DNA from: Betaproteobacteria bacterium
GTDB lineage: Bacteria > Pseudomonadota > Gammaproteobacteria > Burkholderiales > Rhodocyclaceae
Direction: 5' to 3'
DNA length: 64,000 bases
NCBI GenBank assembly: GCA_016194935.1
Contig: JACQAO010000068.1
Location: forward strand, 1 to 64,000
Positions 1 to 64,000 of this stretch are shown here, one piece after another. A program made the position numbers and the translations under genes. The notes under the pieces are model-generated. The model saw only the letters and a program-made list of their open reading frames with translations. It did not search any database and had not been told where the DNA came from. Within the stretch, counting starts at the first letter, position 1. The number at the start of each line of letters is the position of its first letter.

Positions 1-336
1 GCGCCGGAATTCCTGTTGATGGACGAACCCTTCGGCGCCCTGGATTCACAGACACGGGCGGCCATGCAGGATCTCCTGCTCGATGTGCTGCGCAAGGAAG
101 GCAAGACCGTTATGCTGATCACGCATTCTGTCGAGGAGGCGATCTACCTGTCCAACCGGGTAGTCGTCGTCACGGCGCGGCCATCACAGGTACGCCAATT
201 TGTCGAAGTGCCGTTCCCCTATCCGCGCACCCCGGCTCTCCGCGACACGCCTGCGTTCACGCAAATCCGCTCCGTGGTGCGTGATCTCGTCATGCGGGAA
301 TACGCGGCGCAAGAGCAGCAACAGCGTCCTGCTTAG
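1..336 (+). CDS. ABC transporter ATP-binding protein, C-terminal part (nitrate/sulfonate/taurine family)
   Basis: This is the last 111 codons of a cytoplasmic ATPase whose 5' end lies outside the window. It would power import by a TauB/SsuB/NrtD-type transporter. The reading frame is open from the first base. Visible parts are the Walker B segment LLMDEP, the D-loop GALD, and the switch histidine in ITHSVEEA. The tail (PFPYPR) is typical of this family. The convergent gene downstream encodes an NMT1/SsuA-type binding protein, so both probably serve one transporter although they lie on opposite strands. The substrate cannot be read from the sequence. Confidence 0.93.
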   Translation, partial: APEFLLMDEPFGALDSQTRAAMQDLLLDVLRKEGKTVMLITHSVEEAIYLSNRVVVVTARPSQVRQFVEVPFPYPRTPALRDTPAFTQIRSVVRDLVMREYAAQEQQQRPA

Positions 337-377
337 CGCTGTCGCCACGCTGCAGCCGTCTTGCAGACCTGCGTTGG

Positions 378-1418
378 TTACGTCCTGGCGGCCCCGGCGG
401 CCTCGACGATTGCCAGAAACGGCTTGGGATCAAAATACTTCTCCGCCGGCAACGGCTGTTTGAGCGCGCCGATATCGACGTAAAAGTTGGTTACCTGGTT
501 CAACCATTTATTCACCGTGCCATCCCGATAAAACTTGGCCCACTCCCTGGACGGGAAGACTTTTGCCGCCCGATACATGGCGCGGAGGGAATCGAGAGGG
601 ACATCCGGATAATGTTTCGCCTGGATCGGCGCCAGCATCTCATCGGGTTTGCCAACCAGATGATCGTTGGCGGCGACCCATGCCCGAACCACTCGCTGAA
701 TCACATCCTGGCGCTTCTGGTAAAACTCGTTGCTGGCCACCCATCCGCCGATGATGGCCGATTGCGGATAGTAGGCGGAGGCGTCCACCAGCATTTTGGC
801 GGTCGGGGCATTTTTCTCGACGGCCAGATTGAACGGCACCCACAGCGCCACGGCGGGTACTGCGCCGGAAATGAAGCTGGCGACCGCATCAGGCATGCGC
901 TGATTGACGATTTCAACATCCTTGGCGGGATTGACGCCGTTGGCCGCCAGGGCGTGCCGCAGGAATACATCGGCGGTGGAACCGATCGCAGTGGATATGC
1001 GCTTCCCCTTCAAATCTGCAAAGGTATTGATTCTCTGGTCGGTACGCACCCAGAGCTGGGCGGTGGCGTACTCGATGGAATTAATCAGGAACGCTTTGCC
1101 CTGTCCGCTGGCGGGGAAATTGGAAATATATGCGCCTACCGACAGCATGTCGATACCGCCGCCGATCATGGCCTGGAAGATGGCGAGACCCGAGTCGAAT
1201 TTGATGAATTCCATCTCCAGCCCTTCCTTCTTCCATGCGCCGATTTGCTCGCCGGCCCAGATCTGCCCGTCGACAGCGATCGTGTGGATATAGCCGCAAC
1301 GGACCTTAGTGAGCGGCTGGCCCCAGGATAATCGTGGAAATGCGCTCGCAGCCGCCAATACCGGCGCCAGCCCCAGCGCTTTGAGCGCACGGCGGCGATT
1401 ACTCATTTTGATATTCAT
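378..1418 (-). CDS. ABC transporter substrate-binding protein, NMT1/SsuA-like
   Basis: A periplasmic binding protein of about 346 residues for a nitrate/sulfonate/taurine-type importer. The N-terminus carries an arginine cluster (NRRRALKALG) and a hydrophobic stretch ending near residue 30, so export by Sec or Tat is likely. The body has family features such as the early VDGQIW segment and GGGIDMLS. Three in-frame ATGs compete. The second (1418) is preferred because GGAGG lies six bases upstream of it but directly abuts the first ATG at 1424. It is the last gene of the leftward catabolic series, and its leader contains a long inverted repeat. The ligand is unknown. Confidence 0.88.
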   Translation of the reverse strand: MNIKMSNRRRALKALGLAPVLAAASAFPRLSWGQPLTKVRCGYIHTIAVDGQIWAGEQIGAWKKEGLEMEFIKFDSGLAIFQAMIGGGIDMLSVGAYISNFPASGQGKAFLINSIEYATAQLWVRTDQRINTFADLKGKRISTAIGSTADVFLRHALAANGVNPAKDVEIVNQRMPDAVASFISGAVPAVALWVPFNLAVEKNAPTAKMLVDASAYYPQSAIIGGWVASNEFYQKRQDVIQRVVRAWVAANDHLVGKPDEMLAPIQAKHYPDVPLDSLRAMYRAAKVFPSREWAKFYRDGTVNKWLNQVTNFYVDIGALKQPLPAEKYFDPKPFLAIVEAAGAART

Positions 1419-1448
1419 GTCCATCCTCCTTCAGTTGGTCTATGACTA

Positions 1449-1552
1449 ATTCCGATTCGCATTAGAACCGATACTTTGTCGACTGCGTCTCGTCGTGCAA
1501 CAGCACTGCCTTCGACTTGTCTTCGCGTCTCGTTTCTAATGCGAATCGGAAT
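1449..1552. repeat. 19-bp perfect inverted repeat with a 66-bp spacer
   Basis: The arms 1449-1467 (ATTCCGATTCGCATTAGAA) and 1534-1552 are exact reverse complements. They lie between the DsrE-like gene and the binding-protein gene. The core TAATGCGAATC resembles the half of a Fur box seen in betaproteobacteria, though only about 11 of 19 positions fit the classical consensus. The pair could be two operator sites, a long mRNA stem between two cistrons, or the ends of a small decayed element. Pairing stops at once on both sides of each arm. Confidence 0.75.
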
Positions 1553-1571
1553 AACACGAGGAAAGGTCATG

Positions 1572-2027
1572 CTACAGGCGTGGCGGTGACGCAAGGAGAT
1601 CCACCTGCATATAGGCGTAACCTTGGTTTTGCAACGCAATACTGGTTTCTGCGACGTTGTTCTCGACCGTCGCAAACGGGACAAGATTGTCTTTGCTCAC
1701 CAGGTGGCGGGTCATGGCGATACCGCACACCACAAGATCAAAGCCGCCTGAAAGCGAGAGCCGTTCGAGCAGGGCCTGAATCTCGCCTAGCTTGCTGCAA
1801 ACATCGCCTTCGAATTTCGTACCCTTGAAGGTTCGCGTTACATACTTGGTCGACGGGCCGTGTATCAGCGCGACAAAATGCGGTTCGATGCCTCTTTTCC
1901 TGAAGCTGTCGGCAGTAATGCCGGCCAGGTTGATGCGGTCGAAAAACATATTGTCGTCGCCAGTAGTGAAATCGTACACGGCCCATGCCCGCTGGAGACC
2001 TGCGTAATATCGCGCCGTATCCGCCAT
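1572..2027 (-). CDS. DsrE/DsrF-like family protein
   Basis: A soluble cytoplasmic protein of about 151 residues that resembles the DsrE/DsrF/TusD superfamily of sulfur-carrier and sulfur-relay proteins. The pattern of short beta strands and helices fits (for example GFDLVVCGIAMTRH near residue 98). One cysteine lies in that segment and another in DVCSK. ATG 2027 is chosen because GGAGA sits just upstream; a longer frame to 2060 has no ribosome site. It sits in a leftward series behind a UxaA-type pair. Involvement in sulfur handling is a family inference only. Confidence 0.7.
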   Translation of the reverse strand: MADTARYYAGLQRAWAVYDFTTGDDNMFFDRINLAGITADSFRKRGIEPHFVALIHGPSTKYVTRTFKGTKFEGDVCSKLGEIQALLERLSLSGGFDLVVCGIAMTRHLVSKDNLVPFATVENNVAETSIALQNQGYAYMQVDLLASPPRL

Positions 2028-2063
2028 GATTTTCTCCTTGAAATTTGATGCGCTTTCCACTTC

Positions 2064-3233
2064 CTACAATGCGGGCAGCGACCTGGGGGCAATGATCTGC
2101 CCTTCCCGCCAGTCTTCCGCCCGGCTCTGGCTGCCGCCGGCAACCTGTACAACAACATCCCGGAGGCGATCCGCCATTTCATCAAGCGTCTTGTCCGCCG
2201 TCAAAATACCGCTTGCATCCAGATCCAGCGAGTCTGCCCAGCGGCGCACAGTCTCCGGGTTGCCGCACACTTTGATGGTTGGCGCGAGAGGGTTGCCCGA
2301 GGGATTGAAAACGCCCATTCCGAACAACACCAGGTGCGCGCCCGCGCACGCCATCCCGGTCATCGAGACCGGGCTGAAGAACGGCGTATCCATGAAATGG
2401 AGTCCTTTGCCCTGCGGCGGTTCGGCAAAATTCAGGCATCCGTTAAATAGCGCATGACCGGTTTTGGCAATCGCCCCCATGCTCTTTTCGATCAGCGTGG
2501 TGAGCCCGGCGGCAATGTTTTCCGGGGTAGGGTTGATGCCCCGATAATCCTCGCCATCCTCCTGCATCATTTTTTCAGTACGGGAAATACGTTCGAGTAT
2601 TTGCTCAGTGACAAAACGGGTGGCGGAGCGGGATCGAATAATGGGCTCCGCGCCGATGAACTCGGCAGTTTCCGAAACAATGGCGGTACCGCCGCCGGCC
2701 AAATGCCGATCCACGAACCTGCCGATCACCGGGTTGGCGCACAGGGCGCTGCTGGCATCCGATCCGCCGCATTCCAAAGCCACCACCAGCGACGACAGCG
2801 GCGCCGGCGTGCGTGGCGCGCCTTCGATGGCTTTTGCCAGCCGAACCAATGCGGCACGGCCTTTCTCCACCGCATCGGCCATGCCGTGCGCGTCCATGAA
2901 CACCAGCAGATCGAATGGCCGTCCGGCATTCCTGTATCGTTCGCGCAGCGCATTACCCGTCGCGGCATCGTGCGCCAACACCAGCACGGCGCCCACGTTC
3001 GGATGGGAAACCAGGCCGTCCAGCACGCGATCCTGGATAAGCTGGTCGTGTCCCCTGAGTCCGCGCATGAAGTCCGGCGCAATCAGCAGACAACCCGGCG
3101 CCGCCCTGGACACCAGTTCCGCAAGGCGATTGGTCAACGCCACGGTCGACAGCACCAACAGGTGGTTGCGCACGCCGACGCTGCCATCGCTGCGGCGAAA
3201 ACCGGGGAAAGTGTCTTGATCCGATGCGTGCAT
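2064..3233 (-). CDS. UxaA-family dehydratase/lyase, large subunit
   Basis: About 389 residues matching the catalytic C-terminal part of the altronate/galactarate dehydratase family (UxaA, GarD). The sulfolactate sulfo-lyase large subunit SuyB also belongs here. Family landmarks are GSVGVRNHLLVL near the N-terminus, LECGGSDASSALCANP in the middle, and conserved cysteine segments (FNGCLNF, CGNPETV). ATG 3233 has a GGAGAAG ribosome site and starts 19 bases after the stop of the small-subunit gene, so the two are probably translationally coupled. The substrate may be a sugar acid or a sulfonated hydroxy acid; sequence alone does not decide. Confidence 0.85.
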   Translation of the reverse strand: MHASDQDTFPGFRRSDGSVGVRNHLLVLSTVALTNRLAELVSRAAPGCLLIAPDFMRGLRGHDQLIQDRVLDGLVSHPNVGAVLVLAHDAATGNALRERYRNAGRPFDLLVFMDAHGMADAVEKGRAALVRLAKAIEGAPRTPAPLSSLVVALECGGSDASSALCANPVIGRFVDRHLAGGGTAIVSETAEFIGAEPIIRSRSATRFVTEQILERISRTEKMMQEDGEDYRGINPTPENIAAGLTTLIEKSMGAIAKTGHALFNGCLNFAEPPQGKGLHFMDTPFFSPVSMTGMACAGAHLVLFGMGVFNPSGNPLAPTIKVCGNPETVRRWADSLDLDASGILTADKTLDEMADRLRDVVVQVAGGSQSRAEDWREGQIIAPRSLPAL

Positions 3234-3252
3234 GTCTTCTCCGCTTCCCGTT

Positions 3253-3501
3253 TCAGGTGCAGTTATGCACATGGACATGTTCGCCGGCCGGGATGTCCTG
3301 CGTGGCGTGTCCTATGACCACGCCATATTTCAGCACCGGCTTGCCGGCGGCAATGTCCGCCACAGCCACCTTGTGGCCAAACGGGATGCCGGGCCGCAGC
3401 GCCATCCCGTCCGTCAGCCGCTCAAGATGGGCCAGATCATCCAGCAATGTCGCCACATTATCCCTGTCCGCCAGCCGTATGAATTTGCGCGCCGTATTCA
3501 T
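3253..3501 (-). CDS. UxaA-family dehydratase/lyase, small SAF-domain subunit
   Basis: An 82-residue SAF domain equal to the N-terminal domain of full-length UxaA/GarD, here a separate gene. The closing motif GEHVHVHNC is the family signature, and the fold includes IPFGHKVAVADI and VLKYGVVIGHA. It directly precedes the large subunit in the same operon. A split SAF/catalytic pair is the arrangement of sulfolactate sulfo-lyase (SuyA/SuyB) and of several split altronate dehydratase-like enzymes. The two presumably form a heteromer. Confidence 0.85.
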   Translation of the reverse strand: MNTARKFIRLADRDNVATLLDDLAHLERLTDGMALRPGIPFGHKVAVADIAAGKPVLKYGVVIGHATQDIPAGEHVHVHNCT

Positions 3502-3505
3502 CTGT

Positions 3506-5101
3506 TCAGCGCCATGATTTGCGTATCATGTCTGCTCCTTTTTCACCGATCATGACAGTGGCGGCATGCGTATTTCCTGAAACCAGGGTCGGCATGATTG
3601 AAGCGTCCACCACACGAATTCCTTGTAATCCGTGCACCCTGAGCTCCGGGTCGGTCACCGATAACGAGTCCATGCCCATCTTGCAAGTTCCGACAGGATG
3701 AAAAATCGAGCTGCCTTTTTGCCGGGCAAAAGCCGCCAGCTCCGCCTCCGAAGCAACGGCTGCGCCCGGCTCGACTTCTCGTTCGATGTATCCCCGCAAC
3801 GGCGTGCTGGCGGCGATACGCCGGGCCAGCTTCATTCCTGCAACCGTGACCGCGAGATCATCAGGATCGGCAAGGTATTTGGTGTAAATCGCGGGCGCTT
3901 CCTGTGGATCGGCTGAGCGGATACTCACTGTACCCCTGCTGCGGGGCCGCAACTGGCATACCGACATGGTGAAGCCGGAAAAATCGTGCAGGCCCGCCCC
4001 CGGGCGGTCGCTACTGAAAGTCAGAAAGTGAAACTGGACATCGGGAGTTGCCGTGTCCGGCCGCGTCCGTGCAAACGCCCCGGCCTGACCCGCGCTGAAC
4101 GTCAGCGGCCCGCGCCGCAAAAGTGCGTACTTCATGCCGATTTTAAATTTCCCCCACAGACTCTTTAGGTCATCGTTCAGCGTGATAGGCCGGTTGCACT
4201 GAAACACGTTGCGCACCTGGTAATGATCCTGGAGATTCTCGCCGACACCCAGGAGTTCCTTGACCACGGGTATCCCCATTTTTTGCAGCAGCGTCCCTGG
4301 GCCGATGCCGGAAAGTTGCAGCAGTTGCGGTGAATTGACGCTGCCTGCCGACACGACAACCTCGGCGCGCGCCAATGCCGTCTTGACTTGCCCGCCCTGA
4401 AAATATTCCACCCCGGCAGCTCTCTGGCCGTCAAAGGTAATGCGCCTGGCAAGCGCGCCGGTGGCTATGGTCAGATTGCTCCTGCGCCGCGCCGGATCGA
4501 GAAAGGCGACTGCCGAACTGCAACGCCAGCCATGCAAGGTGTTCAGTTGAAAATATCCTGCGCCATCCTGCCTGGCGCCATTGAAATCATCGTTGCGCGG
4601 AATGCCGATTTGCGCGGCGGACGCGATGAAAGCATCGCATAAAGGATGCGTCTCGCTCAAGTCGGAAACCGCCAGCGGGCCGTCGGTTCCGTGAAAAGGA
4701 CTGCTGCCGCGTTGCTGGCGTTCCGACTTGATGAAATATGGCAGCACTGCATCCCAACCCCAACCGTGGTTGCCAAGGGCTGCCCAATGCTCATAGTCTT
4801 CAGCCTGGCCTCTGACGTAAATCAGGCCGTTGATCGAACTCGAACCGCCCAGCACCTTGCCGCGCGGCCAGTAGATTTTGCGGTTATCGGTACCCATCTC
4901 CGGCTCCGTGTGATAACACCAGTTCACATCGGGATTGAACATTGTCTTCCCGTATCCAAGCGGAATATGCAGCCACAAATTTCGGTCAGGCCCGCCCGCC
5001 TCCAAAAGCAGGACGCGATTGCGCGGGTCTTCCGACAAGCGCGCCGCCAGCACGCAACCCGCCGACCCGGCGCCGACAATTACGAAGTCAAATTCTTTCA
5101 C
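3506..5101 (-). CDS. GMC-family FAD-dependent oxidoreductase
   Basis: About 531 residues of the glucose-methanol-choline oxidoreductase family, which oxidise alcohols with FAD. The N-terminus begins with the dinucleotide-binding motif FVIVGAGSAGCVLAARL. GMC signatures follow: GKVLGGSSSINGLIYVRG near residue 80 and a second signature around SAGSVNSPQLLQLSGIG. The C-terminal HPVGTCKMG and NTHAATVMIGEKGADMI supply the usual active-site histidines. A GTG start at 5101 is preferred: GGAGGAGG precedes it by seven bases and the FAD motif then follows immediately. It is the first gene of the leftward operon, next to the operator of the divergent LacI regulator. The substrate is unknown. Confidence 0.9.
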   Translation of the reverse strand: MKEFDFVIVGAGSAGCVLAARLSEDPRNRVLLLEAGGPDRNLWLHIPLGYGKTMFNPDVNWCYHTEPEMGTDNRKIYWPRGKVLGGSSSINGLIYVRGQAEDYEHWAALGNHGWGWDAVLPYFIKSERQQRGSSPFHGTDGPLAVSDLSETHPLCDAFIASAAQIGIPRNDDFNGARQDGAGYFQLNTLHGWRCSSAVAFLDPARRRSNLTIATGALARRITFDGQRAAGVEYFQGGQVKTALARAEVVVSAGSVNSPQLLQLSGIGPGTLLQKMGIPVVKELLGVGENLQDHYQVRNVFQCNRPITLNDDLKSLWGKFKIGMKYALLRRGPLTFSAGQAGAFARTRPDTATPDVQFHFLTFSSDRPGAGLHDFSGFTMSVCQLRPRSRGTVSIRSADPQEAPAIYTKYLADPDDLAVTVAGMKLARRIAASTPLRGYIEREVEPGAAVASEAELAAFARQKGSSIFHPVGTCKMGMDSLSVTDPELRVHGLQGIRVVDASIMPTLVSGNTHAATVMIGEKGADMIRKSWR

Positions 5102-5162
5102 GCGGGCCTCCTCCCCTGCGATGATCAGGAACGGTTGCCCTGGCCTCATCAGTCAGCGCAAA

Positions 5163-5178
5163 ATGTTAGCGCTATCAT
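5163..5178. promoter_or_regulatory. Palindromic operator of the GntR-like LacI regulator
   Basis: ATGTTAGCGCTATCAT is a near-perfect palindrome in the gap between the divergent GMC oxidoreductase and LacI-family genes. The half site ATGTTA matches the GntR/IdnR operator type (ATGTTA-N4-TAACAT), which agrees with the GntR-like sequence of the neighbouring regulator. It lies about 60 bases upstream of the GTG start of the oxidoreductase and so could block transcription in one or both directions. Confidence 0.7.
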
Positions 5179-5308
5179 TTATGGGTAAATTATCTCCCCG
5201 GTTTGACGCGCTTGTCAAATGCCGGGTTAGCGGATGTCGCCCACTGGCGTGGCGAAAACTCTGCTACTCTATTGTCGTCATCCCTACTCAACCCTGGATT
5301 GCTGGATA

Positions 5309-6373
5309 GTGACAAAACCCGGAAAGAATATCGCCAGAACGAGTCGCGGTCGTAACGGCCAGTCGATTCAGCAGCAACGTCCAGTCCGGATGGTCGATGT
5401 CGCCCAGCTCGCAGGAGTCTCATCCATCACGGTATCGCGGACGCTGCTCACGCCGGAACTGGTCACGCCCGCAACCAGGCGCATGGTCGAAAAAGCTATC
5501 AAGCAGTGCGGTTACATCCCCAATCGGGTGGCAGGCAGCCTGGCCGCCAATCGGAGCCGCACCGTCGCCGTCATCGTCCCCACCATCTCCAACTCGCTGT
5601 TCGCCGACACGGTGCAAGGCATCACCGATCTGCTTGAGGCGCATGGTTATCATGTGTTTCTGGGAACCAGCAACTACGATATCAAGGAAGAAGAATCACT
5701 CGTGTCGGCGTTCCTCGAACGTCGTGCGGACGCGATGGTGCTAACCGGCATCAGCCACTCGCCCACGACGAAAAAATTGCTCAGGAATGCCGGCATTCCG
5801 GTTGTGGAAATGTGGAATCTCACGCCACGGCCCATCGACATGGCGATAGGTTTTTCAAATTTCGAGGCGGCGCGCAAGATGACGCTTTTTCTTGCGTCGC
5901 GCGGCTACCGGAAGATCGGATTTCTCGGCGGGGTCACTGAAAATAATGACCGGACGCGCGACCGGGAACGCGGCTATCTCGCCGCGCTGGCGGAATTGGG
6001 AATTGCCGCCGTCGAAAACAGGATCGTCAGAACGCCGTTTGACTTCCCGATGGGCGGCACGGCCATCGCCGCACTATTGTCGAAAAGCCCGTCGCTCGAC
6101 GCCGTATTCGCCGCCAGCGATGTGCTGGCAATCGGGGCAATACTTGAGTGCAACCGCCGCGGCTGGCCCGTGCCGAGCAAGATCGCCATCGCCGGCATGG
6201 ACGACTCGCCGCTGGGCAGCCAGCTAAGTCCCAAGCTCACGACGGTGCGTATCCCGCGCTATGGAATCGGCACGGTGGTCGGGGAACATCTGATCGAGCG
6301 GCTGCGCGGCCAGGCGAGCAGCAAGCGCATCGTCGACCTCGGATTCGAGATCGTCGAGCGCGAGAGCACTTAG
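5309..6373 (+). CDS. LacI-family transcriptional regulator, GntR-like
   Basis: A LacI/GalR-family repressor of roughly 327-354 residues. The N-terminal helix-turn-helix reads VAQLAGVSSITVSR and the hinge helix region YIPNRVAGSLAANRS. The periplasmic-binding-like sensor domain follows (VIVPTISNSLFADTVQGI; IGFLGG; FAASDVLAIGA). Layout and many residues resemble E. coli GntR, the gluconate repressor (VGFDNFEAAR there, IGFSNFEAARK here). The start is uncertain: GTG 5309 gives a normal N-terminal lead, ATG 5390 would begin right at the HTH, and neither has a strong ribosome site. It is divergent from the oxidoreductase/UxaA operon it probably controls and ends overlapping the fic gene by 4 bp. Confidence 0.9.
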   Translation: MTKPGKNIARTSRGRNGQSIQQQRPVRMVDVAQLAGVSSITVSRTLLTPELVTPATRRMVEKAIKQCGYIPNRVAGSLAANRSRTVAVIVPTISNSLFADTVQGITDLLEAHGYHVFLGTSNYDIKEEESLVSAFLERRADAMVLTGISHSPTTKKLLRNAGIPVVEMWNLTPRPIDMAIGFSNFEAARKMTLFLASRGYRKIGFLGGVTENNDRTRDRERGYLAALAELGIAAVENRIVRTPFDFPMGGTAIAALLSKSPSLDAVFAASDVLAIGAILECNRRGWPVPSKIAIAGMDDSPLGSQLSPKLTTVRIPRYGIGTVVGEHLIERLRGQASSKRIVDLGFEIVEREST

Positions 6374-6960
6374 ACCCCGCCTTGCAGCAACCGGTTTAGC
6401 CAAATATCGGTCAGTGGCACAAGATTCCCTACGTCGGCGGCGCGCAGCGCGCTGAAATAAGCCGCCTTTCCGGATTCGTCGGAGGCAGGATCAATCGGTG
6501 GGAGCGCGAGTTTGTAAGCCAGCGCGATCAGTAGAATTCTCCCCGCTCTACCGTTGAAATCCTTGAACGGATGTATCCATTGGAAACGCCAGTCAGCCCA
6601 TGCCAGGAGTTCGGCAATGAATTCCGCACCGCGCAGATGACGCAGGCGTTCATCTAGATCCAGGCAGAAGTTTTTGATGTGGACGGCGACTTCATGACCG
6701 GGTGGCGGCAGGTGCGTACCCACTTGAACATCAGTGGTGCGAAAGTACCCAGCCCATGCCGGGAATAGCTCACCGGCGATACATCGGTGGGTGTCGCAAA
6801 TCCATTCCGGGGTAATGTGGATGTCTTCAGGCGGGTTTTCCAGGAGCGCATTCAGACAGTGCGCGATGTTCACGGCAAGATGCTCTGCAACTTCGCTATA
6901 AGCAAGCGGCCCAACGGCTGTCGCCAGTTCACGGGTAGCGTCTAGCGGACGGGTTGACAC
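6370..6960 (-). CDS. Fic-domain protein (probable AMP-transferase toxin)
   Basis: A 196-residue Fic protein. The active-site loop is HPFKDFNGRAGR at residues 130-141, with catalytic His130. The canonical HPFxxGNGRxxR has glycine where this protein has Phe135. Fic enzymes usually transfer AMP to a target hydroxyl. The start is GTG 6960, which overlaps the upstream small gene by 19 bp and suggests coupling. The partner carries the inhibitory helix motif, so this is either a two-gene class I toxin-antitoxin pair or one class II Fic protein split by a frameshift. The C-terminus overlaps the convergent LacI gene by 4 bp. Confidence 0.85.
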   Translation of the reverse strand: MSTRPLDATRELATAVGPLAYSEVAEHLAVNIAHCLNALLENPPEDIHITPEWICDTHRCIAGELFPAWAGYFRTTDVQVGTHLPPPGHEVAVHIKNFCLDLDERLRHLRGAEFIAELLAWADWRFQWIHPFKDFNGRAGRILLIALAYKLALPPIDPASDESGKAAYFSALRAADVGNLVPLTDIWLNRLLQGGV

Positions 6961-7133
6961 AGCAGTTCCGCCAGTCGTTCCGGGTTGACCGGCTCATTTT
7001 CCAGCGCCATCGAGCTCAAAGTAAACTTCAAAACCTGTTGCCGATACGCCGTTCGCACACTATCAGCGTCAGCGTGGTTTTCCCGCCACTGCTTCAGGTG
7101 CTGATCGAGTTGTTGAAGCTGTCTAGGGTTCAT
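6942..7133 (-). CDS. Small protein with Fic inhibitory-helix motif (putative antitoxin)
   Basis: 63 residues, predicted largely helical, directly upstream of and overlapping the fic gene. Residues 41-46 read SMALEN, matching the (S/T)xxxE(G/N) motif with which Fic antitoxins or N-terminal helices block ATP binding; the inhibitory glutamate would be Glu45. Its length equals that of VbhA/FicA antitoxins (55-65 residues). The alternative is that this is the N-terminus of a class II Fic protein broken by a frameshift at about 6950. Confidence 0.65.
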   Translation of the reverse strand: MNPRQLQQLDQHLKQWRENHADADSVRTAYRQQVLKFTLSSMALENEPVNPERLAELLCQPVR

Positions 7134-7272
7134 CGTGGTTGTCCTGTGTGGCTACATCTTTTCATGATCCGGCGCAGTATGGATTGTAAAACGGAAGGCG
7201 GCATAATTTTTATGAGCCATTCAGCACAATATGATTACACCTTACAAGTATCGCTTATATTCCGAATTGGAA

Positions 7273-7677
7273 TTATGTCGGCAACGGTTTGCGTTCCGCC
7301 AGCACCACCCACCCGCGAATCACCCGGTAGAGCACCCATAAGCCGGTAAATACCACCACCAGTATCGCCGCCGGAATCCCGATCAGGGTTAATGCCAGCA
7401 TCCCGGCGATCAACAGCCACAGTGCCGCATACCAGAAAGTACGCCATTGCCAGCGCCAATGACTCTCCAGCCATGTGCCGCGCACCTCGTTGCGCTTGAG
7501 ATAGTTGATGATGATGGCGATGATCGACGGCCAACTGAAGACAAAGGCAACAATAATCGTTGCCGAAGTCAAAATTCCGGTCACCGCCGACAAGGCGTGC
7601 AGGCCATACATTACATGGCCCCAGGCGCGCGGTCCTTCCAGATCGCCGGCTGCGGGAATAATTTCAGGCTCGTTCAT
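7273..7677 (-). CDS. Conserved inner-membrane protein, function unknown
   Basis: 134 residues with about three or four membrane segments: residues 24-48, a weaker stretch near 50-60, and a strong pair at 80-118. A conserved stretch (WLESHWRWQWRTFW, about residues 69-82) joins the two halves. It resembles small membrane proteins with DUF4870-like topology found next to ubiquinone genes in betaproteobacteria. It lies 10 bp downstream of ubiD on the same strand and may share its transcript. No catalytic residues are evident. Between this gene and the Fic pair, 7134-7272 shows nothing recognisable. Confidence 0.7.
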   Translation of the reverse strand: MNEPEIIPAAGDLEGPRAWGHVMYGLHALSAVTGILTSATIIVAFVFSWPSIIAIIINYLKRNEVRGTWLESHWRWQWRTFWYAALWLLIAGMLALTLIGIPAAILVVVFTGLWVLYRVIRGWVVLAERKPLPT

Positions 7678-7687
7678 GGCGCTCTCC

Positions 7688-9175
7688 TCACAGTCCCAGT
7701 CCCAGTCCTATTCCCAGCGACTCCCACAGCGCATCGACACGCTGCTTGACGGCCTCGTCCATGACAATGGGCCGCCCCCATTCGCGGGTAGTCTCGCCCG
7801 GCCACTTATTGGTGGCGTCGATGCCCATTTTGCTGCCGAGTCCTGCCACCGGCGAGGCGAAGTCGAGATAATCGATCGGCGTGTTCTCGGCGATCAGCGT
7901 GTCGCGCGCCGCGTCAACGCGCGTGGTCATGGCCCACACCACTTCTTTCCAGTCGCGCACATCCACGTCGTCGTCGGTGACGATGATGAACTTGGTGTAC
8001 ATGAACTGGCGCAAAAAACTCCAGATGCCAAACATCACCCGCTTGGCGTGGCCGGGATACTGTTTCTTCATGCTCACCACGGCCAGGCGATAGGAGCAGC
8101 CCTCCGGCGGCAGATAGAAATCGACGATCTCGGGAAACTGCTTGCGCAGCAGCGGCACCAACACTTCGTTGAGCGCTACACCCAACATGGCCGGCTCGTC
8201 GGGCGGCTTGCCGGTGTAGGTGCTGTGGTAGATCGGATCGCGGCGCATGCTGATGCGCTCGACGGTGAACACCGGAAACTCGGCGCTCTCGTTGTAATAG
8301 CCGGTGTGGTCGCCGAACGGGCCTTCCATGGCTGTTTCACCCGGATGGATCACGCCCTCCAGCACGATCTCGGCGCTCGCCGGCACCTGCAAATCGGAAC
8401 CGAGACATTTCACCACTTCGGTTTTCGCGCCGCGCAGCAGGCCGGCGAACTGATATTCGGAAAGCGTATCCGGCACCGGCGTCACTGCGCCGAGGATGGT
8501 GGCCGGATCGGCGCCCAGCGCCACCGCAACAGGGAACGGTTGCCCCGGATGCTTCAGGCAGTGATCGCGGAAATCCAGCGCGCCGCCGCGCTGCGCCAGC
8601 CAGCGCATGATCAGCTTGTTCGGCCCGATCATCTGTTGCCGGTAGATGCCGAGATTCTGCCGGCTCTTGAGCGGGCCGCGCGTCACCGTCAGCCCCCAGG
8701 TAATCAGCGGCGCCACGTCACCCGGCCAGCAGGTCTGGAGCGGCAGGCGCACGAGGTCGACATCCTTTCCTTCCCAGACAATTTCCTGGCAGGGCGCGGA
8801 AGACACGACTTTCGGCGCCATGTTGAGCACCTGCTTGAGTACCGGCAATTTCTCCCAGGCATCACGGAGACCCTTGGGTGGCTCCGGCTCCTTGAGATAC
8901 GCCAGCAGCTCGCCCACTTCGCGCAAGGCCGGCAGCGGATCGTCTTCGCGGCCCATCGCCAAGGCCACGCGCCGCACCGTACCGAAGAGATTGCCGAGTA
9001 CGGGAATGGTCGAGCCTTTCGGCTTCTCGAACAGCAGCGCCGGTCCGCCGACGCGCAGCACGCGGTCGCAGATTTCGGTCATCTCCAGTTTCGGATCTAC
9101 CTCAACAGAAATGCGTTTCAGCTCACCGAGCTTTTCGAGTTGAGCCAGAAAGTCGCGCAGGTCTTGATATTTCAT
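7688..9175 (-). CDS. ubiD: 4-hydroxy-3-polyprenylbenzoate decarboxylase UbiD
   Basis: A 495-residue prenylated-FMN-dependent decarboxylase of ubiquinone synthesis, acting on the product of UbiA. The protein starts [10 protein letters not shown] as UbiD proteins do. It contains the signatures [36 protein letters not shown] and the C-terminal catalytic/dimer region ([14 protein letters not shown]). Length is normal for the family (490-500). It overlaps the stop of ubiA by 4 bp (ATGA), so the two form an operon for the early ubiquinone pathway. Confidence 0.97.
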
Positions 9176-10050
9176 AGTGGCGGCAGAGCGTAGTCAGCGG
9201 CGAGTCCGGCGAAAATCACCGCACCCACCCAGTTGTTGTTCAAAAATACCCTGAAGCACTTGTCGCGCTCACGCTGCCGGATCAGTGTGAAATGCCAGGC
9301 CATCATACTCGCAGCCCCGGCCAGCCCGGCATGGAAATAAATCCCCCGCCCCGCCTGCGCACCCACCCAGGCCAGGATCGCCAGCGTCGCCGCATAGCTG
9401 AGCATCACCATCGCCACATCATAGCGACCGAAAGTGATGGCGGAAGTCTTGATGCCGATCTTCAAATCGTCGTCGCGGTCCACCATCGCATAACAGGTGT
9501 CGTAGGCGATGGCCCAGCAGATGTTCGCCACCAGCAGCACCCAAGCCAGCGGCGGCACGGTGTGCAGTTGCGCGGCGAACGCCATCGGGATGCCGAAGCC
9601 GAAAGCCACGCCCAGATAGGCTTGCGGAATCGAGAGGAATCGCTTGGTGAAAGGATAACTCGCGGCAAGAAATAGCGCCGCCAGCGAGAGTTGCCACACC
9701 AGCTTGTGCAGCGGCAGAATCAGCAAAAACGACAGCAACGCCAACACTCCCGCCAGCACCAGCGCCTCCCGCCCCGACACCTCGCCAGTCGCCAGCGGTC
9801 GCATCTTCGTGCGCTCGACATGCGCATCGAAGTTGCGGTCAACATAGTCATTGATCACCACTCCCGCCGAACGCATCAACAACGTCCCCAGCGCGAATAT
9901 CCACACCAGCAGCGGCTGCGGTCGCCCGCCGCTGGCGATCCACAACGCCCACATCGTCGGCCACAACAACAGCAACGTGCCGATGGGCTTGTCGAGCCGC
10001 ATCAGGCGCTCGTAGGCGCTGAGGCGCTGGAGGAGGGTGAGCATGGGCAT
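9172..10050 (-). CDS. ubiA: 4-hydroxybenzoate polyprenyltransferase UbiA
   Basis: A 292-residue integral membrane prenyltransferase that attaches the polyprenyl tail to 4-hydroxybenzoate. Both aspartate-rich diphosphate/Mg-binding motifs are present: NDYVDRNFD at residues 67-75 and [13 protein letters not shown] at 183-195. Around eight membrane helices are evident and the length is typical. It is immediately upstream of ubiD with a 4-bp overlap. Confidence 0.97.
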
Positions 10051-10395
10051 GGGTGGATTTTACACCGCACCTTAGAAGCAGTCCCTTGCGGTGCTAGAAT
10101 CCAGTGCCATAAGGAGGGCTATTCCTTGAATGGTCTATAGACCCTGACTCACGATTATCCTCGCCAAACCCAACCTGTGGGGCATCCACGCCGGCAAGAC
10201 CACCGATGCCGATACTCTGTTCAGCAAACAGCATCCTGCCACTGAGTACCAGATGACGGACACGAAAAACCGACTGAAGCGCAAGCTGCAAGTTGATGCC
10301 TTGCTCAATGAGAGTCAGCGCGCGCCGAGGCAATGAATCTCGACGATCCATCAGGCGTCACGCCGCTCGGTTTTGTATCTCCGACACTTGCGTTA
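10051..10395. other. Intergenic region upstream of ubiA
   Basis: No convincing gene. On the plus strand a frame stays open from 10148 to a stop at 10336, but it has no start codon and follows an in-frame TGA. Its translation (for example KPNLWGIHAGKTTDADTLF) is not a family I recognise. It may be a decayed gene fragment. The ubiA promoter must lie at its left end. Confidence 0.4.
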
Positions 10396-10435
10396 TGTTC
10401 TCATTATTGCTACATTTGAAGCAATAATGAGAACA
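10396..10435. promoter_or_regulatory. 16-bp-arm inverted repeat, likely autoregulatory operator
   Basis: The arms 10396-10411 (TGTTCTCATTATTGCT) and 10420-10435 are perfect reverse complements with an 8-bp spacer. The right arm ends two bases before the ATG of the HTH-nucleotidyltransferase gene and covers its only possible ribosome-binding bases (GAGAA). A protein bound here would shut off transcription and translation initiation. The winged-helix domain of the adjacent protein is the obvious candidate. Confidence 0.8.
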
Positions 10436-10437
10436 CT

Positions 10438-11055
10438 ATGAAGACGCCACCGATCTCCCTCGCCACTCATTTGCTCGGCAACACCCGCTCTGCGGTGCTG
10501 GTATCTCTGCTGCTGCATCCCGAGTCGGCATTGCATGTCCGTGAGCTGGCGCGGATCACCGGCGCATCGCCAGGCTCTTTGCATCGTGAACTACGCGCGC
10601 TAACCGAGCTTGGCCTGCTGTTGCGGCAGGAAACGGGACGCCAGGTGCACTATCGCGCTAACCAGACGTGCCCTATCTTCGAGGATATGGCCGGACTGCT
10701 GCGCAAGACCGCCGGGGTCGCTGACGTACTGCGGGAGGCGCTGATGCCGCTGGCCGAGCAGATCACTTTGGCTTTCGTCTATGGTTCCGTGGCGACCGGC
10801 AGGGCTGGCCCGCGCAGTGACGTGGATGTGATGGTGCTCGGCCGGGCGGGCTTTGCGCCCGTGGTCAAGGTGCTGGCGCCGACACAGCAGTCACTGCGGC
10901 GCGAGGTGAATGCGGCGGTGATGAAGCCCGGCGACTTCGCGCGTAAGCGACTCGCTGGCGACGGCTTCGTCGCCAGCGTGATCCGCGAACCCAAGCTATG
11001 GTTGATAGGCAACGACGATGACCTTGCAGAACTTACTCAAGATCGACCGACTTAA
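10438..11055 (+). CDS. Winged-helix/nucleotidyltransferase protein (MNT-type antitoxin-like)
   Basis: A 205-residue fusion of an ArsR/MarR-like winged helix (about residues 10-75; LHVRELARITGASPGSLHRE) and a minimal nucleotidyltransferase. The transferase motif is YGSVATGRAGPRSDVDVM, with Gly116-Ser117 and the metal-binding Asp128 and Asp130. MNT proteins commonly partner HEPN RNases and can neutralise them by AMP transfer. The next gene overlaps by 38 bp and encodes a HEPN-like protein. The HTH domain plus the long palindrome just upstream point to autoregulation. Confidence 0.85.
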   Translation: MKTPPISLATHLLGNTRSAVLVSLLLHPESALHVRELARITGASPGSLHRELRALTELGLLLRQETGRQVHYRANQTCPIFEDMAGLLRKTAGVADVLREALMPLAEQITLAFVYGSVATGRAGPRSDVDVMVLGRAGFAPVVKVLAPTQQSLRREVNAAVMKPGDFARKRLAGDGFVASVIREPKLWLIGNDDDLAELTQDRPT

Positions 11056-11470
11056 GCAGCACGCGCCGACGCCGCAGGAAATCCAGCGCCTCCTGGTGGC
11101 GGAGCAGCGCAACCTGGCGGATGCCCGAAACGAAGCCATCAGCGACGAGACGCGCTTCGATGTTGCCTACAAGGCAATCATGCAACTGGCGCTGGCCGCC
11201 ATGATGGCCAGCGGTTACCGCCCGTCGACCAACGAGCTGGGCCATCACCAGACTATGATCCAGTCGCTGCCACTGACCCTGGATGTACCCAACGAGTCTT
11301 GGGTGGTATTGGATGCTCTGCGCCGCAAGCGTAACGTTGCGGATTATCACGGCGATCCGATCGAACCCGAGGCTGTCGCCGAATGCATAGCGCAAGCGAA
11401 GGCGTTGCTGACTGCAACGCGACAGTGGCTTGAAGTGCAGCATCCTGAGTTACTGCGAACGACGCCATGA
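11018..11470 (+). CDS. HEPN-domain protein (putative toxin/RNase partner of MNT protein)
   Basis: A 150-residue all-helical protein overlapping the end of the nucleotidyltransferase gene in another frame. The HEPN catalytic pattern R-X4-6-H is met by Arg105 and His111 (RNVADYH). The early RNLADARNEAIS and YKAIMQLALAAMMASGYR segments are typical of this HEPN branch. Together the two genes form a HEPN/MNT module, usually a toxin-antitoxin pair. It ends 16 bp before the stop of the convergent recG. Confidence 0.8.
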   Translation: MTLQNLLKIDRLKQHAPTPQEIQRLLVAEQRNLADARNEAISDETRFDVAYKAIMQLALAAMMASGYRPSTNELGHHQTMIQSLPLTLDVPNESWVVLDALRRKRNVADYHGDPIEPEAVAECIAQAKALLTATRQWLEVQHPELLRTTP

Positions 11471-11486
11471 ACGCTTCTGCCTGCGG

Positions 11487-13559
11487 CTACGCCTTCAGCA
11501 ACTCCTCCCGCCCACCCAACCAACGCTCAACATGCCGCGCTGCGGCATCCGGCTGCTCGTGCAGCAGCATCTCGGCGGCGGTGCGCGCGGCTTCGACCAT
11601 TTCTGCGTCTTCCAGGTCGGCGTAGCGCAGCAGCGGCAGGCCGCTCTGGCGGGCGCCGACGAATTCGCCGGGGCCGCGCAGGTGCAGGTCCTGGCGGGCG
11701 ATCTCGAAGCCGTCGTGGTTCTCGAAGATGATCTTCAGGCGCGCCCGCGCCAGCTCGCCCAGCGGCTGGGCGTAGAGCAGGATGCAGGCAGATTCCGCCG
11801 CGCCGCGCCCGACGCGTCCGCGCAACTGGTGCAGTTGCGAGAGGCCGAAACGCTCGGCATGCTCGATCACCATCAGCGAGGCATTCGGCACGTCCACGCC
11901 GACTTCAATTACCGTGGTGGACACCAGCACTTGCACGCTGCCGACGATGAAGCCGTCCATCACCGTCGCCTTTTCGGCGTTCTTGAGCCGGCTGTGCACC
12001 AGGCCGACGCGCAGCTCCGGCAACTCGGCAGTGAGGCGTTCATAAGTTTCCAGCGCGGTTTTCAGTTGCAGGGTTTCGCTCTCTTCAATCAAGGGACAAA
12101 CCCAATAGATCTGGCGTCCCGCCGTGCAGGCTGCGCGCACGCGCGTCACAACTTGGTCGCGGCGCGATTCGGCGACCAGCTTGGTGAGCACCGGCGTGCG
12201 TCCGGGCGGCAGCTCGTCGAGCAGCGACACGTCGAGGTCGGCGTAATAGCTCATCGCCAGGGTGCGCGGGATGGGCGTCGCAGACATCATCAACTGGTGC
12301 GGCACGGCGGAATTGTTGTTCCCGCCGCCGCCTTTCTGACGCAGTGCGAGACGCTGGCGCACGCCGAAACGCTGCTGCTCGTCGACCACCGCGACGCCGA
12401 GGCGCGCGAAGTCGACCGCTTCCTCGATCAGCGCATGGGTGCCGACGGCAATGGCGGCGCGGCCTTCGCGCAGAGCATCGAGCATGGCGGTTTTCTGCGC
12501 CTTCCTGAGGCTGCCGGCCAGCCACGCCACTTCGATGCCGAGAGGCGCGAGCCATGCCGAGAGCTTGCGCCAGTGCTGCTCGGCGAGGATTTCGGTGGGT
12601 GCCATCAAGGCCCCCTGCCAGCCGTTTTCCACTGCTTGCAATAGTGCCAGAGCGGCGATGATGGTCTTGCCGCTGCCGACATCGCCTTGCAGCAGGCGCT
12701 GCATCGGATGAGGCTGCGCCAAGTCGGTGGCGATCTCGCGCCAGGTGCGTTGCTGCGCGCCGGTCAACTTGAACGGCAGCAGCGCCAGCAGCTTCTCGCA
12801 CAACGGGCCGGGCGCAGCCAGAGGCGGCGCGCTGCGCACGCGGCGCGCGGCGTAGGCGCGGCGCAAGGAAATCTGCTGCGCCAATAATTCGTCGAAACGT
12901 ATCCGCCGCCAGGCGTCGCGGTTGCGCTGCTCCAGCGCCTCTGGACCGAGGGCCGCCGGCGGCAGATGCAGCATGCGTACCGCGTCGTTGAAAGGCATTA
13001 AATGGTGAGCCGCGCGCAGAGTTTCGGGCAGCGTGTCGCGCAGCTCGCCCTGCGCATCGGCGCGCGCCAATGCCGTTGTTATCAACCGGCGCAGCACCAG
13101 TTGGCTCAAGCCTGCGGTGGTCGGATACACCGGCGTCAACGCTTGCGCCAGCGGCGCATCCGTGACCACGGCATGCGCACGCGGATGCACCATCTCCGGC
13201 CCGAAATAGCCGTCGCGTATTTCGCCGTACAGACGCAGGCGCGCGCCCGGCGCAAACTGTTTTTGCTGACTGGGATAAAAGTTGAGCAGACGCACCGCGA
13301 TCATGCCGCTTTCGTCACGCACCCGGCTGAGCAATTGACGACGCGGGCGGAAGACGATGTCGGTGCTGAACACTTCGACTTCCACCTGCACCGGAAAGCC
13401 CATCGGCGCATCCGCCAGCAAGGTGATTTGGGTTTCGTCCTCGTAGCGCAGCGGCAGATGCAGGATCAGGTCGGCATCGTTGTGTACACCGAGCTTGGCC
13501 AGCTTGGCGGCGAGCGGCTTGGAAATCTCGGCGAAGCCGCGCGCACCGTCGGTCGCCAT
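11487..13559 (-). CDS. recG: ATP-dependent DNA helicase RecG
   Basis: A 690-residue superfamily 2 helicase that remodels stalled replication forks and Holliday junctions. The order is an N-terminal wedge/OB domain (about 1-180), then helicase motifs: Walker A GDVGSGKT, motif II DEQQRFGVRQR, motif III SATPIPRT, and the C-terminal motor domain ending in QLRGRVGRG and a TRG-like segment (RQDLHLRGPGEF). Motif II is DEQQ rather than the usual DEQH. It follows ridA on the same strand with a 10-bp gap. Confidence 0.97.
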   Translation of the reverse strand: MATDGARGFAEISKPLAAKLAKLGVHNDADLILHLPLRYEDETQITLLADAPMGFPVQVEVEVFSTDIVFRPRRQLLSRVRDESGMIAVRLLNFYPSQQKQFAPGARLRLYGEIRDGYFGPEMVHPRAHAVVTDAPLAQALTPVYPTTAGLSQLVLRRLITTALARADAQGELRDTLPETLRAAHHLMPFNDAVRMLHLPPAALGPEALEQRNRDAWRRIRFDELLAQQISLRRAYAARRVRSAPPLAAPGPLCEKLLALLPFKLTGAQQRTWREIATDLAQPHPMQRLLQGDVGSGKTIIAALALLQAVENGWQGALMAPTEILAEQHWRKLSAWLAPLGIEVAWLAGSLRKAQKTAMLDALREGRAAIAVGTHALIEEAVDFARLGVAVVDEQQRFGVRQRLALRQKGGGGNNNSAVPHQLMMSATPIPRTLAMSYYADLDVSLLDELPPGRTPVLTKLVAESRRDQVVTRVRAACTAGRQIYWVCPLIEESETLQLKTALETYERLTAELPELRVGLVHSRLKNAEKATVMDGFIVGSVQVLVSTTVIEVGVDVPNASLMVIEHAERFGLSQLHQLRGRVGRGAAESACILLYAQPLGELARARLKIIFENHDGFEIARQDLHLRGPGEFVGARQSGLPLLRYADLEDAEMVEAARTAAEMLLHEQPDAAARHVERWLGGREELLKA

Positions 13560-13569
13560 CGCTCGCGGG

Positions 13570-13950
13570 TCAACCCAGGTAAAGAATTGCGTCCGCCTCT
13601 ACCAGCGCGCCGCGCGGTAATTCCTTGACGCCGACCGCAGCGCGCGCCGGATAGGGTTCGCCGACATAGCGCGCCATGACCTCATTGACCTTGGCGAAAT
13701 TTGCCAGGTCGGTGAGATAGATATTGAACTTGACCGCATCGTCGAGCGTGGCGCCGGCGGCGGCGGCCACTGCCTTGAGGTTTTCGAAGACACGCACGAT
13801 CTGGGCGTCGATGCCTTCCGCCAACTGCATGGAGACAGGATCGAAGCCGACCTGGCCGGACATGTAAATGGTCTTGCCGACCTGCACGGCTTGCGAATAA
13901 GTGCCGATGGCGGCGGGGGCATTCGGGGTGGCGATGATGGTGCGGCTCAT
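13570..13950 (-). CDS. ridA: RidA/YjgF family enamine/imine deaminase
   Basis: 126 residues of the RidA family, which hydrolyses reactive enamine/imine intermediates released by PLP enzymes. Clear landmarks are [12 protein letters not shown] near the N-terminus, MSGQVGFDP, and the C-terminal [19 protein letters not shown], which includes the substrate carboxylate-binding arginine. It lies directly upstream of recG on the same strand, a common betaproteobacterial pairing. The gap to the divergent GGDEF gene (13951-14011) must hold both promoters. Confidence 0.93.
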
Positions 13951-14011
13951 ATGGGGATGTCCAGTCTTGGGAAAACCGCTATGTTACTTGCGCTGCGGAG
14001 GGTAGTCGAGT

Positions 14012-15367
14012 TTGATGGAATTGGCGAACTTCTACGAACGGGGGCATAATTCCGCAATGACATCCGCTCCCGAATCCGCCGCGCTGAGCCGGGCTTCCAA
14101 CAATATCCTCGATGCGATTGTTGAGTCCATCGTCTGCTCGGATATCGATGGTCATATTATTTTCTGGAACAGCGGCGCCGAACAGCTTTACGGCTATTCC
14201 GCTGACGAGGCAATCGGCCGCCATGTTTCAATGCTTTATCCCAGGGGCGCCGAAGGCGAGGCGTATTCCCGCAACCTGGCCGAGCAACTGCGCACCGGGC
14301 AAGCCAATGAGGGCGATGTCTGGCGCTGCAAAAAGTCCGGCGAGCGGGTATTCATCCATCGCACCTCGGCGCCTTTGCGCGACAAGAATGGACGCCTCAT
14401 CGGGCTGGTGGCCCACGCCATCGATATCACCCGGCGCAAGCTGGCGGAGGACGCCCTGGCCGAGCGCGATATGCAACTGCGCGAGCAGCATACGCTGTAC
14501 CAGGCGATGCTGGATGCCCAGTCGATGGCCGGAGTCGGCCTGGTGATCCTGGATGACGGTCGAGCCGCCTTCGCCAACCAGGCCGCCGCCCAGATCACCG
14601 GTTACAGCGTCGACGAGTTGATGGCGCTGTCGCACTTCAACCAGGTTACCCATCCCGACGACCGCGAACGGGTGCAGAACAATTACCATCGGCGGCTGAA
14701 TGGCGAGGTGTTCGACAATCGCTACGACATCAGCATTTTGACCAAAGACGGTCGCCGGCGCGAAGTGGAAATTGCCGTGTCCACCATCAAAGGCGCCGCC
14801 GGCACGCAAATACTGGTGGTGCTGGTCGACATCACCGAACGCAAAAACACCGCCCAGGTTATCCAGCACCTGGCGCTGCATGACGCACTGACGGGCTTGT
14901 CCAACCGCACCCTGCTGTTTGACCGGCTCGACAGCGCGATCTCCGCCGCGCGCCGCCGCAACTCTTCATTCGCCCTGTTCTTCCTCGATCTCGACAATTT
15001 CAAGCCGATCAACGACGAGCTTGGCCACGATGCCGGCGACCTGGTGCTGAAGATCATCGCGGAGAGACTGCACAACAGCGTCCGCGAAAGCGACACCGTG
15101 GCGCGTGTCGGCGGCGACGAGTTTGTGCTGGTGTTGCAGGATGTGCATGGGCGAAAAGCCGCCCTGGCTGTCGCGGAAAAGACCATCGCGGCGCTGTCCC
15201 AGCCCATCAGCACCGGCAGCAAGCTGTGCGAAGTCGGCGCCACACTGGGGATTGCGCTCTACCCCGAGCATGGAGAAGACGCCGATACGTTGATGCGGCA
15301 CGCCGACGCCGCCATGTACGCCGCCAAACGCCTCGGCAAGAATCGTTGCCTGCTCTGGCAGGATTAA
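14012..15367 (+). CDS. PAS-PAS-GGDEF diguanylate cyclase
   Basis: 451 residues without a signal peptide or membrane segment, so a cytoplasmic sensor. Two PAS domains (about residues 30-145 and 160-275) are each followed by PAC-type ends (DITRRKLAE; DITERKNTA). A GGDEF domain covers about 285-449. The active site is GGDEF (RVGGDEFVLVL), and the upstream RESD five residues before it is an intact RxxD inhibitory site, so cyclic-di-GMP synthesis with product inhibition is expected. No EAL domain. The start is uncertain: TTG 14012, ATG 14015 (GGAGG upstream at 13997-14001) or ATG 14057. It ends overlapping fliW by 4 bp. Confidence 0.92.
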   Translation: MMELANFYERGHNSAMTSAPESAALSRASNNILDAIVESIVCSDIDGHIIFWNSGAEQLYGYSADEAIGRHVSMLYPRGAEGEAYSRNLAEQLRTGQANEGDVWRCKKSGERVFIHRTSAPLRDKNGRLIGLVAHAIDITRRKLAEDALAERDMQLREQHTLYQAMLDAQSMAGVGLVILDDGRAAFANQAAAQITGYSVDELMALSHFNQVTHPDDRERVQNNYHRRLNGEVFDNRYDISILTKDGRRREVEIAVSTIKGAAGTQILVVLVDITERKNTAQVIQHLALHDALTGLSNRTLLFDRLDSAISAARRRNSSFALFFLDLDNFKPINDELGHDAGDLVLKIIAERLHNSVRESDTVARVGGDEFVLVLQDVHGRKAALAVAEKTIAALSQPISTGSKLCEVGATLGIALYPEHGEDADTLMRHADAAMYAAKRLGKNRCLLWQD

Positions 15368-15795
15368 GAGTCTGCCACGGCGTAATTCAACTGCGCAAAA
15401 ATGTGTTGCAGGCCGCGCCGCTCCACGGTGTTGATGATCAGCGGCGCATTCAGGTTGGCGCGCAACGGCGCGCTCCCATCCTCCGCAGTGTCTTTCCACA
15501 CGATCACCACCACCGCCGCATCCTGCGGATTGGCCAGTTTGAGTAAGTCCGACTCCGCGTCAGACAAGGCAATCTCATAACTGAAACCGAGTTGTGACGG
15601 ATCGACGACATGAAACGCCAGATCGGGATTGTCCAGCGATTGCAGGATGAAAAATTTCGGGCTGATGTTGTCGTGGTGGAACAAGGAATAGCGGCGACAC
15701 GTCTCGAAGCCAGCCAATCCCTCGGGAAATTCGATGATCTTGCCGGTTTCCACGGTCAAGGTACCGAAACGGGGGCTGTCGATTTTCATATTCAA
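15364..15795 (-). CDS. fliW: Flagellar assembly factor FliW
   Basis: A 143-residue FliW protein. FliW binds flagellin and antagonises the translational repressor CsrA. Recognisable segments are FGTLTVETGKIIEFPEGLAGF near the N-terminus (quoted in part), SLDNPDLAFHVVDP in the middle, and the C-terminal LRANLNAPLIIN. No flagellin or csrA gene lies in this window. The gene converges on the diguanylate cyclase with a 4-bp overlap. Confidence 0.92.
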   Translation of the reverse strand: MNMKIDSPRFGTLTVETGKIIEFPEGLAGFETCRRYSLFHHDNISPKFFILQSLDNPDLAFHVVDPSQLGFSYEIALSDAESDLLKLANPQDAAVVVIVWKDTAEDGSAPLRANLNAPLIINTVERRGLQHIFAQLNYAVADS

Positions 15796-15834
15796 TTCAC
15801 CAGGTTCGATGGTTGGAATGTTCTCTGTGGTTAG

Positions 15835-16533
15835 CTATTTTTTCGTCGCCACCACCAGCCCCGGCTCCATGCCGAGCTTCTTGAGTTTTTCGCGCATCAG
15901 GTCGGCTTCCTGGCGGCTCTTGAAGGGGCCGACCTGGACGCGCGCCTCAATCTGCGAGGGTATGCCGTTCAATTCGAGTTTGGCGCGCAGCTCTTCAGCA
16001 TTTGCAGTGCTGTTGAATACGCCCAGTTGCAGCAGGAAAATACCCGCAGGCGGATGCGTCAAAGGCCGCGAAGCGGGCGCATGCAAAGGACGCGCCAATT
16101 CCGCCACCGGCTCGCTCGGCTTGAGCATGGCAGGGCGGGCTACCGCCGGCTTGGTTAACGAACGCTCGGGACGCTCGGGACGCTCGGCGCGCTTGTTGGG
16201 CTGAGCAGGCGCGCTGGTTTGCTCGGGCTCGGCGGGAACTTCTTCGGCCTTCTTCGGTTCCTCGGCAGTCGCTTGCGCAGTTGGCTTTTCTTCCGGCTTG
16301 GCTTCAGGCGGCTTCGGCTCTGCCGGCGCGGCTGCGGGCGCCTCGGCTACAGGCGTCGCCGGCGCGGACACCACCGGCACGGGTGTGTTGAGCGTATCCA
16401 GCAGATTCAAGCTGCCAATCAGCAGCGCAATCAACACCGCTGCAGCGGCAATGCGCCTGATCAGGCGCTTTTTCAATTCCTCATCGGCGGGCGGCTGATC
16501 CGGGTTATTCTCGTCCGTGGTTTTTTCCGTCAT
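15835..16533 (-). CDS. SPOR-domain protein with single membrane anchor
   Basis: 232 residues: a short charged cytoplasmic N-terminus, one membrane helix at about 27-47, a long Pro/Ala/Glu-rich periplasmic linker, and a C-terminal SPOR domain (about 163-229; FLLQLGVFNSTANAEELRA). SPOR domains bind denuded peptidoglycan, so the protein probably sits at the cell wall, perhaps at the division site. A three-copy 9-bp repeat in the linker encodes ERP units. The start overlaps the end of the upstream DUF2802 gene by 29 bp. Confidence 0.88.
   Translation of the reverse strand: MTEKTTDENNPDQPPADEELKKRLIRRIAAAAVLIALLIGSLNLLDTLNTPVPVVSAPATPVAEAPAAAPAEPKPPEAKPEEKPTAQATAEEPKKAEEVPAEPEQTSAPAQPNKRAERPERPERSLTKPAVARPAMLKPSEPVAELARPLHAPASRPLTHPPAGIFLLQLGVFNSTANAEELRAKLELNGIPSQIEARVQVGPFKSRQEADLMREKLKKLGMEPGLVVATKK
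16162..16188. repeat. 9-bp tandem repeat, three copies, in the SPOR-protein linker
   Basis: The unit acgctcggg occurs three times in exact register, with one mismatch at the end of the last copy. On the coding strand it yields a repeated Glu-Arg-Pro triplet in the disordered linker, so copy number can change without a frameshift. Confidence 0.85.
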
Positions 16534-17062
16534 AGTCCTCGTACTCCTGCTTGTTGCGGCTCAGCGCCAGCACCAACTCTGCCTCGCCGATGGATATGCC
16601 GCATTGATTTGCAATGGACAGCTCATCCATGCCTCTCTGCGCCAACAACATCGCCTCGTTGTATTGCGGCGAAACGCGGCGCGCGGCTTTTAATTGCGCA
16701 ATAATTTCCTTCAGCTCGGCAACCTCGCTGCGCAACTGTTGCAGCTCCGCCTCCACGCCGGAGCGATACAACTGCTCGCCGAAATCAGCGGCAGGCTGTT
16801 CACGCGGCCGCGTCGTGTCCCGCTCCAGGTCTGGCGCCGCCTGCATCCTTGCGTGTGACCCTTGCGGCCCGTATGGCCCGTATGTCAGCGTCTCCTCACT
16901 GAAAATGCCGCCTGCATCGTGCCTCGTCTGGTTATCCTGCGCGTGACGCTGGCGCTTGATGCCAAGCAGGCGCAGCAGCAAAACCAGCATGTACGCCGCA
17001 ACCACGGCCACGCTGGAAATAATCGCGTAACGCAGACTGAATTCGGTAAAATCCATCGTCAA
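16505..17062 (-). CDS. DUF2802 domain protein with N-terminal membrane helix
   Basis: 185 residues. A membrane helix covers about 13-33. A variable charged region and a coiled coil follow (LQQLRSEVAELKEIIAQLK, about 108-126). The C-terminal DUF2802 domain reads YNEAMLLAQRGMDELS with a helix-turn-helix-like IANQCGISIGEAELVLAL. DUF2802 proteins are typically found near flagellar or chemotaxis genes in proteobacteria, which fits fliW nearby; function is unknown. It overlaps the SPOR gene start. The 163-bp gap to the divergent folA shows no clear regulatory element. Confidence 0.85.
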   Translation of the reverse strand: MTMDFTEFSLRYAIISSVAVVAAYMLVLLLRLLGIKRQRHAQDNQTRHDAGGIFSEETLTYGPYGPQGSHARMQAAPDLERDTTRPREQPAADFGEQLYRSGVEAELQQLRSEVAELKEIIAQLKAARRVSPQYNEAMLLAQRGMDELSIANQCGISIGEAELVLALSRNKQEYEDYDGKNHGRE

Positions 17063-17225
17063 TCTTCATCCGTCTAGCGGCGTCCTTCGCCAATGCCTGA
17101 GCGGCATCCCGGAAGATGCCGGTCATGCGGTCAGTGATTAGATGGCGCAGGCACACTGCCCGCATTAGACTTATCATAGCCGCTCCCGAATCCGCATAAA
17201 TAAAGAGCAGACCCCGATTTACCCC

Positions 17226-17765
17226 ATGTTTATCCCGAAAAACCCCCGTATTACCCTGATCGCCGCCATCGCCAGGAATCGCGTGATTGGCGCGGGCAAT
17301 GCGATCCCCTGGCGGCTGCCGGAGGATTTGCAGCGCTTCAAGTCGCTCACCCTCGGCCATCCGATCATCATGGGGCGCAAGACCTGGCAATCGCTGGGCC
17401 GCCCGCTGCCGGGACGAACCAATATTGTCGTCAGCCGCTCTGCTGATTTCGCCGCACCCGGCGGCACGGTTGCGGCCTCGCTGGCAGCTGCCGTAGCGCT
17501 GGCGGCGGATACCGGCACGGATGAAGTTTTCATCATCGGCGGCGCCGAAATTTACGCCCAGGCGCTGCCCATCGCCGACCGTCTGCAACTCACCGAGATC
17601 GCCCGCGAGTTCGCCGGCGATACGTTTTTTCCGGTCTACGATGCGAGCCAATGGCGCGAGATCGCTCGTGAATCTCACCATGCTCACCATGCCCACCATG
17701 CCCACCATGCCCACCATGCCGAGGCCGGTTTCGATTATGCTTTTGTCACTTACGAACACAACTGA
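17226..17765 (+). CDS. folA: Dihydrofolate reductase FolA with a (His-His-Ala)5 insert
   Basis: A 179-residue dihydrofolate reductase that regenerates tetrahydrofolate with NADPH. Conserved parts are ITLIAAIARNRVIGAGNAIPW at the start (quoted in part), LPEDLQRFK, IIMGRKTWQSLGRPLPGR and FIIGGAEIYAQALP. Between the last core helix and the final strand the protein carries five His-His-Ala triplets (residues 151-165), encoded by a 9-bp tandem repeat. Many family members are 160-170 residues long, so the insert accounts for the extra length. The reading frame is intact on both sides. Confidence 0.96.
   Translation: MFIPKNPRITLIAAIARNRVIGAGNAIPWRLPEDLQRFKSLTLGHPIIMGRKTWQSLGRPLPGRTNIVVSRSADFAAPGGTVAASLAAAVALAADTGTDEVFIIGGAEIYAQALPIADRLQLTEIAREFAGDTFFPVYDASQWREIARESHHAHHAHHAHHAHHAEAGFDYAFVTYEHN
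17676..17720. repeat. 9-bp tandem repeat, five copies, inside folA
   Basis: The unit CACCATGCC occurs five times in exact 9-bp register (first copy CACCATGCT). It is in frame and encodes His-His-Ala five times. Near-identity of the copies at DNA level indicates recent slippage rather than selected protein repetition. Confidence 0.95.
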
Positions 17766-17780
17766 TTGAAGGAGAAACAG

Positions 17781-18140
17781 ATGTCCGCAGGAGGTTTTCA
17801 TGTTCATGGCCCGCACGATCACGCTGTCGAACATGGCGCACAGAGCGGCGATTCGCTGGCGTCGCAGGTGGTGGTGGTGACGGCAATCCTGGCCACCGTC
17901 GGCGCGCTGGTCGGCTACCAGGGCGGCTACACGCAGAACTAGTCCATGATGTACAAGAGCGAGGCGGTGCTGAAAAACCCCGAGGCCGCCAAACAGGAGT
18001 TCTACCGGCAGGAGGTGGCGCGCTACAAAAAGGAAAAGGCGGAGATCTAACTGGTGGCGGAGAAGCTCGAAGCCGACTCACAACACGCCAACGAGCTTTC
18101 CGGCGCCGCGATGTGGGTTTCGACCTTGTTCATGCACTAG
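17781..18140 (+). pseudogene. DUF4337 family gene, inactivated by two in-frame stops and truncated
   Basis: The start ATG 17781 has a good GGAGAA site. The translation reads like DUF4337 membrane proteins: HVHGPHDHAVEHG, then a membrane helix (VVVTAILATVGALVGYQGG). An in-frame TAG lies at 17940 and an in-frame TAA at 18048, yet the frame continues with sensible sequence (YKSEAVLKNPEAAK, VAEKLEADSQHANELSGAAM) up to a final TAG at 18138. The C-terminal membrane helices of the family are missing; the next gene ends 30 bp later. Confidence 0.8.
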
Positions 18141-18169
18141 CCGGCATCGCCGATGGAAATGTCCACCGG

Positions 18170-20431
18170 TTATTTTCGCATCACGCAATCCACATAGTAG
18201 CGCGACTTGCCGTTGGTCGTATCCTTCACCAGGCCGTGGATGTCGGTCTCGAAACCAGGAAACATTTCATTGAAGTCGCGGGCGAATTTCAGGTAGCGGA
18301 CGATGGTCTTGTTGAAACGCTCACCCGGAATCAACAGCGGGATGCCCGGCGGATAAGGCGTCAGCAGCACGGCGGTGACCCGGCCCTCCAGCGCGTCGAT
18401 GGACACCCGCTCGATCTCGCGGTGCGCCATCATGGCGAAGGCATCTGCGGGACGCATCGCCGGTTCCATGTCCGACAGATACATTTCCGTGGTCAGGCGG
18501 GCAATGTCGTTTTCCCGGTAGATGCCGTGGATCTGCTCGCACAGGTCGCGCAGGCCGATTTTTTCGTAGCGCGGATGCTTGGCAACGAATTCTGGCAACA
18601 CCCGCCACAGCGGCGCGTTCTTGTCGTAGTCGTCCTTGAACTGCTGCAGCTCCGTCACCATGGTGTTCCAGCGGCCCTTGGTGATGCCGATGGTGAACAT
18701 GATGAAAAACGAGTAGAGGCTGGTCTTCTCGACGATTACCCCATGCTCGGCCAGATACTTGGTGACGATGGCCGCCGGGATGCCGAAGGCGTCGGAGAAA
18801 TCGCCCTCCACGTCGAGGCCGGGAGTAATCACCGTGGCCTTGATCGGGTCGAGCATGTTGAAACCCTTGGCCAGCTTGCCGAAACCGTGCCAGCGTTCGC
18901 CGCTGCGCAACATCCAGTCTTCGCGGTCGCCGATGCCTTCCTCGGCAAGATGCTCCGGCCCCCATACCTGGAACCACCAGTCGGCGCCCCACTCTTCGTC
19001 CACCTTGCGCATGGCGCGGCGGAAGTCGAGCGCCTCGGCGATCGACTCCTCCACCAGCGCCGTGCCGCCGGGCTCCTCCATCATCGCCGCCGCCACGTCG
19101 CAGGAGGCGATGATGGCGTATTGCGGCGAAGTCGAGGTGTGCATCAGGAAGGCTTCGTTGAACACGTCGCGGTCCAGCTTGCGCGATTCGGAATCCTGCA
19201 CCAGGATCTGCGAGGCTTGTGAGAGGCCAGCCAGCAGCTTGTGCGTCGATTGGGTGGAGAACAACATCGAGTCCTTGCAAGGCGGACGTTTTTTGCCGAT
19301 AGCGTGCATGCCCTTGTAGAACTCGTGGAAGGTGGCGTGCGGCAGCCAGGCTTCGTCGAAATGCAGGGTGTCGATCTTGCCGTCGAGCATCTCTTTGATG
19401 GTCTCGACGTTGTAGAGGATACCGTCGTAGGTGCTCTGGGTGATGGTCAGCACCCGCGGCTTGGCCTCCGGGTCACGCTCCAGGGTCGCGCGGGCAAAGG
19501 GATTGGCGAGGATTTTCTTGCGGATGTTGTCCCACTTGAACTCGCTCTTGGGGATCGGCCCGATGATGCCGTAGTGGTTGCGCGTCGGCATCAGGAACAC
19601 CGGCACCGCGCCGGTCATCATGATGGCGTGCAGGATCGATTTGTGGCAGTTGCGATCCACCACCACGATGTCGCCGGGCGCTACCGTCGAATGCCAGACG
19701 ATCTTGTTGGAAGTCGAGGTGCCGTTGGTGACGAAGAACAGATGGTCGGCGGAAAAAATCCGCGCTGCATTGCGTTCGGAAGCCGCCACTGGGCCGGTGT
19801 GATCGAGCAATTGACCCAGCTCGTCCACTGCGTTGCAGACATCGGCGCGCAGCATGTTCTCGCCGAAGAACTGATGGAACATGCGTCCCACCGGACTCTT
19901 GAGGAAGGCCACGCCGCCGGAATGTCCGGGGCAGTGCCAGGAATAGGAACCGTCCGAAGCATAATGCACCAGCGCGCGGAAAAACGGCGGCGGCAGGGAA
20001 TCCAGATAATCGCGCGCCTCGCGCACCACGTTGCGGGCCATGAACTCCGGCGTATCCTCGAACATGTGAATGAAGCCGTGCAACTCGCGCTGCACATCGT
20101 TCGGGATGTGGCGGGTGGTGCGCGTCTCGCCGTAGAGAAAAATCGGGATGTCGCTGTTGCGGAAACGGATTTCCTCGACGAATGCGCGCAGACCGGCGAC
20201 GGTCGCTTCGGCATTGTCGGAAGTAAATTCCTCGTCGTCGATGGACAGGATGAACACCGAGGCGCGACTCTGTTGCTGCGCGAAGGAAGACAAATCGCCG
20301 TAGCTGGTGACGCCGACCACTTCCATGCCCTCTTCCTCGATGGCCGTGGCCAGGGCGCGGATACCCAACCCGGAAGTATTCTCGGAGCGAAAATCCTCGT
20401 CGATGATGACGACAGGAAAGCGGAATTTCAT
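18170..20431 (-). CDS. Arginine/lysine/ornithine decarboxylase (PLP-dependent, large biodegradative type)
   Basis: 753 residues of the fold-III (OLADC) decarboxylase family that converts a basic amino acid to a polyamine precursor, often for acid resistance. An N-terminal response-regulator-like wing domain (about 1-130) precedes the PLP domain. The PLP lysine lies in STQSTHKLLAG; the aspartate pocket is HFDEAWLPHA. The C-terminal domain includes YPPGIPLLIPGE. Length matches AdiA/LdcC (710-755). Betaproteobacterial relatives are often labelled arginine decarboxylase, but the substrate is not proved by motifs. It lies 24 bp downstream of dcd on the same strand. Confidence 0.93.
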   Translation of the reverse strand: MKFRFPVVIIDEDFRSENTSGLGIRALATAIEEEGMEVVGVTSYGDLSSFAQQQSRASVFILSIDDEEFTSDNAEATVAGLRAFVEEIRFRNSDIPIFLYGETRTTRHIPNDVQRELHGFIHMFEDTPEFMARNVVREARDYLDSLPPPFFRALVHYASDGSYSWHCPGHSGGVAFLKSPVGRMFHQFFGENMLRADVCNAVDELGQLLDHTGPVAASERNAARIFSADHLFFVTNGTSTSNKIVWHSTVAPGDIVVVDRNCHKSILHAIMMTGAVPVFLMPTRNHYGIIGPIPKSEFKWDNIRKKILANPFARATLERDPEAKPRVLTITQSTYDGILYNVETIKEMLDGKIDTLHFDEAWLPHATFHEFYKGMHAIGKKRPPCKDSMLFSTQSTHKLLAGLSQASQILVQDSESRKLDRDVFNEAFLMHTSTSPQYAIIASCDVAAAMMEEPGGTALVEESIAEALDFRRAMRKVDEEWGADWWFQVWGPEHLAEEGIGDREDWMLRSGERWHGFGKLAKGFNMLDPIKATVITPGLDVEGDFSDAFGIPAAIVTKYLAEHGVIVEKTSLYSFFIMFTIGITKGRWNTMVTELQQFKDDYDKNAPLWRVLPEFVAKHPRYEKIGLRDLCEQIHGIYRENDIARLTTEMYLSDMEPAMRPADAFAMMAHREIERVSIDALEGRVTAVLLTPYPPGIPLLIPGERFNKTIVRYLKFARDFNEMFPGFETDIHGLVKDTTNGKSRYYVDCVMRK

Positions 20432-20455
20432 GCGGGACTCCTGAAATGCGAGAAA

Positions 20456-21022
20456 TCAGATTTTCGGCAGGGTCACGCCGATTTGGCCTTGGTACTTGCC
20501 GCCGCGATCCTTGTAGGAAGTCTCGCAGACCTCGTCGGACTCGAAGAATAGCACCTGAGCGATGCCTTCATTGGCGTAAATCTTCGCCGGCAGCGGCGTG
20601 GTGTTGGAAAACTCCAGCGTTACAAAACCCTCCCACTCAGGCTCGAAGGGCGTGACGTTAACGATGATGCCGCAACGCGCATAAGTACTCTTGCCCAGGC
20701 ACACCGTCAGGACGTTGCGCGGGATACGAAAGTACTCGACAGTGCGCGCCAGGGCAAATGAATTGGGCGGGATGATGCAGTAATCGGCATTCACTTCGAC
20801 GAAGGAATTCGGATCGAAATTCTTCGGGTCGACAATGGTGCTGTTGATGTTGGTGAACAGCTTGAATTCGTTGGAGCAGCGGATGTCATAACCATAGCTG
20901 GAAGTGCCGTAGGAAACGATCTTGCGCCCGTCGACTTCGCGCACCTGGTTCGGCTCGAACGGCTCGATCATGTTGTGGGTTTCCGCCATGCGACGGATCC
21001 ACTTGTCAGATTTTATGCTCAT
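20456..21022 (-). CDS. dcd: dCTP deaminase Dcd
   Basis: A 188-residue trimeric enzyme that deaminates dCTP to dUTP for thymidylate synthesis. Family landmarks are SDKWIRRM at the start, [38 protein letters not shown] with the catalytic region, and [21 protein letters not shown] (quoted in part). Length is normal. It is followed on the same strand by the decarboxylase and preceded by mrp. Confidence 0.96.
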
Positions 21023-21081
21023 TGCGGTGTGACACCCGAAAGTAAAAACGCCAAGGCCGCGATTTTACGCGCAGACTTGGC

Positions 21082-21117
21082 GAATTGTGAAAATTGTGAG
21101 AACTGCGGGAATTGTCA
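21082..21117. repeat. Imperfect 9-bp tandem repeat, four copies
   Basis: The units gaattgtga, aaattgtga, gaactgcgg and gaattgtca follow one another in exact 9-bp register. They fill the dcd-mrp intergenic region and touch the last codons of mrp. Divergence between units suggests an older array than the one in folA. Confidence 0.7.
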
Positions 21118-22203
21118 GGTGTTCTGGATCACGATATTCGGAAACTTCGAAGTCATGTCCCTGGCCTGATCGGCGATTTTGACCGCCACCCGGCGTGCAA
21201 TAGTGCGGTAGATTTCCGCCACCCTGCTGTCCGGCTCGGCCACCACGCTGGGCTTGCCGCCATCGCCCTGTTCGCGGATTTTCATGTCGAGCGGTAAAGC
21301 GCCGAGCATCTCCACCTCGTAATCCTTGGCCATCCGGTCGCCGCCACCACTGCCGAAGATGTGTTCCTCGTGGCCGCACTTGGAGCAAATGTGGATGCTC
21401 ATGTTCTCGACGATGCCGAGGATGGGGATGCCCACCTTCTCGAACATCTTGAGCCCCTTGCGCGCATCGAGCAGGGCGATGTCCTGCGGCGTAGTGACGA
21501 TCACCGCGCCGGTCACCGGCACCTGCTGCGCCAGGGTCAACTGGATGTCGCCGGTGCCGGGCGGCAGGTCGATCACCAGATAATCCACGTCGCGCCAGTT
21601 GGTGTCGTTCAGCAACTGTTGCAGCGCCTGGGTCACCATCGGGCCGCGCCATACCATCGGCATTTCCACGTCGATCAGGAAACCGATCGACATGGCTTGC
21701 AGGCCGTAGGCCTCCATCGGTTCCAGCGACTTGCCGTCCGCCGATTCCGGGCGACCGCTGATACCCAGCATCTGCGGCTGGGAAGGGCCGTAGATGTCGG
21801 CGTCCAGCAGTCCCGCCTTGGCGCCCTCGGCAACCAGCGCCAGCACCAGGTTCACGGCAGTGGTGGACTTGCCGACGCCGCCCTTGCCGGACGCCACGGC
21901 GATGATGTTCTTCACGCCGGGGATCATCTTGACGCCACGTTGCACCGCATGTGCCACGATCTTGCTATACACATTGGCGCTGACATTGCCGACGCCGGCG
22001 ATGCCCTTCAATTTCTCGATCACCAGCTTGCGGATGCCTTCAATCTGGCTTTTCGCGGGGTAACCCAGCTCAATGTCCAGCGACACATCGCCGCCCGCAA
22101 TCTTGATGTTGCGGGCCGCCTTGGAACTCACCAAGTCCTTGCCGGTATTGGCATCGACCACTGCCCCCAGCGCCGCTTGCACTGCTTCAATCGTGACAGT
22201 CAT
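21115..22203 (-). CDS. apbC: Mrp/ApbC iron-sulfur cluster carrier ATPase
   Basis: A 362-residue P-loop ATPase that carries and delivers Fe-S clusters. An N-terminal MIP18-like domain (about 1-90) precedes the Mrp ATPase core. The deviant Walker A is ASGKGGVGKSTTAVNL. The Walker B region is YLVIDLPPGTGD, and the cluster-binding pair CSKC is found in HICSKCGHEEHIFG. Length is typical. It is divergent from metG; the gap 22204-22348 contains a TATAAT at about 22238 but no convincing -35 partner. Confidence 0.95.
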   Translation of the reverse strand: MTVTIEAVQAALGAVVDANTGKDLVSSKAARNIKIAGGDVSLDIELGYPAKSQIEGIRKLVIEKLKGIAGVGNVSANVYSKIVAHAVQRGVKMIPGVKNIIAVASGKGGVGKSTTAVNLVLALVAEGAKAGLLDADIYGPSQPQMLGISGRPESADGKSLEPMEAYGLQAMSIGFLIDVEMPMVWRGPMVTQALQQLLNDTNWRDVDYLVIDLPPGTGDIQLTLAQQVPVTGAVIVTTPQDIALLDARKGLKMFEKVGIPILGIVENMSIHICSKCGHEEHIFGSGGGDRMAKDYEVEMLGALPLDMKIREQGDGGKPSVVAEPDSRVAEIYRTIARRVAVKIADQARDMTSKFPNIVIQNT

Positions 22204-22348
22204 TATGAATCTCCGAAAATACCCGACTAAAACGGTTAACTATAATCGAAACCGCTGTCCCTGTCACGCCCGGCAGAGGGGAAACCACCGGTCTGCCGCG
22301 CGTTTCATGCGCCAACTGATAAAATGAATCATTTTGTCAAAGGCTTCC

Positions 22349-24400
22349 ATGCCCCGCAAAATCCTCGTCACCAGCGCCTTGCCCTACGCCAACGGGGCCA
22401 CGCATTTCGGTCATCTGGTGGAATATATCCAGACCGACATCTGGGTGCGCTTTCAGAAAATGTGTGGCCACGAATGCTGGTACATCTGCGCCGACGACAC
22501 CCACGGCACGCCCATCATGCTGCGCGCCGAACAGGAAGGCATCACCCCCGAGCAACTGATCGCCCGGGTGCATGAAGAGCGGCTGCGCGACTTCGGCGGC
22601 TTCCATGTCGCCTTCGACAACTACTACACCACCCATTCCGACGAGACCAAACAGCTTGCCGGGGACATCTATGCCCGGCTCCAGGCCGCCGGGCTGATCG
22701 AGACGCGCTCCATCGAGCAGTTCTACGATCCACTCAAGCAGATGTTTCTGCCCGACCGCTACATCAAGGGCGAGTGTCCCAAGTGCGGCGCGAAAGATCA
22801 GTACGGCGACAACTGCGAGGTGTGTGGCGCGGCCTACACTCCAGCCGAGGTGAAGAACCCGTATTCAGTCATCTCCGGTGCGAAGCCTGAACTGCGGCCC
22901 TCCGAACATTATTTTTTCCGCCTCTCCGATCCGCGCTGCCAGGATTTTTTGCGCCACTACACCCGCGAAGCCGGGCGCTTGCAGCCGGAAGCCGCCAACA
23001 AGATGCAGGAGTGGCTGGGCCAACCCGGCGAGAACAAACTCAGCGACTGGGACATCTCGCGCGATGCGCCGTATTTTGGCTTCGAGATTCCCGACGCCCC
23101 TGGAAAATATTTCTACGTCTGGCTCGACGCGCCCATCGGCTACATGGGCAGCTTCCGCAATTTCTGTGACCAGCGCGGTCTCAATTTCGACGAGTACTGG
23201 AAACCGGATTCCAAAACCGAGTTGTACCATTTCATCGGCAAAGACATCCTCTACTTCCACGCCCTGTTCTGGCCAGCCGAGCTGGCGCACGCTGGTTACC
23301 GCACGCCGACCGGGATTTTTGCTCACGGTTTCCTCACCGTTGACGGCGCGAAAATGTCCAAGTCGCGCGGCACTTTCATCACCGCCGATTCTTACCTGCG
23401 GCTGGGCCTCAATCCCGAGTGGCTGCGCTATTACTATGCCGCCAAGCTGAACAGTTCGATGGAAGACATCGACCTCAACCTGGAGGATTTCGCCGCGCGG
23501 GTGAACTCCGACCTGGTTGGCAAATACCTCAACATCGCCAGCCGCTGCGCCGGTTTCCTGACGAAATTCTTCGACGGCAAGTTGCACTTCGACGCTGCCC
23601 AGCCCATGCGCGCAGCCGCTGTGGAACAAGGCGTTCTGGCCGCGAAATCCTACGAAGCGCGTGAATATTCCAGGGCGGTGCGCGACATCATGGCGGTGGC
23701 GGATCGCATCAACGAGGCCATCGCAACGGCTGCGCCGTGGGCCGTCGCCAAAGACGAAAACAAACGTGCCGAACTCCACGACATCTGTTCGCGCGCATTA
23801 CACGGCTTTTATGTTGTCACCATTCTGTTGCAGCCGATTCTCCCGGTGACAGCGCGCCGGGTGGCCCGCGAACTGTTCGACATGCAGCGGGATTTTCGCT
23901 GGGACGATCTCGACGCCATGCCCTCCCGCGTCGCCCCCTACACGCACCTGATGCAGCGCATCGAACCGCAACAGATCGCGGCGCTGGTCGAGGCCAACCG
24001 GGAATCCCTTGCACCCACCGAGGCCGCACAATTTCCGCAATTACCACAGAAGGACAAAATGCAAACTGACGCCCTCATCAATATCGACGACTTCGCCAAA
24101 GTCGATTTGCGCATCGCCCGCATCGCTAACGCCGAGCATGTCGAGGGCGCGGAAAAACTCCTGAAACTCACCCTCGATCTCGGCACGGAAACCCGCACAG
24201 TGTTTGCCGGCATCAAGTCGGCCTACGACCCGGCAACGCTGGTCGGTCGCCTGACGGTGATGGTCGCCAACCTCGCACCGCGCAAAATGAAATTCGGTTT
24301 GTCCGAGGGCATGGTGCTGGCCGCTTCGGGCAGCGACAGCCCGGGGATTTTCCTGCTCTCTCCCGACAGCGGCGCGCAGCCTGGCATGCGCGTGAAATAA
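22349..24400 (+). CDS. metG: Methionyl-tRNA synthetase MetG
   Basis: About 683 residues. The class I synthetase signature is ATHFGHL, with KMSKSRG further on. The zinc knuckle reads [20 protein letters not shown]-terminal tRNA-binding OB domain (about 575-683; [18 protein letters not shown]) mediates dimerisation as in E. coli MetG. ATG 22349 has AAAGG six bases upstream and gives the usual [16 protein letters not shown] start; a TTG at 22334 is possible but unneeded. The linker before the OB domain contains two 9-bp-register units encoding FPQLPQ. The hyf-like operon starts 11 bp after its stop. Confidence 0.97.
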
Positions 24401-24411
24401 ACCCCGCGCTG

Positions 24412-26466
24412 ATGAGCAGCCTGTCCGGATCCGGATTCCTCTCCATCGACTGGCTGCTGACGCTGATTGCCGCCTGGCTGCTGATCGGTTGCGCCGGCTT
24501 GCTGGCGCCGCGCCAACTGGGTTTCGTCGGTCGCACCCTGTATCCGCTCGGCGCGCTGGTCGGGCTGGCGCTGGCGGCAGTGGCCTTCGGCGCACTGGGT
24601 GAAACAGCGGAAGTCGCGGTGCTGCCGCTGGGTCTGCCCGATCTGCCGTTCCATCTGCGTCTCGACTCCCTCTCGGCCCTGTTCCTGCTGCTGCTCGGCG
24701 GCGCCAGTGCGGGCATCTCGATTTACGCTGCCGGCTACCTGCGCAAAGGCGAAGGCACCGCCCCCGGCCTGCAATGCCTTCAATACCACCTGTTCCTCGC
24801 CAGCATGGCGCTGGTGCTGCTGGCCGACGATGCCTACGTCTACATGGTGGCCTGGGAGTCGATGGCCTTGTCATCGTTCTTCCTGGTCACTTCGGATCAT
24901 CGCCTGCCGGAAATCCGCCGCGCCGGCTACCTATACCTGCTGATCGCCCACGTCGGCGCCATTGGCATCCTGCTGTCTTTCGGCGTGCTGCAAAGCGGCG
25001 GAGATCTGTCCATCTCGAATGGCGTCGCCGATTACACCTTCGCCCACATGCGCGCCATGCCGCACGACGCCTTCTGGGCCAGCGCCGCCTTCGGCCTGGC
25101 GCTGTTCGGTTTCGGCGCCAAGGCCGGGCTGCTGCCGCTGCACATCTGGCTGCCCGAAGCGCATCCGGCGGCGCCCTCACCGGTGTCGGCGATGATGAGT
25201 GGGGTGATGCTGAAGACCGCAATCTACGGCATGTTGCGGGTTTCTTTCGACCTGCTGCATCATCCTCTATGGTGGTGGGGCGTGCTGGTGCTGGCGCTGG
25301 GGCTGCTCACCGCGTTGTTCGGCGCGGTGTTCTCCGCCGTGCAAAGCGATATGAAACGCCTGCTGGCGTATTCCTCAATCGAGAATATCGGCCTGCTGTT
25401 CGTCGGCATCGGCCTGACGCTGACCTTCCAATCCTTCGGCATGAATGCGCTGGCGGTTCTGGCGCTGACCGCAGTCCTCTACCACTGTCTCAACCATGCC
25501 GCTTTCAAAAGCCTGCTGTTCCTGTGCACCGGCTCGGTGCTGCACGCCACCCGCGAGCGCAGCCTGGGCAAGCTCGGCGGGCTGATCCATCGCATGCCCT
25601 GGGTGGCATGGCTGGCGCTGCTCGGCGTGATCGCCGCTGCCGGCCTGCCGCCGCTGAACGGCTTCGTTTCAGAGTGGCTGCTGTTGCAAGCCTTCCTGTT
25701 CACTCCCAGCTTGCCGCACGCTTACATCAACATGCTGATCCCGGTGGCTGCCGCCGCCGTGGCGCTGACCGCCGCCCTCGCCGGTTTTGTCATGGTAAAG
25801 TTTTTCGGCATCGTCTTCCTCGGCCAGCCACGCGAGGAAAAAATTTCCCAGGCGCATGATGCAGGCTGGCTGGAGCGGCTGGGTCTGGTTTGGCTCGCCG
25901 CGCTGTGCGTACTGCTCGGGCTGTTCCCGGTCTACGTCATTGAAAAACTCGATTTCGTCACCCGCAGCCTGCTTGGCGTCGGCGTGTATCCGGCTGGCAA
26001 TAACACACCGCACGGCTGGCTGCTGCTGGCGCCAATCAGTGCCGACCGCGCCAGTTACGAACCGCTGGTATTCCTGTTGATGATAGGCGCCGTAATCACC
26101 GCCACCTATCTCATCGTGCACCGTTACTGGCATGGCCGGGCGCGCCGCAGCGCTGCATGGGATTGCGGCTTTCCGCTGCAAACCGCGCGCATGCAGGACA
26201 CCGCAGAAGGCTTCAGCCAACCGCTGCGCCAGGTGTTTGAACCTTTCTACCGGCAGACGCGCGAACTGCCCACTGCCTTTGACACGGCGCCGCGTTATCG
26301 CGTCGTCGTCGAGGATCACTTCTGGTACTGGCTCTACCTGCCGGTGGCGCGTGCCGCTGAATTCGGTGCGCGCTGCGTATCGTTTCTTCAGCAGGGACGC
26401 ATCTCGATCTACCTGCTGTACAGCTTCCTGACCCTGGTGGCGCTGCTGTTCCTGGTGCGCGGATGA
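24412..26466 (+). CDS. HyfB-like proton-translocating subunit (NuoL/antiporter family)
   Basis: A 684-residue membrane protein of the NuoL/NuoM/Mrp antiporter family with about 16 helices, most similar in layout to HyfB/HycC. The antiporter core motif region reads FGAKAGLLPLHIWLPEAHPAAPSPVSA (quoted here only for position, about residues 235-262 in pieces: KAGLLPLHIWLPEAHPA then APSPVSAMMSGV). The lysine of FGAKAG and histidines of WLPEAHPA are the family's proton-path residues. It opens a six-gene operon and overlaps the next gene by 4 bp (ATGA). Confidence 0.9.
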   Translation: MSSLSGSGFLSIDWLLTLIAAWLLIGCAGLLAPRQLGFVGRTLYPLGALVGLALAAVAFGALGETAEVAVLPLGLPDLPFHLRLDSLSALFLLLLGGASAGISIYAAGYLRKGEGTAPGLQCLQYHLFLASMALVLLADDAYVYMVAWESMALSSFFLVTSDHRLPEIRRAGYLYLLIAHVGAIGILLSFGVLQSGGDLSISNGVADYTFAHMRAMPHDAFWASAAFGLALFGFGAKAGLLPLHIWLPEAHPAAPSPVSAMMSGVMLKTAIYGMLRVSFDLLHHPLWWWGVLVLALGLLTALFGAVFSAVQSDMKRLLAYSSIENIGLLFVGIGLTLTFQSFGMNALAVLALTAVLYHCLNHAAFKSLLFLCTGSVLHATRERSLGKLGGLIHRMPWVAWLALLGVIAAAGLPPLNGFVSEWLLLQAFLFTPSLPHAYINMLIPVAAAAVALTAALAGFVMVKFFGIVFLGQPREEKISQAHDAGWLERLGLVWLAALCVLLGLFPVYVIEKLDFVTRSLLGVGVYPAGNNTPHGWLLLAPISADRASYEPLVFLLMIGAVITATYLIVHRYWHGRARRSAAWDCGFPLQTARMQDTAEGFSQPLRQVFEPFYRQTRELPTAFDTAPRYRVVVEDHFWYWLYLPVARAAEFGARCVSFLQQGRISIYLLYSFLTLVALLFLVRG

Positions 26467-27434
26467 TAGGCGATCGCATGGATATCCTGGCTCCCATCCT
26501 GTTGCAATTCCTCGAACTGCTCATGGCGCTGGCGCTGGCGCCGCTGTTGACCGGCTGGGTGAACCAGTGCCGCGCCTGGTTGCAGAACCGCAGCGCGCCG
26601 CCGCTGTTGCAGCCTTACCGCCAGCTCGCCAAACTGTTCGAGAAAGAAGTGGTGCTGGCGCACAACGCCTCCAGCCTGTTTCGCGCCGCGCCCTATGTCA
26701 TTTTTGCCTGCATGGCGCTGGCAGCCGCCATCGTGCCGACCCTCTCCACCGACCTGCCGTTCGGCCCTGCCGCAGACGCCATCGCCCTGGTCGGTATTTT
26801 CGCTCTGGCGCGGGTGTTCATCGCCCTGGCCGGCATGGATGTCGGCACCTCTTTTGGCAGCCTGGGCGCGCGGCGTGAAATGCTGATCGGATTCCTCGCC
26901 GAGCCGGCGCTGCTGATGGTGTTTTTCACCGCCTCGCTGATCTCGCAGTCGACTTCCCTGTCCACCATCGTCAGCACGCTGGCGCGCGGTGAGTTCACCA
27001 TCTATCCCTCACTGGCCTTTGCAGGTATCGCTTTCAGCATGGTGTCGCTGGCGGAAAACGCCCGCGTGCCGGTGGACAATCCCACCACCCATCTCGAACT
27101 CACCATGATCCACGAGGCGATGATCCTGGAATACTCCGGGCGTCACCTGGCGCTCATCGAATGGGCCGCCGCGCTCAAGCTCTACGCCTACTCCTGCCTC
27201 GGTCTGGCTTTGTTCTTCCCGTGGGGAATACCGCAAGCTGCGGAGTTCGCCAACCTGCCGGTAGCGCTGGCTGGACTGCTGTTCAAACTTGGTATTGGCG
27301 GCTTTTTGCTCGCCGTCATCGAGACCGTCAGCGCCAAGATGCGGATTTTTCGTGCGCCGGAATTCCTCGGCACCGCCTTCATGCTGGCGGTACTGGCGAT
27401 GCTGGTGCATCTGCTTCTGGAGACGGGCAAATGA
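26463..27434 (+). CDS. HyfC-like membrane subunit (NuoH/complex I subunit 1 family)
   Basis: 323 residues with about eight membrane helices, homologous to HyfC/HycD and NuoH, the subunit that connects the redox arm to the ion channels. The family motif YRQLAKLFEKE lies near residue 47 and ENARVPVDNPTTHLELTMIHE (in part) near 200, with conserved acidic residues. The start may be ATG 26463, which overlaps the hyfB stop, or ATG 26478 (MDILAPILL). Confidence 0.9.
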   Translation: MIGDRMDILAPILLQFLELLMALALAPLLTGWVNQCRAWLQNRSAPPLLQPYRQLAKLFEKEVVLAHNASSLFRAAPYVIFACMALAAAIVPTLSTDLPFGPAADAIALVGIFALARVFIALAGMDVGTSFGSLGARREMLIGFLAEPALLMVFFTASLISQSTSLSTIVSTLARGEFTIYPSLAFAGIAFSMVSLAENARVPVDNPTTHLELTMIHEAMILEYSGRHLALIEWAAALKLYAYSCLGLALFFPWGIPQAAEFANLPVALAGLLFKLGIGGFLLAVIETVSAKMRIFRAPEFLGTAFMLAVLAMLVHLLLETGK

Positions 27435-27441
27435 GAAACCC

Positions 27442-28101
27442 ATGAGCCACTATTACGGCCAGTTCATCAACCTGCTCGCCGCGATCCTGCTGTTGCTGTC
27501 TTTCGCCATGCTGGGGCAGCGGCGCATTCTTTCGCTGATCAATCTGTTCATGGCGCAGGGCGCGGTGCTGTGCGTATCGACCGCGACAGTGGCGTTTGTG
27601 ACCGGCCAGTCGCATCTCTACTGGTCGGCGCTGATTACTCTGCTGCTCAAGGTAATCCTGCTGCCCTGGATCCTGCACCGGCTGATCCGCCGCCTCAATG
27701 TGAAATGGGATATCGAAACACTCATCAATATTCCCACCACCATGCTGATTGGCATCGTCCTGGTGATCTTCTCCTTCAATCTGGCGCTGCCGATTTCTGA
27801 ACTGGCCGGCACCGTCACCCGGGCGACGCTGGGCATCGCCATTGCCGCCGTGCTGCTGGCTTTCCTGATGATGATCACGCGCTCCAAGGCGGTGCCGCAG
27901 GTGATCGGTTTTCTGGCGATGGAAAACGGCCTGTTCTTCGCCGCCACTTCCGCCACCTACGGCATGCCGATGGTGGTGGAACTGGGCATTGCCCTGGACG
28001 TGCTGGTCGGCATGGTGATCCTCGGGGTGTTCTTCTTCCAGATCCGCGAGCGCTTCGATTCGCTGGATATCCGGCACCTGGAACAGTTGAAGGAGGATTA
28101 G
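27442..28101 (+). CDS. HyfE-like membrane subunit
   Basis: 219 residues with about six or seven membrane helices. It matches HyfE, whose C-terminal half corresponds to NuoK-type subunits (PQVIGFLAMENGLFFAA carries a membrane-embedded glutamate). ATG 27442 lies 8 bp after hyfC; a longer frame running back into hyfC is a shadow. Its stop is followed two bases later by the TTG of the next gene. Confidence 0.87.
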   Translation: MSHYYGQFINLLAAILLLLSFAMLGQRRILSLINLFMAQGAVLCVSTATVAFVTGQSHLYWSALITLLLKVILLPWILHRLIRRLNVKWDIETLINIPTTMLIGIVLVIFSFNLALPISELAGTVTRATLGIAIAAVLLAFLMMITRSKAVPQVIGFLAMENGLFFAATSATYGMPMVVELGIALDVLVGMVILGVFFFQIRERFDSLDIRHLEQLKED

Positions 28102-28103
28102 CC

Positions 28104-29561
28104 TTGGAATTCCTCCTCGTCCTCGGCTTTCCCCTGCTCGGCGGCATCGCGCTGGCGCTGACCGGTCACTGGAAACGCGCCGCCGAGATCAACGCGGCGT
28201 TCAGCCTGCTTACCCTGCTCGCCGCCATCTTCCTCACCGTGAACGTCGTCGAGCACGGCCCGCAACTGCTGTATGACGAACAGATTTTCATCGACCCCCT
28301 GAATGTTTTCCTGGTGGCGCTGACGGCCTTCGTCGGCTTCACCACCTCGTTGTTCTCGCGCCCCTACATGCGTATCGAGCATCACCACGGACGCCTCACC
28401 ACGGGCCGTCTGCGGCTGTATCACAGCATGTTCCAACTGTTCATGTTCACCATGCTGCTGGCGCTGACCACCAACAATATGGGCATCCTGTGGGTGGCGA
28501 TGGAAGCGGCAACGCTGACCACGGTGCTGCTGGTCTCGCTCTACCGGACTGCTGCTTCACTGGAGGCGGCGTGGAAATATTTCATCCTGTGCGGCGTCGG
28601 CATTGCCCAAGCGCTGTTCGGCACCATCCTGCTGTTTTTTGCTGCCGAAAAAATTCTCGGCCACGAAGGCGGCGCGCTGTTATGGACGCACCTGGATGCG
28701 GTCAAGGGGCAACTCGAACCGGCGGTGATGTCCTTGGCATTCGTCTTCCTGCTGGTCGGTTATGGCGCCAAGGTCGGCCTGGCGCCGCTGCATAACTGGC
28801 TGCCCGATGCCCATGCCGAAGGCCCGACCCCTGTGTCGGCGGTGCTCTCCGGCCTGCTGCTGAATGTCGCGCTGTATGCGGTCTTGCGCTGCAAAGTGCT
28901 GGCCGACGGCGCGCTGCACAGCAGTCTGGCCGGCCTGCTGATGATGGGCTTCGGCCTGCTGTCGGTGGTAGTGGCGGCTTTCTTTCTGTCGCGCCAGAAG
29001 GACATCAAGCGGATGTTTGCCTATTCCTCAATTGAGCACATGGGCATCGTCACTTTCGCTTTCGGCATGGGCGGGCCGGTGGCGAATTTCGCCGGTCTTT
29101 TGCACATGACGGTACACAGCCTGACCAAGTCGGCGATATTTTTCGCCGTCGGCCACGCCACGCAAAAGAGCGGAACGCAATTGATGGAACACATTCGCGG
29201 CCTGATCAAGCTCAGCCCCACCATCGGCTGGGGGCTGATGCTCGGCACCCTGGCGATCCTCGGAATGCCGCCCTTCGGCGTGTTCGCCAGCGAATTCCTG
29301 ATCCTCACCACTGCAATGAAACAGCAGCCGTGGGCCACCCCTTTGCTGCTGATGGCGCTGGGCGTGGCTTTTGCCGCAATTTTCGGCAAGGTGCAGCCGA
29401 TGGTGTTCGGCGAAAGTGCGCCGGGGTCGCTGCGACTCCTGCCGCACAAACCAGCCATGCTGCCAGTGTTCATGCATCTGGGTCTGGTGCTGATGCTCGG
29501 CCTGTGGATACCTCCCTACCTGGCCGAGTGGTATCGTCAGGCAGCCAGGTTCATCGGATAA
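28104..29561 (+). CDS. HyfF-like proton-translocating subunit (NuoN/antiporter family)
   Basis: 485 residues, about 14 membrane helices, second antiporter-like subunit of the complex. The core motif is YGAKVGLAPLHNWLPDAHAE followed by GPTPVSAVLSGLLLN, with the ion-path lysine and histidines. A TTG start is supported by GAAGGAGGA eight bases upstream and by the tight spacing after hyfE. It resembles HyfF. Together with HyfB-like this gives the complex at least two ion channels. Confidence 0.9.
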   Translation: MEFLLVLGFPLLGGIALALTGHWKRAAEINAAFSLLTLLAAIFLTVNVVEHGPQLLYDEQIFIDPLNVFLVALTAFVGFTTSLFSRPYMRIEHHHGRLTTGRLRLYHSMFQLFMFTMLLALTTNNMGILWVAMEAATLTTVLLVSLYRTAASLEAAWKYFILCGVGIAQALFGTILLFFAAEKILGHEGGALLWTHLDAVKGQLEPAVMSLAFVFLLVGYGAKVGLAPLHNWLPDAHAEGPTPVSAVLSGLLLNVALYAVLRCKVLADGALHSSLAGLLMMGFGLLSVVVAAFFLSRQKDIKRMFAYSSIEHMGIVTFAFGMGGPVANFAGLLHMTVHSLTKSAIFFAVGHATQKSGTQLMEHIRGLIKLSPTIGWGLMLGTLAILGMPPFGVFASEFLILTTAMKQQPWATPLLLMALGVAFAAIFGKVQPMVFGESAPGSLRLLPHKPAMLPVFMHLGLVLMLGLWIPPYLAEWYRQAARFIG

Positions 29562-29564
29562 GCC

Positions 29565-31127
29565 ATGCGATTCCTCGACCAGAATCTGGAATTCACGCGC
29601 CTGCCCGGCGCACTGGAGTCTTTTCACGCCAACGCCGATGAAACCCAACTATCGGCCTTTGCCGCTGCGGTGAAGCAAACGGGCGGACGCTTCGTCGCGC
29701 TGTGGGGCAGTGACGAACGGAAACGGAATTCAAATGCTGGCGGCTACGCGGTGCATGTGGCGTTCGGCATCGCCGAAGGTCTGGCGCTGGTAACGCTGCC
29801 GATGCACGCAGAAAACCCCGAGTATCCCGATCTCTCAGAAATTTTTCCTGCGGCGAACCGCCTCCAGCGCACCTGCTTCGATCTGCTCGGCATCCGCGCC
29901 CGCGGCGGCGATCAGCGTCCCTGGCTGCGCCACGCCAACTGGCCTGCCGACTACTTCCCGCTGCGCCGCGATGTCGATGGCGCGCGGCAGTTCGAAGCGC
30001 ACAACGAGGACTATGCCTTCGTCCGCGTCGAGGGCGACGGCGTGCACGAGATTCCGGTCGGGCCGATCCACGCCGGCATCATCGAGCCTGGCCACTTCCG
30101 TTTTTCCATCGTCGGCGAAAAAGTCTTGCGCCTGGAACAGCGTCTCGGCTGGACCCACAAGGGCATCGAAAAGCGTTTCGAACAACTGCCGCTGGCCGAA
30201 GCCCACAAACTGGCCGGTCGTGTTTCCGGCGACTCGACCGTCGCCTTTGCCTGGGCTTACTGCCTCGCTGCGGAGTCGCTTGCCGCTTGCACTCCGCCGC
30301 CGCGGGCGCTGTGGCTGCGCGCCCTGCTGCTGGAGCGCGAGCGTGTCGCCAACCATCTCGGCGACCTCGGCGCTCTCGGCAACGACGCTGCGCTATCTTT
30401 CGGTCTCGCCCAGTTTCTGCGCCTCAAAGAAGACTGGCTGCGCCTGTCGGGCGAGCTGTTCGGGCATCGCTTCATGATGGACGCCATTGTCCCCGGCGGC
30501 GTCGCCCGCGACCTGCCCGGCGGCGCCAGCGAAAAAATCGCCCGTCAGTGCAATGCCATCGAGCGCGAAGTACGCATCCTCAAAAACATCTACGACGAAC
30601 ACGCCGGCTTGCAGGATCGCTTCCTCACCACCGGTCGACTGAATCCGGCTTTGGCTTCCGCGTTGAGCATCAGCGGACTGGCCGGTCGCGCCAGCAGCCA
30701 GGCCTGGGATCTGCGCACGCAATTTCCCATCACCCCCTACGACCAACTCGACGTGCGCATCGCCACGCATCGCAACGGCGATGTCGCCGCGCGCGTCACG
30801 CTGCGCTTCGAGGAAGTGTTCGAATCGCTGCGCTTGACCCGCATCATCCTGACGCAATTGCTGGAGAATAAAAGCACGGAGTATTTCGCCCCGCTCCCGG
30901 CAGCGCCGGACGGCGCATTCGGCCTGGGCTGGATCGAAGGCTGGCGCGGCGACGTGCTGGTGGCGCTGGAGGCTGGGCCGGCGGGCAGCATCCGCCGCTG
31001 CCATTGTCACGATTCCTCGACACGCACCTGGCCAGCGCTGGAACATGCCGTCATGGGCAACATCGTGCCGGATTTTCCGCTGATCAATAAATCCTTCAAC
31101 CTGTCCTACAGCGGACAGGATCTCTAA
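29565..31127 (+). CDS. HyfG/HycE-like large subunit lacking all [NiFe] ligand cysteines
   Basis: 520 residues: a NuoC-like N-terminal domain (about 1-140) and a NuoD/hydrogenase-large-like domain. The region GPIHAGIIEPGHFRF (167-180) is classic for this family. The first cysteine motif, RxCGxC in true hydrogenases, reads RVSGDS at 219-224. The C-terminal DPCxxC equivalent reads NLSYSG at 512-517. All four nickel-iron ligands are therefore Ser, Ser, Ser and Gly. Hydrogen chemistry is ruled out; the protein fits the Ehr (energy-converting hydrogenase-related) group between group 4 hydrogenases and complex I. The stop is followed by a hairpin-rich gap before the small subunit. Confidence 0.9.
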   Translation: MRFLDQNLEFTRLPGALESFHANADETQLSAFAAAVKQTGGRFVALWGSDERKRNSNAGGYAVHVAFGIAEGLALVTLPMHAENPEYPDLSEIFPAANRLQRTCFDLLGIRARGGDQRPWLRHANWPADYFPLRRDVDGARQFEAHNEDYAFVRVEGDGVHEIPVGPIHAGIIEPGHFRFSIVGEKVLRLEQRLGWTHKGIEKRFEQLPLAEAHKLAGRVSGDSTVAFAWAYCLAAESLAACTPPPRALWLRALLLERERVANHLGDLGALGNDAALSFGLAQFLRLKEDWLRLSGELFGHRFMMDAIVPGGVARDLPGGASEKIARQCNAIEREVRILKNIYDEHAGLQDRFLTTGRLNPALASALSISGLAGRASSQAWDLRTQFPITPYDQLDVRIATHRNGDVAARVTLRFEEVFESLRLTRIILTQLLENKSTEYFAPLPAAPDGAFGLGWIEGWRGDVLVALEAGPAGSIRRCHCHDSSTRTWPALEHAVMGNIVPDFPLINKSFNLSYSGQDL

Positions 31128-31205
31128 CTCGCATGGTCGCCAAGCTCTCCCCTGTGCCATGAAATCGTTCGAAGCAATAAACACCCGCCCCTCCCGTCCG
31201 TCCAC

Positions 31206-31289
31206 GGCAGGCTTTGCACAGCCTGCCGGCGTCGGCGGCGCGGAGCAGTGCTCCGCGAAACCCCGCCTTCGCCCCCTCACGGGGAGGCG
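31206..31289. repeat. Three adjacent hairpins in the large/small subunit gap
   Basis: Hairpin 1 has an 8-bp perfect stem (GGCAGGCT 31206-31213 with 31220-31227). Hairpin 2 has an 8-bp stem with a 3-base loop (CGCGGAGC 31239-31246 with 31250-31257). Hairpin 3 pairs CGCCT and CCCC (31264-31268, 31273-31276) with GGGGAGGCG at 31281-31289 around a small bulge. They fill much of a 235-bp gap inside an otherwise tightly packed operon. No T-run follows, so they look like a REP-type element or an mRNA processing site. Confidence 0.7.
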
Positions 31290-31362
31290 ACTAACTTGCT
31301 CGCTACGCTCGTCGGGTTACTCAGCGCTTAATTTCGCTATTTCACGTTAAACAGACCCGGCT

Positions 31363-31896
31363 ATGTACCAACTGCTCAAACAAATCCTCGTCACCGGTAT
31401 CAAAACCGAAGCGCCGCCCGTCGCCGACGATGCCTTGCGTGTCACGACGCAACGGCTGGAGCAGGCGATGCTGAAAACGTTAGGCCGGGCGCTGGTGATC
31501 CGGCATATCGACGCCGGCTCCTGCAACGGCTGCGAGCTGGAGATTCATGCGCTCGGCAATCCTTATTACAACCTGGAAGCGCTGGGCATCAGGTTCGCCG
31601 CCAGTCCCCGCCACGCCGACCTGTTGCTGGTCACCGGCCCGGTTGCCAGCAATATGGTTGTCGCCCTGCAACGCGCCTACGAAGCCACCCCGGCGCCCAA
31701 GCTGGTGGTGGCGGTGGGCGACTGCGGCTGCAATACTGGCAACTGCGCTGGCAACAGCGGTGGCATTTTCGGCGAGAGCTACGCCAGTCGCGGCAAAGTT
31801 GCCAATGTCATTCCGGTGGATGTGGCAGTACCCGGTTGCCCGCCGACGCCGCTGGCGCTGATGCAGGGCATCCTCACCGCAATCAGTGGAAAGTAA
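31363..31896 (+). CDS. HyfI/NuoB-like small subunit with one [4Fe-4S] site
   Basis: 177 residues homologous to HyfI/HycG and NuoB. Unlike the large subunit it keeps its cluster ligands: Cys54 and Cys57 (CNGCE), Cys121 (GDC) and Cys159 (PGCPPTP), enough for the proximal/N2-type cluster. The segment CGCNTGNC adds two extra cysteines close to the third ligand. It is the last subunit gene of the operon. No HyfH/NuoI-type ferredoxin subunit is encoded nearby, so how electrons reach this cluster is open. Confidence 0.9.
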   Translation: MYQLLKQILVTGIKTEAPPVADDALRVTTQRLEQAMLKTLGRALVIRHIDAGSCNGCELEIHALGNPYYNLEALGIRFAASPRHADLLLVTGPVASNMVVALQRAYEATPAPKLVVAVGDCGCNTGNCAGNSGGIFGESYASRGKVANVIPVDVAVPGCPPTPLALMQGILTAISGK

Positions 31897-31910
31897 GCAC
31901 AACGCATCGC

Positions 31911-32183
31911 ATGGAATCACGCCGCCTCATCATCCAGGGTATCGTGCAAGGCGTCGCCTACCGCTACCATATGACCGAAGCGGCGCGCGCCCTGGGTGTG
32001 TGCGGCTGGGTAAGAAACCGCAGTGACGGCACAGTCGAAGCCCTGGTCAGCGGCGACGCCGCTGCCGTCGCCGCCATCATCGCCTGGGCCCGCCACGGCC
32101 CGCCTTCTGCCCGTGTCAGCCATGTCGCGGTGGAAATGGCGGAGGAGTCTGGTGAAGTATTCATGCAACGGCCCGGCATATAG
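31911..32183 (+). CDS. acyP: Acylphosphatase
   Basis: A 90-residue acylphosphatase that hydrolyses carboxyl-phosphate anhydrides. The phosphate loop reads GIVQGVAYRYHM with the catalytic arginine in AYR. The catalytic asparagine lies in GWVRNRSDGTVE. The canonical motif has GxVQGVGFR, so GF is replaced by AY here. ATG 31911 gives the normal length; a longer frame into the preceding gene is not needed. It lies 14 bp behind the small-subunit gene and may be co-transcribed. Confidence 0.92.
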   Translation: MESRRLIIQGIVQGVAYRYHMTEAARALGVCGWVRNRSDGTVEALVSGDAAAVAAIIAWARHGPPSARVSHVAVEMAEESGEVFMQRPGI

Positions 32184-32191
32184 AAAAATAC

Positions 32192-33034
32192 TCACTCTTC
32201 CCTCTTTACCAGTTTTTTCTTGCTTGGGGGCAGATAGTTCTCTGTCGAAACCACTTTCCTTCCGGTTTTACCTTCCAGTTCCAGCCTTGCCTTTTTGGCG
32301 ATGCCACCGCCGGTTTTCGCCGCAGCCTCATTCTCGTTCATGCCGGTGGCCTCAATGCTCTCGGCTATCTGGCGCGTGGATAATTCCGCCAACGCGGTAA
32401 AGATCAGTTCGGCTTCGCTCATATGGTCGCGCAGGTTTTGCGTCTTCAACCCCTTCATCGCCTTATGCGCTTTCACATCCACCTCGGCCCACTCCTGATG
32501 AATGATATTGGTGAGGATCGCGTATTCCTCGCCTTCCTTGATATCGTGGTTCGCCCAGTAATCGGTCAGCTTGTTGCGCGTCTCCTGCCCGGTCATGCGC
32601 TGCTGTATCCACTTCTGGCTGCGGCCATGCTTTTGCCAGGTCTCGCGGGCGCGATCCAGCGAACGGGCGGGGTCGGCCAACTCCTGCATCCGCTCATAGC
32701 CCACCTTCGCCAGCCACAACTTGATCGGCTCGGCTTTCGGGCTGGGTACGGATTGCACCAACCGCAGCAGCGTTTCAGGAGTGGCGACATCGGTGAGGTA
32801 ATTTTTCCCGTCTGCGGCAGGCAATTTCAGTCGGTGACAATTTGTCACCGACTCGCTGCCTTCCTTGCCCAGCCGCTCTTTCAGCTTGTTCCAGTATTTT
32901 CTGGCAGTCTGGTAATCCGGCTGCTGGGTCAGCACCTGCACAATGTCCACCACCGAAAACAACCATGTCTCCGTCGCCTCGTCATATACGCGGCGGATTT
33001 CATGTGCTTCAAAGATGGCTGGCTGGAGTTTCAT
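32192..33034 (-). CDS. Bro-N domain protein, DinD-like
   Basis: 280 residues. The N-terminal Bro-N/antirepressor domain (about 1-110) shows WLFSVVDIVQVLTQQPDYQTA-like sequence (first part quoted). A central helical part and a C-terminal half resemble E. coli DinD (HKAMKGLKTQNLRDHMSEAE; VVSTENYLPP). Such proteins occur in phages and as chromosomal DNA-damage-inducible genes. ATG 33034 follows AAGGAG at a good distance. A longer frame through the upstream 9-bp repeats would add SDG triplets but has no ribosome site. No prophage genes surround it. Confidence 0.75.
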   Translation of the reverse strand: MKLQPAIFEAHEIRRVYDEATETWLFSVVDIVQVLTQQPDYQTARKYWNKLKERLGKEGSESVTNCHRLKLPAADGKNYLTDVATPETLLRLVQSVPSPKAEPIKLWLAKVGYERMQELADPARSLDRARETWQKHGRSQKWIQQRMTGQETRNKLTDYWANHDIKEGEEYAILTNIIHQEWAEVDVKAHKAMKGLKTQNLRDHMSEAELIFTALAELSTRQIAESIEATGMNENEAAAKTGGGIAKKARLELEGKTGRKVVSTENYLPPSKKKLVKREE

Positions 33035-33064
33035 TGTCAGGACTCCTTGTTCATGGATGGTAAA

Positions 33065-33108
33065 CGAACCATCCGAACCATCCGAACCATCCGAACCATC
33101 CGAACCAT
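33065..33108. repeat. 9-bp tandem repeat, nearly five copies, upstream of the Bro-N gene
   Basis: The unit cgaaccatc repeats four times exactly with a fifth partial copy. It sits between the small upstream gene and the Bro-N gene start, within its untranslated leader. Copy-number change here would alter leader length rather than protein. Confidence 0.95.
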
Positions 33109-33128
33109 TCCGCTTTGCGCCTGCTTCC

Positions 33129-33350
33129 CTATTCGGCCCACGCGCGGTTCTCAAGTTCTTCCAGCATGCGGGCAAACAACTGCTCTGCCTGCGCTGAGAG
33201 GTTGTCCTGCTGCTTGTAGGGTTCGAGGCGATCCATCAAGTCCTGATTGATCGGCGCAGTGACAGGCGGCCCTTCTGGACTGCGGGGTCGTAAAGAGCAG
33301 GCATCGAGCGACTCCGACTTATTGATGCGTGTGATCATACGCATTGCCAT
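33129..33350 (-). CDS. Small hypothetical protein upstream of the Bro-N gene
   Basis: 73 residues, no membrane segment. The C-terminal half (INQDLMDRLEPYKQQDNLSA onward) looks like a helical DNA-binding or antitoxin-like end, but no family is recognised. Same strand as the Bro-N gene, 94 bp upstream, with the 9-bp array in the gap. Coding status is moderately likely. Confidence 0.45.
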   Translation of the reverse strand: MAMRMITRINKSESLDACSLRPRSPEGPPVTAPINQDLMDRLEPYKQQDNLSAQAEQLFARMLEELENRAWAE

Positions 33351-33472
33351 CGCCAGATGTCAAACACAGCCTCTGGCGACAGGAACCAGGCCATTGAGAG
33401 CGCTCTTTTTTTGGTAAGCAGGCATGCTGGAATCCGTTCAGAACGCCACTGATCTAATTGCATCACGGCTGT

Positions 33473-33486
33473 TGATATATGTATCA
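33473..33486. promoter_or_regulatory. 14-bp palindrome upstream of the sulfite dehydrogenase genes
   Basis: TGATATATGTATCA is a palindrome with 5-bp perfect arms, about 86 bases before the start of sorA. It lies in an AT-rich pocket of a GC-rich genome, as expected of a promoter or operator. The factor is unknown. The remainder of 33351-33571 shows no other clear signal. Confidence 0.4.
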
Positions 33487-33571
33487 GTTTTTTGCGCGAA
33501 ATTATGTTTCCGGCTTTGATATGATCAACTGAAAATGGAAGTCACATAACTGGATTTTTGGGGAGCCACTA

Positions 33572-34792
33572 ATGAAAAGTCGTCGATCCTTTCTAAAGAG
33601 TACTGGCAGCGGGCTTGCAATCGCTGGCGCCAGTTTGTTTGCGCCAAAGTTCTTGTATGCCGCAGGTCTGTCTTCGGGAACCATCGAGGCGTCGAGCCTG
33701 GAAACGTTGCCTGGCAAGAAGCCTCTGATCAAGCGCAACTACCGTCCGGTGAACTACGAAACACCGGTCGAGTACTTCGACGACGTCATCACTCCGAACG
33801 ACCGTTTCTTCGTGCGCTGGCACCTCACCGAGGTTCCTGAAATCACTCCTGCCGATTGGCGGCTCAAGATCGGCGGTGAATCCGCCGAGCATCCTTTTGA
33901 ACTGAGTCTGGAGCAGTTGAAGAAGGATTTCCCGGCGGTCGAGATGACGGCGGTCTGCCAGTGCTCGGGTAATCGGCGCGGCCTCTCCGATCCCCACGTA
34001 GCCGGCGTCGAGTGGGGCTATGGGGCGATGGGCAACGCCCGCTGGAAGGGCGTGCGGCTCAAGGATGTGCTGGCCAAAGCCGGGATAAAACCGGATGCCG
34101 TCGAGATCACTTTTGACGGCGCGGACGGCCCCGCCATCGACAAGACGCCGGATTTCGCCAAGAGCCTGCCGCTCTGGAAAGCGCTCGACGAGAACGTCCT
34201 GATCGCCTATGAAATGAACGGCGAACCCTTGCCGCACCTGAACGGCGGGCCGGCACGCATCATTGTCCCCGGCTGGACCGCCACTTACTGGGTGAAAAAA
34301 ATCGTTGCCATCAATGCTGTCGCCAAACCGCTCCAGACTTTCTGGATGAACCCCGCCTACCGGGTGCCGAAGGGGATGTTTCCGACCGGGGAACGCTTCA
34401 CTTCCCAGGAAAAGGAAAACGTGCCGACGACACCTATTACCGAGATCGTCGTCAATTCCCTGATCACCAATATCAAGGACGGGCAGCGCTTCCATCGTGG
34501 CGCCCCTGTCGTCGTCAAGGGCCTTGCCTGGGATGCCGGCTACGGCATCAATCTGGTGGAGGTTTCGATTGACGAAGGCAAGACCTGGCAAGCCGCCACG
34601 CTGGGCGCAGACCAGGGCCGCTTCTCGTTCCGTTCCTGGCAGTTCTCCTTCAAGCCAACGCAGTCCGGCAAGCATGTCGTGATGGCCAAGGCATCCAATC
34701 GCCAAGGGGCGACGCAGACTTTTGAATTAATCTTTAACCCGGCTGGATATCACAATAATGTGGTTCAGCGCATCGCCATCCAGGTTGCTTGA
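33572..34792 (+). CDS. sorA: Sulfite:cytochrome c oxidoreductase, molybdopterin subunit SorA
   Basis: 406 residues. A twin-arginine signal (SRRSFLKS, cleavage near residue 30) sends the folded molybdenum protein to the periplasm. The sulfite-oxidase fold follows, with the molybdenum-ligand cysteine in CQCSGNRR (Cys131). A C-terminal Mo-co dimerisation domain covers about 290-400. It oxidises sulfite to sulfate and passes electrons to a small c-type cytochrome, which is encoded next. GGGGAG precedes the start. Together they form sorAB. Confidence 0.92.
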   Translation: MKSRRSFLKSTGSGLAIAGASLFAPKFLYAAGLSSGTIEASSLETLPGKKPLIKRNYRPVNYETPVEYFDDVITPNDRFFVRWHLTEVPEITPADWRLKIGGESAEHPFELSLEQLKKDFPAVEMTAVCQCSGNRRGLSDPHVAGVEWGYGAMGNARWKGVRLKDVLAKAGIKPDAVEITFDGADGPAIDKTPDFAKSLPLWKALDENVLIAYEMNGEPLPHLNGGPARIIVPGWTATYWVKKIVAINAVAKPLQTFWMNPAYRVPKGMFPTGERFTSQEKENVPTTPITEIVVNSLITNIKDGQRFHRGAPVVVKGLAWDAGYGINLVEVSIDEGKTWQAATLGADQGRFSFRSWQFSFKPTQSGKHVVMAKASNRQGATQTFELIFNPAGYHNNVVQRIAIQVA

Positions 34793-34803
34793 GGAGATAT
34801 CAC

Positions 34804-35127
34804 ATGAAAAGTCTGACAATATTTTCCATCCTGGGCCTGGCCGCGCTTTCCGCAAGCGCAGTGGCTGGCGAGGATAAAATTCAACTCAAGCATGGCCCTG
34901 GAAGTGAGCTGGTGGCAGCCCATTGCGTCATGTGCCACAGCCTGGACATGATTCAGATCAACTCGCCGTTCTTGAAGCGCGGGCAATGGGAAGCGACCGT
35001 CACCAAGATGAAAAAAGTCATGGGTGCGCCGATCAACGATGAGGATACCGCCAAGATCGTCGACTACCTGACCAAATACTACGGGGCGGAAACACCTCCA
35101 GCACCCCCGGCTGCGGCGAAAAACTAG
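34804..35127 (+). CDS. sorB: Sulfite dehydrogenase cytochrome c subunit SorB
   Basis: 107 residues with a Sec signal (cleavage after ASA-VAG near residue 22) and one haem c site CVMCH at residues 41-45. A methionine-containing helix (MKKVMGAPI) gives a candidate sixth ligand. Size and position directly behind the molybdenum subunit, 11 bp after its stop, match SorB, the electron acceptor of SorA. The Pro/Ala-rich tail is unremarkable. The stop overlaps that of the convergent DUF3501 gene by 4 bp. Confidence 0.9.
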   Translation: MKSLTIFSILGLAALSASAVAGEDKIQLKHGPGSELVAAHCVMCHSLDMIQINSPFLKRGQWEATVTKMKKVMGAPINDEDTAKIVDYLTKYYGAETPPAPPAAAKN

Positions 35128-35705
35128 GCCAGATCGGCGACCAGCGTTTCTCTGGTCGCATCAGGCACTTCCAGGCTGACTGTGTAGTTGGGATGGTCGA
35201 CGCCCATGCCGATGGCCTGGCCGGACTTGGCGGCGGCTACCATCGCGGGGGTGAGCTCGAAGCGCAGAAAATGCACTGCGGAAGTCTTGTCGGCGGTGGT
35301 GCGCTCCAGGTCTTCGTCGGCAATCGCAAACACTTTGTCATGCCCGGCGACGCGCACCCATATTTTGTCTTCCACATTTAACAGACGCGCCAGCTCGACC
35401 CGGCGCTGCGCTTCGTCGGGATATTCGATCAGCATGGTGGCTTTCCAATTCGCGCCGTCCGGTACCAGCGGCCCGTAGACGCTGATTTCGTCCTGGATGC
35501 CCTGTTCCTCGAAAATTTTCTCGATGCGCAGCATTTCCTGTATCTGATAACGCACCGTCTGTTCGTCCTCGAACAGCAAGTTGATATGTTCACCGAGGGC
35601 CACACTGCGCAAGCGGCGGTGGGGAATGATCTTTGCGCGCAGCGCCGGGCGCTCCCGCGCATAAGCTTCGAGCGACATGAGACTGTCGCGGGTAATCTTG
35701 CTCAC
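35124..35705 (-). CDS. DUF3501 family protein
   Basis: 193 residues with the typical DUF3501 start (LMSLEAYARERPALRAKII in part) and LLFEDEQTVRYQIQEMLRIE. Function unknown. In many proteobacteria it is the third gene of a conserved set behind rubrerythrin and a CCG-type iron-sulfur protein, exactly as here. That linkage suggests a joint role in handling oxidants or in an electron-transfer reaction; no catalytic motif is evident. Confidence 0.88.
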   Translation of the reverse strand: MSKITRDSLMSLEAYARERPALRAKIIPHRRLRSVALGEHINLLFEDEQTVRYQIQEMLRIEKIFEEQGIQDEISVYGPLVPDGANWKATMLIEYPDEAQRRVELARLLNVEDKIWVRVAGHDKVFAIADEDLERTTADKTSAVHFLRFELTPAMVAAAKSGQAIGMGVDHPNYTVSLEVPDATRETLVADLA

Positions 35706-35733
35706 GTATTTCTCCTGAATGGTTTCAAGCTGC

Positions 35734-37071
35734 TTAAATTCCGTAGGCCAACCGCACCAGGGTCAGCGGGTGGTGCTTTTGCGCCGTGCCGACGCTGCCC
35801 GCCTCGGTCATGCCTTGCTGGATGTGGCGGCCAGCGATGGCGCAATCCGAGCTGATGTAGTCCGGTTGGTCTTTGCTCATCGCCGTGAACACCGGCTTGC
35901 CGATTTTCATTGACATCGCGTAGTACTCGCTCTTGACGCCCCAGGTGCCGTCATGACCGGAACAGCGTTCCACGGTGTTGACCTGGGCGCCGGTCATTTT
36001 CAGCACTTCCTCTGTCTTGCGACCGATGTTCTGCACCCGCGAGTGACAGGGAATGTGATAGCTGATCCTGCCTAATGGATGCTTGAAATCGGTCTTGAGC
36101 AAGCCGTCCTTGCCGCGCAGCACCAGGTATTCGAAAGGGTCGGCCATGGCTTTGGAAACCGCCGCGACATCGGCGTCAGCGGGGAACAGCAGGGGCAGTT
36201 CTGACTTGAACATCAGCGTACAGGACGGCACCGGGGTGAGAATCGCATAGCCTTCCCGCGCCAGTTGCGCCAGCAGCGGGATGTTTTTTTCCTTGTTGCG
36301 GGCGACGGCATCCAGGTCGCCCAGCTCGAGCTTGGGCATGCCGCAGCAAGCCTCTTTCTCGACGATGACATGGGGAATTTCGTTGTGGTCGAGAATCGCC
36401 ACAAGGTCGTGGCCGATGCCCGGCTCGTTGTAGTTCACATAGCAGGTGGAAAAAATCGCCACCTTGCCAAGCGTGCGCGCGCCGTTTTTAACCGGGTGGG
36501 CGCGGCTCTGCGCCACGGTCTTGCGGAAATGTGCGCTGTCGTACTCGGGCAGCCAGCGCTCTTTTTTCACGCCGATAACGGACTCCATCACGGCGCGCGC
36601 CGGACCCAACTTGTTGGCGGCATTCACCACCTGCACCACCACCGGGATCGATGCCAGCTTGCCCAGCGCATCGGTCGAGGACAGCAGCTTGTCGCGCAGG
36701 CGCACCTTGCCCTGCTTGAATTTGACAGCCTTGGCGCGCAGCATGGTGTGTGGAAAATCCAGATTCCACGGATGCGGCGGCACATACGGACACTTGGTCA
36801 TGTAGCACAGGTCGCAGAGATAGCACTGATCCACGACCTTTTGAAAATCCTGGTGAGCCACGCCGTCGACCTCGCCGCTGGCGCTCTCGTCCACCAGATC
36901 AAACAGAGTGGGGAAAGCATTGCACAACGACACGCAGCGGCGGCAGCCGTGGCAGATGTCGAAAATGCGTTCCAGTTCCTGGTTGCAGGCGGCCTCGTCG
37001 TAATACGCTTCCGTCCGCCAGGGAATGGCGTGGCGGGTCGGTGCTTCGAGATTGCCTTCGCGCGTGCTCAT
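35734..37071 (-). CDS. Iron-sulfur protein with two [4Fe-4S] motifs and CCG domains (GlpC/HdrD-like)
   Basis: 445 residues. Two ferredoxin-type cysteine clusters occupy 40-50 (CHGCRRCVSLC) and 83-94 (CYLCDLCYMTKC). Two CCG-type domains follow, with CCGMPKLELGD around 240 and CSGHDGTWG in the last quarter. This is the architecture of the GlpC and HdrD families, which pass electrons between quinones or thiol/disulfide partners. It is the middle gene of the rubrerythrin/Fe-S/DUF3501 operon. No signal peptide, so cytoplasmic or membrane-associated. The donor and acceptor are unknown. Confidence 0.88.
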   Translation of the reverse strand: MSTREGNLEAPTRHAIPWRTEAYYDEAACNQELERIFDICHGCRRCVSLCNAFPTLFDLVDESASGEVDGVAHQDFQKVVDQCYLCDLCYMTKCPYVPPHPWNLDFPHTMLRAKAVKFKQGKVRLRDKLLSSTDALGKLASIPVVVQVVNAANKLGPARAVMESVIGVKKERWLPEYDSAHFRKTVAQSRAHPVKNGARTLGKVAIFSTCYVNYNEPGIGHDLVAILDHNEIPHVIVEKEACCGMPKLELGDLDAVARNKEKNIPLLAQLAREGYAILTPVPSCTLMFKSELPLLFPADADVAAVSKAMADPFEYLVLRGKDGLLKTDFKHPLGRISYHIPCHSRVQNIGRKTEEVLKMTGAQVNTVERCSGHDGTWGVKSEYYAMSMKIGKPVFTAMSKDQPDYISSDCAIAGRHIQQGMTEAGSVGTAQKHHPLTLVRLAYGI

Positions 37072-37109
37072 GGGAGATTATTCCGGCAAAATATAGAACG
37101 CGAGACGGT

Positions 37110-37145
37110 CCGGATTCCGCCAGGCGCCAGCCCGGCGGAATCCGG
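37110..37145 (-). other. 12-bp perfect hairpin between the rubrerythrin and Fe-S genes
   Basis: CCGGATTCCGCC (37110-37121) and its exact reverse complement (37134-37145) enclose a 12-base loop. On the transcribed strand it follows the rubrerythrin stop by 12 bases. No run of T follows directly, so it is more likely a stability, processing or partial attenuation element than a full terminator. Confidence 0.7.
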
Positions 37146-37157
37146 CATTCATCCCGC

Positions 37158-37577
37158 TCAGTCGGTCAGTTGGTCGATGGCCTTTTGATAGCGGTTGGCG
37201 TGGGAACGCTCCGCCTTCGCCAGGGTCTCGAACCAGTCGGCGATTTCACCGAAACCTTCTTCGCGCGCTGCTTTTGCCATGCCCGGATACATGTCGGTGT
37301 ATTCGTGCGTCTCGCCGGCGACGGCAGCCTTCAGGTTATTGCGGGTGGAGCCGATGGGCAGGCCGGTGGCCGGGTCGCCGACGGTTTCCAGGTATTCCAG
37401 ATGCCCGTGAGCATGCCCGGTCTCTCCTTCAGCGGTGGAACGGAACAGCGCGGCCACGTCGTTCTGGCCTTCGATATCGGCCTTGTTGGCGAAATACAGA
37501 TAGCGGCGATTCGCCTGGGATTCGCCGGCAAAGGCGGCCTTCAGATTGCCTTCAGTCTTGGATCCTTTGAGTTGCAT
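37158..37577 (-). CDS. Rubrerythrin without rubredoxin domain
   Basis: 139 residues of the ferritin-like rubrerythrin family, which reduces peroxide at a di-iron site. Di-iron ligands are visible in [39 protein letters not shown] and AERSHANRY. There is no cysteine, so the C-terminal rubredoxin domain of classical rubrerythrin is absent and electrons must come from a partner. ATG 37577 is chosen because GGAG sits about six bases upstream; ATG 37583 abuts it. It heads the Fe-S/DUF3501 operon. Confidence 0.92.
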
Positions 37578-37809
37578 AATCATCTCCTTGTCAGTTAACA
37601 CTATCAAGCACCATTCCCGTTTAAACAGGAATGTCTGAATCCTACCCGGGGCAATCCAAGCAATCCAATTGATTATGGCAATACTTCTCATAGTTGCCGG
37701 CTATCCGGCTGTCCGGCTTTCCCTTCTATCTGGCGCAACCTGCCGGTGAGTTGTAAACTAATATTGCTTCAGTTTTCATCATGCGCCACACAACTCAAGG
37801 AGAAGCCAC

Positions 37810-37929
37810 ATGGGCAAGTCACAAGACGCCAAGAAAGCGATTAAAAAAGAACCGGCTAAAACCATGAAAGAAAAAAAGGCCATCAAAAAGATCAAAAAGG
37901 AGGAAAAGCTGCGCAAGGGGAGTCAATAA
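37810..37929 (+). CDS. 39-residue lysine-rich protein
   Basis: A short gene with a strong AAGGAGA ribosome site. The protein has 15 lysines, one arginine and five acidic residues, a net charge near +11, and no hydrophobic segment. It begins MGKSQDAKKAIKKEPAK. Such a composition suggests nucleic-acid binding or intrinsic disorder, but no family function is known to me. It is transcribed away from the rubrerythrin operon. The rest of 37578-37809 shows nothing clear. A GC hairpin (37958-37964 with 37977-37983) follows without a T-run. Confidence 0.65.
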   Translation: MGKSQDAKKAIKKEPAKTMKEKKAIKKIKKEEKLRKGSQ

Positions 37930-38015
37930 ACCGGGTTGCACAGATCGACATTCCGGCGGGGCGCGCTCAATACGGTGCGCCCCTTCACCGCGCAATTTTA
38001 AAGGGGGGCAATGTC

Positions 38016-38360
38016 ATGCCAGGCCAACCTGCGGAAACTCAGAGACGGTTTGAAATCCTCGCCAGTGCGCTCACCCGCGAGCCGAATGTCACCGTCGGTG
38101 CTGCCGGAAAAAAGGGCTTTGGCTCTTCGGCCCTCCAGGTCGGCGGAAAAATTTTTGCGATGATCTCCTCAAGCGGAAACTTCGTCGTGAAGCTCCCGAA
38201 GCTGCGAGTCGATGCACTGGAAGCCTCGGGCGCCGGCAAGCGTTTCGATCCAGGCCACGGGCGGCTCATGAAAGAATGGCTGTCGCTCGACCCGGCGGCG
38301 AAAGCAGACTGGGAATCACTCGCCCGTGAGGCATTGCGTTTCGTCGGCCAAAAAACCTAA
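38016..38360 (+). CDS. TfoX N-terminal/YjbR-like small protein
   Basis: 114 residues, soluble. The sequence KKGFGSSALQVGGKIFAMIS followed by FVVKLPKLRVDALEASGAG and FDPGHGRLMKEWLSL is the pattern of the YjbR/TfoX-N-like fold. Members of this family have no firmly assigned biochemical role. It stands alone between the lysine-rich gene and the end of aioA, and GGGGGG about nine bases upstream may serve ribosome binding. Confidence 0.75.
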   Translation: MPGQPAETQRRFEILASALTREPNVTVGAAGKKGFGSSALQVGGKIFAMISSSGNFVVKLPKLRVDALEASGAGKRFDPGHGRLMKEWLSLDPAAKADWESLAREALRFVGQKT

Positions 38361-38389
38361 TACGGTCACACCGCGCACGGTTAAACAGC

Positions 38390-38413
38390 AAAAAAGCCGC
38401 CAGTCGGCGGCTT
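38390..38413 (-). terminator. Rho-independent terminator of aioBA
   Basis: On the minus strand an 8-bp stem AAGCCGCC / GGCGGCTT with a 4-base loop is followed by six T residues (the A-run at 38390-38395 on the plus strand). It begins 24 bases after the aioA stop and is in the right orientation to end the aioBA transcript. Confidence 0.9.
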
Positions 38414-38436
38414 GAAACACTCTGGTGCTGTATTCG

Positions 38437-40917
38437 TCAAGTCTGGTAGCGGCGTGACTTGAACGAGGTGGTCTTGCGGAAATGATCCCCGCCGCCGATG
38501 CGGCGGATATCCGCCCAGGTCCCTTTGTAGTAGGGGATGATGTTGCGATCCGTCCATTCGGTGACCACATCGCCGGCAATTCCGTTTTGTCCGCCAAACT
38601 GCATGAAGGTATGGCCGCGCTTGATGGCGGCGTCGGGATAAGCCATCGCGTAGGTAGCGCCGTAGTCGTTGTGCAATTCGACGATGTCGCCGGGCCGGAC
38701 GCCGAGATCTTTTGCATCCTGCGGGTTCATCTCGATCACCGACATGGGATAACGATCCCTGACGTTCGGATCGTATTTGTTGTGATAGCCCGTTTGCCAA
38801 ACTTCGTTGATACGCCCCTGGTTGATGTAGTAGCGGTACTTGTCTTTCTGCACCATCACCGGCTTCGGCAAGCCCGGCCAGGGGGAAGGCAGGAAATGGG
38901 CTTTGCCGTCCTGGGTGTCGAACTTGTAGTCGGTATAGATCATCGGCGTGCCGATGAACTTGCCGTCCTTGTATTCCTTGATCGGCAATTGCACGCCGTT
39001 GTTCCCCGCCTCGCGCAAGCGCTGGTAAGTGGCGAGGTAGCCGGTGCCGCCGCCCTGGCTGTCAATCGGGCCGGCGCCGGGTTGTCCGGCGCGGCGGAAG
39101 CCGTCGTTGAAGGCGTCTTCCTCGCTTTTCCAGTCGAAGCCGGAGAATCTGGCCACCATGCCTGCATTGCCTTCCTTCTGGTACATCGCCTTGAAGGTGG
39201 TGGCGATGTCGGCGGCAATCAGGCTGTCGGCTTTGGCGACGCCCGGCGCGTCCATGAACTTTTCCGATAGACGCAAGCGACGCTCGCCATTCATCGAGGT
39301 CAGGTTGATTTCCCCCGGATGCGCGGCAGGGAAGGCCACCAGCGCCGCATCCATGATCATGGTTGGATAAAGGTCGATCAGGGTAACGAACAACCCGCCT
39401 TTGTTCATCACCGCATCGACGATGGTATCGACGATCTGCCCGGTGGTTCCCCCCCGGACTTTGCGCAACGCATCCTTGACGATTTCGGAGCGGCGCAAGA
39501 CAGCGTTGCGGTACTGCTCGGCGTTCAAAGTCGTCTGAAAAGAGTTGCAGCCCCAGAAGGTCAAGGTGCGGCCACGGCCCTGGATGATTTCCTGGTCGAC
39601 ATAGATCTTGCCTTTGCCCGGATACGGGGGACGCGTGTAGCCTTCCTGGTGTCCGCCCATGCGCACACAGCCGGTGCCGCGCCGGCCTACATTGTGGGTG
39701 GCGATGACCAGATCGAGCAGGGCCGACTGGATCAGATAATTGTCATTGCCCCAGATGATGCCTTTCTCGTAGGTATGCACGGTGCGCTTCATCACGCCAG
39801 CCGCCTTGGGTTTGTAAGCCCATTCGGCGAACTGCCGGAGTTTTTCCACCGGCACGCCGGTGATCCTGCTGCACTCGGCCAGACTCATGCGATTGGCGGT
39901 CACTGCGGCATCAAAACCCGCGGTGTGCTGAGCGATGAAGTCCTTGTCTATCCAGCCCTGCTCCACGACATAGCTGAAGACTCCGTTGAACAACGCGATA
40001 TCGGTGCCAGGTTCGATCTCAAGATGCAACAACTTGTCCTTGCCTACCGCCGTCTCGATGATGGTCATGGTTGCCGTGCGGCGCGGATCGATACAAACGA
40101 TGCGGGTCTCCGGATGCGGTTCGTTGGGAAACCACTGCTGCTTCTTGTCCTTGGTGGCGCCCTGGAGATTGGGCAGCAGATGCACCAGAAAATAATTGGT
40201 CTGCGTCTCGTACTGATTGGCGCCGACGGAAACGATACAGTCGGCCACTTCGGAATCTTCATACGAGTTGTTGAGTTCGCCGATGCCCATATCGCGGGTG
40301 GCATGGCACTCGGAGTTATACGCAGGCCGGTTGTGAATGCGCACCAGGGGCGTCTGGAGGGCAGTAAACATCAGCTTGCCGGTACCCCAGGTATTTTCGA
40401 AACCACCGCCTGCGCCGCCGTGATCGAAGCAGTTGAAGCCCAGCCCGCCGGGGCCTTCCTGGTCGAGAATTTTCTTGTGTACGCCGACGTAGATCGCCAG
40501 CGCCTGCTCCCAGGTGGTGTCCAGCCATTGGTCACCGGTATACAGCTTGGGGTAGGCCAGGCGCTCCTTGGTCAGTCCTTCGGGCTGATACATGTACGAG
40601 GCCATCTTACCGCCGCGCGTGGACGACAAGCCTTGATTGACGACACACTCCTTGTCGGGAACGATCATGATGTTGTAGCGCTTGCCGTCACGATCCTGGA
40701 TCACATTGGTCATTGCCGGCGTCAGGCAGGCTTGCAGCGGCGGGACTTGTTTGCGGAAATCCAGGCCGAGCGCATTCTGATTCGGTGCGCGACCGCCCTC
40801 CTCGCTCTCGGGCCACTTGTAGGCGTGGTAGCCGCAGCCGACGATGCAAAAGTGGCAGGTCATATTGGTCTTCTGCGCTGTCACCGGGGGCAGCGCTACA
40901 CGATCTTTCTTTGCCAT
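38437..40917 (-). CDS. aioA: Arsenite oxidase large subunit AioA
   Basis: An 826-residue molybdopterin enzyme that oxidises arsenite to arsenate in the periplasm. The [3Fe-4S] ligands Cys21, Cys24 and Cys28 stand in CHFCIVGC, with Ser99 in the position that replaces a fourth cysteine. The substrate-funnel residues known from the Alcaligenes enzyme occur at identical numbers: His195, Glu203, Arg419 and His423. There is no signal peptide; it is exported together with the Tat-bearing AioB. It follows aioB by 21 bp and is closed by a terminator. Confidence 0.98.
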
Positions 40918-40938
40918 GTCACTCTCCTTATTCTGTTT

Positions 40939-41451
40939 CTAAATCAGGTTCGATTGACGGCCGTAGATCAGGCCGTTGACGGAAACCGCAGTCACCGTAT
41001 CGTTTTTTTCGTTGTACTTGAGCGTGATTTGCGGCAGGTTTTCCGTCGCCTGGCCGCACACCATTTGCCCGCCCATCTCAGCATCGAACACGCTGTAATG
41101 ACATCCGCAGCGGAACGTCAAAGTACGTTGATCGTAGTTCACCGGGCAGCCCATGTGGGTGCACAGCGTGGAGTAGGCGACGATGTCTCCCTCCGGCCCC
41201 ACACCGCCCGGAACTTCACGTCCCATCTTGACCAGGGTGCAAGGCGACTGTTCATCCGGGAAAGTGAAACTGAGCGGGCTGTTAGGCTTGAGGCCCCTGG
41301 CCTTGGTCAGCGCTTTGGGTTTGTAAGGCAGTGTGGTGCGGCCCGCATCCGCAGTAGCCGCCGCCTGGGCGGTGGCTGCCCCCATCGCTGCGGCACTGGC
41401 GGCGACTCCACTGGAGATTTTCAGAAAGCCCCGGCGACTTAGTTTTTCCAT
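40939..41451 (-). CDS. aioB: Arsenite oxidase Rieske subunit AioB
   Basis: 170 residues. The twin-arginine signal is [10 protein letters not shown], with cleavage after the TAQA region near residue 30, and it carries the complex to the periplasm. The Rieske [2Fe-2S] motifs are CTHMGC and CGCHYS; both extra cysteines of the stabilising disulfide are present, as in betaproteobacterial enzymes and unlike some alphaproteobacterial ones. It takes electrons from AioA and passes them to cytochrome c or azurin. First gene of the operon, about 30 nt behind a sigma-54 promoter. Confidence 0.97.
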
Positions 41452-41490
41452 TTTTTCCTCCTCAAGTTAATTACTTCAGCTTTTACCAAG

Positions 41491-41507
41491 AGCAATGGCT
41501 GTGCCTA
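41491..41507 (-). promoter_or_regulatory. Sigma-54 (-24/-12) promoter of aioBA
   Basis: Reading leftward the sequence is TAGGCACAGCCATTGCT. It fits the consensus TGGCAC-N5-TTGCW with GG and GC separated by exactly 10 bases. Transcription would start near 41480, about 30 nt before the aioB ATG. The neighbouring AioR is a sigma-54 activator with an intact GAFTGA loop, which supports the call. The remainder of the aioB-aioX gap (to 41720) shows no obvious promoter for aioXSR. Confidence 0.85.
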
Positions 41508-41720
41508 TGAGCAAATCCCTGCTGTTATTGCATCGCCGAGGTGAGTGCGCCGCCCATGCGTTACCGTCAAGTAAGCTGTTGCAGCGCACCACGTTACCGG
41601 TTCGTAACATCCGGCGCGCGCGCCCGCCGGCCAAGCGTTGCCGATATGCGTGCGGCGCTTGCCTGCCGCCCCGGCAGGGTCGACAATGCCATTCCTCTTT
41701 TGCGGAACCTGCTTTCGAAT

Positions 41721-42578
41721 ATGCATCGCCGTCATTTCCTGCAAATGCTTTCCGGCGCTGCCGCCATGCCTTTGACTGGCAGCGTGCATGGCGAACCAGC
41801 GACGCTGCGCATCGGCCTGACGCCGGTGTTTCTCGATGACCAACTGGATTTCCTCAAGCAGTTGAACGCTTATTTCGCGCGCCGCTCGGGCAGGCCGGTG
41901 AGTTTCATCCAGCGCGGCAGCTATCGTGAAATCAATGAGCTGATACTGGGCGGCAAGCTGGATTTCGCCTGGATCTGCGGCTACCCCTACGTCAGCCACC
42001 GGCGCGACATGCGGCTGCTGGCGGTACCCGTGTATCACGGCAAGCCGCTCTACCAGTCCTACCTGATCGTACCCAAAAGCGACAGCGATACCCGATACTT
42101 CACCGATCTGCGCGGCAAGATTTACGCCTATTCCGACCCGGATTCGAATTCAGGATTTCTCTATCCGCAGTACTCGTTGTTGCGCGCCGGCGAAAACCCC
42201 ACCACCTTTTTTTCGCGCACCTTCTTCACCTGGGCGCACCGCAAGGTGGTCGTGGCGGTCGGCGTCGGCCTGGCTCAGGGCGGGTCGGTGGACGGCTATG
42301 TGTATGACACCCTGGCCCTGGTCCATCCTGAATTGACTGCGGCCACGCGGGTCGCGCACCGCTCGCCGCTGTTCGGACACACGCCTTTCGTCGCCCGGCA
42401 CGACATACCGGAGCGCGATTTCCGCAGCATGCAAGGCATCCTGGTTTCAATGCGCGACGATCAGGAAGGTGCACAACTGCTGCGCTCGCTGAACCTGGAC
42501 GGCTTCACCCCCGGTGACGACCATCTCTACGACAGCATCGCCGCAATGGCGCGCACCCTGGCGGAAAGCCGCAGATGA
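41721..42578 (+). CDS. aioX: Arsenite-sensing periplasmic protein AioX
   Basis: 285 residues of the PhnD-like periplasmic binding family. A signal (HRRHFLQMLSGAAAM, cleavage near residue 25) directs export. The single cysteine of the protein, Cys86 in WICGYPY, corresponds to the cysteine implicated in As(III) binding in AioX. It relays arsenite presence to the sensor kinase AioS. ATG 41721 is the natural start because the signal peptide begins there; the longer frame is not supported. It overlaps aioS by 4 bp. Confidence 0.93.
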   Translation: MHRRHFLQMLSGAAAMPLTGSVHGEPATLRIGLTPVFLDDQLDFLKQLNAYFARRSGRPVSFIQRGSYREINELILGGKLDFAWICGYPYVSHRRDMRLLAVPVYHGKPLYQSYLIVPKSDSDTRYFTDLRGKIYAYSDPDSNSGFLYPQYSLLRAGENPTTFFSRTFFTWAHRKVVVAVGVGLAQGGSVDGYVYDTLALVHPELTAATRVAHRSPLFGHTPFVARHDIPERDFRSMQGILVSMRDDQEGAQLLRSLNLDGFTPGDDHLYDSIAAMARTLAESRR

Positions 42579-44035
42579 GATTTAACCGGCTGGACGATCT
42601 CAGCCTGCGCTACAAGATACCCTTGCGGGTCATCGCCCTGGTGCTGGTGACTGCATTCTGCGTTACGGCCTCGATGGTCTTCCGCGAATATGACGAATCG
42701 CGCCGCGACCTGGTGGCGCACGCCGCCGGGCTGGGCCGGGTGCTGGCCGACACGTTGACGGCGCCGATGGTGCACGACGATCTGTGGCGCGCCTACGAAG
42801 TGGTACGCACCCCGCAACTGCACAACAACAGCGATTTCGAGACGCTTTCCGTCGCCAGCGTGGTGGTACTGGATACCGGCTTCCGCACCTTCGTGTCGAC
42901 GCAGCCGATCCGCTATCCATTGGGACTCAACCCGGCGCACAAGGAAACCGATTTCGCCTATATGCAGCATGCACTGGCTACAGGCGAGGCCACTGCGCAG
43001 CGCCTGATTGAGCCGCCCGCTTCAGATCACCTCTACGTGGTGACGCCGATCATTGCCGAAGGGGTGCTGCTCGGCCATCTCGCGCTGGGATATTCGCGGC
43101 AGGTGTTCGCTCCCCGCTTGCGCAACCTGATAGCCCGTTCGGCTCTGGTCACGCTGCTGGTACTGACGGTGCTGCTGCCGCTGTCAACCTGGTGGGCGCG
43201 GCGGCTGGCCGATCCGCTGGTGGCGCTGGCTGCGGCGATGGACCAGGTGGCCGAACGCCTGCCGGATCCCACTGCTGTGCCGATACCCTCCACCGGCGAT
43301 GAAATCGGCCACCTTGCACAAGCTTTTCGCGGCATGCTGGTGGGTTTGCACGAAAAGGCGCAACTGGAGCAACACATGCTGGTTGCCGAACGATTGGCCG
43401 CTGTGGGTCGGCTCTCCGCCGGCATCGCGCATGAAATCAACAACCCGTTGGGCGGCATGCTCAACGCTTTGAACACTCTGCGCCGCCACGGTGCGCCCGA
43501 TGCGCTGACGGAGAAAACGCTATCGCTGCTGGAACGGGGATTGACCCAGGTTCGCAATACCGTCGCCGCGCTGCTGGTCGAAGCCAAGGTAGAGAACCAC
43601 CCGCTGACGTCGCAGGACATCGAGGACATCCACATTCTGGTGATGGCGGCGGCGCAGAAAAAAACCGCCGATTTCGTCTGGCGCAACCGGCTTGACGCGC
43701 CGCTGCCGCTGCCCTCGACCCTGGTGCGTCAGGTACTGCTCAACCTGCTGCTGAATGCAGTGCAGGCCATTGATGCAAGTGGCCGCGTCGAGTGCGATAC
43801 GCACGTCGAAAACCAGCGGCTGGTGATTCTGGTGGAGAATGACGGCAAGCATATTCCAGCAGACCATCTGCCCTATCTGTTCGAGCCATTCGCTACCGAG
43901 CGGTCGGAAGGCAGCGGCCTCGGCCTGTGGGTGACTTACCAGATCGTGCAACAACTCCAGGGATCGGTGGAAGTCGACTCGCAACCCGGCCTGACCCGCT
44001 TTGTCATCGAACTGCCTTTGCCGGAATCCGCATGA
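42575..44035 (+). CDS. aioS: Arsenite-responsive sensor histidine kinase AioS
   Basis: 486 residues: membrane helices at about 17-35 and 183-203 flank a periplasmic sensor domain of about 150 residues. A HAMP-like linker precedes the kinase core. The phospho-accepting histidine lies in GIAHEINNPLGG. The ATP-binding N-box is NLLLNAVQA and the G-box GSGLGLWV. Both overlaps (4 bp with aioX and 4 bp with aioR) show an operon. It would read the AioX signal and phosphorylate AioR. Confidence 0.94.
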   Translation: MRFNRLDDLSLRYKIPLRVIALVLVTAFCVTASMVFREYDESRRDLVAHAAGLGRVLADTLTAPMVHDDLWRAYEVVRTPQLHNNSDFETLSVASVVVLDTGFRTFVSTQPIRYPLGLNPAHKETDFAYMQHALATGEATAQRLIEPPASDHLYVVTPIIAEGVLLGHLALGYSRQVFAPRLRNLIARSALVTLLVLTVLLPLSTWWARRLADPLVALAAAMDQVAERLPDPTAVPIPSTGDEIGHLAQAFRGMLVGLHEKAQLEQHMLVAERLAAVGRLSAGIAHEINNPLGGMLNALNTLRRHGAPDALTEKTLSLLERGLTQVRNTVAALLVEAKVENHPLTSQDIEDIHILVMAAAQKKTADFVWRNRLDAPLPLPSTLVRQVLLNLLLNAVQAIDASGRVECDTHVENQRLVILVENDGKHIPADHLPYLFEPFATERSEGSGLGLWVTYQIVQQLQGSVEVDSQPGLTRFVIELPLPESA

Positions 44036-45378
44036 ACATGCTGCCGCTGTGCCTGATCGAAGACGACGCAATCATGGGCGAATCGCTGTGCGAGCGTTTC
44101 CAGTTGGAGGGCTTCAGCGTCGATTGGCGGCGAACGCTGGCGGGCGGACGCGAAGCATTGTCCGCGCGTCGCTATGCAGTGATCATCAGCGACATCCGCC
44201 TGCCGGATGGCGACGGCGGCGATCTGTTTCTGGAACTGCAAGGCATGCATGGCGATGCGCCGCCTTTTATTTTCATCACCGGCTTCGGCGCCATCGACCG
44301 CGCCGTGACGCTGCTCAAGGCAGGCGCCGTCGATTATGTGACCAAGCCCTTCGATATCGACCGTATGGTAGCGAAGGTGCGCGAGATCATCCGTCCCGCA
44401 ACTGTCGCACCATCTGAAGTGACAAGCGAAGGGCAGCTCGGCATATCCCCTGCCATGCGGCGCATTGAAGAAAGTTTGCCGCGCCTGGCCCAGCATGCCA
44501 GTACCTTGCTGATCACCGGAGAATCCGGAGTTGGCAAGGAATACGTGGCGCAACTCTACCACCAGTTTGCACGCCATCAGGAACACGGCCCCTTCATCCC
44601 CGTCAACTGCGCGGCACTACCCGAAGGCCTGCTCGAAGCCGAGTTGTTCGGCTACGCGAAAGGCGCTTTCACCGGGGCCGTGCGGACGAAAAAAGGGCTG
44701 CTGGAGCAGGCCAATTGCGGCACGCTGTTTCTTGACGAAATCGGCGAGATGTCGCTGCCTATGCAGTCCAAGCTGTTGCGCGCGGTACAGGAAAGACGCA
44801 TCACCCGCATCGGCGGCGAAACCTCGACTGCCGTGGATTTCCGCCTGGTGTGCGCGACCCACCGGGATCTCAAACTGATGGTGGTGCAAGGCGGCTTCCG
44901 CGAGGATTTGTTTTACCGCATCAACGTCATCCACCTGCGTGTTCCGCCGCTGCGCGAGCGGCCCGAAGACATCCTGTATTTCCTGCGCCGCTTTCTCGAC
45001 GACTTCCAGCGCACTCATGGCGGCGAACGCCGCGTCGTCGATGCCCGCGCCGAACATGTGCTGCTCGACTATCCCTGGCCGGGCAATCTGCGCGAACTGT
45101 ACAACTGCGTCGAACGCGCCTGCATACTTTCCAGCGAGCGCATGCTCGGCGCCGAAGCCTTTTTCGAGGAGGGCGTCGCCCTGCTGCCGCCCAGCGCCAC
45201 CGCGCCGACCCTGGCTGAACACATGGCGCGAGTCGAGCGCGGCTTTCTGGCGCGCGCACTGGCGCGCAACGGCAACCATATGGGCAACACCGCCGCCGAA
45301 CTGGGCATCAGCCGCAAGAACCTGTGGGAAAAAATGCGCAAGCTGGGCATGGGCGGCGATCCCGGCGAAGAGCCCTGA
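44032..45378 (+). CDS. aioR: Sigma-54-dependent response regulator AioR
   Basis: 448 residues in three domains. The receiver (about 1-120) has its phospho-acceptor aspartate in SDIRLPDGDG. The AAA+ activator domain has Walker A GESGVGKE and the sigma-54 contact loop GAFTGA. The C-terminal Fis-type helix-turn-helix is NTAAELGISRKNLWEKMRKL. ATG 44032 overlaps the aioS stop. Its expected target is the sigma-54 promoter in front of aioBA. Confidence 0.95.
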   Translation: MNMLPLCLIEDDAIMGESLCERFQLEGFSVDWRRTLAGGREALSARRYAVIISDIRLPDGDGGDLFLELQGMHGDAPPFIFITGFGAIDRAVTLLKAGAVDYVTKPFDIDRMVAKVREIIRPATVAPSEVTSEGQLGISPAMRRIEESLPRLAQHASTLLITGESGVGKEYVAQLYHQFARHQEHGPFIPVNCAALPEGLLEAELFGYAKGAFTGAVRTKKGLLEQANCGTLFLDEIGEMSLPMQSKLLRAVQERRITRIGGETSTAVDFRLVCATHRDLKLMVVQGGFREDLFYRINVIHLRVPPLRERPEDILYFLRRFLDDFQRTHGGERRVVDARAEHVLLDYPWPGNLRELYNCVERACILSSERMLGAEAFFEEGVALLPPSATAPTLAEHMARVERGFLARALARNGNHMGNTAAELGISRKNLWEKMRKLGMGGDPGEEP

Positions 45379-45403
45379 TTCCAGTTCATGGGGAACCCGA
45401 AAT

Positions 45404-45877
45404 TCAGGCGTTGAATAAGCCGCGCAACTTCTCCAGAAAAGCCGCCGCCGCTTTGTCGCCCTCCGCCGGCGCCCATGTTGCGCGCTCCTCCGGGGTCAGC
45501 GCCAGGTACGGCCCGGCCTTGGCTTCCAGGAACACCGTGGCGGGCTCTATCGCCACCAGGGTGTGCCAGGTTCCGTGCGGAATATCCACACCGCAGCTTG
45601 CGCCGTTCGCCGCGAGCAGGGCGGTCTGTGTCACCACGCCTGCGTCATCGAAAATCACCAGGCCCAGGCTGCCGCGCAACACGATCATGGTCTCGTCCTT
45701 GCGGGGATCGAGATGACGATGCGGAGCGATGTAGGAATCCGGCTCGATGGCGTTGAGCAGACGGTGCGCGGGAAAGTCGTCGGTCGGGTGAAGGTTGCGG
45801 TTCTTGCGCCGGCGCGGGCTGGCTTGCGCTTCGCGGCTGACTGCGTCGAGCAGTTGGGTGTCGATCAGGCGGATCAT
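45404..45877 (-). CDS. WbuC-family cupin-fold protein
   Basis: About 157 residues of a small cupin. Metal-binding histidine signatures are seen in APHRHLDPRKDETMIVLRG and in the second motif IPHGTWHTLVA. WbuC-like proteins lie in or near O-antigen clusters in some bacteria, but no such cluster is here and the reaction is unknown. ATG 45877 lies 12 bp after the dnaE stop; no strong ribosome site is visible, so translation may be coupled to dnaE. Confidence 0.8.
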   Translation of the reverse strand: MIRLIDTQLLDAVSREAQASPRRRKNRNLHPTDDFPAHRLLNAIEPDSYIAPHRHLDPRKDETMIVLRGSLGLVIFDDAGVVTQTALLAANGASCGVDIPHGTWHTLVAIEPATVFLEAKAGPYLALTPEERATWAPAEGDKAAAAFLEKLRGLFNA

Positions 45878-45888
45878 GAAATCATGGC

Positions 45889-48800
45889 TTACGAATACAC
45901 CACGTTGACGTTCTCCGCCGACAGCCACTCGTGCAGCGCGTCCAGCAATGCATCGTCGAGGCGCACCCGCCAGGCGTCGGGCAGACCCAGCTCGACCTCG
46001 GCGGCGGCGTTGCGGTAACTCAGCCGCACCGGGCAGGCACCGTTGCCGGGGTTTCCGGGGTTACCGGAGTTACGATAAGGCGCCAACAGCTTGCGCAGTT
46101 TCTCCGCATCGGCCTGGCCGTTCAACGCCAGGCGCAGCACCCTGGCGTAACGGCCGCGCGCTTCGCCCAGGGTCAGCAGCTTGTCGGCGACGACACGCAG
46201 GCCGCCGTTAAAGTCGTCGCGCGTCACTTTGCCTTCGACCAGCAGCAACTCGTCTTCCTTGATCTTGGCGCGCTCGGCTTCGAACAGTTCGTTGAACACC
46301 GTGACTTCGAGTTGCGCGCTGGCGTCGTCGAGCATGACGATGGCCATTTTGCCGCGCCGGGTCATCTGGGTGCGCGTAGCCACCACAATGCCGGCCAGCA
46401 GGGTTGGTTCGCGCTGAGCTTCGAGTTGCGCCAGCGATCTTTTGACGAAGGGTGCAAGCTCGGCGCGATAAGCGTGGTAGGGGTGGCCGGACAGAAAAAA
46501 ACCGAGCGCCTGTTTCTCGTTCAGCAGGCGCTCGCGCTCGCTCCACGGCGCTGCCTCGACGTAGCGCGGCGCCTGGGTTCCATCGCCGCCGGCGTCGTCG
46601 AACAGGCCGCTCTGACTGGCGTGGCGTTCTGCCTGCTCGGCGGCTTCCAGCGCCACGCCGACCGAGGCGAGCAGCTTGGCGCGCTGGCTGTCGAGGCTGT
46701 CGAAAGCGCCAGCACGGATCAGCGCCTCGATGACGCGGCGGTTGACCGTGCGCTTGTCGATGCGGCGGCAAAACTCGAACAGGTCCACGAACGGGCCGCT
46801 GCTGTTGGCTCCCTCGCGCGCCTTGAGGATCGCGCCGAGCGCCGACTCGCCGGTACCCTTGAGGGCGCCGAGGCCGTAGCGAATGGTTTTGGCATCGACC
46901 GGCTCGAAGCGTATGCCGCCGGCATTGATGTCGGGCGGCAGGAAGGTGATGCCGTTGGCGATGCTGTCCTGGTGGAAGAACTGAACTTTATCGGTGTCGG
47001 CCATTTCCGAAGACAAGGTCGCCGCCATGAAGGCCGCCGGATGGTAATGCTTGAGCCAGGCCGTCTGGAATGCCACCAGCGCATAAGCAGCGGAGTGGGA
47101 TTTGTTGAAGCCATAGCCGGCAAACTTCTCCATGGTGTCGAAAATTTCGTTTGCCTGCGCGGCGGGGATATTGTTCCCGGCGGCGCCCGCAACGAACACT
47201 TCCCGCTGCTGATCCATCTCCTTCTTGTTCTTCTTGCCCATCGCCCGGCGCAGGATATCGGCGCCGCCCAATGAGTAGTTTGCCGCTACCTGCGCAGTCT
47301 GCATCACCTGCTCCTGGTACACCATGATGCCATAGGTATTGGACAACACTTTTTCCAGGCAGGGATGCGGATAGAACACCCGCTCACGGCCATGCTTGCG
47401 GTTGATGAAGGTGGGAATAAATTCCATCGGGCCCGGCCGAAACAGCGCGTTCAGTGCAATCAGGTCCTCCAGGCAGTCGGGCCGCGCTTTCACCAGGGCG
47501 TCCTTCATGCCGCCGGATTCGAACTGGAAAATCGCCGTGGTATTGGCGGTCTTGAAAATATGTTCATAGACCGGCTTGTCATCGAGGCTCAAGGTTTCCA
47601 GGTCGATGGTGACGCCTTCGAGACGGCGCACGGAGGCTACCGTTTCCGCAAGAATGGTCAGGGTGCGCAGACCAAGAAAGTCGAACTTGACCAAGCCAAC
47701 CTTCTCCACATCGTCTTTGTCGAACTGGCTGACCACCGCATTCGCCTCGCCGGCCACCGCGCCCTGCGCGGAATACAAGGGGCAGAAATCGGTCAGCTTG
47801 CCCGGCGCGATCAGCACCCCGCCGGCATGCATGCCGACGTTGCGCGTCAAGCCCTCCAGCCGTTCCGCCAGTGTCCACAGCTCGCGCAGCTCTTCCTCCT
47901 GCTCGACGCGCTGGCGGATGACGGGTTCCTTCTCGCGCGCCTGCGCCAGCGTGATGCCCAACTCATTGGGGATCAGCTTGGCGAATTGATCGACGAAGTT
48001 GAACGGCAAATCGAGCACTCTGCCAACATCGCGGATTACCGCCTTGGTGGCCATGGTGCCGAAAGTGGCGATCTGCGAAACGGCGTGCGCGCCGTATTTG
48101 TTCTTGACGTAATCGATCACCCGGTCGCGGCCTTCCTGGCAGAAGTCGATATCGAAGTCGGGCATCGACACCCGCTCCGGGTTGAGGAAGCGCTCGAACA
48201 GCAGGGCGTACTTGAGCGGGTCCAGATCGGTAATGCCCAGCGCATAAGCCGCCAGCGAGCCGGCCCCGGAGCCGCGCCCAGGGCCGACCGGCACGCCATT
48301 GTGTTTGGCCCAGTTGATAAAGTCGGCGACGATCAGAAAGTAGCCGGCGTAACCCATCTTGTGGATGGTGCTGATCTCGAACGCCAGGCGTTGCTGATAT
48401 TCCGGGCGCTTGGCTGCGCGCACGGCATCATCTGGATAGAGCTGCGCCAGGCGCTGTTCCAGCCCCTCCGCCGCTTGCTGCGCCAGGTAATCCTCCAGAG
48501 TCACCCCTGGGGGCGTGGGAAATTGCGGCAGTTTGTTGTTGCCCAGCTCGATGGAAAGATTGCAGCGGCGCGCGATCTCCACAGAATTTTCCAGCGCTTC
48601 GGGCAGGTCGGCGAACAACGCGCACATCTCCGCCTGGGATTTGAAATACTGCTCTTCGGTGAATAACTTGGGCCGGCGCGTATCGGCCAGCACATAGCCT
48701 TCGGCGATGCAGACGCGCGCCTCGTGGGCCTTGAAGTCGTCGCGCGCCATGAACTGCACCGGGTGCGTCGCCACCAGCGGCAATTTCAACTTGCCGGCCA

Positions 48801-49428
48801 ACGCGACACTTAACGACACCAGCGCTTCGGCATGAGGCTGGCCGTAGCGTTGCACTTCGAGATAGTAGCCGCCGGGAAAAGCGTCAGCCCATTCGCCTGC
48901 GCGCGCTTCCGCCTGCGCCTCTTTGCCGGCCAGCAACAGTTGGCCGACATCGCCGAAATGCGCGCCAGACAGGGCGATCAACCCGGCGTTGTCGCCGCCG
49001 CAAAGATCGGCGCGGCTGATTTCGGCGCGGCCATGCCGGCGCGGCCCGAGGTAGGCCGCGCTCAGCAGATCGCACAGACGCTGGTAACCGGCGCGGTTCT
49101 TCGCCAGCAGCAGCAAGCGAGCAGCGCAATCGCGCCCGGGTTCGTTTGATCCGGCGTGCAAGCCTGTACCCCCTGGGGCATAAACGCCGCCGACGCTATC
49201 CGTCACCCATACTTCGCAGCCGATGACGGCCTTGACCCCGGCGCTGCGCGCCGCGCTGTAGAACTTGACCATGCCGAACAGGTTGGCGAGATCGGTCAGC
49301 GCCAGCGCCGGCATCGCATCCTCCGCCGCGCGCGCCACGGCGGCGTCGAGCCGGACGATGCCGTCGCTGATCGAGTACTCGCTATGCAGCCGGAGATGGA
49401 TGAACTGCGGAAGGTGCGGAGAGGACAT
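45889..49428 (-). CDS. dnaE: DNA polymerase III alpha subunit DnaE
   Basis: The 1179-residue replicative polymerase. An N-terminal PHP domain (FIHLRLHSEYSISDGIV in part), the polymerase core with catalytic aspartates in PDFDIDFCQEGRD, a helix-hairpin-helix region, an OB domain (about 970-1070) and a C-terminal tau-binding segment are in the normal order. ATG 49428 gives the usual length; a longer frame has no support. Near the C-terminus a 9-bp array encodes NPG triplets in a linker. The gap to the next gene (49429-49460) is short. Confidence 0.97.
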   Translation of the reverse strand: MSSPHLPQFIHLRLHSEYSISDGIVRLDAAVARAAEDAMPALALTDLANLFGMVKFYSAARSAGVKAVIGCEVWVTDSVGGVYAPGGTGLHAGSNEPGRDCAARLLLLAKNRAGYQRLCDLLSAAYLGPRRHGRAEISRADLCGGDNAGLIALSGAHFGDVGQLLLAGKEAQAEARAGEWADAFPGGYYLEVQRYGQPHAEALVSLSVALAGKLKLPLVATHPVQFMARDDFKAHEARVCIAEGYVLADTRRPKLFTEEQYFKSQAEMCALFADLPEALENSVEIARRCNLSIELGNNKLPQFPTPPGVTLEDYLAQQAAEGLEQRLAQLYPDDAVRAAKRPEYQQRLAFEISTIHKMGYAGYFLIVADFINWAKHNGVPVGPGRGSGAGSLAAYALGITDLDPLKYALLFERFLNPERVSMPDFDIDFCQEGRDRVIDYVKNKYGAHAVSQIATFGTMATKAVIRDVGRVLDLPFNFVDQFAKLIPNELGITLAQAREKEPVIRQRVEQEEELRELWTLAERLEGLTRNVGMHAGGVLIAPGKLTDFCPLYSAQGAVAGEANAVVSQFDKDDVEKVGLVKFDFLGLRTLTILAETVASVRRLEGVTIDLETLSLDDKPVYEHIFKTANTTAIFQFESGGMKDALVKARPDCLEDLIALNALFRPGPMEFIPTFINRKHGRERVFYPHPCLEKVLSNTYGIMVYQEQVMQTAQVAANYSLGGADILRRAMGKKNKKEMDQQREVFVAGAAGNNIPAAQANEIFDTMEKFAGYGFNKSHSAAYALVAFQTAWLKHYHPAAFMAATLSSEMADTDKVQFFHQDSIANGITFLPPDINAGGIRFEPVDAKTIRYGLGALKGTGESALGAILKAREGANSSGPFVDLFEFCRRIDKRTVNRRVIEALIRAGAFDSLDSQRAKLLASVGVALEAAEQAERHASQSGLFDDAGGDGTQAPRYVEAAPWSERERLLNEKQALGFFLSGHPYHAYRAELAPFVKRSLAQLEAQREPTLLAGIVVATRTQMTRRGKMAIVMLDDASAQLEVTVFNELFEAERAKIKEDELLLVEGKVTRDDFNGGLRVVADKLLTLGEARGRYARVLRLALNGQADAEKLRKLLAPYRNSGNPGNPGNGACPVRLSYRNAAAEVELGLPDAWRVRLDDALLDALHEWLSAENVNVVYS
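46046..46072. repeat. 9-bp tandem repeat, three copies, in dnaE
   Basis: The units ccggggttt, ccggggtta and ccggagtta follow each other in exact register. On the coding strand they give Asn-Ser/Pro-Gly triplets (NSGNPGNPGNG) in the linker before the last domain of the polymerase. Confidence 0.9.
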
Positions 49429-49460
49429 AGCACCGCATTTTACTCCCCGCAAAGGATCGG

Positions 49461-50405
49461 CTAAGCGTTTTGTGCCAGATCGTCCAGCGCCTGCGCCAAT
49501 GCTTCGGGCAGGGGCGTGTGTGCGATCTTTCCAAGCAGTGCGCGCAGCGACGCATCCTCCAGGACGTGCGGACGTTGCCACAGATAACGCATTGCCAGAG
49601 TGGCTTTCATCATCGGCGCAAACGGCGCGATCAATCTGACGATGCCCCAGGGAAATGCACTCAGCCGCAGCGATTTTCCGCTCGCCTGCTGCATTGCGCT
49701 ATGCAGTTCGCTGCCGGTAATCGCATGCCCGCCGAAATGGAAGCGTTGCGCGCCCCGCAGCTGCTTGCGTTGTTCGGCCAGGCGCACAAACACCTGAGCC
49801 AGGTCGGGCAGATAGGCCCAGGAATGAACTTGATCGGTGGGGCCGGGATACACCAGTTTTCCCTTGGACAAAGACTTGACGATGACCAGATCAAACCACG
49901 CGCCACGCGCCGCGCCACCGAAAAAATCGCCGGCCCGCACCACCACGCTATTCACCCCGCGTGCTGCGGCGGCCTGCATCTGTTGCTCGATCTCGATGCG
50001 GATGCGTGCCTTGGGGTTATCGGAAATCTCCGGCGTAGCGGTAGTCAGACGCGGCGGAAGGTTTTTTCCGAAGTTGTACACGTTGCCGGGAAACATCAGC
50101 AGCGCGCCGCTGACTTCGGTCGCGGCCAGTGCATTGGCCGCCAGAGGGCGCGCCTGCCGCTCCCAATCGGTATACAACGGGTTGAGGGCGTTGATGATCA
50201 CATCCACTCCCTGCGCAGCGCGCGCCACCTCCGCCGCCTGTAGCGCATCACAGCACACGCCGGTGACGCCGGCGGGCCAGCGCGCATCCGGTCGCCGCGA
50301 CTGCGCCCGGACATGCCAGCCCGCAGTGACGAATGCAGCGGTGACGGCTTGGCCAAAACGTCCATGCGCGCCGAGTATCAATACTGTTGGGATTGAAGCA
50401 GTCAT
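49461..50405 (-). CDS. NmrA/epimerase-type NAD(P)-binding oxidoreductase
   Basis: 314 residues of the atypical short-chain dehydrogenase/NmrA group. The Rossmann motif is LILGAHGRFGQAV near residue 8. There is no clear YxxxK catalytic pair, so it may be a sensor or an unusual reductase. ATG 50405 has GAGGAG upstream; a longer frame running over the divergent gene is a shadow. It is divergent from a LysR regulator, the standard layout for a LysR-controlled target. Confidence 0.8.
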   Translation of the reverse strand: MTASIPTVLILGAHGRFGQAVTAAFVTAGWHVRAQSRRPDARWPAGVTGVCCDALQAAEVARAAQGVDVIINALNPLYTDWERQARPLAANALAATEVSGALLMFPGNVYNFGKNLPPRLTTATPEISDNPKARIRIEIEQQMQAAAARGVNSVVVRAGDFFGGAARGAWFDLVIVKSLSKGKLVYPGPTDQVHSWAYLPDLAQVFVRLAEQRKQLRGAQRFHFGGHAITGSELHSAMQQASGKSLRLSAFPWGIVRLIAPFAPMMKATLAMRYLWQRPHVLEDASLRALLGKIAHTPLPEALAQALDDLAQNA

Positions 50406-50493
50406 GTGGAACTCCTCAAAGGATGTGAGAAGGCATTCTTGCCAGATTGCACTTATGGCACAATCCGCATATCTTGATGCCATGTATGCATAA

Positions 50494-51408
50494 ATGAATA
50501 GCCAGCCCACGCCTTCGCCGACCACGCAAGCTTTTGACTGGAACCTGATCAGGGCATTTCTGGCGGTGGTGGAAAGCGGCTCGTTGACCGGCGCGGCCAA
50601 AATCCTGGCCGCCAGCCAGCCGACCCTCAGCCGCCAGATCGGCGAACTGGAACTGCGGGTCGGCGCGGCCCTGTTTGAGCGCGTTGCGCGCGGACTGCGC
50701 CTCACCCAGGCAGGCGAGGCTCTGGTAGCGCCGGCACGGCAGATGCAGTTGGCGGCGCAGGCGCTCTCACTGACCGCCCTGGGGCAGTCGCAGCAAGTGG
50801 CCGGCACGGTGCGCCTCACCGCCAGCGAAATGACTTCGGCCTATTTGTTGCCGGAGATACTGGCCGGGCTGCGGCGGGCGCAACCGGAAATCCAGATCGA
50901 ACTGGTGGCCTCAAACCGCATCGAGAACCTGCTGGAACGCCAGGCCGACATCGCCATCCGCCACACCCGCCCCAGCCAGGGCGGCTTGATTGCGCGGCGC
51001 ATCGGCGAGCTGGGCATGGGCGCTTACGCCAGCGCCGAATATCTGGCGCGGGTCGGCGGCAAGGTGGATGCCAGGCGCCCGCAGGCCTACGACTGGATCG
51101 GTTACGACAGCACCGATTTGCTGCTGCGCGGCTTCCGCAAGGCGGGCATTCCTGTAAGCCGTGAATTGTTCGGCTTTCGCTGCGACAATCACATCGTCGA
51201 TTGGGAAGCCGCCGTGGCCGGCGTGGGGATCGGCTTCGCTCCCAACGTAACAGCTAAACGCTGGCCGAAAATGCGTTCGGTCTTGCCGAAAAAAATGGTG
51301 CCGCCGATGCCGGTATGGCTCACCGTGCACCGCGAGTTGCGCAGCAGCTTGCGCATCCAGCGGGTGTTCGATGCTTTGGCGGCGGGGTTGCTGCGGCTGG
51401 TGGACTAG
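50494..51408 (+). CDS. LysR-family transcriptional regulator
   Basis: 304 residues. The winged helix reads GSLTGAAKILAASQPTLSRQ near residues 29-48. The co-inducer domain follows (VRLTASEMTSAYLLPEIL). It is divergent from the NmrA-like gene, with an 88-bp gap that contains ATC-N13-GAT-like and TTGATGCCATGTATGCA sequences fitting a LysR box poorly. Autoregulation and control of the neighbour are likely. It ends overlapping the convergent parA-like gene by 4 bp. Confidence 0.9.
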   Translation: MNSQPTPSPTTQAFDWNLIRAFLAVVESGSLTGAAKILAASQPTLSRQIGELELRVGAALFERVARGLRLTQAGEALVAPARQMQLAAQALSLTALGQSQQVAGTVRLTASEMTSAYLLPEILAGLRRAQPEIQIELVASNRIENLLERQADIAIRHTRPSQGGLIARRIGELGMGAYASAEYLARVGGKVDARRPQAYDWIGYDSTDLLLRGFRKAGIPVSRELFGFRCDNHIVDWEAAVAGVGIGFAPNVTAKRWPKMRSVLPKKMVPPMPVWLTVHRELRSSLRIQRVFDALAAGLLRLVD

Positions 51409-52055
51409 CGGGCGTCGTTCAGGGGGCGGGTGGTCCATTCAAAAATCGGCTGCCACTGCTCCCAGTCTTTCTCGGCGCGCGAAGGCGGAAAATCGAAAAT
51501 GGTCAGGCCATGCGCCGCCGCCTGCACATAGTTCTGGGTGTCGCGCAAACAGGTCAGCACCGGCAGCCCTTGCGTCTCCAGAAAACGCTCCAGCTCGTGC
51601 GAAGCGCGGGTGCGCGCGTCGACGCGCATCCCCACCACGGCGATGAAAGCTTCGTGGCGGCGCACCGCCTTCTCTTCGAGGAGTTCGTCGAGAAACGCGC
51701 GGGTCGCCAGGATGTCGAACAGCGAGGGTTGCAGCGGCACAATCACGCGCTGCACCAGTTTCAGCACCTGGGCGAGTTTCTTGCCGTGCAATCCAGCCGG
51801 CGTGTCGAGCACCACATGCGTAGTCCCCCTCGGCGGTCGCGCCGGCTGATCCTCCTGCAACTCCCAACTGGCGATGTGCGGCAGGGACGGCGAGCGCAGT
51901 TTCAGCCATTCACGCGCCGATTGCTGGCGGTCGATATCGCCCAGCATGACGCGCTGCCCCTGTAGTGCGAACCAGCCGGCAAGATTGGTCGCCAGCGTGC
52001 TCTTGCCTGCCCCTCCCTTGGGATTGGCGATGAGAAAGGATTGCATGTCATTCAC
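51405..52055 (-). CDS. ParA/MinD-family ATPase (orphan)
   Basis: 216 residues. The deviant Walker A is NPKGGAGKSTLATNLAG, residues about 10-26. The switch aspartates are in LGDIDRQQSARE and HVVLDTPAG. No parB gene or parS site is nearby, so it is an orphan family member, perhaps positioning a protein complex in the cell. The start could be ATG 52055 or 52046. It lies 12 bp downstream of the quinone oxidoreductase stop on the same strand. Confidence 0.88.
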   Translation of the reverse strand: MNDMQSFLIANPKGGAGKSTLATNLAGWFALQGQRVMLGDIDRQQSAREWLKLRSPSLPHIASWELQEDQPARPPRGTTHVVLDTPAGLHGKKLAQVLKLVQRVIVPLQPSLFDILATRAFLDELLEEKAVRRHEAFIAVVGMRVDARTRASHELERFLETQGLPVLTCLRDTQNYVQAAAHGLTIFDFPPSRAEKDWEQWQPIFEWTTRPLNDAR

Positions 52056-52067
52056 AGTGCACCTCGC

Positions 52068-53042
52068 TTATGGCAACAAAACAGTTGAGCCTGTGGTCTT
52101 GCGTCCGCCCAGATCGGCATGGGCCTGGGCTGCATCTTTCAACGCATAGATCTGGTGAACTTCGATTTTTACCTTGCCCGCGCCGACCATGTCGAACAAC
52201 TCGCCCGCCGACTGCAACAGATCGGCGCGTTTGGCGGTGTAGGTCATTATCGTCGGACGGGTAACAAACAGCGAACCCTTGGGCGAGAGTATACCAAGGT
52301 CGAAAGGCGGCACCGGGCCGGAAGCGCTGCCGAAGCTGACCATCAGGCCTAGCGGTCGCAGGCAGTCGAGCGACGCCATGAAAGTATCCTTGCCGATCGA
52401 GTCATACACCACCGGCACCCCGGCGCCGCCGGTGATTTCCCTGACACGCTGAGTGAAGTTTTCGCGCGTGTACACTATCGTGTGATCGCAACCATGAGCG
52501 CGCGCCAGCTCGGCTTTAGCATCGCTGCCGACGGTGCCGATCACCGTGGCCCCCAGCGCCTTGGCCCACTGGCAGACGATCAGCCCGACGCCGCCGGCTG
52601 CTGCGTGAATCAGGATGGTATCGCCCGGTTGAACAACGTAAGTGCGACGCAACAGGTATTGCGCGGTGATGCCTTGCAGCATCATCGCCGCCGCCTGTTT
52701 GAAGTCGATGGCATCCGGCAGCTTCACCAGCCGGTCAGCAGGAATATTGCGCACCTCGGCGTAAGCACCCAGGGGGCCGCCGGCATAGGCGACGCGGTCG
52801 CCGGGTTTGAGGTCGGTGACGGCACTGCCGGCTGCCTCGACCACACCCGCGCCCTCCAGGCCGATGCCCGAAGGCAGCGGCACAGCATACAGTCCGCTGC
52901 GATGATAAATGTCGATGAAATTGAGGCCGACGGCGTGCTGCCGGATACGCGCCTCGCCGGGCTGAAGCTCGGCCAGCGCGAGCTCTTCCCAGCGCAGCAC
53001 TTCCGGGCCGCCGGTGTGGTGAAAACGGATGGCGTGGTTCAT
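52068..53042 (-). CDS. NADPH:quinone oxidoreductase-like (zeta-crystallin type)
   Basis: 324 residues of the medium-chain dehydrogenase family, zinc-free quinone reductase branch. The N-terminal GroES-like domain contains GIGLEGAGVV. The cofactor motif is AAAGGVGLIVCQWAKALGA, followed by GSDAKAELARAHG. It lacks the zinc cysteines of alcohol dehydrogenases. Such enzymes reduce quinones with NADPH. The TA-like PIN gene begins just upstream on the same strand, 18 bp away. Confidence 0.93.
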   Translation of the reverse strand: MNHAIRFHHTGGPEVLRWEELALAELQPGEARIRQHAVGLNFIDIYHRSGLYAVPLPSGIGLEGAGVVEAAGSAVTDLKPGDRVAYAGGPLGAYAEVRNIPADRLVKLPDAIDFKQAAAMMLQGITAQYLLRRTYVVQPGDTILIHAAAGGVGLIVCQWAKALGATVIGTVGSDAKAELARAHGCDHTIVYTRENFTQRVREITGGAGVPVVYDSIGKDTFMASLDCLRPLGLMVSFGSASGPVPPFDLGILSPKGSLFVTRPTIMTYTAKRADLLQSAGELFDMVGAGKVKIEVHQIYALKDAAQAHADLGGRKTTGSTVLLP

Positions 53043-53060
53043 GCGATTACCTTTCTCTGC

Positions 53061-53441
53061 CTACCAAAAAGCGTGTTCATAATGCGCCTGGATGTTGCGG
53101 TCGGCTGTCAGCAAGGGCGACTCGCCGTGCGCTGCCTGCGCCACGATCAGGCGGTCGAACGGGTCGCGCGTCCAGACTTCGCTGAGCGCCGAGCCGACCA
53201 CCGCCGCAAATGGCAGCTTGCAGGTTTCAAGGTCTACCTCGCGGCGCAGCGTGTCGAGGACGCTTGCTGGCAGGCAGGCAATGCGGCCAATCTCGTGCAG
53301 GTAAGCCATCTCCAATTCGACGATGGGTGAAATCAGCAGCCGCTCCGCCGACTCGACAGCATGCGCTCCCGCTGCCGTCAGTCGCGCCGCGCCATCCTGG
53401 TAAAGCCAGACCAACACATGGGTATCCAGATATAGCACCAT
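53061..53441 (-). CDS. PIN-domain ribonuclease toxin (VapC-like)
   Basis: A 126-residue PIN domain. The acidic metal site is made by Asp in LYLDTHVLVW, Glu in VELEMAYL, Asp in TRDPFDRLIVAQA and Asp in LLTADRNI. PIN toxins cleave RNA. It is 12 bp downstream of a 78-residue gene that fits an antitoxin, giving a typical antitoxin-toxin order. Confidence 0.88.
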   Translation of the reverse strand: MVLYLDTHVLVWLYQDGAARLTAAGAHAVESAERLLISPIVELEMAYLHEIGRIACLPASVLDTLRREVDLETCKLPFAAVVGSALSEVWTRDPFDRLIVAQAAHGESPLLTADRNIQAHYEHAFW

Positions 53442-53453
53442 TGCGGCTCACAT

Positions 53454-53690
53454 TTACACATGCGGCTGCCAGTTCCCTTCCCAGGAGACCTCCGGCAGGT
53501 TTTGTGCGTCGCCGACGATGGCGCCGGGATGGCTGGAGAGCCGCGCCAATCGACCGGTTGGCGTTCCCGGCACGATACGCACCGTCCCGCCCGGGCGTTC
53601 GACCTCAACCGCTACGCCCGAGGCCAGTACCTGATCCAGCGTGCGAAACAGCGAAGCGCGCAAATTTGTGGCAGTAAGGTGAGTAGGCAT
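53454..53690 (-). CDS. Antitoxin of the PIN toxin (Phd/YefM-like)
   Basis: 78 residues. The start (THLTATNLRASLFRTLDQVL) resembles the Phd/YefM N-terminal DNA-binding dimer, and the C-terminal part would wrap the toxin. It directly precedes the PIN gene. A promoter with two flanking GTACAT repeats lies 30-60 bases upstream. Family placement is by pattern and context, not by a decisive motif. Confidence 0.72.
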   Translation of the reverse strand: MPTHLTATNLRASLFRTLDQVLASGVAVEVERPGGTVRIVPGTPTGRLARLSSHPGAIVGDAQNLPEVSWEGNWQPHV

Positions 53691-53715
53691 CGTAAAGCTC
53701 CCTGTGAATGACTTG

Positions 53716-53749
53716 CGTACATCTTATATTTATCGACGTACATTCGCAA
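53716..53749 (-). promoter_or_regulatory. Promoter and likely operator of the PIN toxin-antitoxin operon
   Basis: On the minus strand TTGCGA (53749-53744) and TAAGAT (53726-53721) are 17 bases apart, a fair sigma-70 promoter about 30 bases before the antitoxin start. Two copies of CGTACAT at 53716-53722 and 53737-53743 overlap the promoter and could be antitoxin binding sites. Confidence 0.45.
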
Positions 53750-53751
53750 GC

Positions 53752-54152
53752 GCATCATCGTAAATCAATCAAAGCCACCCCAAGCATTGTGCATCCACAT
53801 CCACCCAACACGAACTGTCCTCGCTTCCCGGAATTCCCGGAATTCCCGGAACACTTCGCAGACCAGGCGGTTGCGGAAGTTGATCCGCCGCGAATGCCGG
53901 GCTGCTCCTGCGCAATGTGTGCACCAAAGCCGCGCCGGCCCGGCGCAACATCGGTGCGGTGCGTAATGTGAGTTCAGAAATGTCGTATGCGCCAGAATTG
54001 ACTATGGCGTCCAAACTCGGGGATACTCCCGGGTGTACGTTTGTTTTAGGCCCAAATAGCGGCCTTCAGGGAGCGCACCGCAAGACTTGCAGGCTAGGTC
54101 CGATGCGTGGAATTTTTAATAAACCAGATAATTCACCGAGGAGTATTTGTAC
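53752..54152. other. Intergenic region before the TonB-dependent receptor
   Basis: About 400 bases without a convincing gene. It holds a three-copy 9-bp repeat (ttcccggaa, 53825-53851). Nothing that matches a Fur box, riboswitch or strong promoter was found ahead of the receptor gene. The last 15 bases carry its ribosome site (GAGGAG). Confidence 0.6.
53825..53851. repeat. 9-bp tandem repeat, three exact copies, intergenic
   Basis: The unit TTCCCGGAA repeats three times without mismatch. The unit is itself a near palindrome, so it could also serve as a protein-binding array. It lies between the toxin-antitoxin promoter and the TonB receptor gene. Confidence 0.95.
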
Positions 54153-56426
54153 ATGACGAAGAAAAACAAGAACACGACCGCCTTCGCGGCGCGTTCGATC
54201 ATCGCACTGGCCGTTGCGGGGGCGTTGTTCCCATTACGCGGCGCCATTGCCCAGGAAGCCAAGCCGGCCGATGACGCGAAAACCCCGTCTGGTCAGTTGG
54301 GAACCGTGATCGTAACCGCACAGCGCCGTTCCGAAAACATCAAAGACGTGCCAATGGCGATCAGCACGCTGAATGGCGACCTGCTCGACGTGCTGACATC
54401 CGGTGGTCCGGATATCCGTTTCATGGCAGGGCGCGTACCCAGCCTGAACGTCGAGTCCGACTACGGTCGCTCCTTCCCGCGCTTTTACATCCGCGGTCTC
54501 GGCAATACCGACTTCGACCTGAATGCCTCCCAGCCTGTTGGCCTGGTGTACGACGATGTGGTGCAGGAAAGCCCGATGCTCAAGGGTTTCCCGGTGTTCG
54601 ACATTGAGCAGATAGAAGTGCTGCGCGGCCCGCAAGGTACGCTGTTCGGTCGCAACTCGCCAGCCGGCGTGGTCAAGTTTGATTCGGTCAAGCCGACCAA
54701 GAAAGTCGAAGGCTACTTTAATGTCGGCGTCGGCAACTACGGCGCAGCCAACCTGGAGGGCGCATATAACATGCCGCTGAATCAGGATTGGGCCGCGCGC
54801 ATCTCGCTGCAATCGCAGCACCGCGACAACCGTGTACATAATGACCGGCCCGGCGCGCCCACCAAGGATTTTGAAGGCTACGACGACAATGCCGCGCGCG
54901 CCCAACTACAGTACAAGGTCAGTGATTTCTCGGCCCTGTTCAATGTTCATGCCCGCGACATGAAGGGCAACGCGACCCTGTTCCGCGCCAACATCATCAA
55001 GAAAGGCACCAACGATCTGGTCGACGGCTTCCGCTATGATTACTACCCGACCGACGGCGGCAATTCGCAGACCCTGAAAACAACAGGCGGCAGCGTGCGC
55101 CTGAAGTGGAATCTGAATGATCTGACCCTGCACTCGATCACCGGCTACGAGACCGCAAAATTCTACAGCCGCGGCGACGTCGACGGCGGCTACGGCGCAG
55201 CGTTTGCGCCGTCACTGCCGATGGGTCCCGGCGTTATCCCGTTCCCGGCTGAAACTGCGGACGGCATGCCCGATCTCAAGCAGGTCACGCAGGAATTCCG
55301 CCTCGAGTCCAACTACAAGGGTCCGCTACAGTGGATCGGAGGCCTCTATGCATTCAAGGAAGACCTCACTGTCGAAAGCTTCAACTTCGATACCCTGAAC
55401 AACAACAAGCAGTATGGCTACGCGGTGCAGCATCAGCACGCCAGATCCTGGGCGGCGTTCGGTTCCGTCAACTACGCCGTGAGCGACCAGCTCAAGCTGC
55501 GCGCAGGCCTGCGCTACACCAACGACAAGAAAGACTTTGACGCAACACGCACGGTCGATCCCTTCGGCGGCAAGCCGATCGGTCCGCTGACGGCCAACCC
55601 AAGCGCGACCAACACGAGTTGGGATATGTCCGCTAACTATGCACTGACAAAGGATACCAACCTGTACAGCCGCATTGCGACCGGCTACCGCGCCCCGTCG
55701 ATTCAGGGCCGCATCCTGTTCGGCGATACGATTTCGATAGCGAACTCGGAGAAGGCGTTATCGTATGAGGCCGGGATCAAACAAGACTTGTTCAACAAGC
55801 GTGCGCGCCTGGCGGCCAGCGTTTTCCAGTACAAGGTGGACGACATGCAACTGACAGCGGGTAGCGGTACGGTCAACCAGAATCGTCTGGTCAATGCCAA
55901 GAAAGTCACCGGCCAGGGCGCAGAGATCGACTTCCAGGCGCTGCTGACGGAAGATCTGCGCATGTCACTGGGTGTCGGTTACAACGACACCGAGATCAAG
56001 GATCCGGGTCTGTTCGTCGCTCCATGCGGCGGCGGTTGCACAGTACTCAATCCGCGTGGCAGCGTCCCCGGCACCGTGCTGATCAATGGCAATCCGCTGC
56101 CGCGCGCGCCAAAAGTGACTACCAACTTTACGCTGCGCTATAGCAAGCCGGTCGCCAACGGCGAGGTTTATGTGTTTACCGACTGGGCTTACCGCAGCAC
56201 CTACAATATGTTCCTGTATCGCTCGGCGGAATTCACCGCCAAATCCCTGCTTGAAGGCGGTCTGCGGGTTGGCTATATTTGGGACGACGGCAAGTACGAA
56301 GTCGCGGCGTTTGGCCGCAACATCACCAACCGGCTGCAAGTGGTGGCGGCGATCGACTTCAATAACCTGACCGGTATCGTCAACGAACCGCGCACCCTCG
56401 GCGCGCAGTTCAAGATGAATTTCTAG
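54153..56426 (+). CDS. TonB-dependent outer-membrane receptor
   Basis: 757 residues. A signal peptide ends near residue 34 (AIAQEA). The TonB box-like VIVTAQRRSENIKDVPMAIS leads into a plug domain with the family motif IEVLRGPQGTLFGRNSPAGV, then a 22-strand barrel ending in the usual aromatic terminus (FKMNF). Such receptors import iron chelates, vitamins or other large ligands. No TonB, permease or siderophore genes accompany it, so the ligand is open. ATG 54153 has GAGGAG upstream; a TTG at 54147 is less likely. A terminator follows. Confidence 0.93.
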   Translation: MTKKNKNTTAFAARSIIALAVAGALFPLRGAIAQEAKPADDAKTPSGQLGTVIVTAQRRSENIKDVPMAISTLNGDLLDVLTSGGPDIRFMAGRVPSLNVESDYGRSFPRFYIRGLGNTDFDLNASQPVGLVYDDVVQESPMLKGFPVFDIEQIEVLRGPQGTLFGRNSPAGVVKFDSVKPTKKVEGYFNVGVGNYGAANLEGAYNMPLNQDWAARISLQSQHRDNRVHNDRPGAPTKDFEGYDDNAARAQLQYKVSDFSALFNVHARDMKGNATLFRANIIKKGTNDLVDGFRYDYYPTDGGNSQTLKTTGGSVRLKWNLNDLTLHSITGYETAKFYSRGDVDGGYGAAFAPSLPMGPGVIPFPAETADGMPDLKQVTQEFRLESNYKGPLQWIGGLYAFKEDLTVESFNFDTLNNNKQYGYAVQHQHARSWAAFGSVNYAVSDQLKLRAGLRYTNDKKDFDATRTVDPFGGKPIGPLTANPSATNTSWDMSANYALTKDTNLYSRIATGYRAPSIQGRILFGDTISIANSEKALSYEAGIKQDLFNKRARLAASVFQYKVDDMQLTAGSGTVNQNRLVNAKKVTGQGAEIDFQALLTEDLRMSLGVGYNDTEIKDPGLFVAPCGGGCTVLNPRGSVPGTVLINGNPLPRAPKVTTNFTLRYSKPVANGEVYVFTDWAYRSTYNMFLYRSAEFTAKSLLEGGLRVGYIWDDGKYEVAAFGRNITNRLQVVAAIDFNNLTGIVNEPRTLGAQFKMNF

Positions 56427-56454
56427 TCCTGCCCGGCAGTCTTGGCAGATACGG

Positions 56455-56489
56455 CCCCGCACATCGCAAGGTGTGCGGGGTTATTTTTT
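56455..56489 (+). terminator. Rho-independent terminator of the TonB receptor gene
   Basis: A 9-bp stem CCCCGCACA / TGTGCGGGG with an 8-base loop is followed by a T-rich run (ttatttttt). It starts 29 bases after the receptor stop and ends inside the last codons of the convergent ureG. Confidence 0.92.
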
Positions 56490-57131
56490 GAGCAGCCCCT
56501 GCCGTTCTATAAAGGCGATGATCTCGCCCAGCCCCTGACCGGTTTTCATGTTGGAAAATATGAAAGGCCGTTCGCCGCGCATTTTTTTCGCGTCGCGCTC
56601 CATCACTTCCAGCGAAGCGCCGACCATGGGCGCGAGGTCGATCTTGTTGATGATCAGCAGGTCGGATTTGACGATGCCCGGCCCACCCTTGCGCGGTATC
56701 TTGTCGCCGGCGGCGACGTCGATGACGTAGAGCGTCAGGTCGGAGAGTTCCGGACTGAAGGTAGCGGCGAGGTTGTCGCCGCCGCTTTCGATGAAGACAA
56801 TATCCAAACCGGGAAACAGCGTATTGAGTCGCGCCACCGCCTCCAGGTTGATCGAGGCGTCTTCGCGGATCGCTGTGTGCGGGCAGCCTCCCGTCTCGAC
56901 GCCGATGATGCGCTCGGGCGGCAACGCCTGGTTGCGGACGAGGAATTGCGCGTCCTCTTCAGTGTAAATGTCGTTGGTGACCACCGCGACGTTGTACTTG
57001 TCGCGCAGGGCTTTGCAGAGTGCGAGCGTCAGCGCGGTCTTGCCGGAGCCGACGGGGCCGCCTATCCCGACGCGCAAGGGCGCGGAGGGGCGTAAATTTT
57101 CGACACGGAGAGGTTGAGATTTCTGGTTCAT
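56481..57131 (-). CDS. ureG: Urease accessory GTPase UreG
   Basis: A 216-residue SIMIBI GTPase that powers nickel delivery to urease. The P-loop is [14 protein letters not shown], the metal-binding region [15 protein letters not shown], the switch region [15 protein letters not shown], and the base motif NKIDLA. Last gene of the urease operon; only one base separates it from the ureF stop. Confidence 0.97.
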
Positions 57132-57132
57132 A

Positions 57133-57804
57133 TCATGACCTGAAGAGACGGGAATATTGGGTTTCGTGCCGGCTACAGGCGATGGCGAAGCCGGGCGCGA
57201 AGTTGGAGAAATCCGCCGCGTCCAGCGCCAGAGCGCGTTCGACGACGGCGGGGATGCGGCTGCCGAGCGCCAGCAGCAGGCGCTGGCCGGCAGCCTGGCC
57301 GAGCGGCACGCTCTTGAGCGCGGCCATCGTTTGGTTCTCGGCCCAGGACCAGAGATAAGCGGTGAGGGCTGCGTCGTCGGCGATGTCCCAGGCGACGGCG
57401 GCGCAAGCCCAGACCGTTGGGAAAGCGGGCTGTTCGATGTCGTGCAGCGGCGCCAGCGCGGCTTTTGGAAAATCGTTCAGTTCGCCCAGCAGGCGCAGCA
57501 TTGAGTAGCCCATCTGCACGGTCTCGGCGCGCAGTTCCGCAGTTTCGCGGCTGGCGAGAAAGTATTCATTACGCACGGCAAGATATTCGCCGGCGCGGCA
57601 GGCGGCGAGCATGCTGGCGAGCAGCGGTGTTTCGAAGCGCCCCTGGTTCCATTCCAGCAGGTCGGCGATCCACGCCAGCACGGTGGACTCGTCCTTCACC
57701 GTGCCAGCTTCCACTGCCCACTCCAGCCCTTGAGAATAGGTGTATGCCCCTACCGGCAAGGCAGGGCTGGCGAGTTGCAGCAGGCGTGTCAATGCAAGGC
57801 TCAT
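57133..57804 (-). CDS. ureF: Urease accessory protein UreF
   Basis: A 223-residue all-helical accessory protein that couples UreG GTP hydrolysis to urease activation. The start [20 protein letters not shown] is diagnostic, as is the C-terminal [13 protein letters not shown]. Its ATG overlaps the ureE stop (ATGA), and ureG follows at once. Confidence 0.96.
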
Positions 57805-58283
57805 GCGCCGTTCCGGTACTGGTGGATTTTCGCGCCAGGGGTGGTTGCCTCGCCGTGGTTGTGACCGGCGTATGCGCCCGCCTCCGGTTCGAATGGCGCA
57901 ACGATCCCCGTCACCGTCAGGCCGAGGCCGCGCACCATCTCGCCCAGTACATGATCGGCGGCGAAGCGCAGCCAGTGCGTTGCCAATTGCACGGCGACAT
58001 GACGGTTGCCCAGATGATAGGCGGCGCGCGCCAGCGCCAGCGGATCGTCGCTGCTTGCCTGCATCAATGTTTCATCCGCCGCGATCACTTCGACGATGCG
58101 TCCGTCGTTGGCGCGCAGCCGGTCACCGCCGCGCAGCACGTTGCCGCGTTCGAGGAACAAGCCAACCTCCTCGCCGCTCTCCAGTTGCGTGCGCAAGCGG
58201 CTCTTGCTACGGGCATCGAAGCTCAGCAGCAACCGTTCGCTGGCCGCTTGATCCGAGTCCGCAAAATGTTCGATAGCAATCAT
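57801..58283 (-). CDS. ureE: Urease accessory nickel-binding protein UreE
   Basis: A 160-residue metallochaperone. The N-terminal peptide-binding domain is followed by the metal-binding domain with [12 protein letters not shown]. The C-terminal tail has only a few histidines ([15 protein letters not shown]), unlike the long His-rich tails of Klebsiella-type UreE. ATG 58283 is chosen as the usual family start. It is separated from ureC by a 173-bp gap with inverted repeats, unusually long in this operon. Confidence 0.95.
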
Positions 58284-58456
58284 CAGAGCTTGCGAAGAAA
58301 TCGTCCCACCAGGGGACTTCCTTCGGGGCGTAGCGAGCGGGCCGCAGCGGGGTGCGGACGGAGCGCAGCTACCGGAATGTACGTCGTTGTACATGAGGAT
58401 AGCGAGCACCGCCCAATCCCCGATCCGGCTCGCGCAGTAGATTTATTCACAAGCTT
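58284..58456. other. ureC-ureE intercistronic region with inverted repeats
   Basis: 173 bases without a gene. It contains GC-rich inverted segments (around 58328-58375: GCGTAGCGAGC at one end and gcagctacc at the other) and a small palindromic GTAC-cgtt-GTAC-like motif near 58378-58393. The 11-mer GCGTAGCGAGC recurs in inverse at 31298-31308, another intra-operon gap. It may be a REP-like element. Confidence 0.45.
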
Positions 58457-60175
<1,719 letters not shown>

Positions 60176-60260
60176 GTTGCCTCCGAAAAATAATGGAGCG
60201 GGCGCAGCCCGCGACCCGTGGTCACCCCCTTCCTCGGGAAGGGGGCTGGGGGGAAGGTTG

Positions 60261-60575
60261 TCACTTGTCCCCCAGGGGCGCATTGATGCGCCCCTGGAAG
60301 CCATACACCTTGCGCTCGCCCGCCAAGGCGACCAGTTGCACCGTGCGCGTCTGGCCCGGCTCGAAGCGCACGGCGGTGCCTGCGGCGATGTCGAGGCGCA
60401 TGCCGTATGCCTGGTCACGCTCGAACTGCAAGGCGGTGTTGACCTCGAAGAAGTGGTAGTGGGAACCGATCTGAATGGGCCGGTCACCGCTGTTGGCGAC
60501 GACGAGCGTGACAGTGGGGCGGCCAGCATTCAGTTCGATCTCGCCGGGTTCGATTTGCATTTCGCCAGGAATCAT
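60261..60575 (-). CDS. ureB: Urease beta subunit UreB
   Basis: A 104-residue structural subunit. The segment [19 protein letters not shown] begins the protein as in all UreB, followed by [20 protein letters not shown] and [16 protein letters not shown]. It lies 10 bp behind ureA, so the order is ureA-ureB-ureC with separate gamma and beta subunits. Confidence 0.98.
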
Positions 60576-60585
60576 CGGGCTTGCC

Positions 60586-60888
60586 TCATACGATGGGGTT
60601 ATGGACGGTCACCAGCTTGGCGCCATCCGGAAATGTCGCTTCAACCTGAATCTCAGGAATCATTTCCGGCACGCCTTCCATGACTTCATCGCGCTTCAGC
60701 AGCGTGGCGCCGGTGCTCATCAATTCCGCCACGCTGCGCCCGTCGCGGGCGCCCTCCATGATAGCGGCGCTGATGTAGGCCACGGCTTCCGGGTAGTTCA
60801 GCTTGAGGCCGCGCGCCTTGCGGCGTTCGGCGAGCAGGCCGGCAGTGAAGATCAGCAGCTTGTCTTTTTCTCTCGGTGTCAGTTCCAT
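60586..60888 (-). CDS. ureA: Urease gamma subunit UreA
   Basis: A 100-residue structural subunit: [19 protein letters not shown] at the start, [20 protein letters not shown] and [21 protein letters not shown]-like end. ATG 60888 gives the exact family length. Normally ureD lies just upstream; here an unrelated ATPase gene is inserted between them. Confidence 0.98.
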
Positions 60889-60919
60889 GATTTTTCTTTC
60901 AGGTATCCGTATTTTGATC

Positions 60920-62383
60920 CTATAACCCGGTGGTGAGATCGCGCAGGCTTTGGGGCGTAACGCCAAGGGCTTGCAATTGGGCTCTCACCGTCTCGTCGAT
61001 GTCGGGCGCTATGGCGACAAACTCCGTTCGCCAGTCGGCAAACCGGGTGTGCGAATCCAGGAAGCGGCCTGCGCTGCGCTTGAGCGCATCCACCGCACCG
61101 GGCAGACGTTCGGGATTGCGCTTGCAGGCGCCGAAACGGAGTCTGCGTTCGTCCTCGTTTACCGCCACCAGATCGATTTCCACGTCGGCCCGATCCCAAT
61201 AGCCGCGAATGCGCTCGCTCAGGGGGAAATCGCCAATTCCCAGACGACTGCGTTCCTCGTAGAGTTGGCCAGCGAGGTCTTCCAGCGCATGCCCTTCCAC
61301 ATCGGCCAAGCGTTCGTTTGCCAAATCGATCAGGGTGTCCACCGGTCGGAAGGCCACCGCCGACACGGGCCGCTGCAATGCTGACAGCCAGGCACGCAGA
61401 AAATTGTCGCGAATGTAATAGCGACCGCTGCGCGCCCGCGGCGGCGAAAATATCGGCAAGCGCCGTTCGATCATGCGATAGCGTTCGGACAGGATTTTCA
61501 GATAACCGCCGACCTGACGCACTTCGCCGGGGCCGGACAGATTGGCCATCGCCTCCTCGATATCGGCATTGGTGCAACCTGGATGCTTCGCCAGGTATTG
61601 CAGCACCATGTCGTAACGGCCTCGAAGTTCGCGCAGAAACCAGCTATCCGCCTCGTTGCGCAGCGGCGAGGAGCTGGAGAAGAACAGGCTGCGCAACAAA
61701 TCCTTGCGCCCGGCGCCGAGCACGCCTTGTTCGTAAGCATCGCGGTAGAACTTCGGCACGCCCTCGAAAAGGTTCCAGAGAAACAGCAGCCGCGCCGGGT
61801 CGTCGTCGGCATGGGCGCGCAGAATTTCCAGTATCGACCCAATATCGAGATGGCCCAGTTCCAGCGTGTCCGTCGCGCGGTTGTACAGCGGCGCATCTCT
61901 GTCCTCCAGCAATGCCGTCATTTCAGCGTGCAGCGAACCCAGCACGATCAGACCGCCGGGGATGTCCGCCGCACGCGCCGCCAGCCGGTCCACTTCCGCC
62001 TGCAACAGGGAACAAAAATCGGCAAGCTGCTTGCGGTGGAAATACTGAAACTCGTCGAGAGCTACCACATAGCCGTCCGCCGCCAGCCGACCGATGAGTT
62101 GGGCCAGTTCGCCGAGACTCGTCACCCGCGCATCAATGCCAAAGGTTTCCAGATAGCCGTTGCAGGCAGCCACCACGCCTGCCGGGTCTGAATCGGGAAT
62201 CTGCACATAGAGGGTTTTGGCGATACCGGCGCCCTTGAGGGCCTCCTGGATCAGTGCCGTTTTGCCGATCCTCCGCCGACCGGAAATCTGCAAAAAGAAC
62301 CAGCGCCGCCGCTCCAGAATCCGCTGCATCTGCTGCAACTCGGAACGACGACCGTAGAACGACCAGGGAATGTTATTGGTCAT
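60920..62383 (-). CDS. DUF234-type ATPase inserted in the urease operon
   Basis: 487 residues of the archaeal-ATPase/DUF234 STAND-like family. The P-loop is [11 protein letters not shown] (about 35-45) and Walker [12 protein letters not shown] winged-helix region and a C-terminal DUF234/nuclease-like domain follow ([20 protein letters not shown] carries a D-x-D/E-x-K-like acidic pattern). Its role is unknown; family members are suspected in mobile-element or defence biology. It sits between ureD and ureA, with its own AT-rich leader, so it is a guest in the operon rather than a urease factor. Confidence 0.8.
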
Positions 62384-62575
62384 GTCAATTGGGTAGGCGA
62401 AGTTAATATAAAAGTTTTTACATTAAACCATAAAATTACGCAAACTTTTGTTGTATATATGTAAAACAGCAATCGGTAACGTGTAAAAAACACTGCTGCG
62501 GCAGGGCTATGATTGCGGTTTGGCACATCCGGCACAGCGCCGCCAGCGCGGATTTCTGTGGATACAGTTCCAATT
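62384..62575 (-). promoter_or_regulatory. AT-rich leader of the DUF234 ATPase gene
   Basis: About 190 bases of much lower GC than the surroundings, between ureD and the ATPase gene. It includes several promoter-like hexamers (TTTACA followed by TACATA 18 bases later near 62480) and an 8-bp inverted repeat AAAAGTTT / AAACTTTT at 62410-62417 and 62442-62449. It probably gives the ATPase its own promoter and marks the edge of horizontally acquired DNA. The exact promoter is uncertain. Confidence 0.5.
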
Positions 62576-63415
62576 TCAGGTGCTCCAGATGCGTAGCGGC
62601 TGCGCTTCACGCCCCAGCAGCGCGGGCCGCAATACTTGCCACAGTTGCGTGAACCAGGCGCGCGCCGCTTCCGACGAGTGGCCCAGGTAACGCGCCACCA
62701 GCAGTTGCGGCAGCACGCTCAGCCCGTATTGCGCGTCGTTCTCGAGCGGCGCGATGGCCCGGCAGGCAGTCAGCAACGCCGGCGCCACTGGACGGCCCGC
62801 CGCCAGCAGGGTGGCGCTGACGCTGAAGCCAGCCAGCCCCACTGGCGAGTTCAGCAATGGCGAACCGCCCGCCAGCCGACCCTGCTCCAGCCATAATAAC
62901 TTGCCGTCCTGTTCGATGCGCGTGCCTAAGCGCAGTTCGCCACGACTGAATTTTTCATGCGCGGCGCGGCGGCCCAGGCACAGCACTTCCCAGCCCAGGT
63001 AGCCCGCACCCGCCGCCAGCCTGACGCGGCTTTGCATATTTGCCAGCGCGCCATCGAAGACGATGGTTTCCTGCGGCAGCCATTCCAGTACCGCACCGGC
63101 AGCAACTTCAAAATTCAGTGTCTGCCGCGCCCAGGGTGCGGCGGAGCGATACCATTTTCCGGCGCCGGGCGTGGTCAGCAGGGCGTGGGCCGCTGCACCG
63201 GCCTCGACCGAAATTTCCAGTTCATCGCCACCGGCGATGCCCGCTGGCGGATGCAGCACGACGGCATGACAGACTGCCGGGCCTTCAGGATACAGCGCCT
63301 TCTGCACCCGCAGCGGGCCGCGATGGCGGCGTTCGGCCAGCAGCGTGGCGTCCGCGCGGCGTTCGAAACGCAATGCCAGGGAAGCCTGCCAACCTTGCGG
63401 GGCATCCCGGGTCAC
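62576..63415 (-). CDS. ureD: Urease accessory protein UreD
   Basis: A 279-residue accessory protein that joins UreF and UreG in nickel insertion. Landmarks are [34 protein letters not shown] and the C-terminal arginine-rich end. ATG 63415 overlaps the stop of the chemoreceptor gene by 4 bp. It is split from the rest of the operon by the ATPase insertion. Confidence 0.95.
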
Positions 63416-64000
63416 AGTCTGAATTGACTAATCGAATGCGCCAGGGTTCCGGCAAGCGTCTCAAGTTCCTTGGCGGCTTTGGCGATATCGCTGGCTTCCG
63501 CCTCGGTGGCCTCGCCTTTGGCCGCAATGCTGGCGATGCCGTCGGCGATCAGCTTTTGGCTGGCATGCTGCTCCTCGATGGCGGCGGTGATGCTGGCAAG
63601 CGCGGTGACCGTGGCCTGCGCCTCTTCGGCGACACGGCTGATCGACTGCTGGGCTTGACCAGTCAGGGTCATGCTCCTATCGACTTGTTGAGTACCCGAC
63701 TCCATGGTAGTCACGGAATCCTGGATGCCCCCCTGGATACTGGCGATCATGGTGCTGATTTCTCCCGTGGATTGGCTGGTGCGCTCCGCCAGCTTGCGCA
63801 CTTCATCGGCTACCACGGCGAAGCCGCGTCCCTGTTCCCCGGCGCGGGCGGCTTCGATGGCGGCATTGAGCGCCAGCAGATTGGTCTGGTCGGCGATTTC
63901 GCGGATGGTGTTGACGATGGCGGAAATCTTGTTCGAGTGCTGCACCAGTTGCTGCACCTGGCTGGCAGACTGGGCGACGATTGTAGCAGTCTTGCCCATT
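63412..64000 (-). CDS. Methyl-accepting chemotaxis protein, C-terminal part
   Basis: The last 195 codons of a chemoreceptor whose start is beyond the window edge. The highly conserved signalling hairpin is present ([38 protein letters not shown]), flanked by helical methylation regions. There is no NWETF-type CheR tether at the end. Its 4-bp overlap with ureD means it may be co-transcribed with urease. The sensor domain and signal are not visible. Confidence 0.95.

Follow-up and report, generated by a model that had tools for sequence, protein, structure and literature searches.

An Ehr complex lacking the nickel and quinone ligands of its relatives, and its possible role in inorganic-carbon uptake

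Ehr complexes (ehrABCDLS), for which Coppi 2005 and Marreiros 2013 are reportedly the references, are six-part membrane complexes derived from hydrogenases, in which the nickel site has been lost. In the accessible portions of two papers, from 2023 and 2025, their function is called unknown (PMC10284858, PMC12342949), and PMC12342949 places them in about half of Nitrospirales genomes. The Ehr of Acidithiobacillus has the same six-gene set as the copy described here, likewise with the nickel motifs missing and the small-subunit cluster kept; the available excerpt of a 2018 paper prints its motifs SGD[TS][TS][AV][GA]Y and NLSYSGHDL (PMC6002666). For A. ferrooxidans growing on H2, the accessible text of PMC7735108 records group 4 subunits as undetected and classes hyfBCEFGI as non-hydrogenase. 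In A. caldus, according to the available part of PMC3826726, hyfBCEFG clusters co-occur with carbon-fixation genes, one of them adjoins a beta-carbonic anhydrase gene, and the encoded complex is read as an H2-evolving hydrogenase aiding pH and CO2 homeostasis. Within the literature as accessible, this is the closest earlier remark to a reading of Ehr in terms of carbon uptake; our search of it found no published attribution of inorganic-carbon uptake to Ehr and no earlier report of Ehr clustering with SulP and carbonic anhydrase genes.

The window, the whole stretch of 64,000 nucleotides analysed here, almost certainly encodes an Ehr complex. Six subunit genes span 24412–31896 on the plus strand, and their composition fits ehrABCDLS without ferredoxin-type subunits: two antiporter-type, one NuoH-like and one HyfE-like membrane subunit, plus the hydrogenase-derived EhrL/EhrS pair. 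The first-pass annotation was confined to 29565–31896, and the four membrane subunits lie beyond it, at 24412–29561. The HyfB-like antiporter-type subunit (684 aa, 24412–26466) matches NCBIfam PRK06521, hydrogenase 4 subunit B, with 880 bits against a cut-off of 667, as well as PF00361, and is followed by the HyfC/NuoH-like subunit (323 aa, 26463–27434; PF00146, 3.7e-37). The HyfE-like subunit (27442–28101) gave no match in the Pfam search and was assigned through NCBIfam PRK11492 (3.6e-25; 89 bits, under the cut-off of 136; query from 27436) and through relatives at other Ehr loci; its mechanical open reading frame begins with TTG at 27289, and the start, MSHYYG, lies at about 27442. The HyfF-like antiporter-type subunit (485 aa, 28104–29561) scores 880 bits against a cut-off of 543 for NCBIfam hydrogenase 4 subunit F. 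The Ehr complex as such is already known and this copy is not a new kind; it is basically like the others, from which it differs in a small EhrS insertion and in a 235-bp ehrL–ehrS spacer with palindromes (31128–31362, plus strand), where a palindrome at 31206–31227 and a 40-base stretch at 31250–31289 each occur once in the window.

EhrL, the HycE/NuoCD-like large subunit (520 aa, 29565–31127), comprises NuoC-like PF00329 and NuoD-like PF00346 domains and has none of the four nickel-binding cysteines of group 4 [NiFe] hydrogenases. In alignment with E. coli HycE/HyfG, whose motifs are RVCGIC and DPCYSC, it reads RVSGDS in place of RxCGxC (residues 219–224, 30219–30236) and NLSYSG in place of DPCxxC (residues 512–517, 31098–31115), as had been claimed from the first reading of this locus. 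We counted these columns in 98 Ehr-class rows, with each motif visible in 97. The first motif carries Ser in 83 rows, Ala in 7 and Cys in 7 at its first cysteine column, and Ser in 82, Thr in 13, Ala in 1 and Cys in 1 at its second; the C-terminal pair carries Ser in 85, Ala in 6, Asn in 5 and Cys in 1, followed by Gly in 96 and Ala in 1. All four cysteines are thus lost in the window copy, and one is retained in a few relatives. The replacement residues are themselves conserved: S221, G222, D223, N508, K509, S510, N512, S514, Y515 and G517 are invariant in an 18-row alignment, and in a wider one of 49 rows D223 remains invariant, with G222, N508, K509, S510, N512, Y515 and G517 at 90% or more. 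As judged from these alignments, such conservation is more than chance. The protein stops three residues beyond NLSYSG, so that only the motif's last residues remain where hydrogenases carry the extension removed in maturation; no extension is present in any of the 97 rows that reach the motif, whereas 32 residues follow it in the four DPCxxC hydrogenases compared. The quinone-binding pair of complex I is missing as well. The window EhrL has Ile and Gly at the NuoD quinone His and Tyr positions, and the 96 Ehr rows with a residue in both columns all share the Ile at the His38 position, with Gly at the Tyr87 position in 95 and Ala in 1; His and Tyr are both present in 29 of 30 filled NuoD-class rows. 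At the level of sequence, EhrL therefore lacks both ligand sets, the nickel cysteines and the quinone His/Tyr pair, and we infer that Ehr cannot handle H2.

The small subunit EhrS (177 aa, 31363–31896; PF01058, 1.3e-27) carries the cysteines of an N2-type cluster. SCNGCE, GDC and PGCPP are all present, as the first reading held, and no filled row has any residue but Cys at the four cluster positions (98/98, 98/98, 97/97 and 96/96), which marks one retained iron–sulphur-cluster site. After GDCGC, the window copy has an insertion, NTGNCAGN (31732–31755), that brings an extra cysteine. It is the longest of 98 rows (one row of length 14), with a shorter insertion in 3 rows, and the extra cysteine was rejected as a second cluster because the insertion is nearly private to the window row.

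Across 97 Ehr loci, no recurring seventh gene accompanies the complex. The most frequent true neighbour families are a gene that we take to be metG from its sequence (17 loci), a spermine-synthase-like gene (14) and SulP (13); in Paraburkholderia a spermidine synthase gene, and not SulP, lies upstream of Ehr. A cluster seen at 22 loci was rejected as a seventh gene, its open reading frames being antisense to the large subunit. The suggestion that an unusual donor protein is encoded nearby consequently finds no support, and a separate gene supplying the cysteine motifs was not found at these loci either. The reported absence of a HyfH/NuoI-type subunit nearby does hold: the single CxxCxxCxxxC motif among the window's open reading frames of at least 60 aa, very Cys-rich ones excluded, belongs to a protein of another kind (35737–37077, minus strand), so no such subunit of this spacing is encoded in the window. 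A search with fixed cysteine spacing over flanks of about 280 + 430 kb, counting at most 6 kb per side, returned one plausible open reading frame with two 4Fe-4S motifs in the 97 loci, 3.1 kb from the complex (L073), and frames with one 4Fe-4S motif near Ehr at L045 and L097.

Charged residues are conserved in the membrane subunits, as in those of ion pumps: across 78 rows of the HyfB-like subunit they include E149 and K237, and across 89 rows of the HyfF-like subunit E134, K223, K264 and E397. According to the first reading, a redox partner other than hydrogen prompts the complex to move ions. The ion movement is probable; such a trigger is possible and unproven, with the quinone pair absent too.

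The gene neighbourhood of Ehr in part of the relatives suggests a role in inorganic-carbon uptake, a possibility not raised in the first reading. A sample of 200 genomes from the order contains Ehr in 52, including the window's own, and in 15 of these 52, from six families, a SulP gene lies within 16 kb of EhrL. A further EhrL relative, of 59.7% identity, is encoded on the plasmid record of Cupriavidus necator N-1. Uniform placement predicts 1.0 such genome, and the largest value in 200,000 simulations was 7, in a test that was framed after the neighbours had been seen and on genomes that are not independent. The other 37 have no SulP within 16 kb, one of them (G180) being linked across a contig end. 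All 15 linked genomes carry RuBisCO, and when the 38 Ehr genomes with SulP are divided by RuBisCO, 15 of 26 that have it show the linkage versus 0 of 12 that lack it (p=0.0008). NuoD–SulP (0/25) and HypD–SulP (0/34) linkages are weak controls: chance alone predicts less than one hit, and SulP is missing from 3 and 9 of the respective genomes. At six Nitrospirota loci (L132–L137) no SulP of the linked types was found. Among 31 insertion-type SulP genes, 10 (in 8 genomes) have Ehr nearby, 7 have DabA and 8 have RuBisCO; none has both Ehr and DabA. Sulfate is also a possible substrate of SulP, and the clusters holding SulP and Ehr include TauE, GGDEF and two-component genes as well.

Genome content follows a related pattern. 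RuBisCO occurs in 36 of 52 Ehr genomes versus 38 of 148 others (p=4e-8), and HypD in 34 of 52 versus 32 of 148. Among HypD-negative genomes the association of Ehr with RuBisCO is not significant (5/18 versus 23/116, p=0.53), so a lithoautotrophic lifestyle may explain part of it. DabA is likewise associated with RuBisCO (24/41 versus 50/159, p=0.002), and avoidance between Ehr and DabA among RuBisCO-bearing genomes reaches only p=0.085. A gamma carbonic anhydrase gene, with dGCA1, carbonic anhydrase 1thj and CcmM as the top PDB matches of its product, occurs in 7 of 16 Ehr regions and, among 80 named loci, only at L101. It is associated with RuBisCO (23/74 versus 8/126, p=8e-6) and is commoner with Ehr overall (14/52 versus 17/148, p=0.013), without association inside RuBisCO-bearing genomes (12/36 versus 11/38, p=0.80). 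A CsoSCA-like protein adjoins ehrS in G038, G160 and Thiobacillus L095; a CbbR-like gene and cbbL lie near Ehr in G038, the one case of RuBisCO inside the examined flanks, and a CbbR-like gene in L095. Two congeners of G192 without Ehr (G127 and G221) have the order SulP – gamma carbonic anhydrase – SulP – dabB-like – DabA.

In the window's own assembly (90.4% complete), no RuBisCO or gamma carbonic anhydrase, no DabA match at E≤1e-30 and no HypD at E≤1e-60 were found. Two SulP genes and one beta-carbonic anhydrase are present, all on contigs other than that of Ehr. The idea of a genome without complex I was rejected: the single PF00346 match stems from a contig end, and on contig C68 nuoF is cut at the end, with NuoL/M/N-like, NuoH-like and two-cluster NuoI-like open reading frames behind it.

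From these gene neighbourhoods, we propose that Ehr may be an ion-moving partner of inorganic-carbon uptake, with a probability of about 0.5. The role is somewhat better favoured for RuBisCO-bearing relatives, where it is probable, and is more doubtful for the window's own copy. At EhrL/EhrS, either a redox reaction or a proton reaction would be coupled to ion movement, and in autotrophic relatives Ehr, together with SulP bicarbonate-type transporters and carbonic anhydrases, would accumulate inorganic carbon by analogy with NDH-1MS or DAB. Since the cluster cysteines of EhrS are fully conserved, we favour a soluble low-potential carrier that docks there as the source of electrons; the electron-driven version of the carbon role as a whole seems rather unlikely. 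With the same architecture, the window copy could have the same role or a heterotrophic variant of it, in carboxylation or pH.

Ehr could instead be a general respiratory energy-conserving pump, passing electrons from a low-potential donor through EhrS to a quinone or other acceptor in EhrL, with its neighbourhood reflecting gene islands of lithoautotrophs. The conserved membrane charges and EhrS cysteines agree with such a pump, as does the presence of Ehr in 16 of 52 genomes that lack RuBisCO, and charge translocation by Ehr is proposed in the available part of PMC6349859. However, the quinone pair is absent from EhrL, a recurring donor gene is absent from the 97 loci, where the nearest two-cluster ferredoxin frame is that of L073, and the pump predicts neither the SulP linkage nor DAB beside the same SulP and gamma carbonic anhydrase; we consider it fairly unlikely. 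An ion antiporter serving pH homeostasis, without redox function, would suit the two antiporter-type subunits, and the accessible text of PMC6688271 names ehrABCDLS among genes possibly serving this end. It is improbable, since it leaves the fully conserved EhrS cysteines and the conserved EhrL cavity motifs unexplained.

Electron supply by a formate dehydrogenase has been proposed, in the excerpts available, for Ehr (PMC6349859) and for an Acidithiobacillus fdh-mhy cluster (PMC6002666), and A. caldus encodes such an enzyme upstream of its core hyf genes, only a few genes away (PMC3826726). Outside the six subunits, however, the most frequent true neighbour family reaches only 17 of the 97 loci, and the scanned representatives of shared clusters are not formate dehydrogenases, which makes this source very improbable. 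Least credible is a decayed or cryptic hydrogenase that binds nickel through other residues or obtains its cysteines from another gene. In its favour are the first cysteine retained in 7 of 97 rows and the position of Ehr on the hydrogenase side of a midpoint-rooted tree, which has several long branches and includes no experimentally named Ehr sequence. In that tree the window EhrL groups with other cysteine-less members in a set of 29 rows, which is separate from NuoD and neighbours the HycE/HyfG rows without being nested in them, so a placement among true hydrogenases was not seen. The loss of the four cysteines, the conserved replacements and the missing maturation extension all uphold the original view of a non-hydrogenase, and no recurring seventh gene is found at the 97 loci. 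HypD was not found in the window's 90.4% complete assembly. Of the 52 Ehr genomes, 18 show no HypD, on which ground a dependence of Ehr on Hyp proteins was also rejected.

If the proposed role in carbon uptake is true, it would account for genes annotated as 'hydrogenase 4' in organisms that live without using H2 and would supply many chemolithoautotrophs with a missing CO2-concentrating component.

Compared with known systems, Ehr is built from the same kinds of subunits as E. coli hydrogenases 3 and 4, which, unlike the window Ehr, have the nickel cysteines, the C-terminal extension and two-cluster subunits at their loci. Hydrogenase 3 HycE (7z0s_E) is the best PDB match of EhrL by sequence (9.6e-93) and also by fold (Z 38.2, rmsd 2.9, 475 aligned), and E. 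coli NuoCD folds similarly (Z 34.5, rmsd 3.5, 474 aligned), where Foldseek and VIA-align rows served for likeness only, never for exclusion. Complex I shares the NuoC and NuoD domains and the antiporter and NuoH-like subunits with Ehr; it has an NADH module, whereas none is found among the six Ehr genes, and its quinone His and Tyr are replaced in Ehr. Cyanobacterial NDH-1MS, with its CO2-hydration subunits CupA/CupB, is electron-driven and DAB is ion-gradient-driven. Both contain antiporter-type subunits, as Ehr does; DAB is treated in the accessible part of PMC13144422, which also names NDH-1MS. DabA (PF10070), a part of DAB, is in none of the six Ehr genes, and carbonic anhydrase has been seen as a neighbour gene of Ehr, not as a subunit. 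In two relatives, the DAB genes stand after the SulP and gamma carbonic anhydrase genes that accompany Ehr elsewhere. Ehr could, tentatively, be a third complex I-like machine for inorganic-carbon uptake beside NDH-1MS and DAB. It would drive CO2/bicarbonate accumulation together with SulP and with carbonic anhydrases of gamma or CsoSCA-like type encoded alongside, and it and DAB could replace each other next to those genes.

The complex comprises six consecutive genes on the forward strand: a hyfB-like gene (24412-26466), a nuoH/hyfC-like gene (26463-27434), a hyfE-like gene (about 27442-28101), a hyfF-like gene (28104-29561), and the genes for the large subunit EhrL (29565-31127) and the small subunit EhrS (31363-31896). 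The first-pass annotation had placed here, at 29565-31896, a Hyf-like complex whose large subunit lacks the four [NiFe] cysteines; its reading of the motifs is borne out, but its extent is too short, as the complex starts at 24412. EhrL carries RVSGDS (30219-30236, forward strand) and NLSYSG (31098-31115, forward strand), the counterparts of RVCGIC and DPCYSC in E. coli HycE/HyfG, and SCNGCE, GDC and PGCPP are present in the small subunit. The complex is flanked by a gene that we take to be metG on one side and by an acylphosphatase gene on the other. A 235-bp spacer bearing palindromes (31128-31362) splits ehrL from ehrS, compared with gaps of 0 to 135 bp in nine other loci.

The window's complex is another member of the known Ehr family, whose genes are named ehrABCDLS in a passage of PMC6688271. 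In passages of three papers, Ehr figures as a relative of group 4 enzymes that lacks the nickel ligands and has an unknown function (PMC6349859, PMC10284858, PMC12342949). Both motifs are already printed for Acidithiobacillus in a section of PMC6002666, which also reports no growth of A. thiooxidans on H2, and part of PMC7735108 classes A. ferrooxidans hyfBCEFGI as a non-hydrogenase, with subunits undetected on H2. Since the missing ligands and both motifs are in print, the cysteine loss itself is not novel.

The alignments indicate that the motif replacement is conserved and is not decay. Ten residues are invariant in an 18-row alignment (S221, G222, D223, N508, K509, S510, N512, S514, Y515 and G517). 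Across 98 Ehr-class rows, with each motif visible in 97, the first motif has Ser 83, Ala 7 and Cys 7 at position 1 and Ser 82, Thr 13, Ala 1 and Cys 1 at position 2; the C-terminal motif has Ser 85, Ala 6, Asn 5 and Cys 1, followed by Gly 96 and Ala 1. EhrL ends at its last motif in 97/97 rows that reach it, whereas four hydrogenases, two of E. coli and two of relatives, continue for 32 residues. Every filled row has Cys at each of the four cluster positions of EhrS, and many charged residues are kept in the membrane subunits. At the complex I quinone positions, which we take to be His38 and Tyr87 in T. thermophilus numbering, the 96 Ehr rows filled at both hold Ile (96/96) and Gly (95; Ala in 1). 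In contrast, 29 of 32 NuoD-class rows have both His and Tyr, with neither in 1 and gaps in 2.

HycE is the closest solved structure to EhrL, both by sequence and by model fold. The EhrL model has a mean pLDDT of 82.9; its cavity is unreadable because residues 150-198 and the C-terminal motif fall below 50. In a midpoint-rooted, 62-row tree, whose details are unsure owing to long branches, the Ehr rows form a separate clade on the HycE/HyfG side, distant from NuoD. Directly preceding an Ehr cluster at one locus is an Ehr-like large subunit (L072:677-2587) with four nickel cysteines (RICGVC, ELCYSC) and without the C-terminal extension; it is placed near the base of the tree at an open fork, and is possibly an intermediate between hydrogenase and Ehr. 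The small-subunit ORF of that locus (2289-3428) contains a degenerate ferredoxin-like stretch.

All six subunits were detected in 76/97 Ehr loci at the cut-offs used, and a search of these 97 loci for a further conserved gene found no other true family in more than 17. An ORF with two 4Fe-4S motifs accompanies the group 4 hydrogenase at each of five loci (L032, L034, L055, L056, L142), whereas among the Ehr loci one such ORF was found, in L073 at a distance of 3.1 kb. Two back-to-back Ehr clusters per genome occur at L145:1484-16320 and in L037 with L041, the motifs of the second type being NKSVNGSYSGHDL. In a Piscinibacter caeni record (L097:2-2720), an additional complex with large-subunit motifs TIAGDTS/FDLSYCGNDL lies ahead of Ehr, adjoined by an ORF with one 4Fe-4S motif.

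Elsewhere in the window, 38437-45378 contains probable arsenite oxidase genes: that of the large subunit is at 38437-40917, and that of the small subunit adjoins it. They are followed by genes presumably encoding a periplasmic binding protein, a histidine kinase and a sigma-54 regulator (AioXSR-like). At 35124-37691, a presumed rubrerythrin-like gene adjoins one for a presumed Fe-S protein, which carries CHGCRRCVSLC, a motif spacing found in no other ORF of the window. The complex I operon at the end of contig C68 of the window's assembly, G000 (locus L058), is broken by the contig end within nuoF, so the upstream nuo genes, including nuoD, are missing from this assembly.

Among 200 genomes of the order, evenly drawn, at least 90% complete and including the window's own, 52 contain Ehr at a cut of 480 bits, and in two of these it is fragmentary. 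RuBisCO (E<1e-95) occurs in 36/52 Ehr genomes versus 38/148 others, and HypD in 34/52 versus 32/148. In counts that treat genomes as independent, with tests framed after the pattern was seen, a SulP gene lies within 16 kb of EhrL in 15/52 genomes from six families, against 1.0 expected under uniform placement and a simulated maximum of 7. The controls agree (SulP-NuoD 0/25, SulP-HypD 0/34) but are weak, with less than one chance hit expected. RuBisCO is present in all 15 linked genomes; of the 38 Ehr genomes that have SulP, 15/26 with RuBisCO show the linkage and 0/12 without it do.

Relatives of the linked SulP proteins occur in 9 of 80 named loci, and a gamma carbonic anhydrase and a CsoSCA-like protein in 1 each. 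In sixteen regions from fourteen of the SulP-linked Ehr genomes, SulP is recurrent, as are a sigma-54 two-component pair (9) and a 186-residue gamma carbonic anhydrase (7/16). The best solved relatives of the latter are dGCA1, carbonic anhydrase 1thj and CcmM, and its nearest NCBIfam models, CcmM and carbonic anhydrase, both score below cut-off. The CsoSCA-like protein of genome G038 reaches 30.8 bits in Pfam (cut-off 21.5), with PDB matches of 6e-5 or weaker. A gene for a CsoSCA-like protein adjoins ehrS on the same strand in Thiobacillus (L095) and on the opposite strand in G038 and G160. The order is SulP, Ehr, CsoSCA-like, GGDEF, CbbR-like, cbbL in G038 and SulP, Ehr, CsoSCA-like, CbbR-like in L095; for both CbbR-like genes, CbbR is the best model, with a score below its cut-off.

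Several observations weigh against a carbon role. RuBisCO, gamma carbonic anhydrase, DabA and HypD were not found in the window's assembly, and its SulP and beta carbonic anhydrase lie on contigs other than that of Ehr. No SulP lies within 16 kb of EhrL in 37/52 Ehr genomes, none of the Ehr-linked types occurs in six Nitrospirota loci, and on a Paraburkholderia plasmid a spermidine synthase gene occupies the SulP position. Ehr is also associated with HypD, the Ehr-RuBisCO tie is not significant among HypD-negative genomes, and among RuBisCO-bearing genomes gamma carbonic anhydrase is not more frequent in those with Ehr. The role is thus not demonstrated; gene neighbourhoods support it as a hypothesis for part of the family, in which Ehr would be an ion-moving partner of inorganic-carbon uptake. 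A complex long listed as 'function unknown' thereby gains a directly testable proposal.

In two relatives, SulP and gamma carbonic anhydrase genes of the kinds found near Ehr accompany the CO2-uptake system DAB instead, a possible exchange of the two complexes. Among 31 insertion-type SulP genes from genomes with Ehr or DabA, 10 lie near Ehr (8 genomes), 7 near DabA and 8 near RuBisCO; 21 are near at least one of these, 10 near none, and 0/31 near both Ehr and DabA. Genome G192 has the order SulP, SulP, gamma carbonic anhydrase, SulP, regulators, SulP, Ehr. Two genomes of its genus without Ehr at the 480-bit cut (G127 and G221; L169-L172) carry an enlarged DAB locus: SulP, gamma carbonic anhydrase, SulP, dabB-like and DabA, plus three NuoL/M-like genes. 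Their gamma carbonic anhydrases share 91 and 94% identity with the G192 protein. Upstream of this DAB locus are two gene families that likewise border SulP in L156 and L166, which are Ehr loci from the same family; on the downstream side the loci differ. Bicarbonate transport is predicted for A. ferrooxidans SulP in a passage of PMC6458275, and part of PMC13144422 describes DAB2 as a vectorial carbonic anhydrase that is coupled to the membrane potential and is essential for CO2 uptake.
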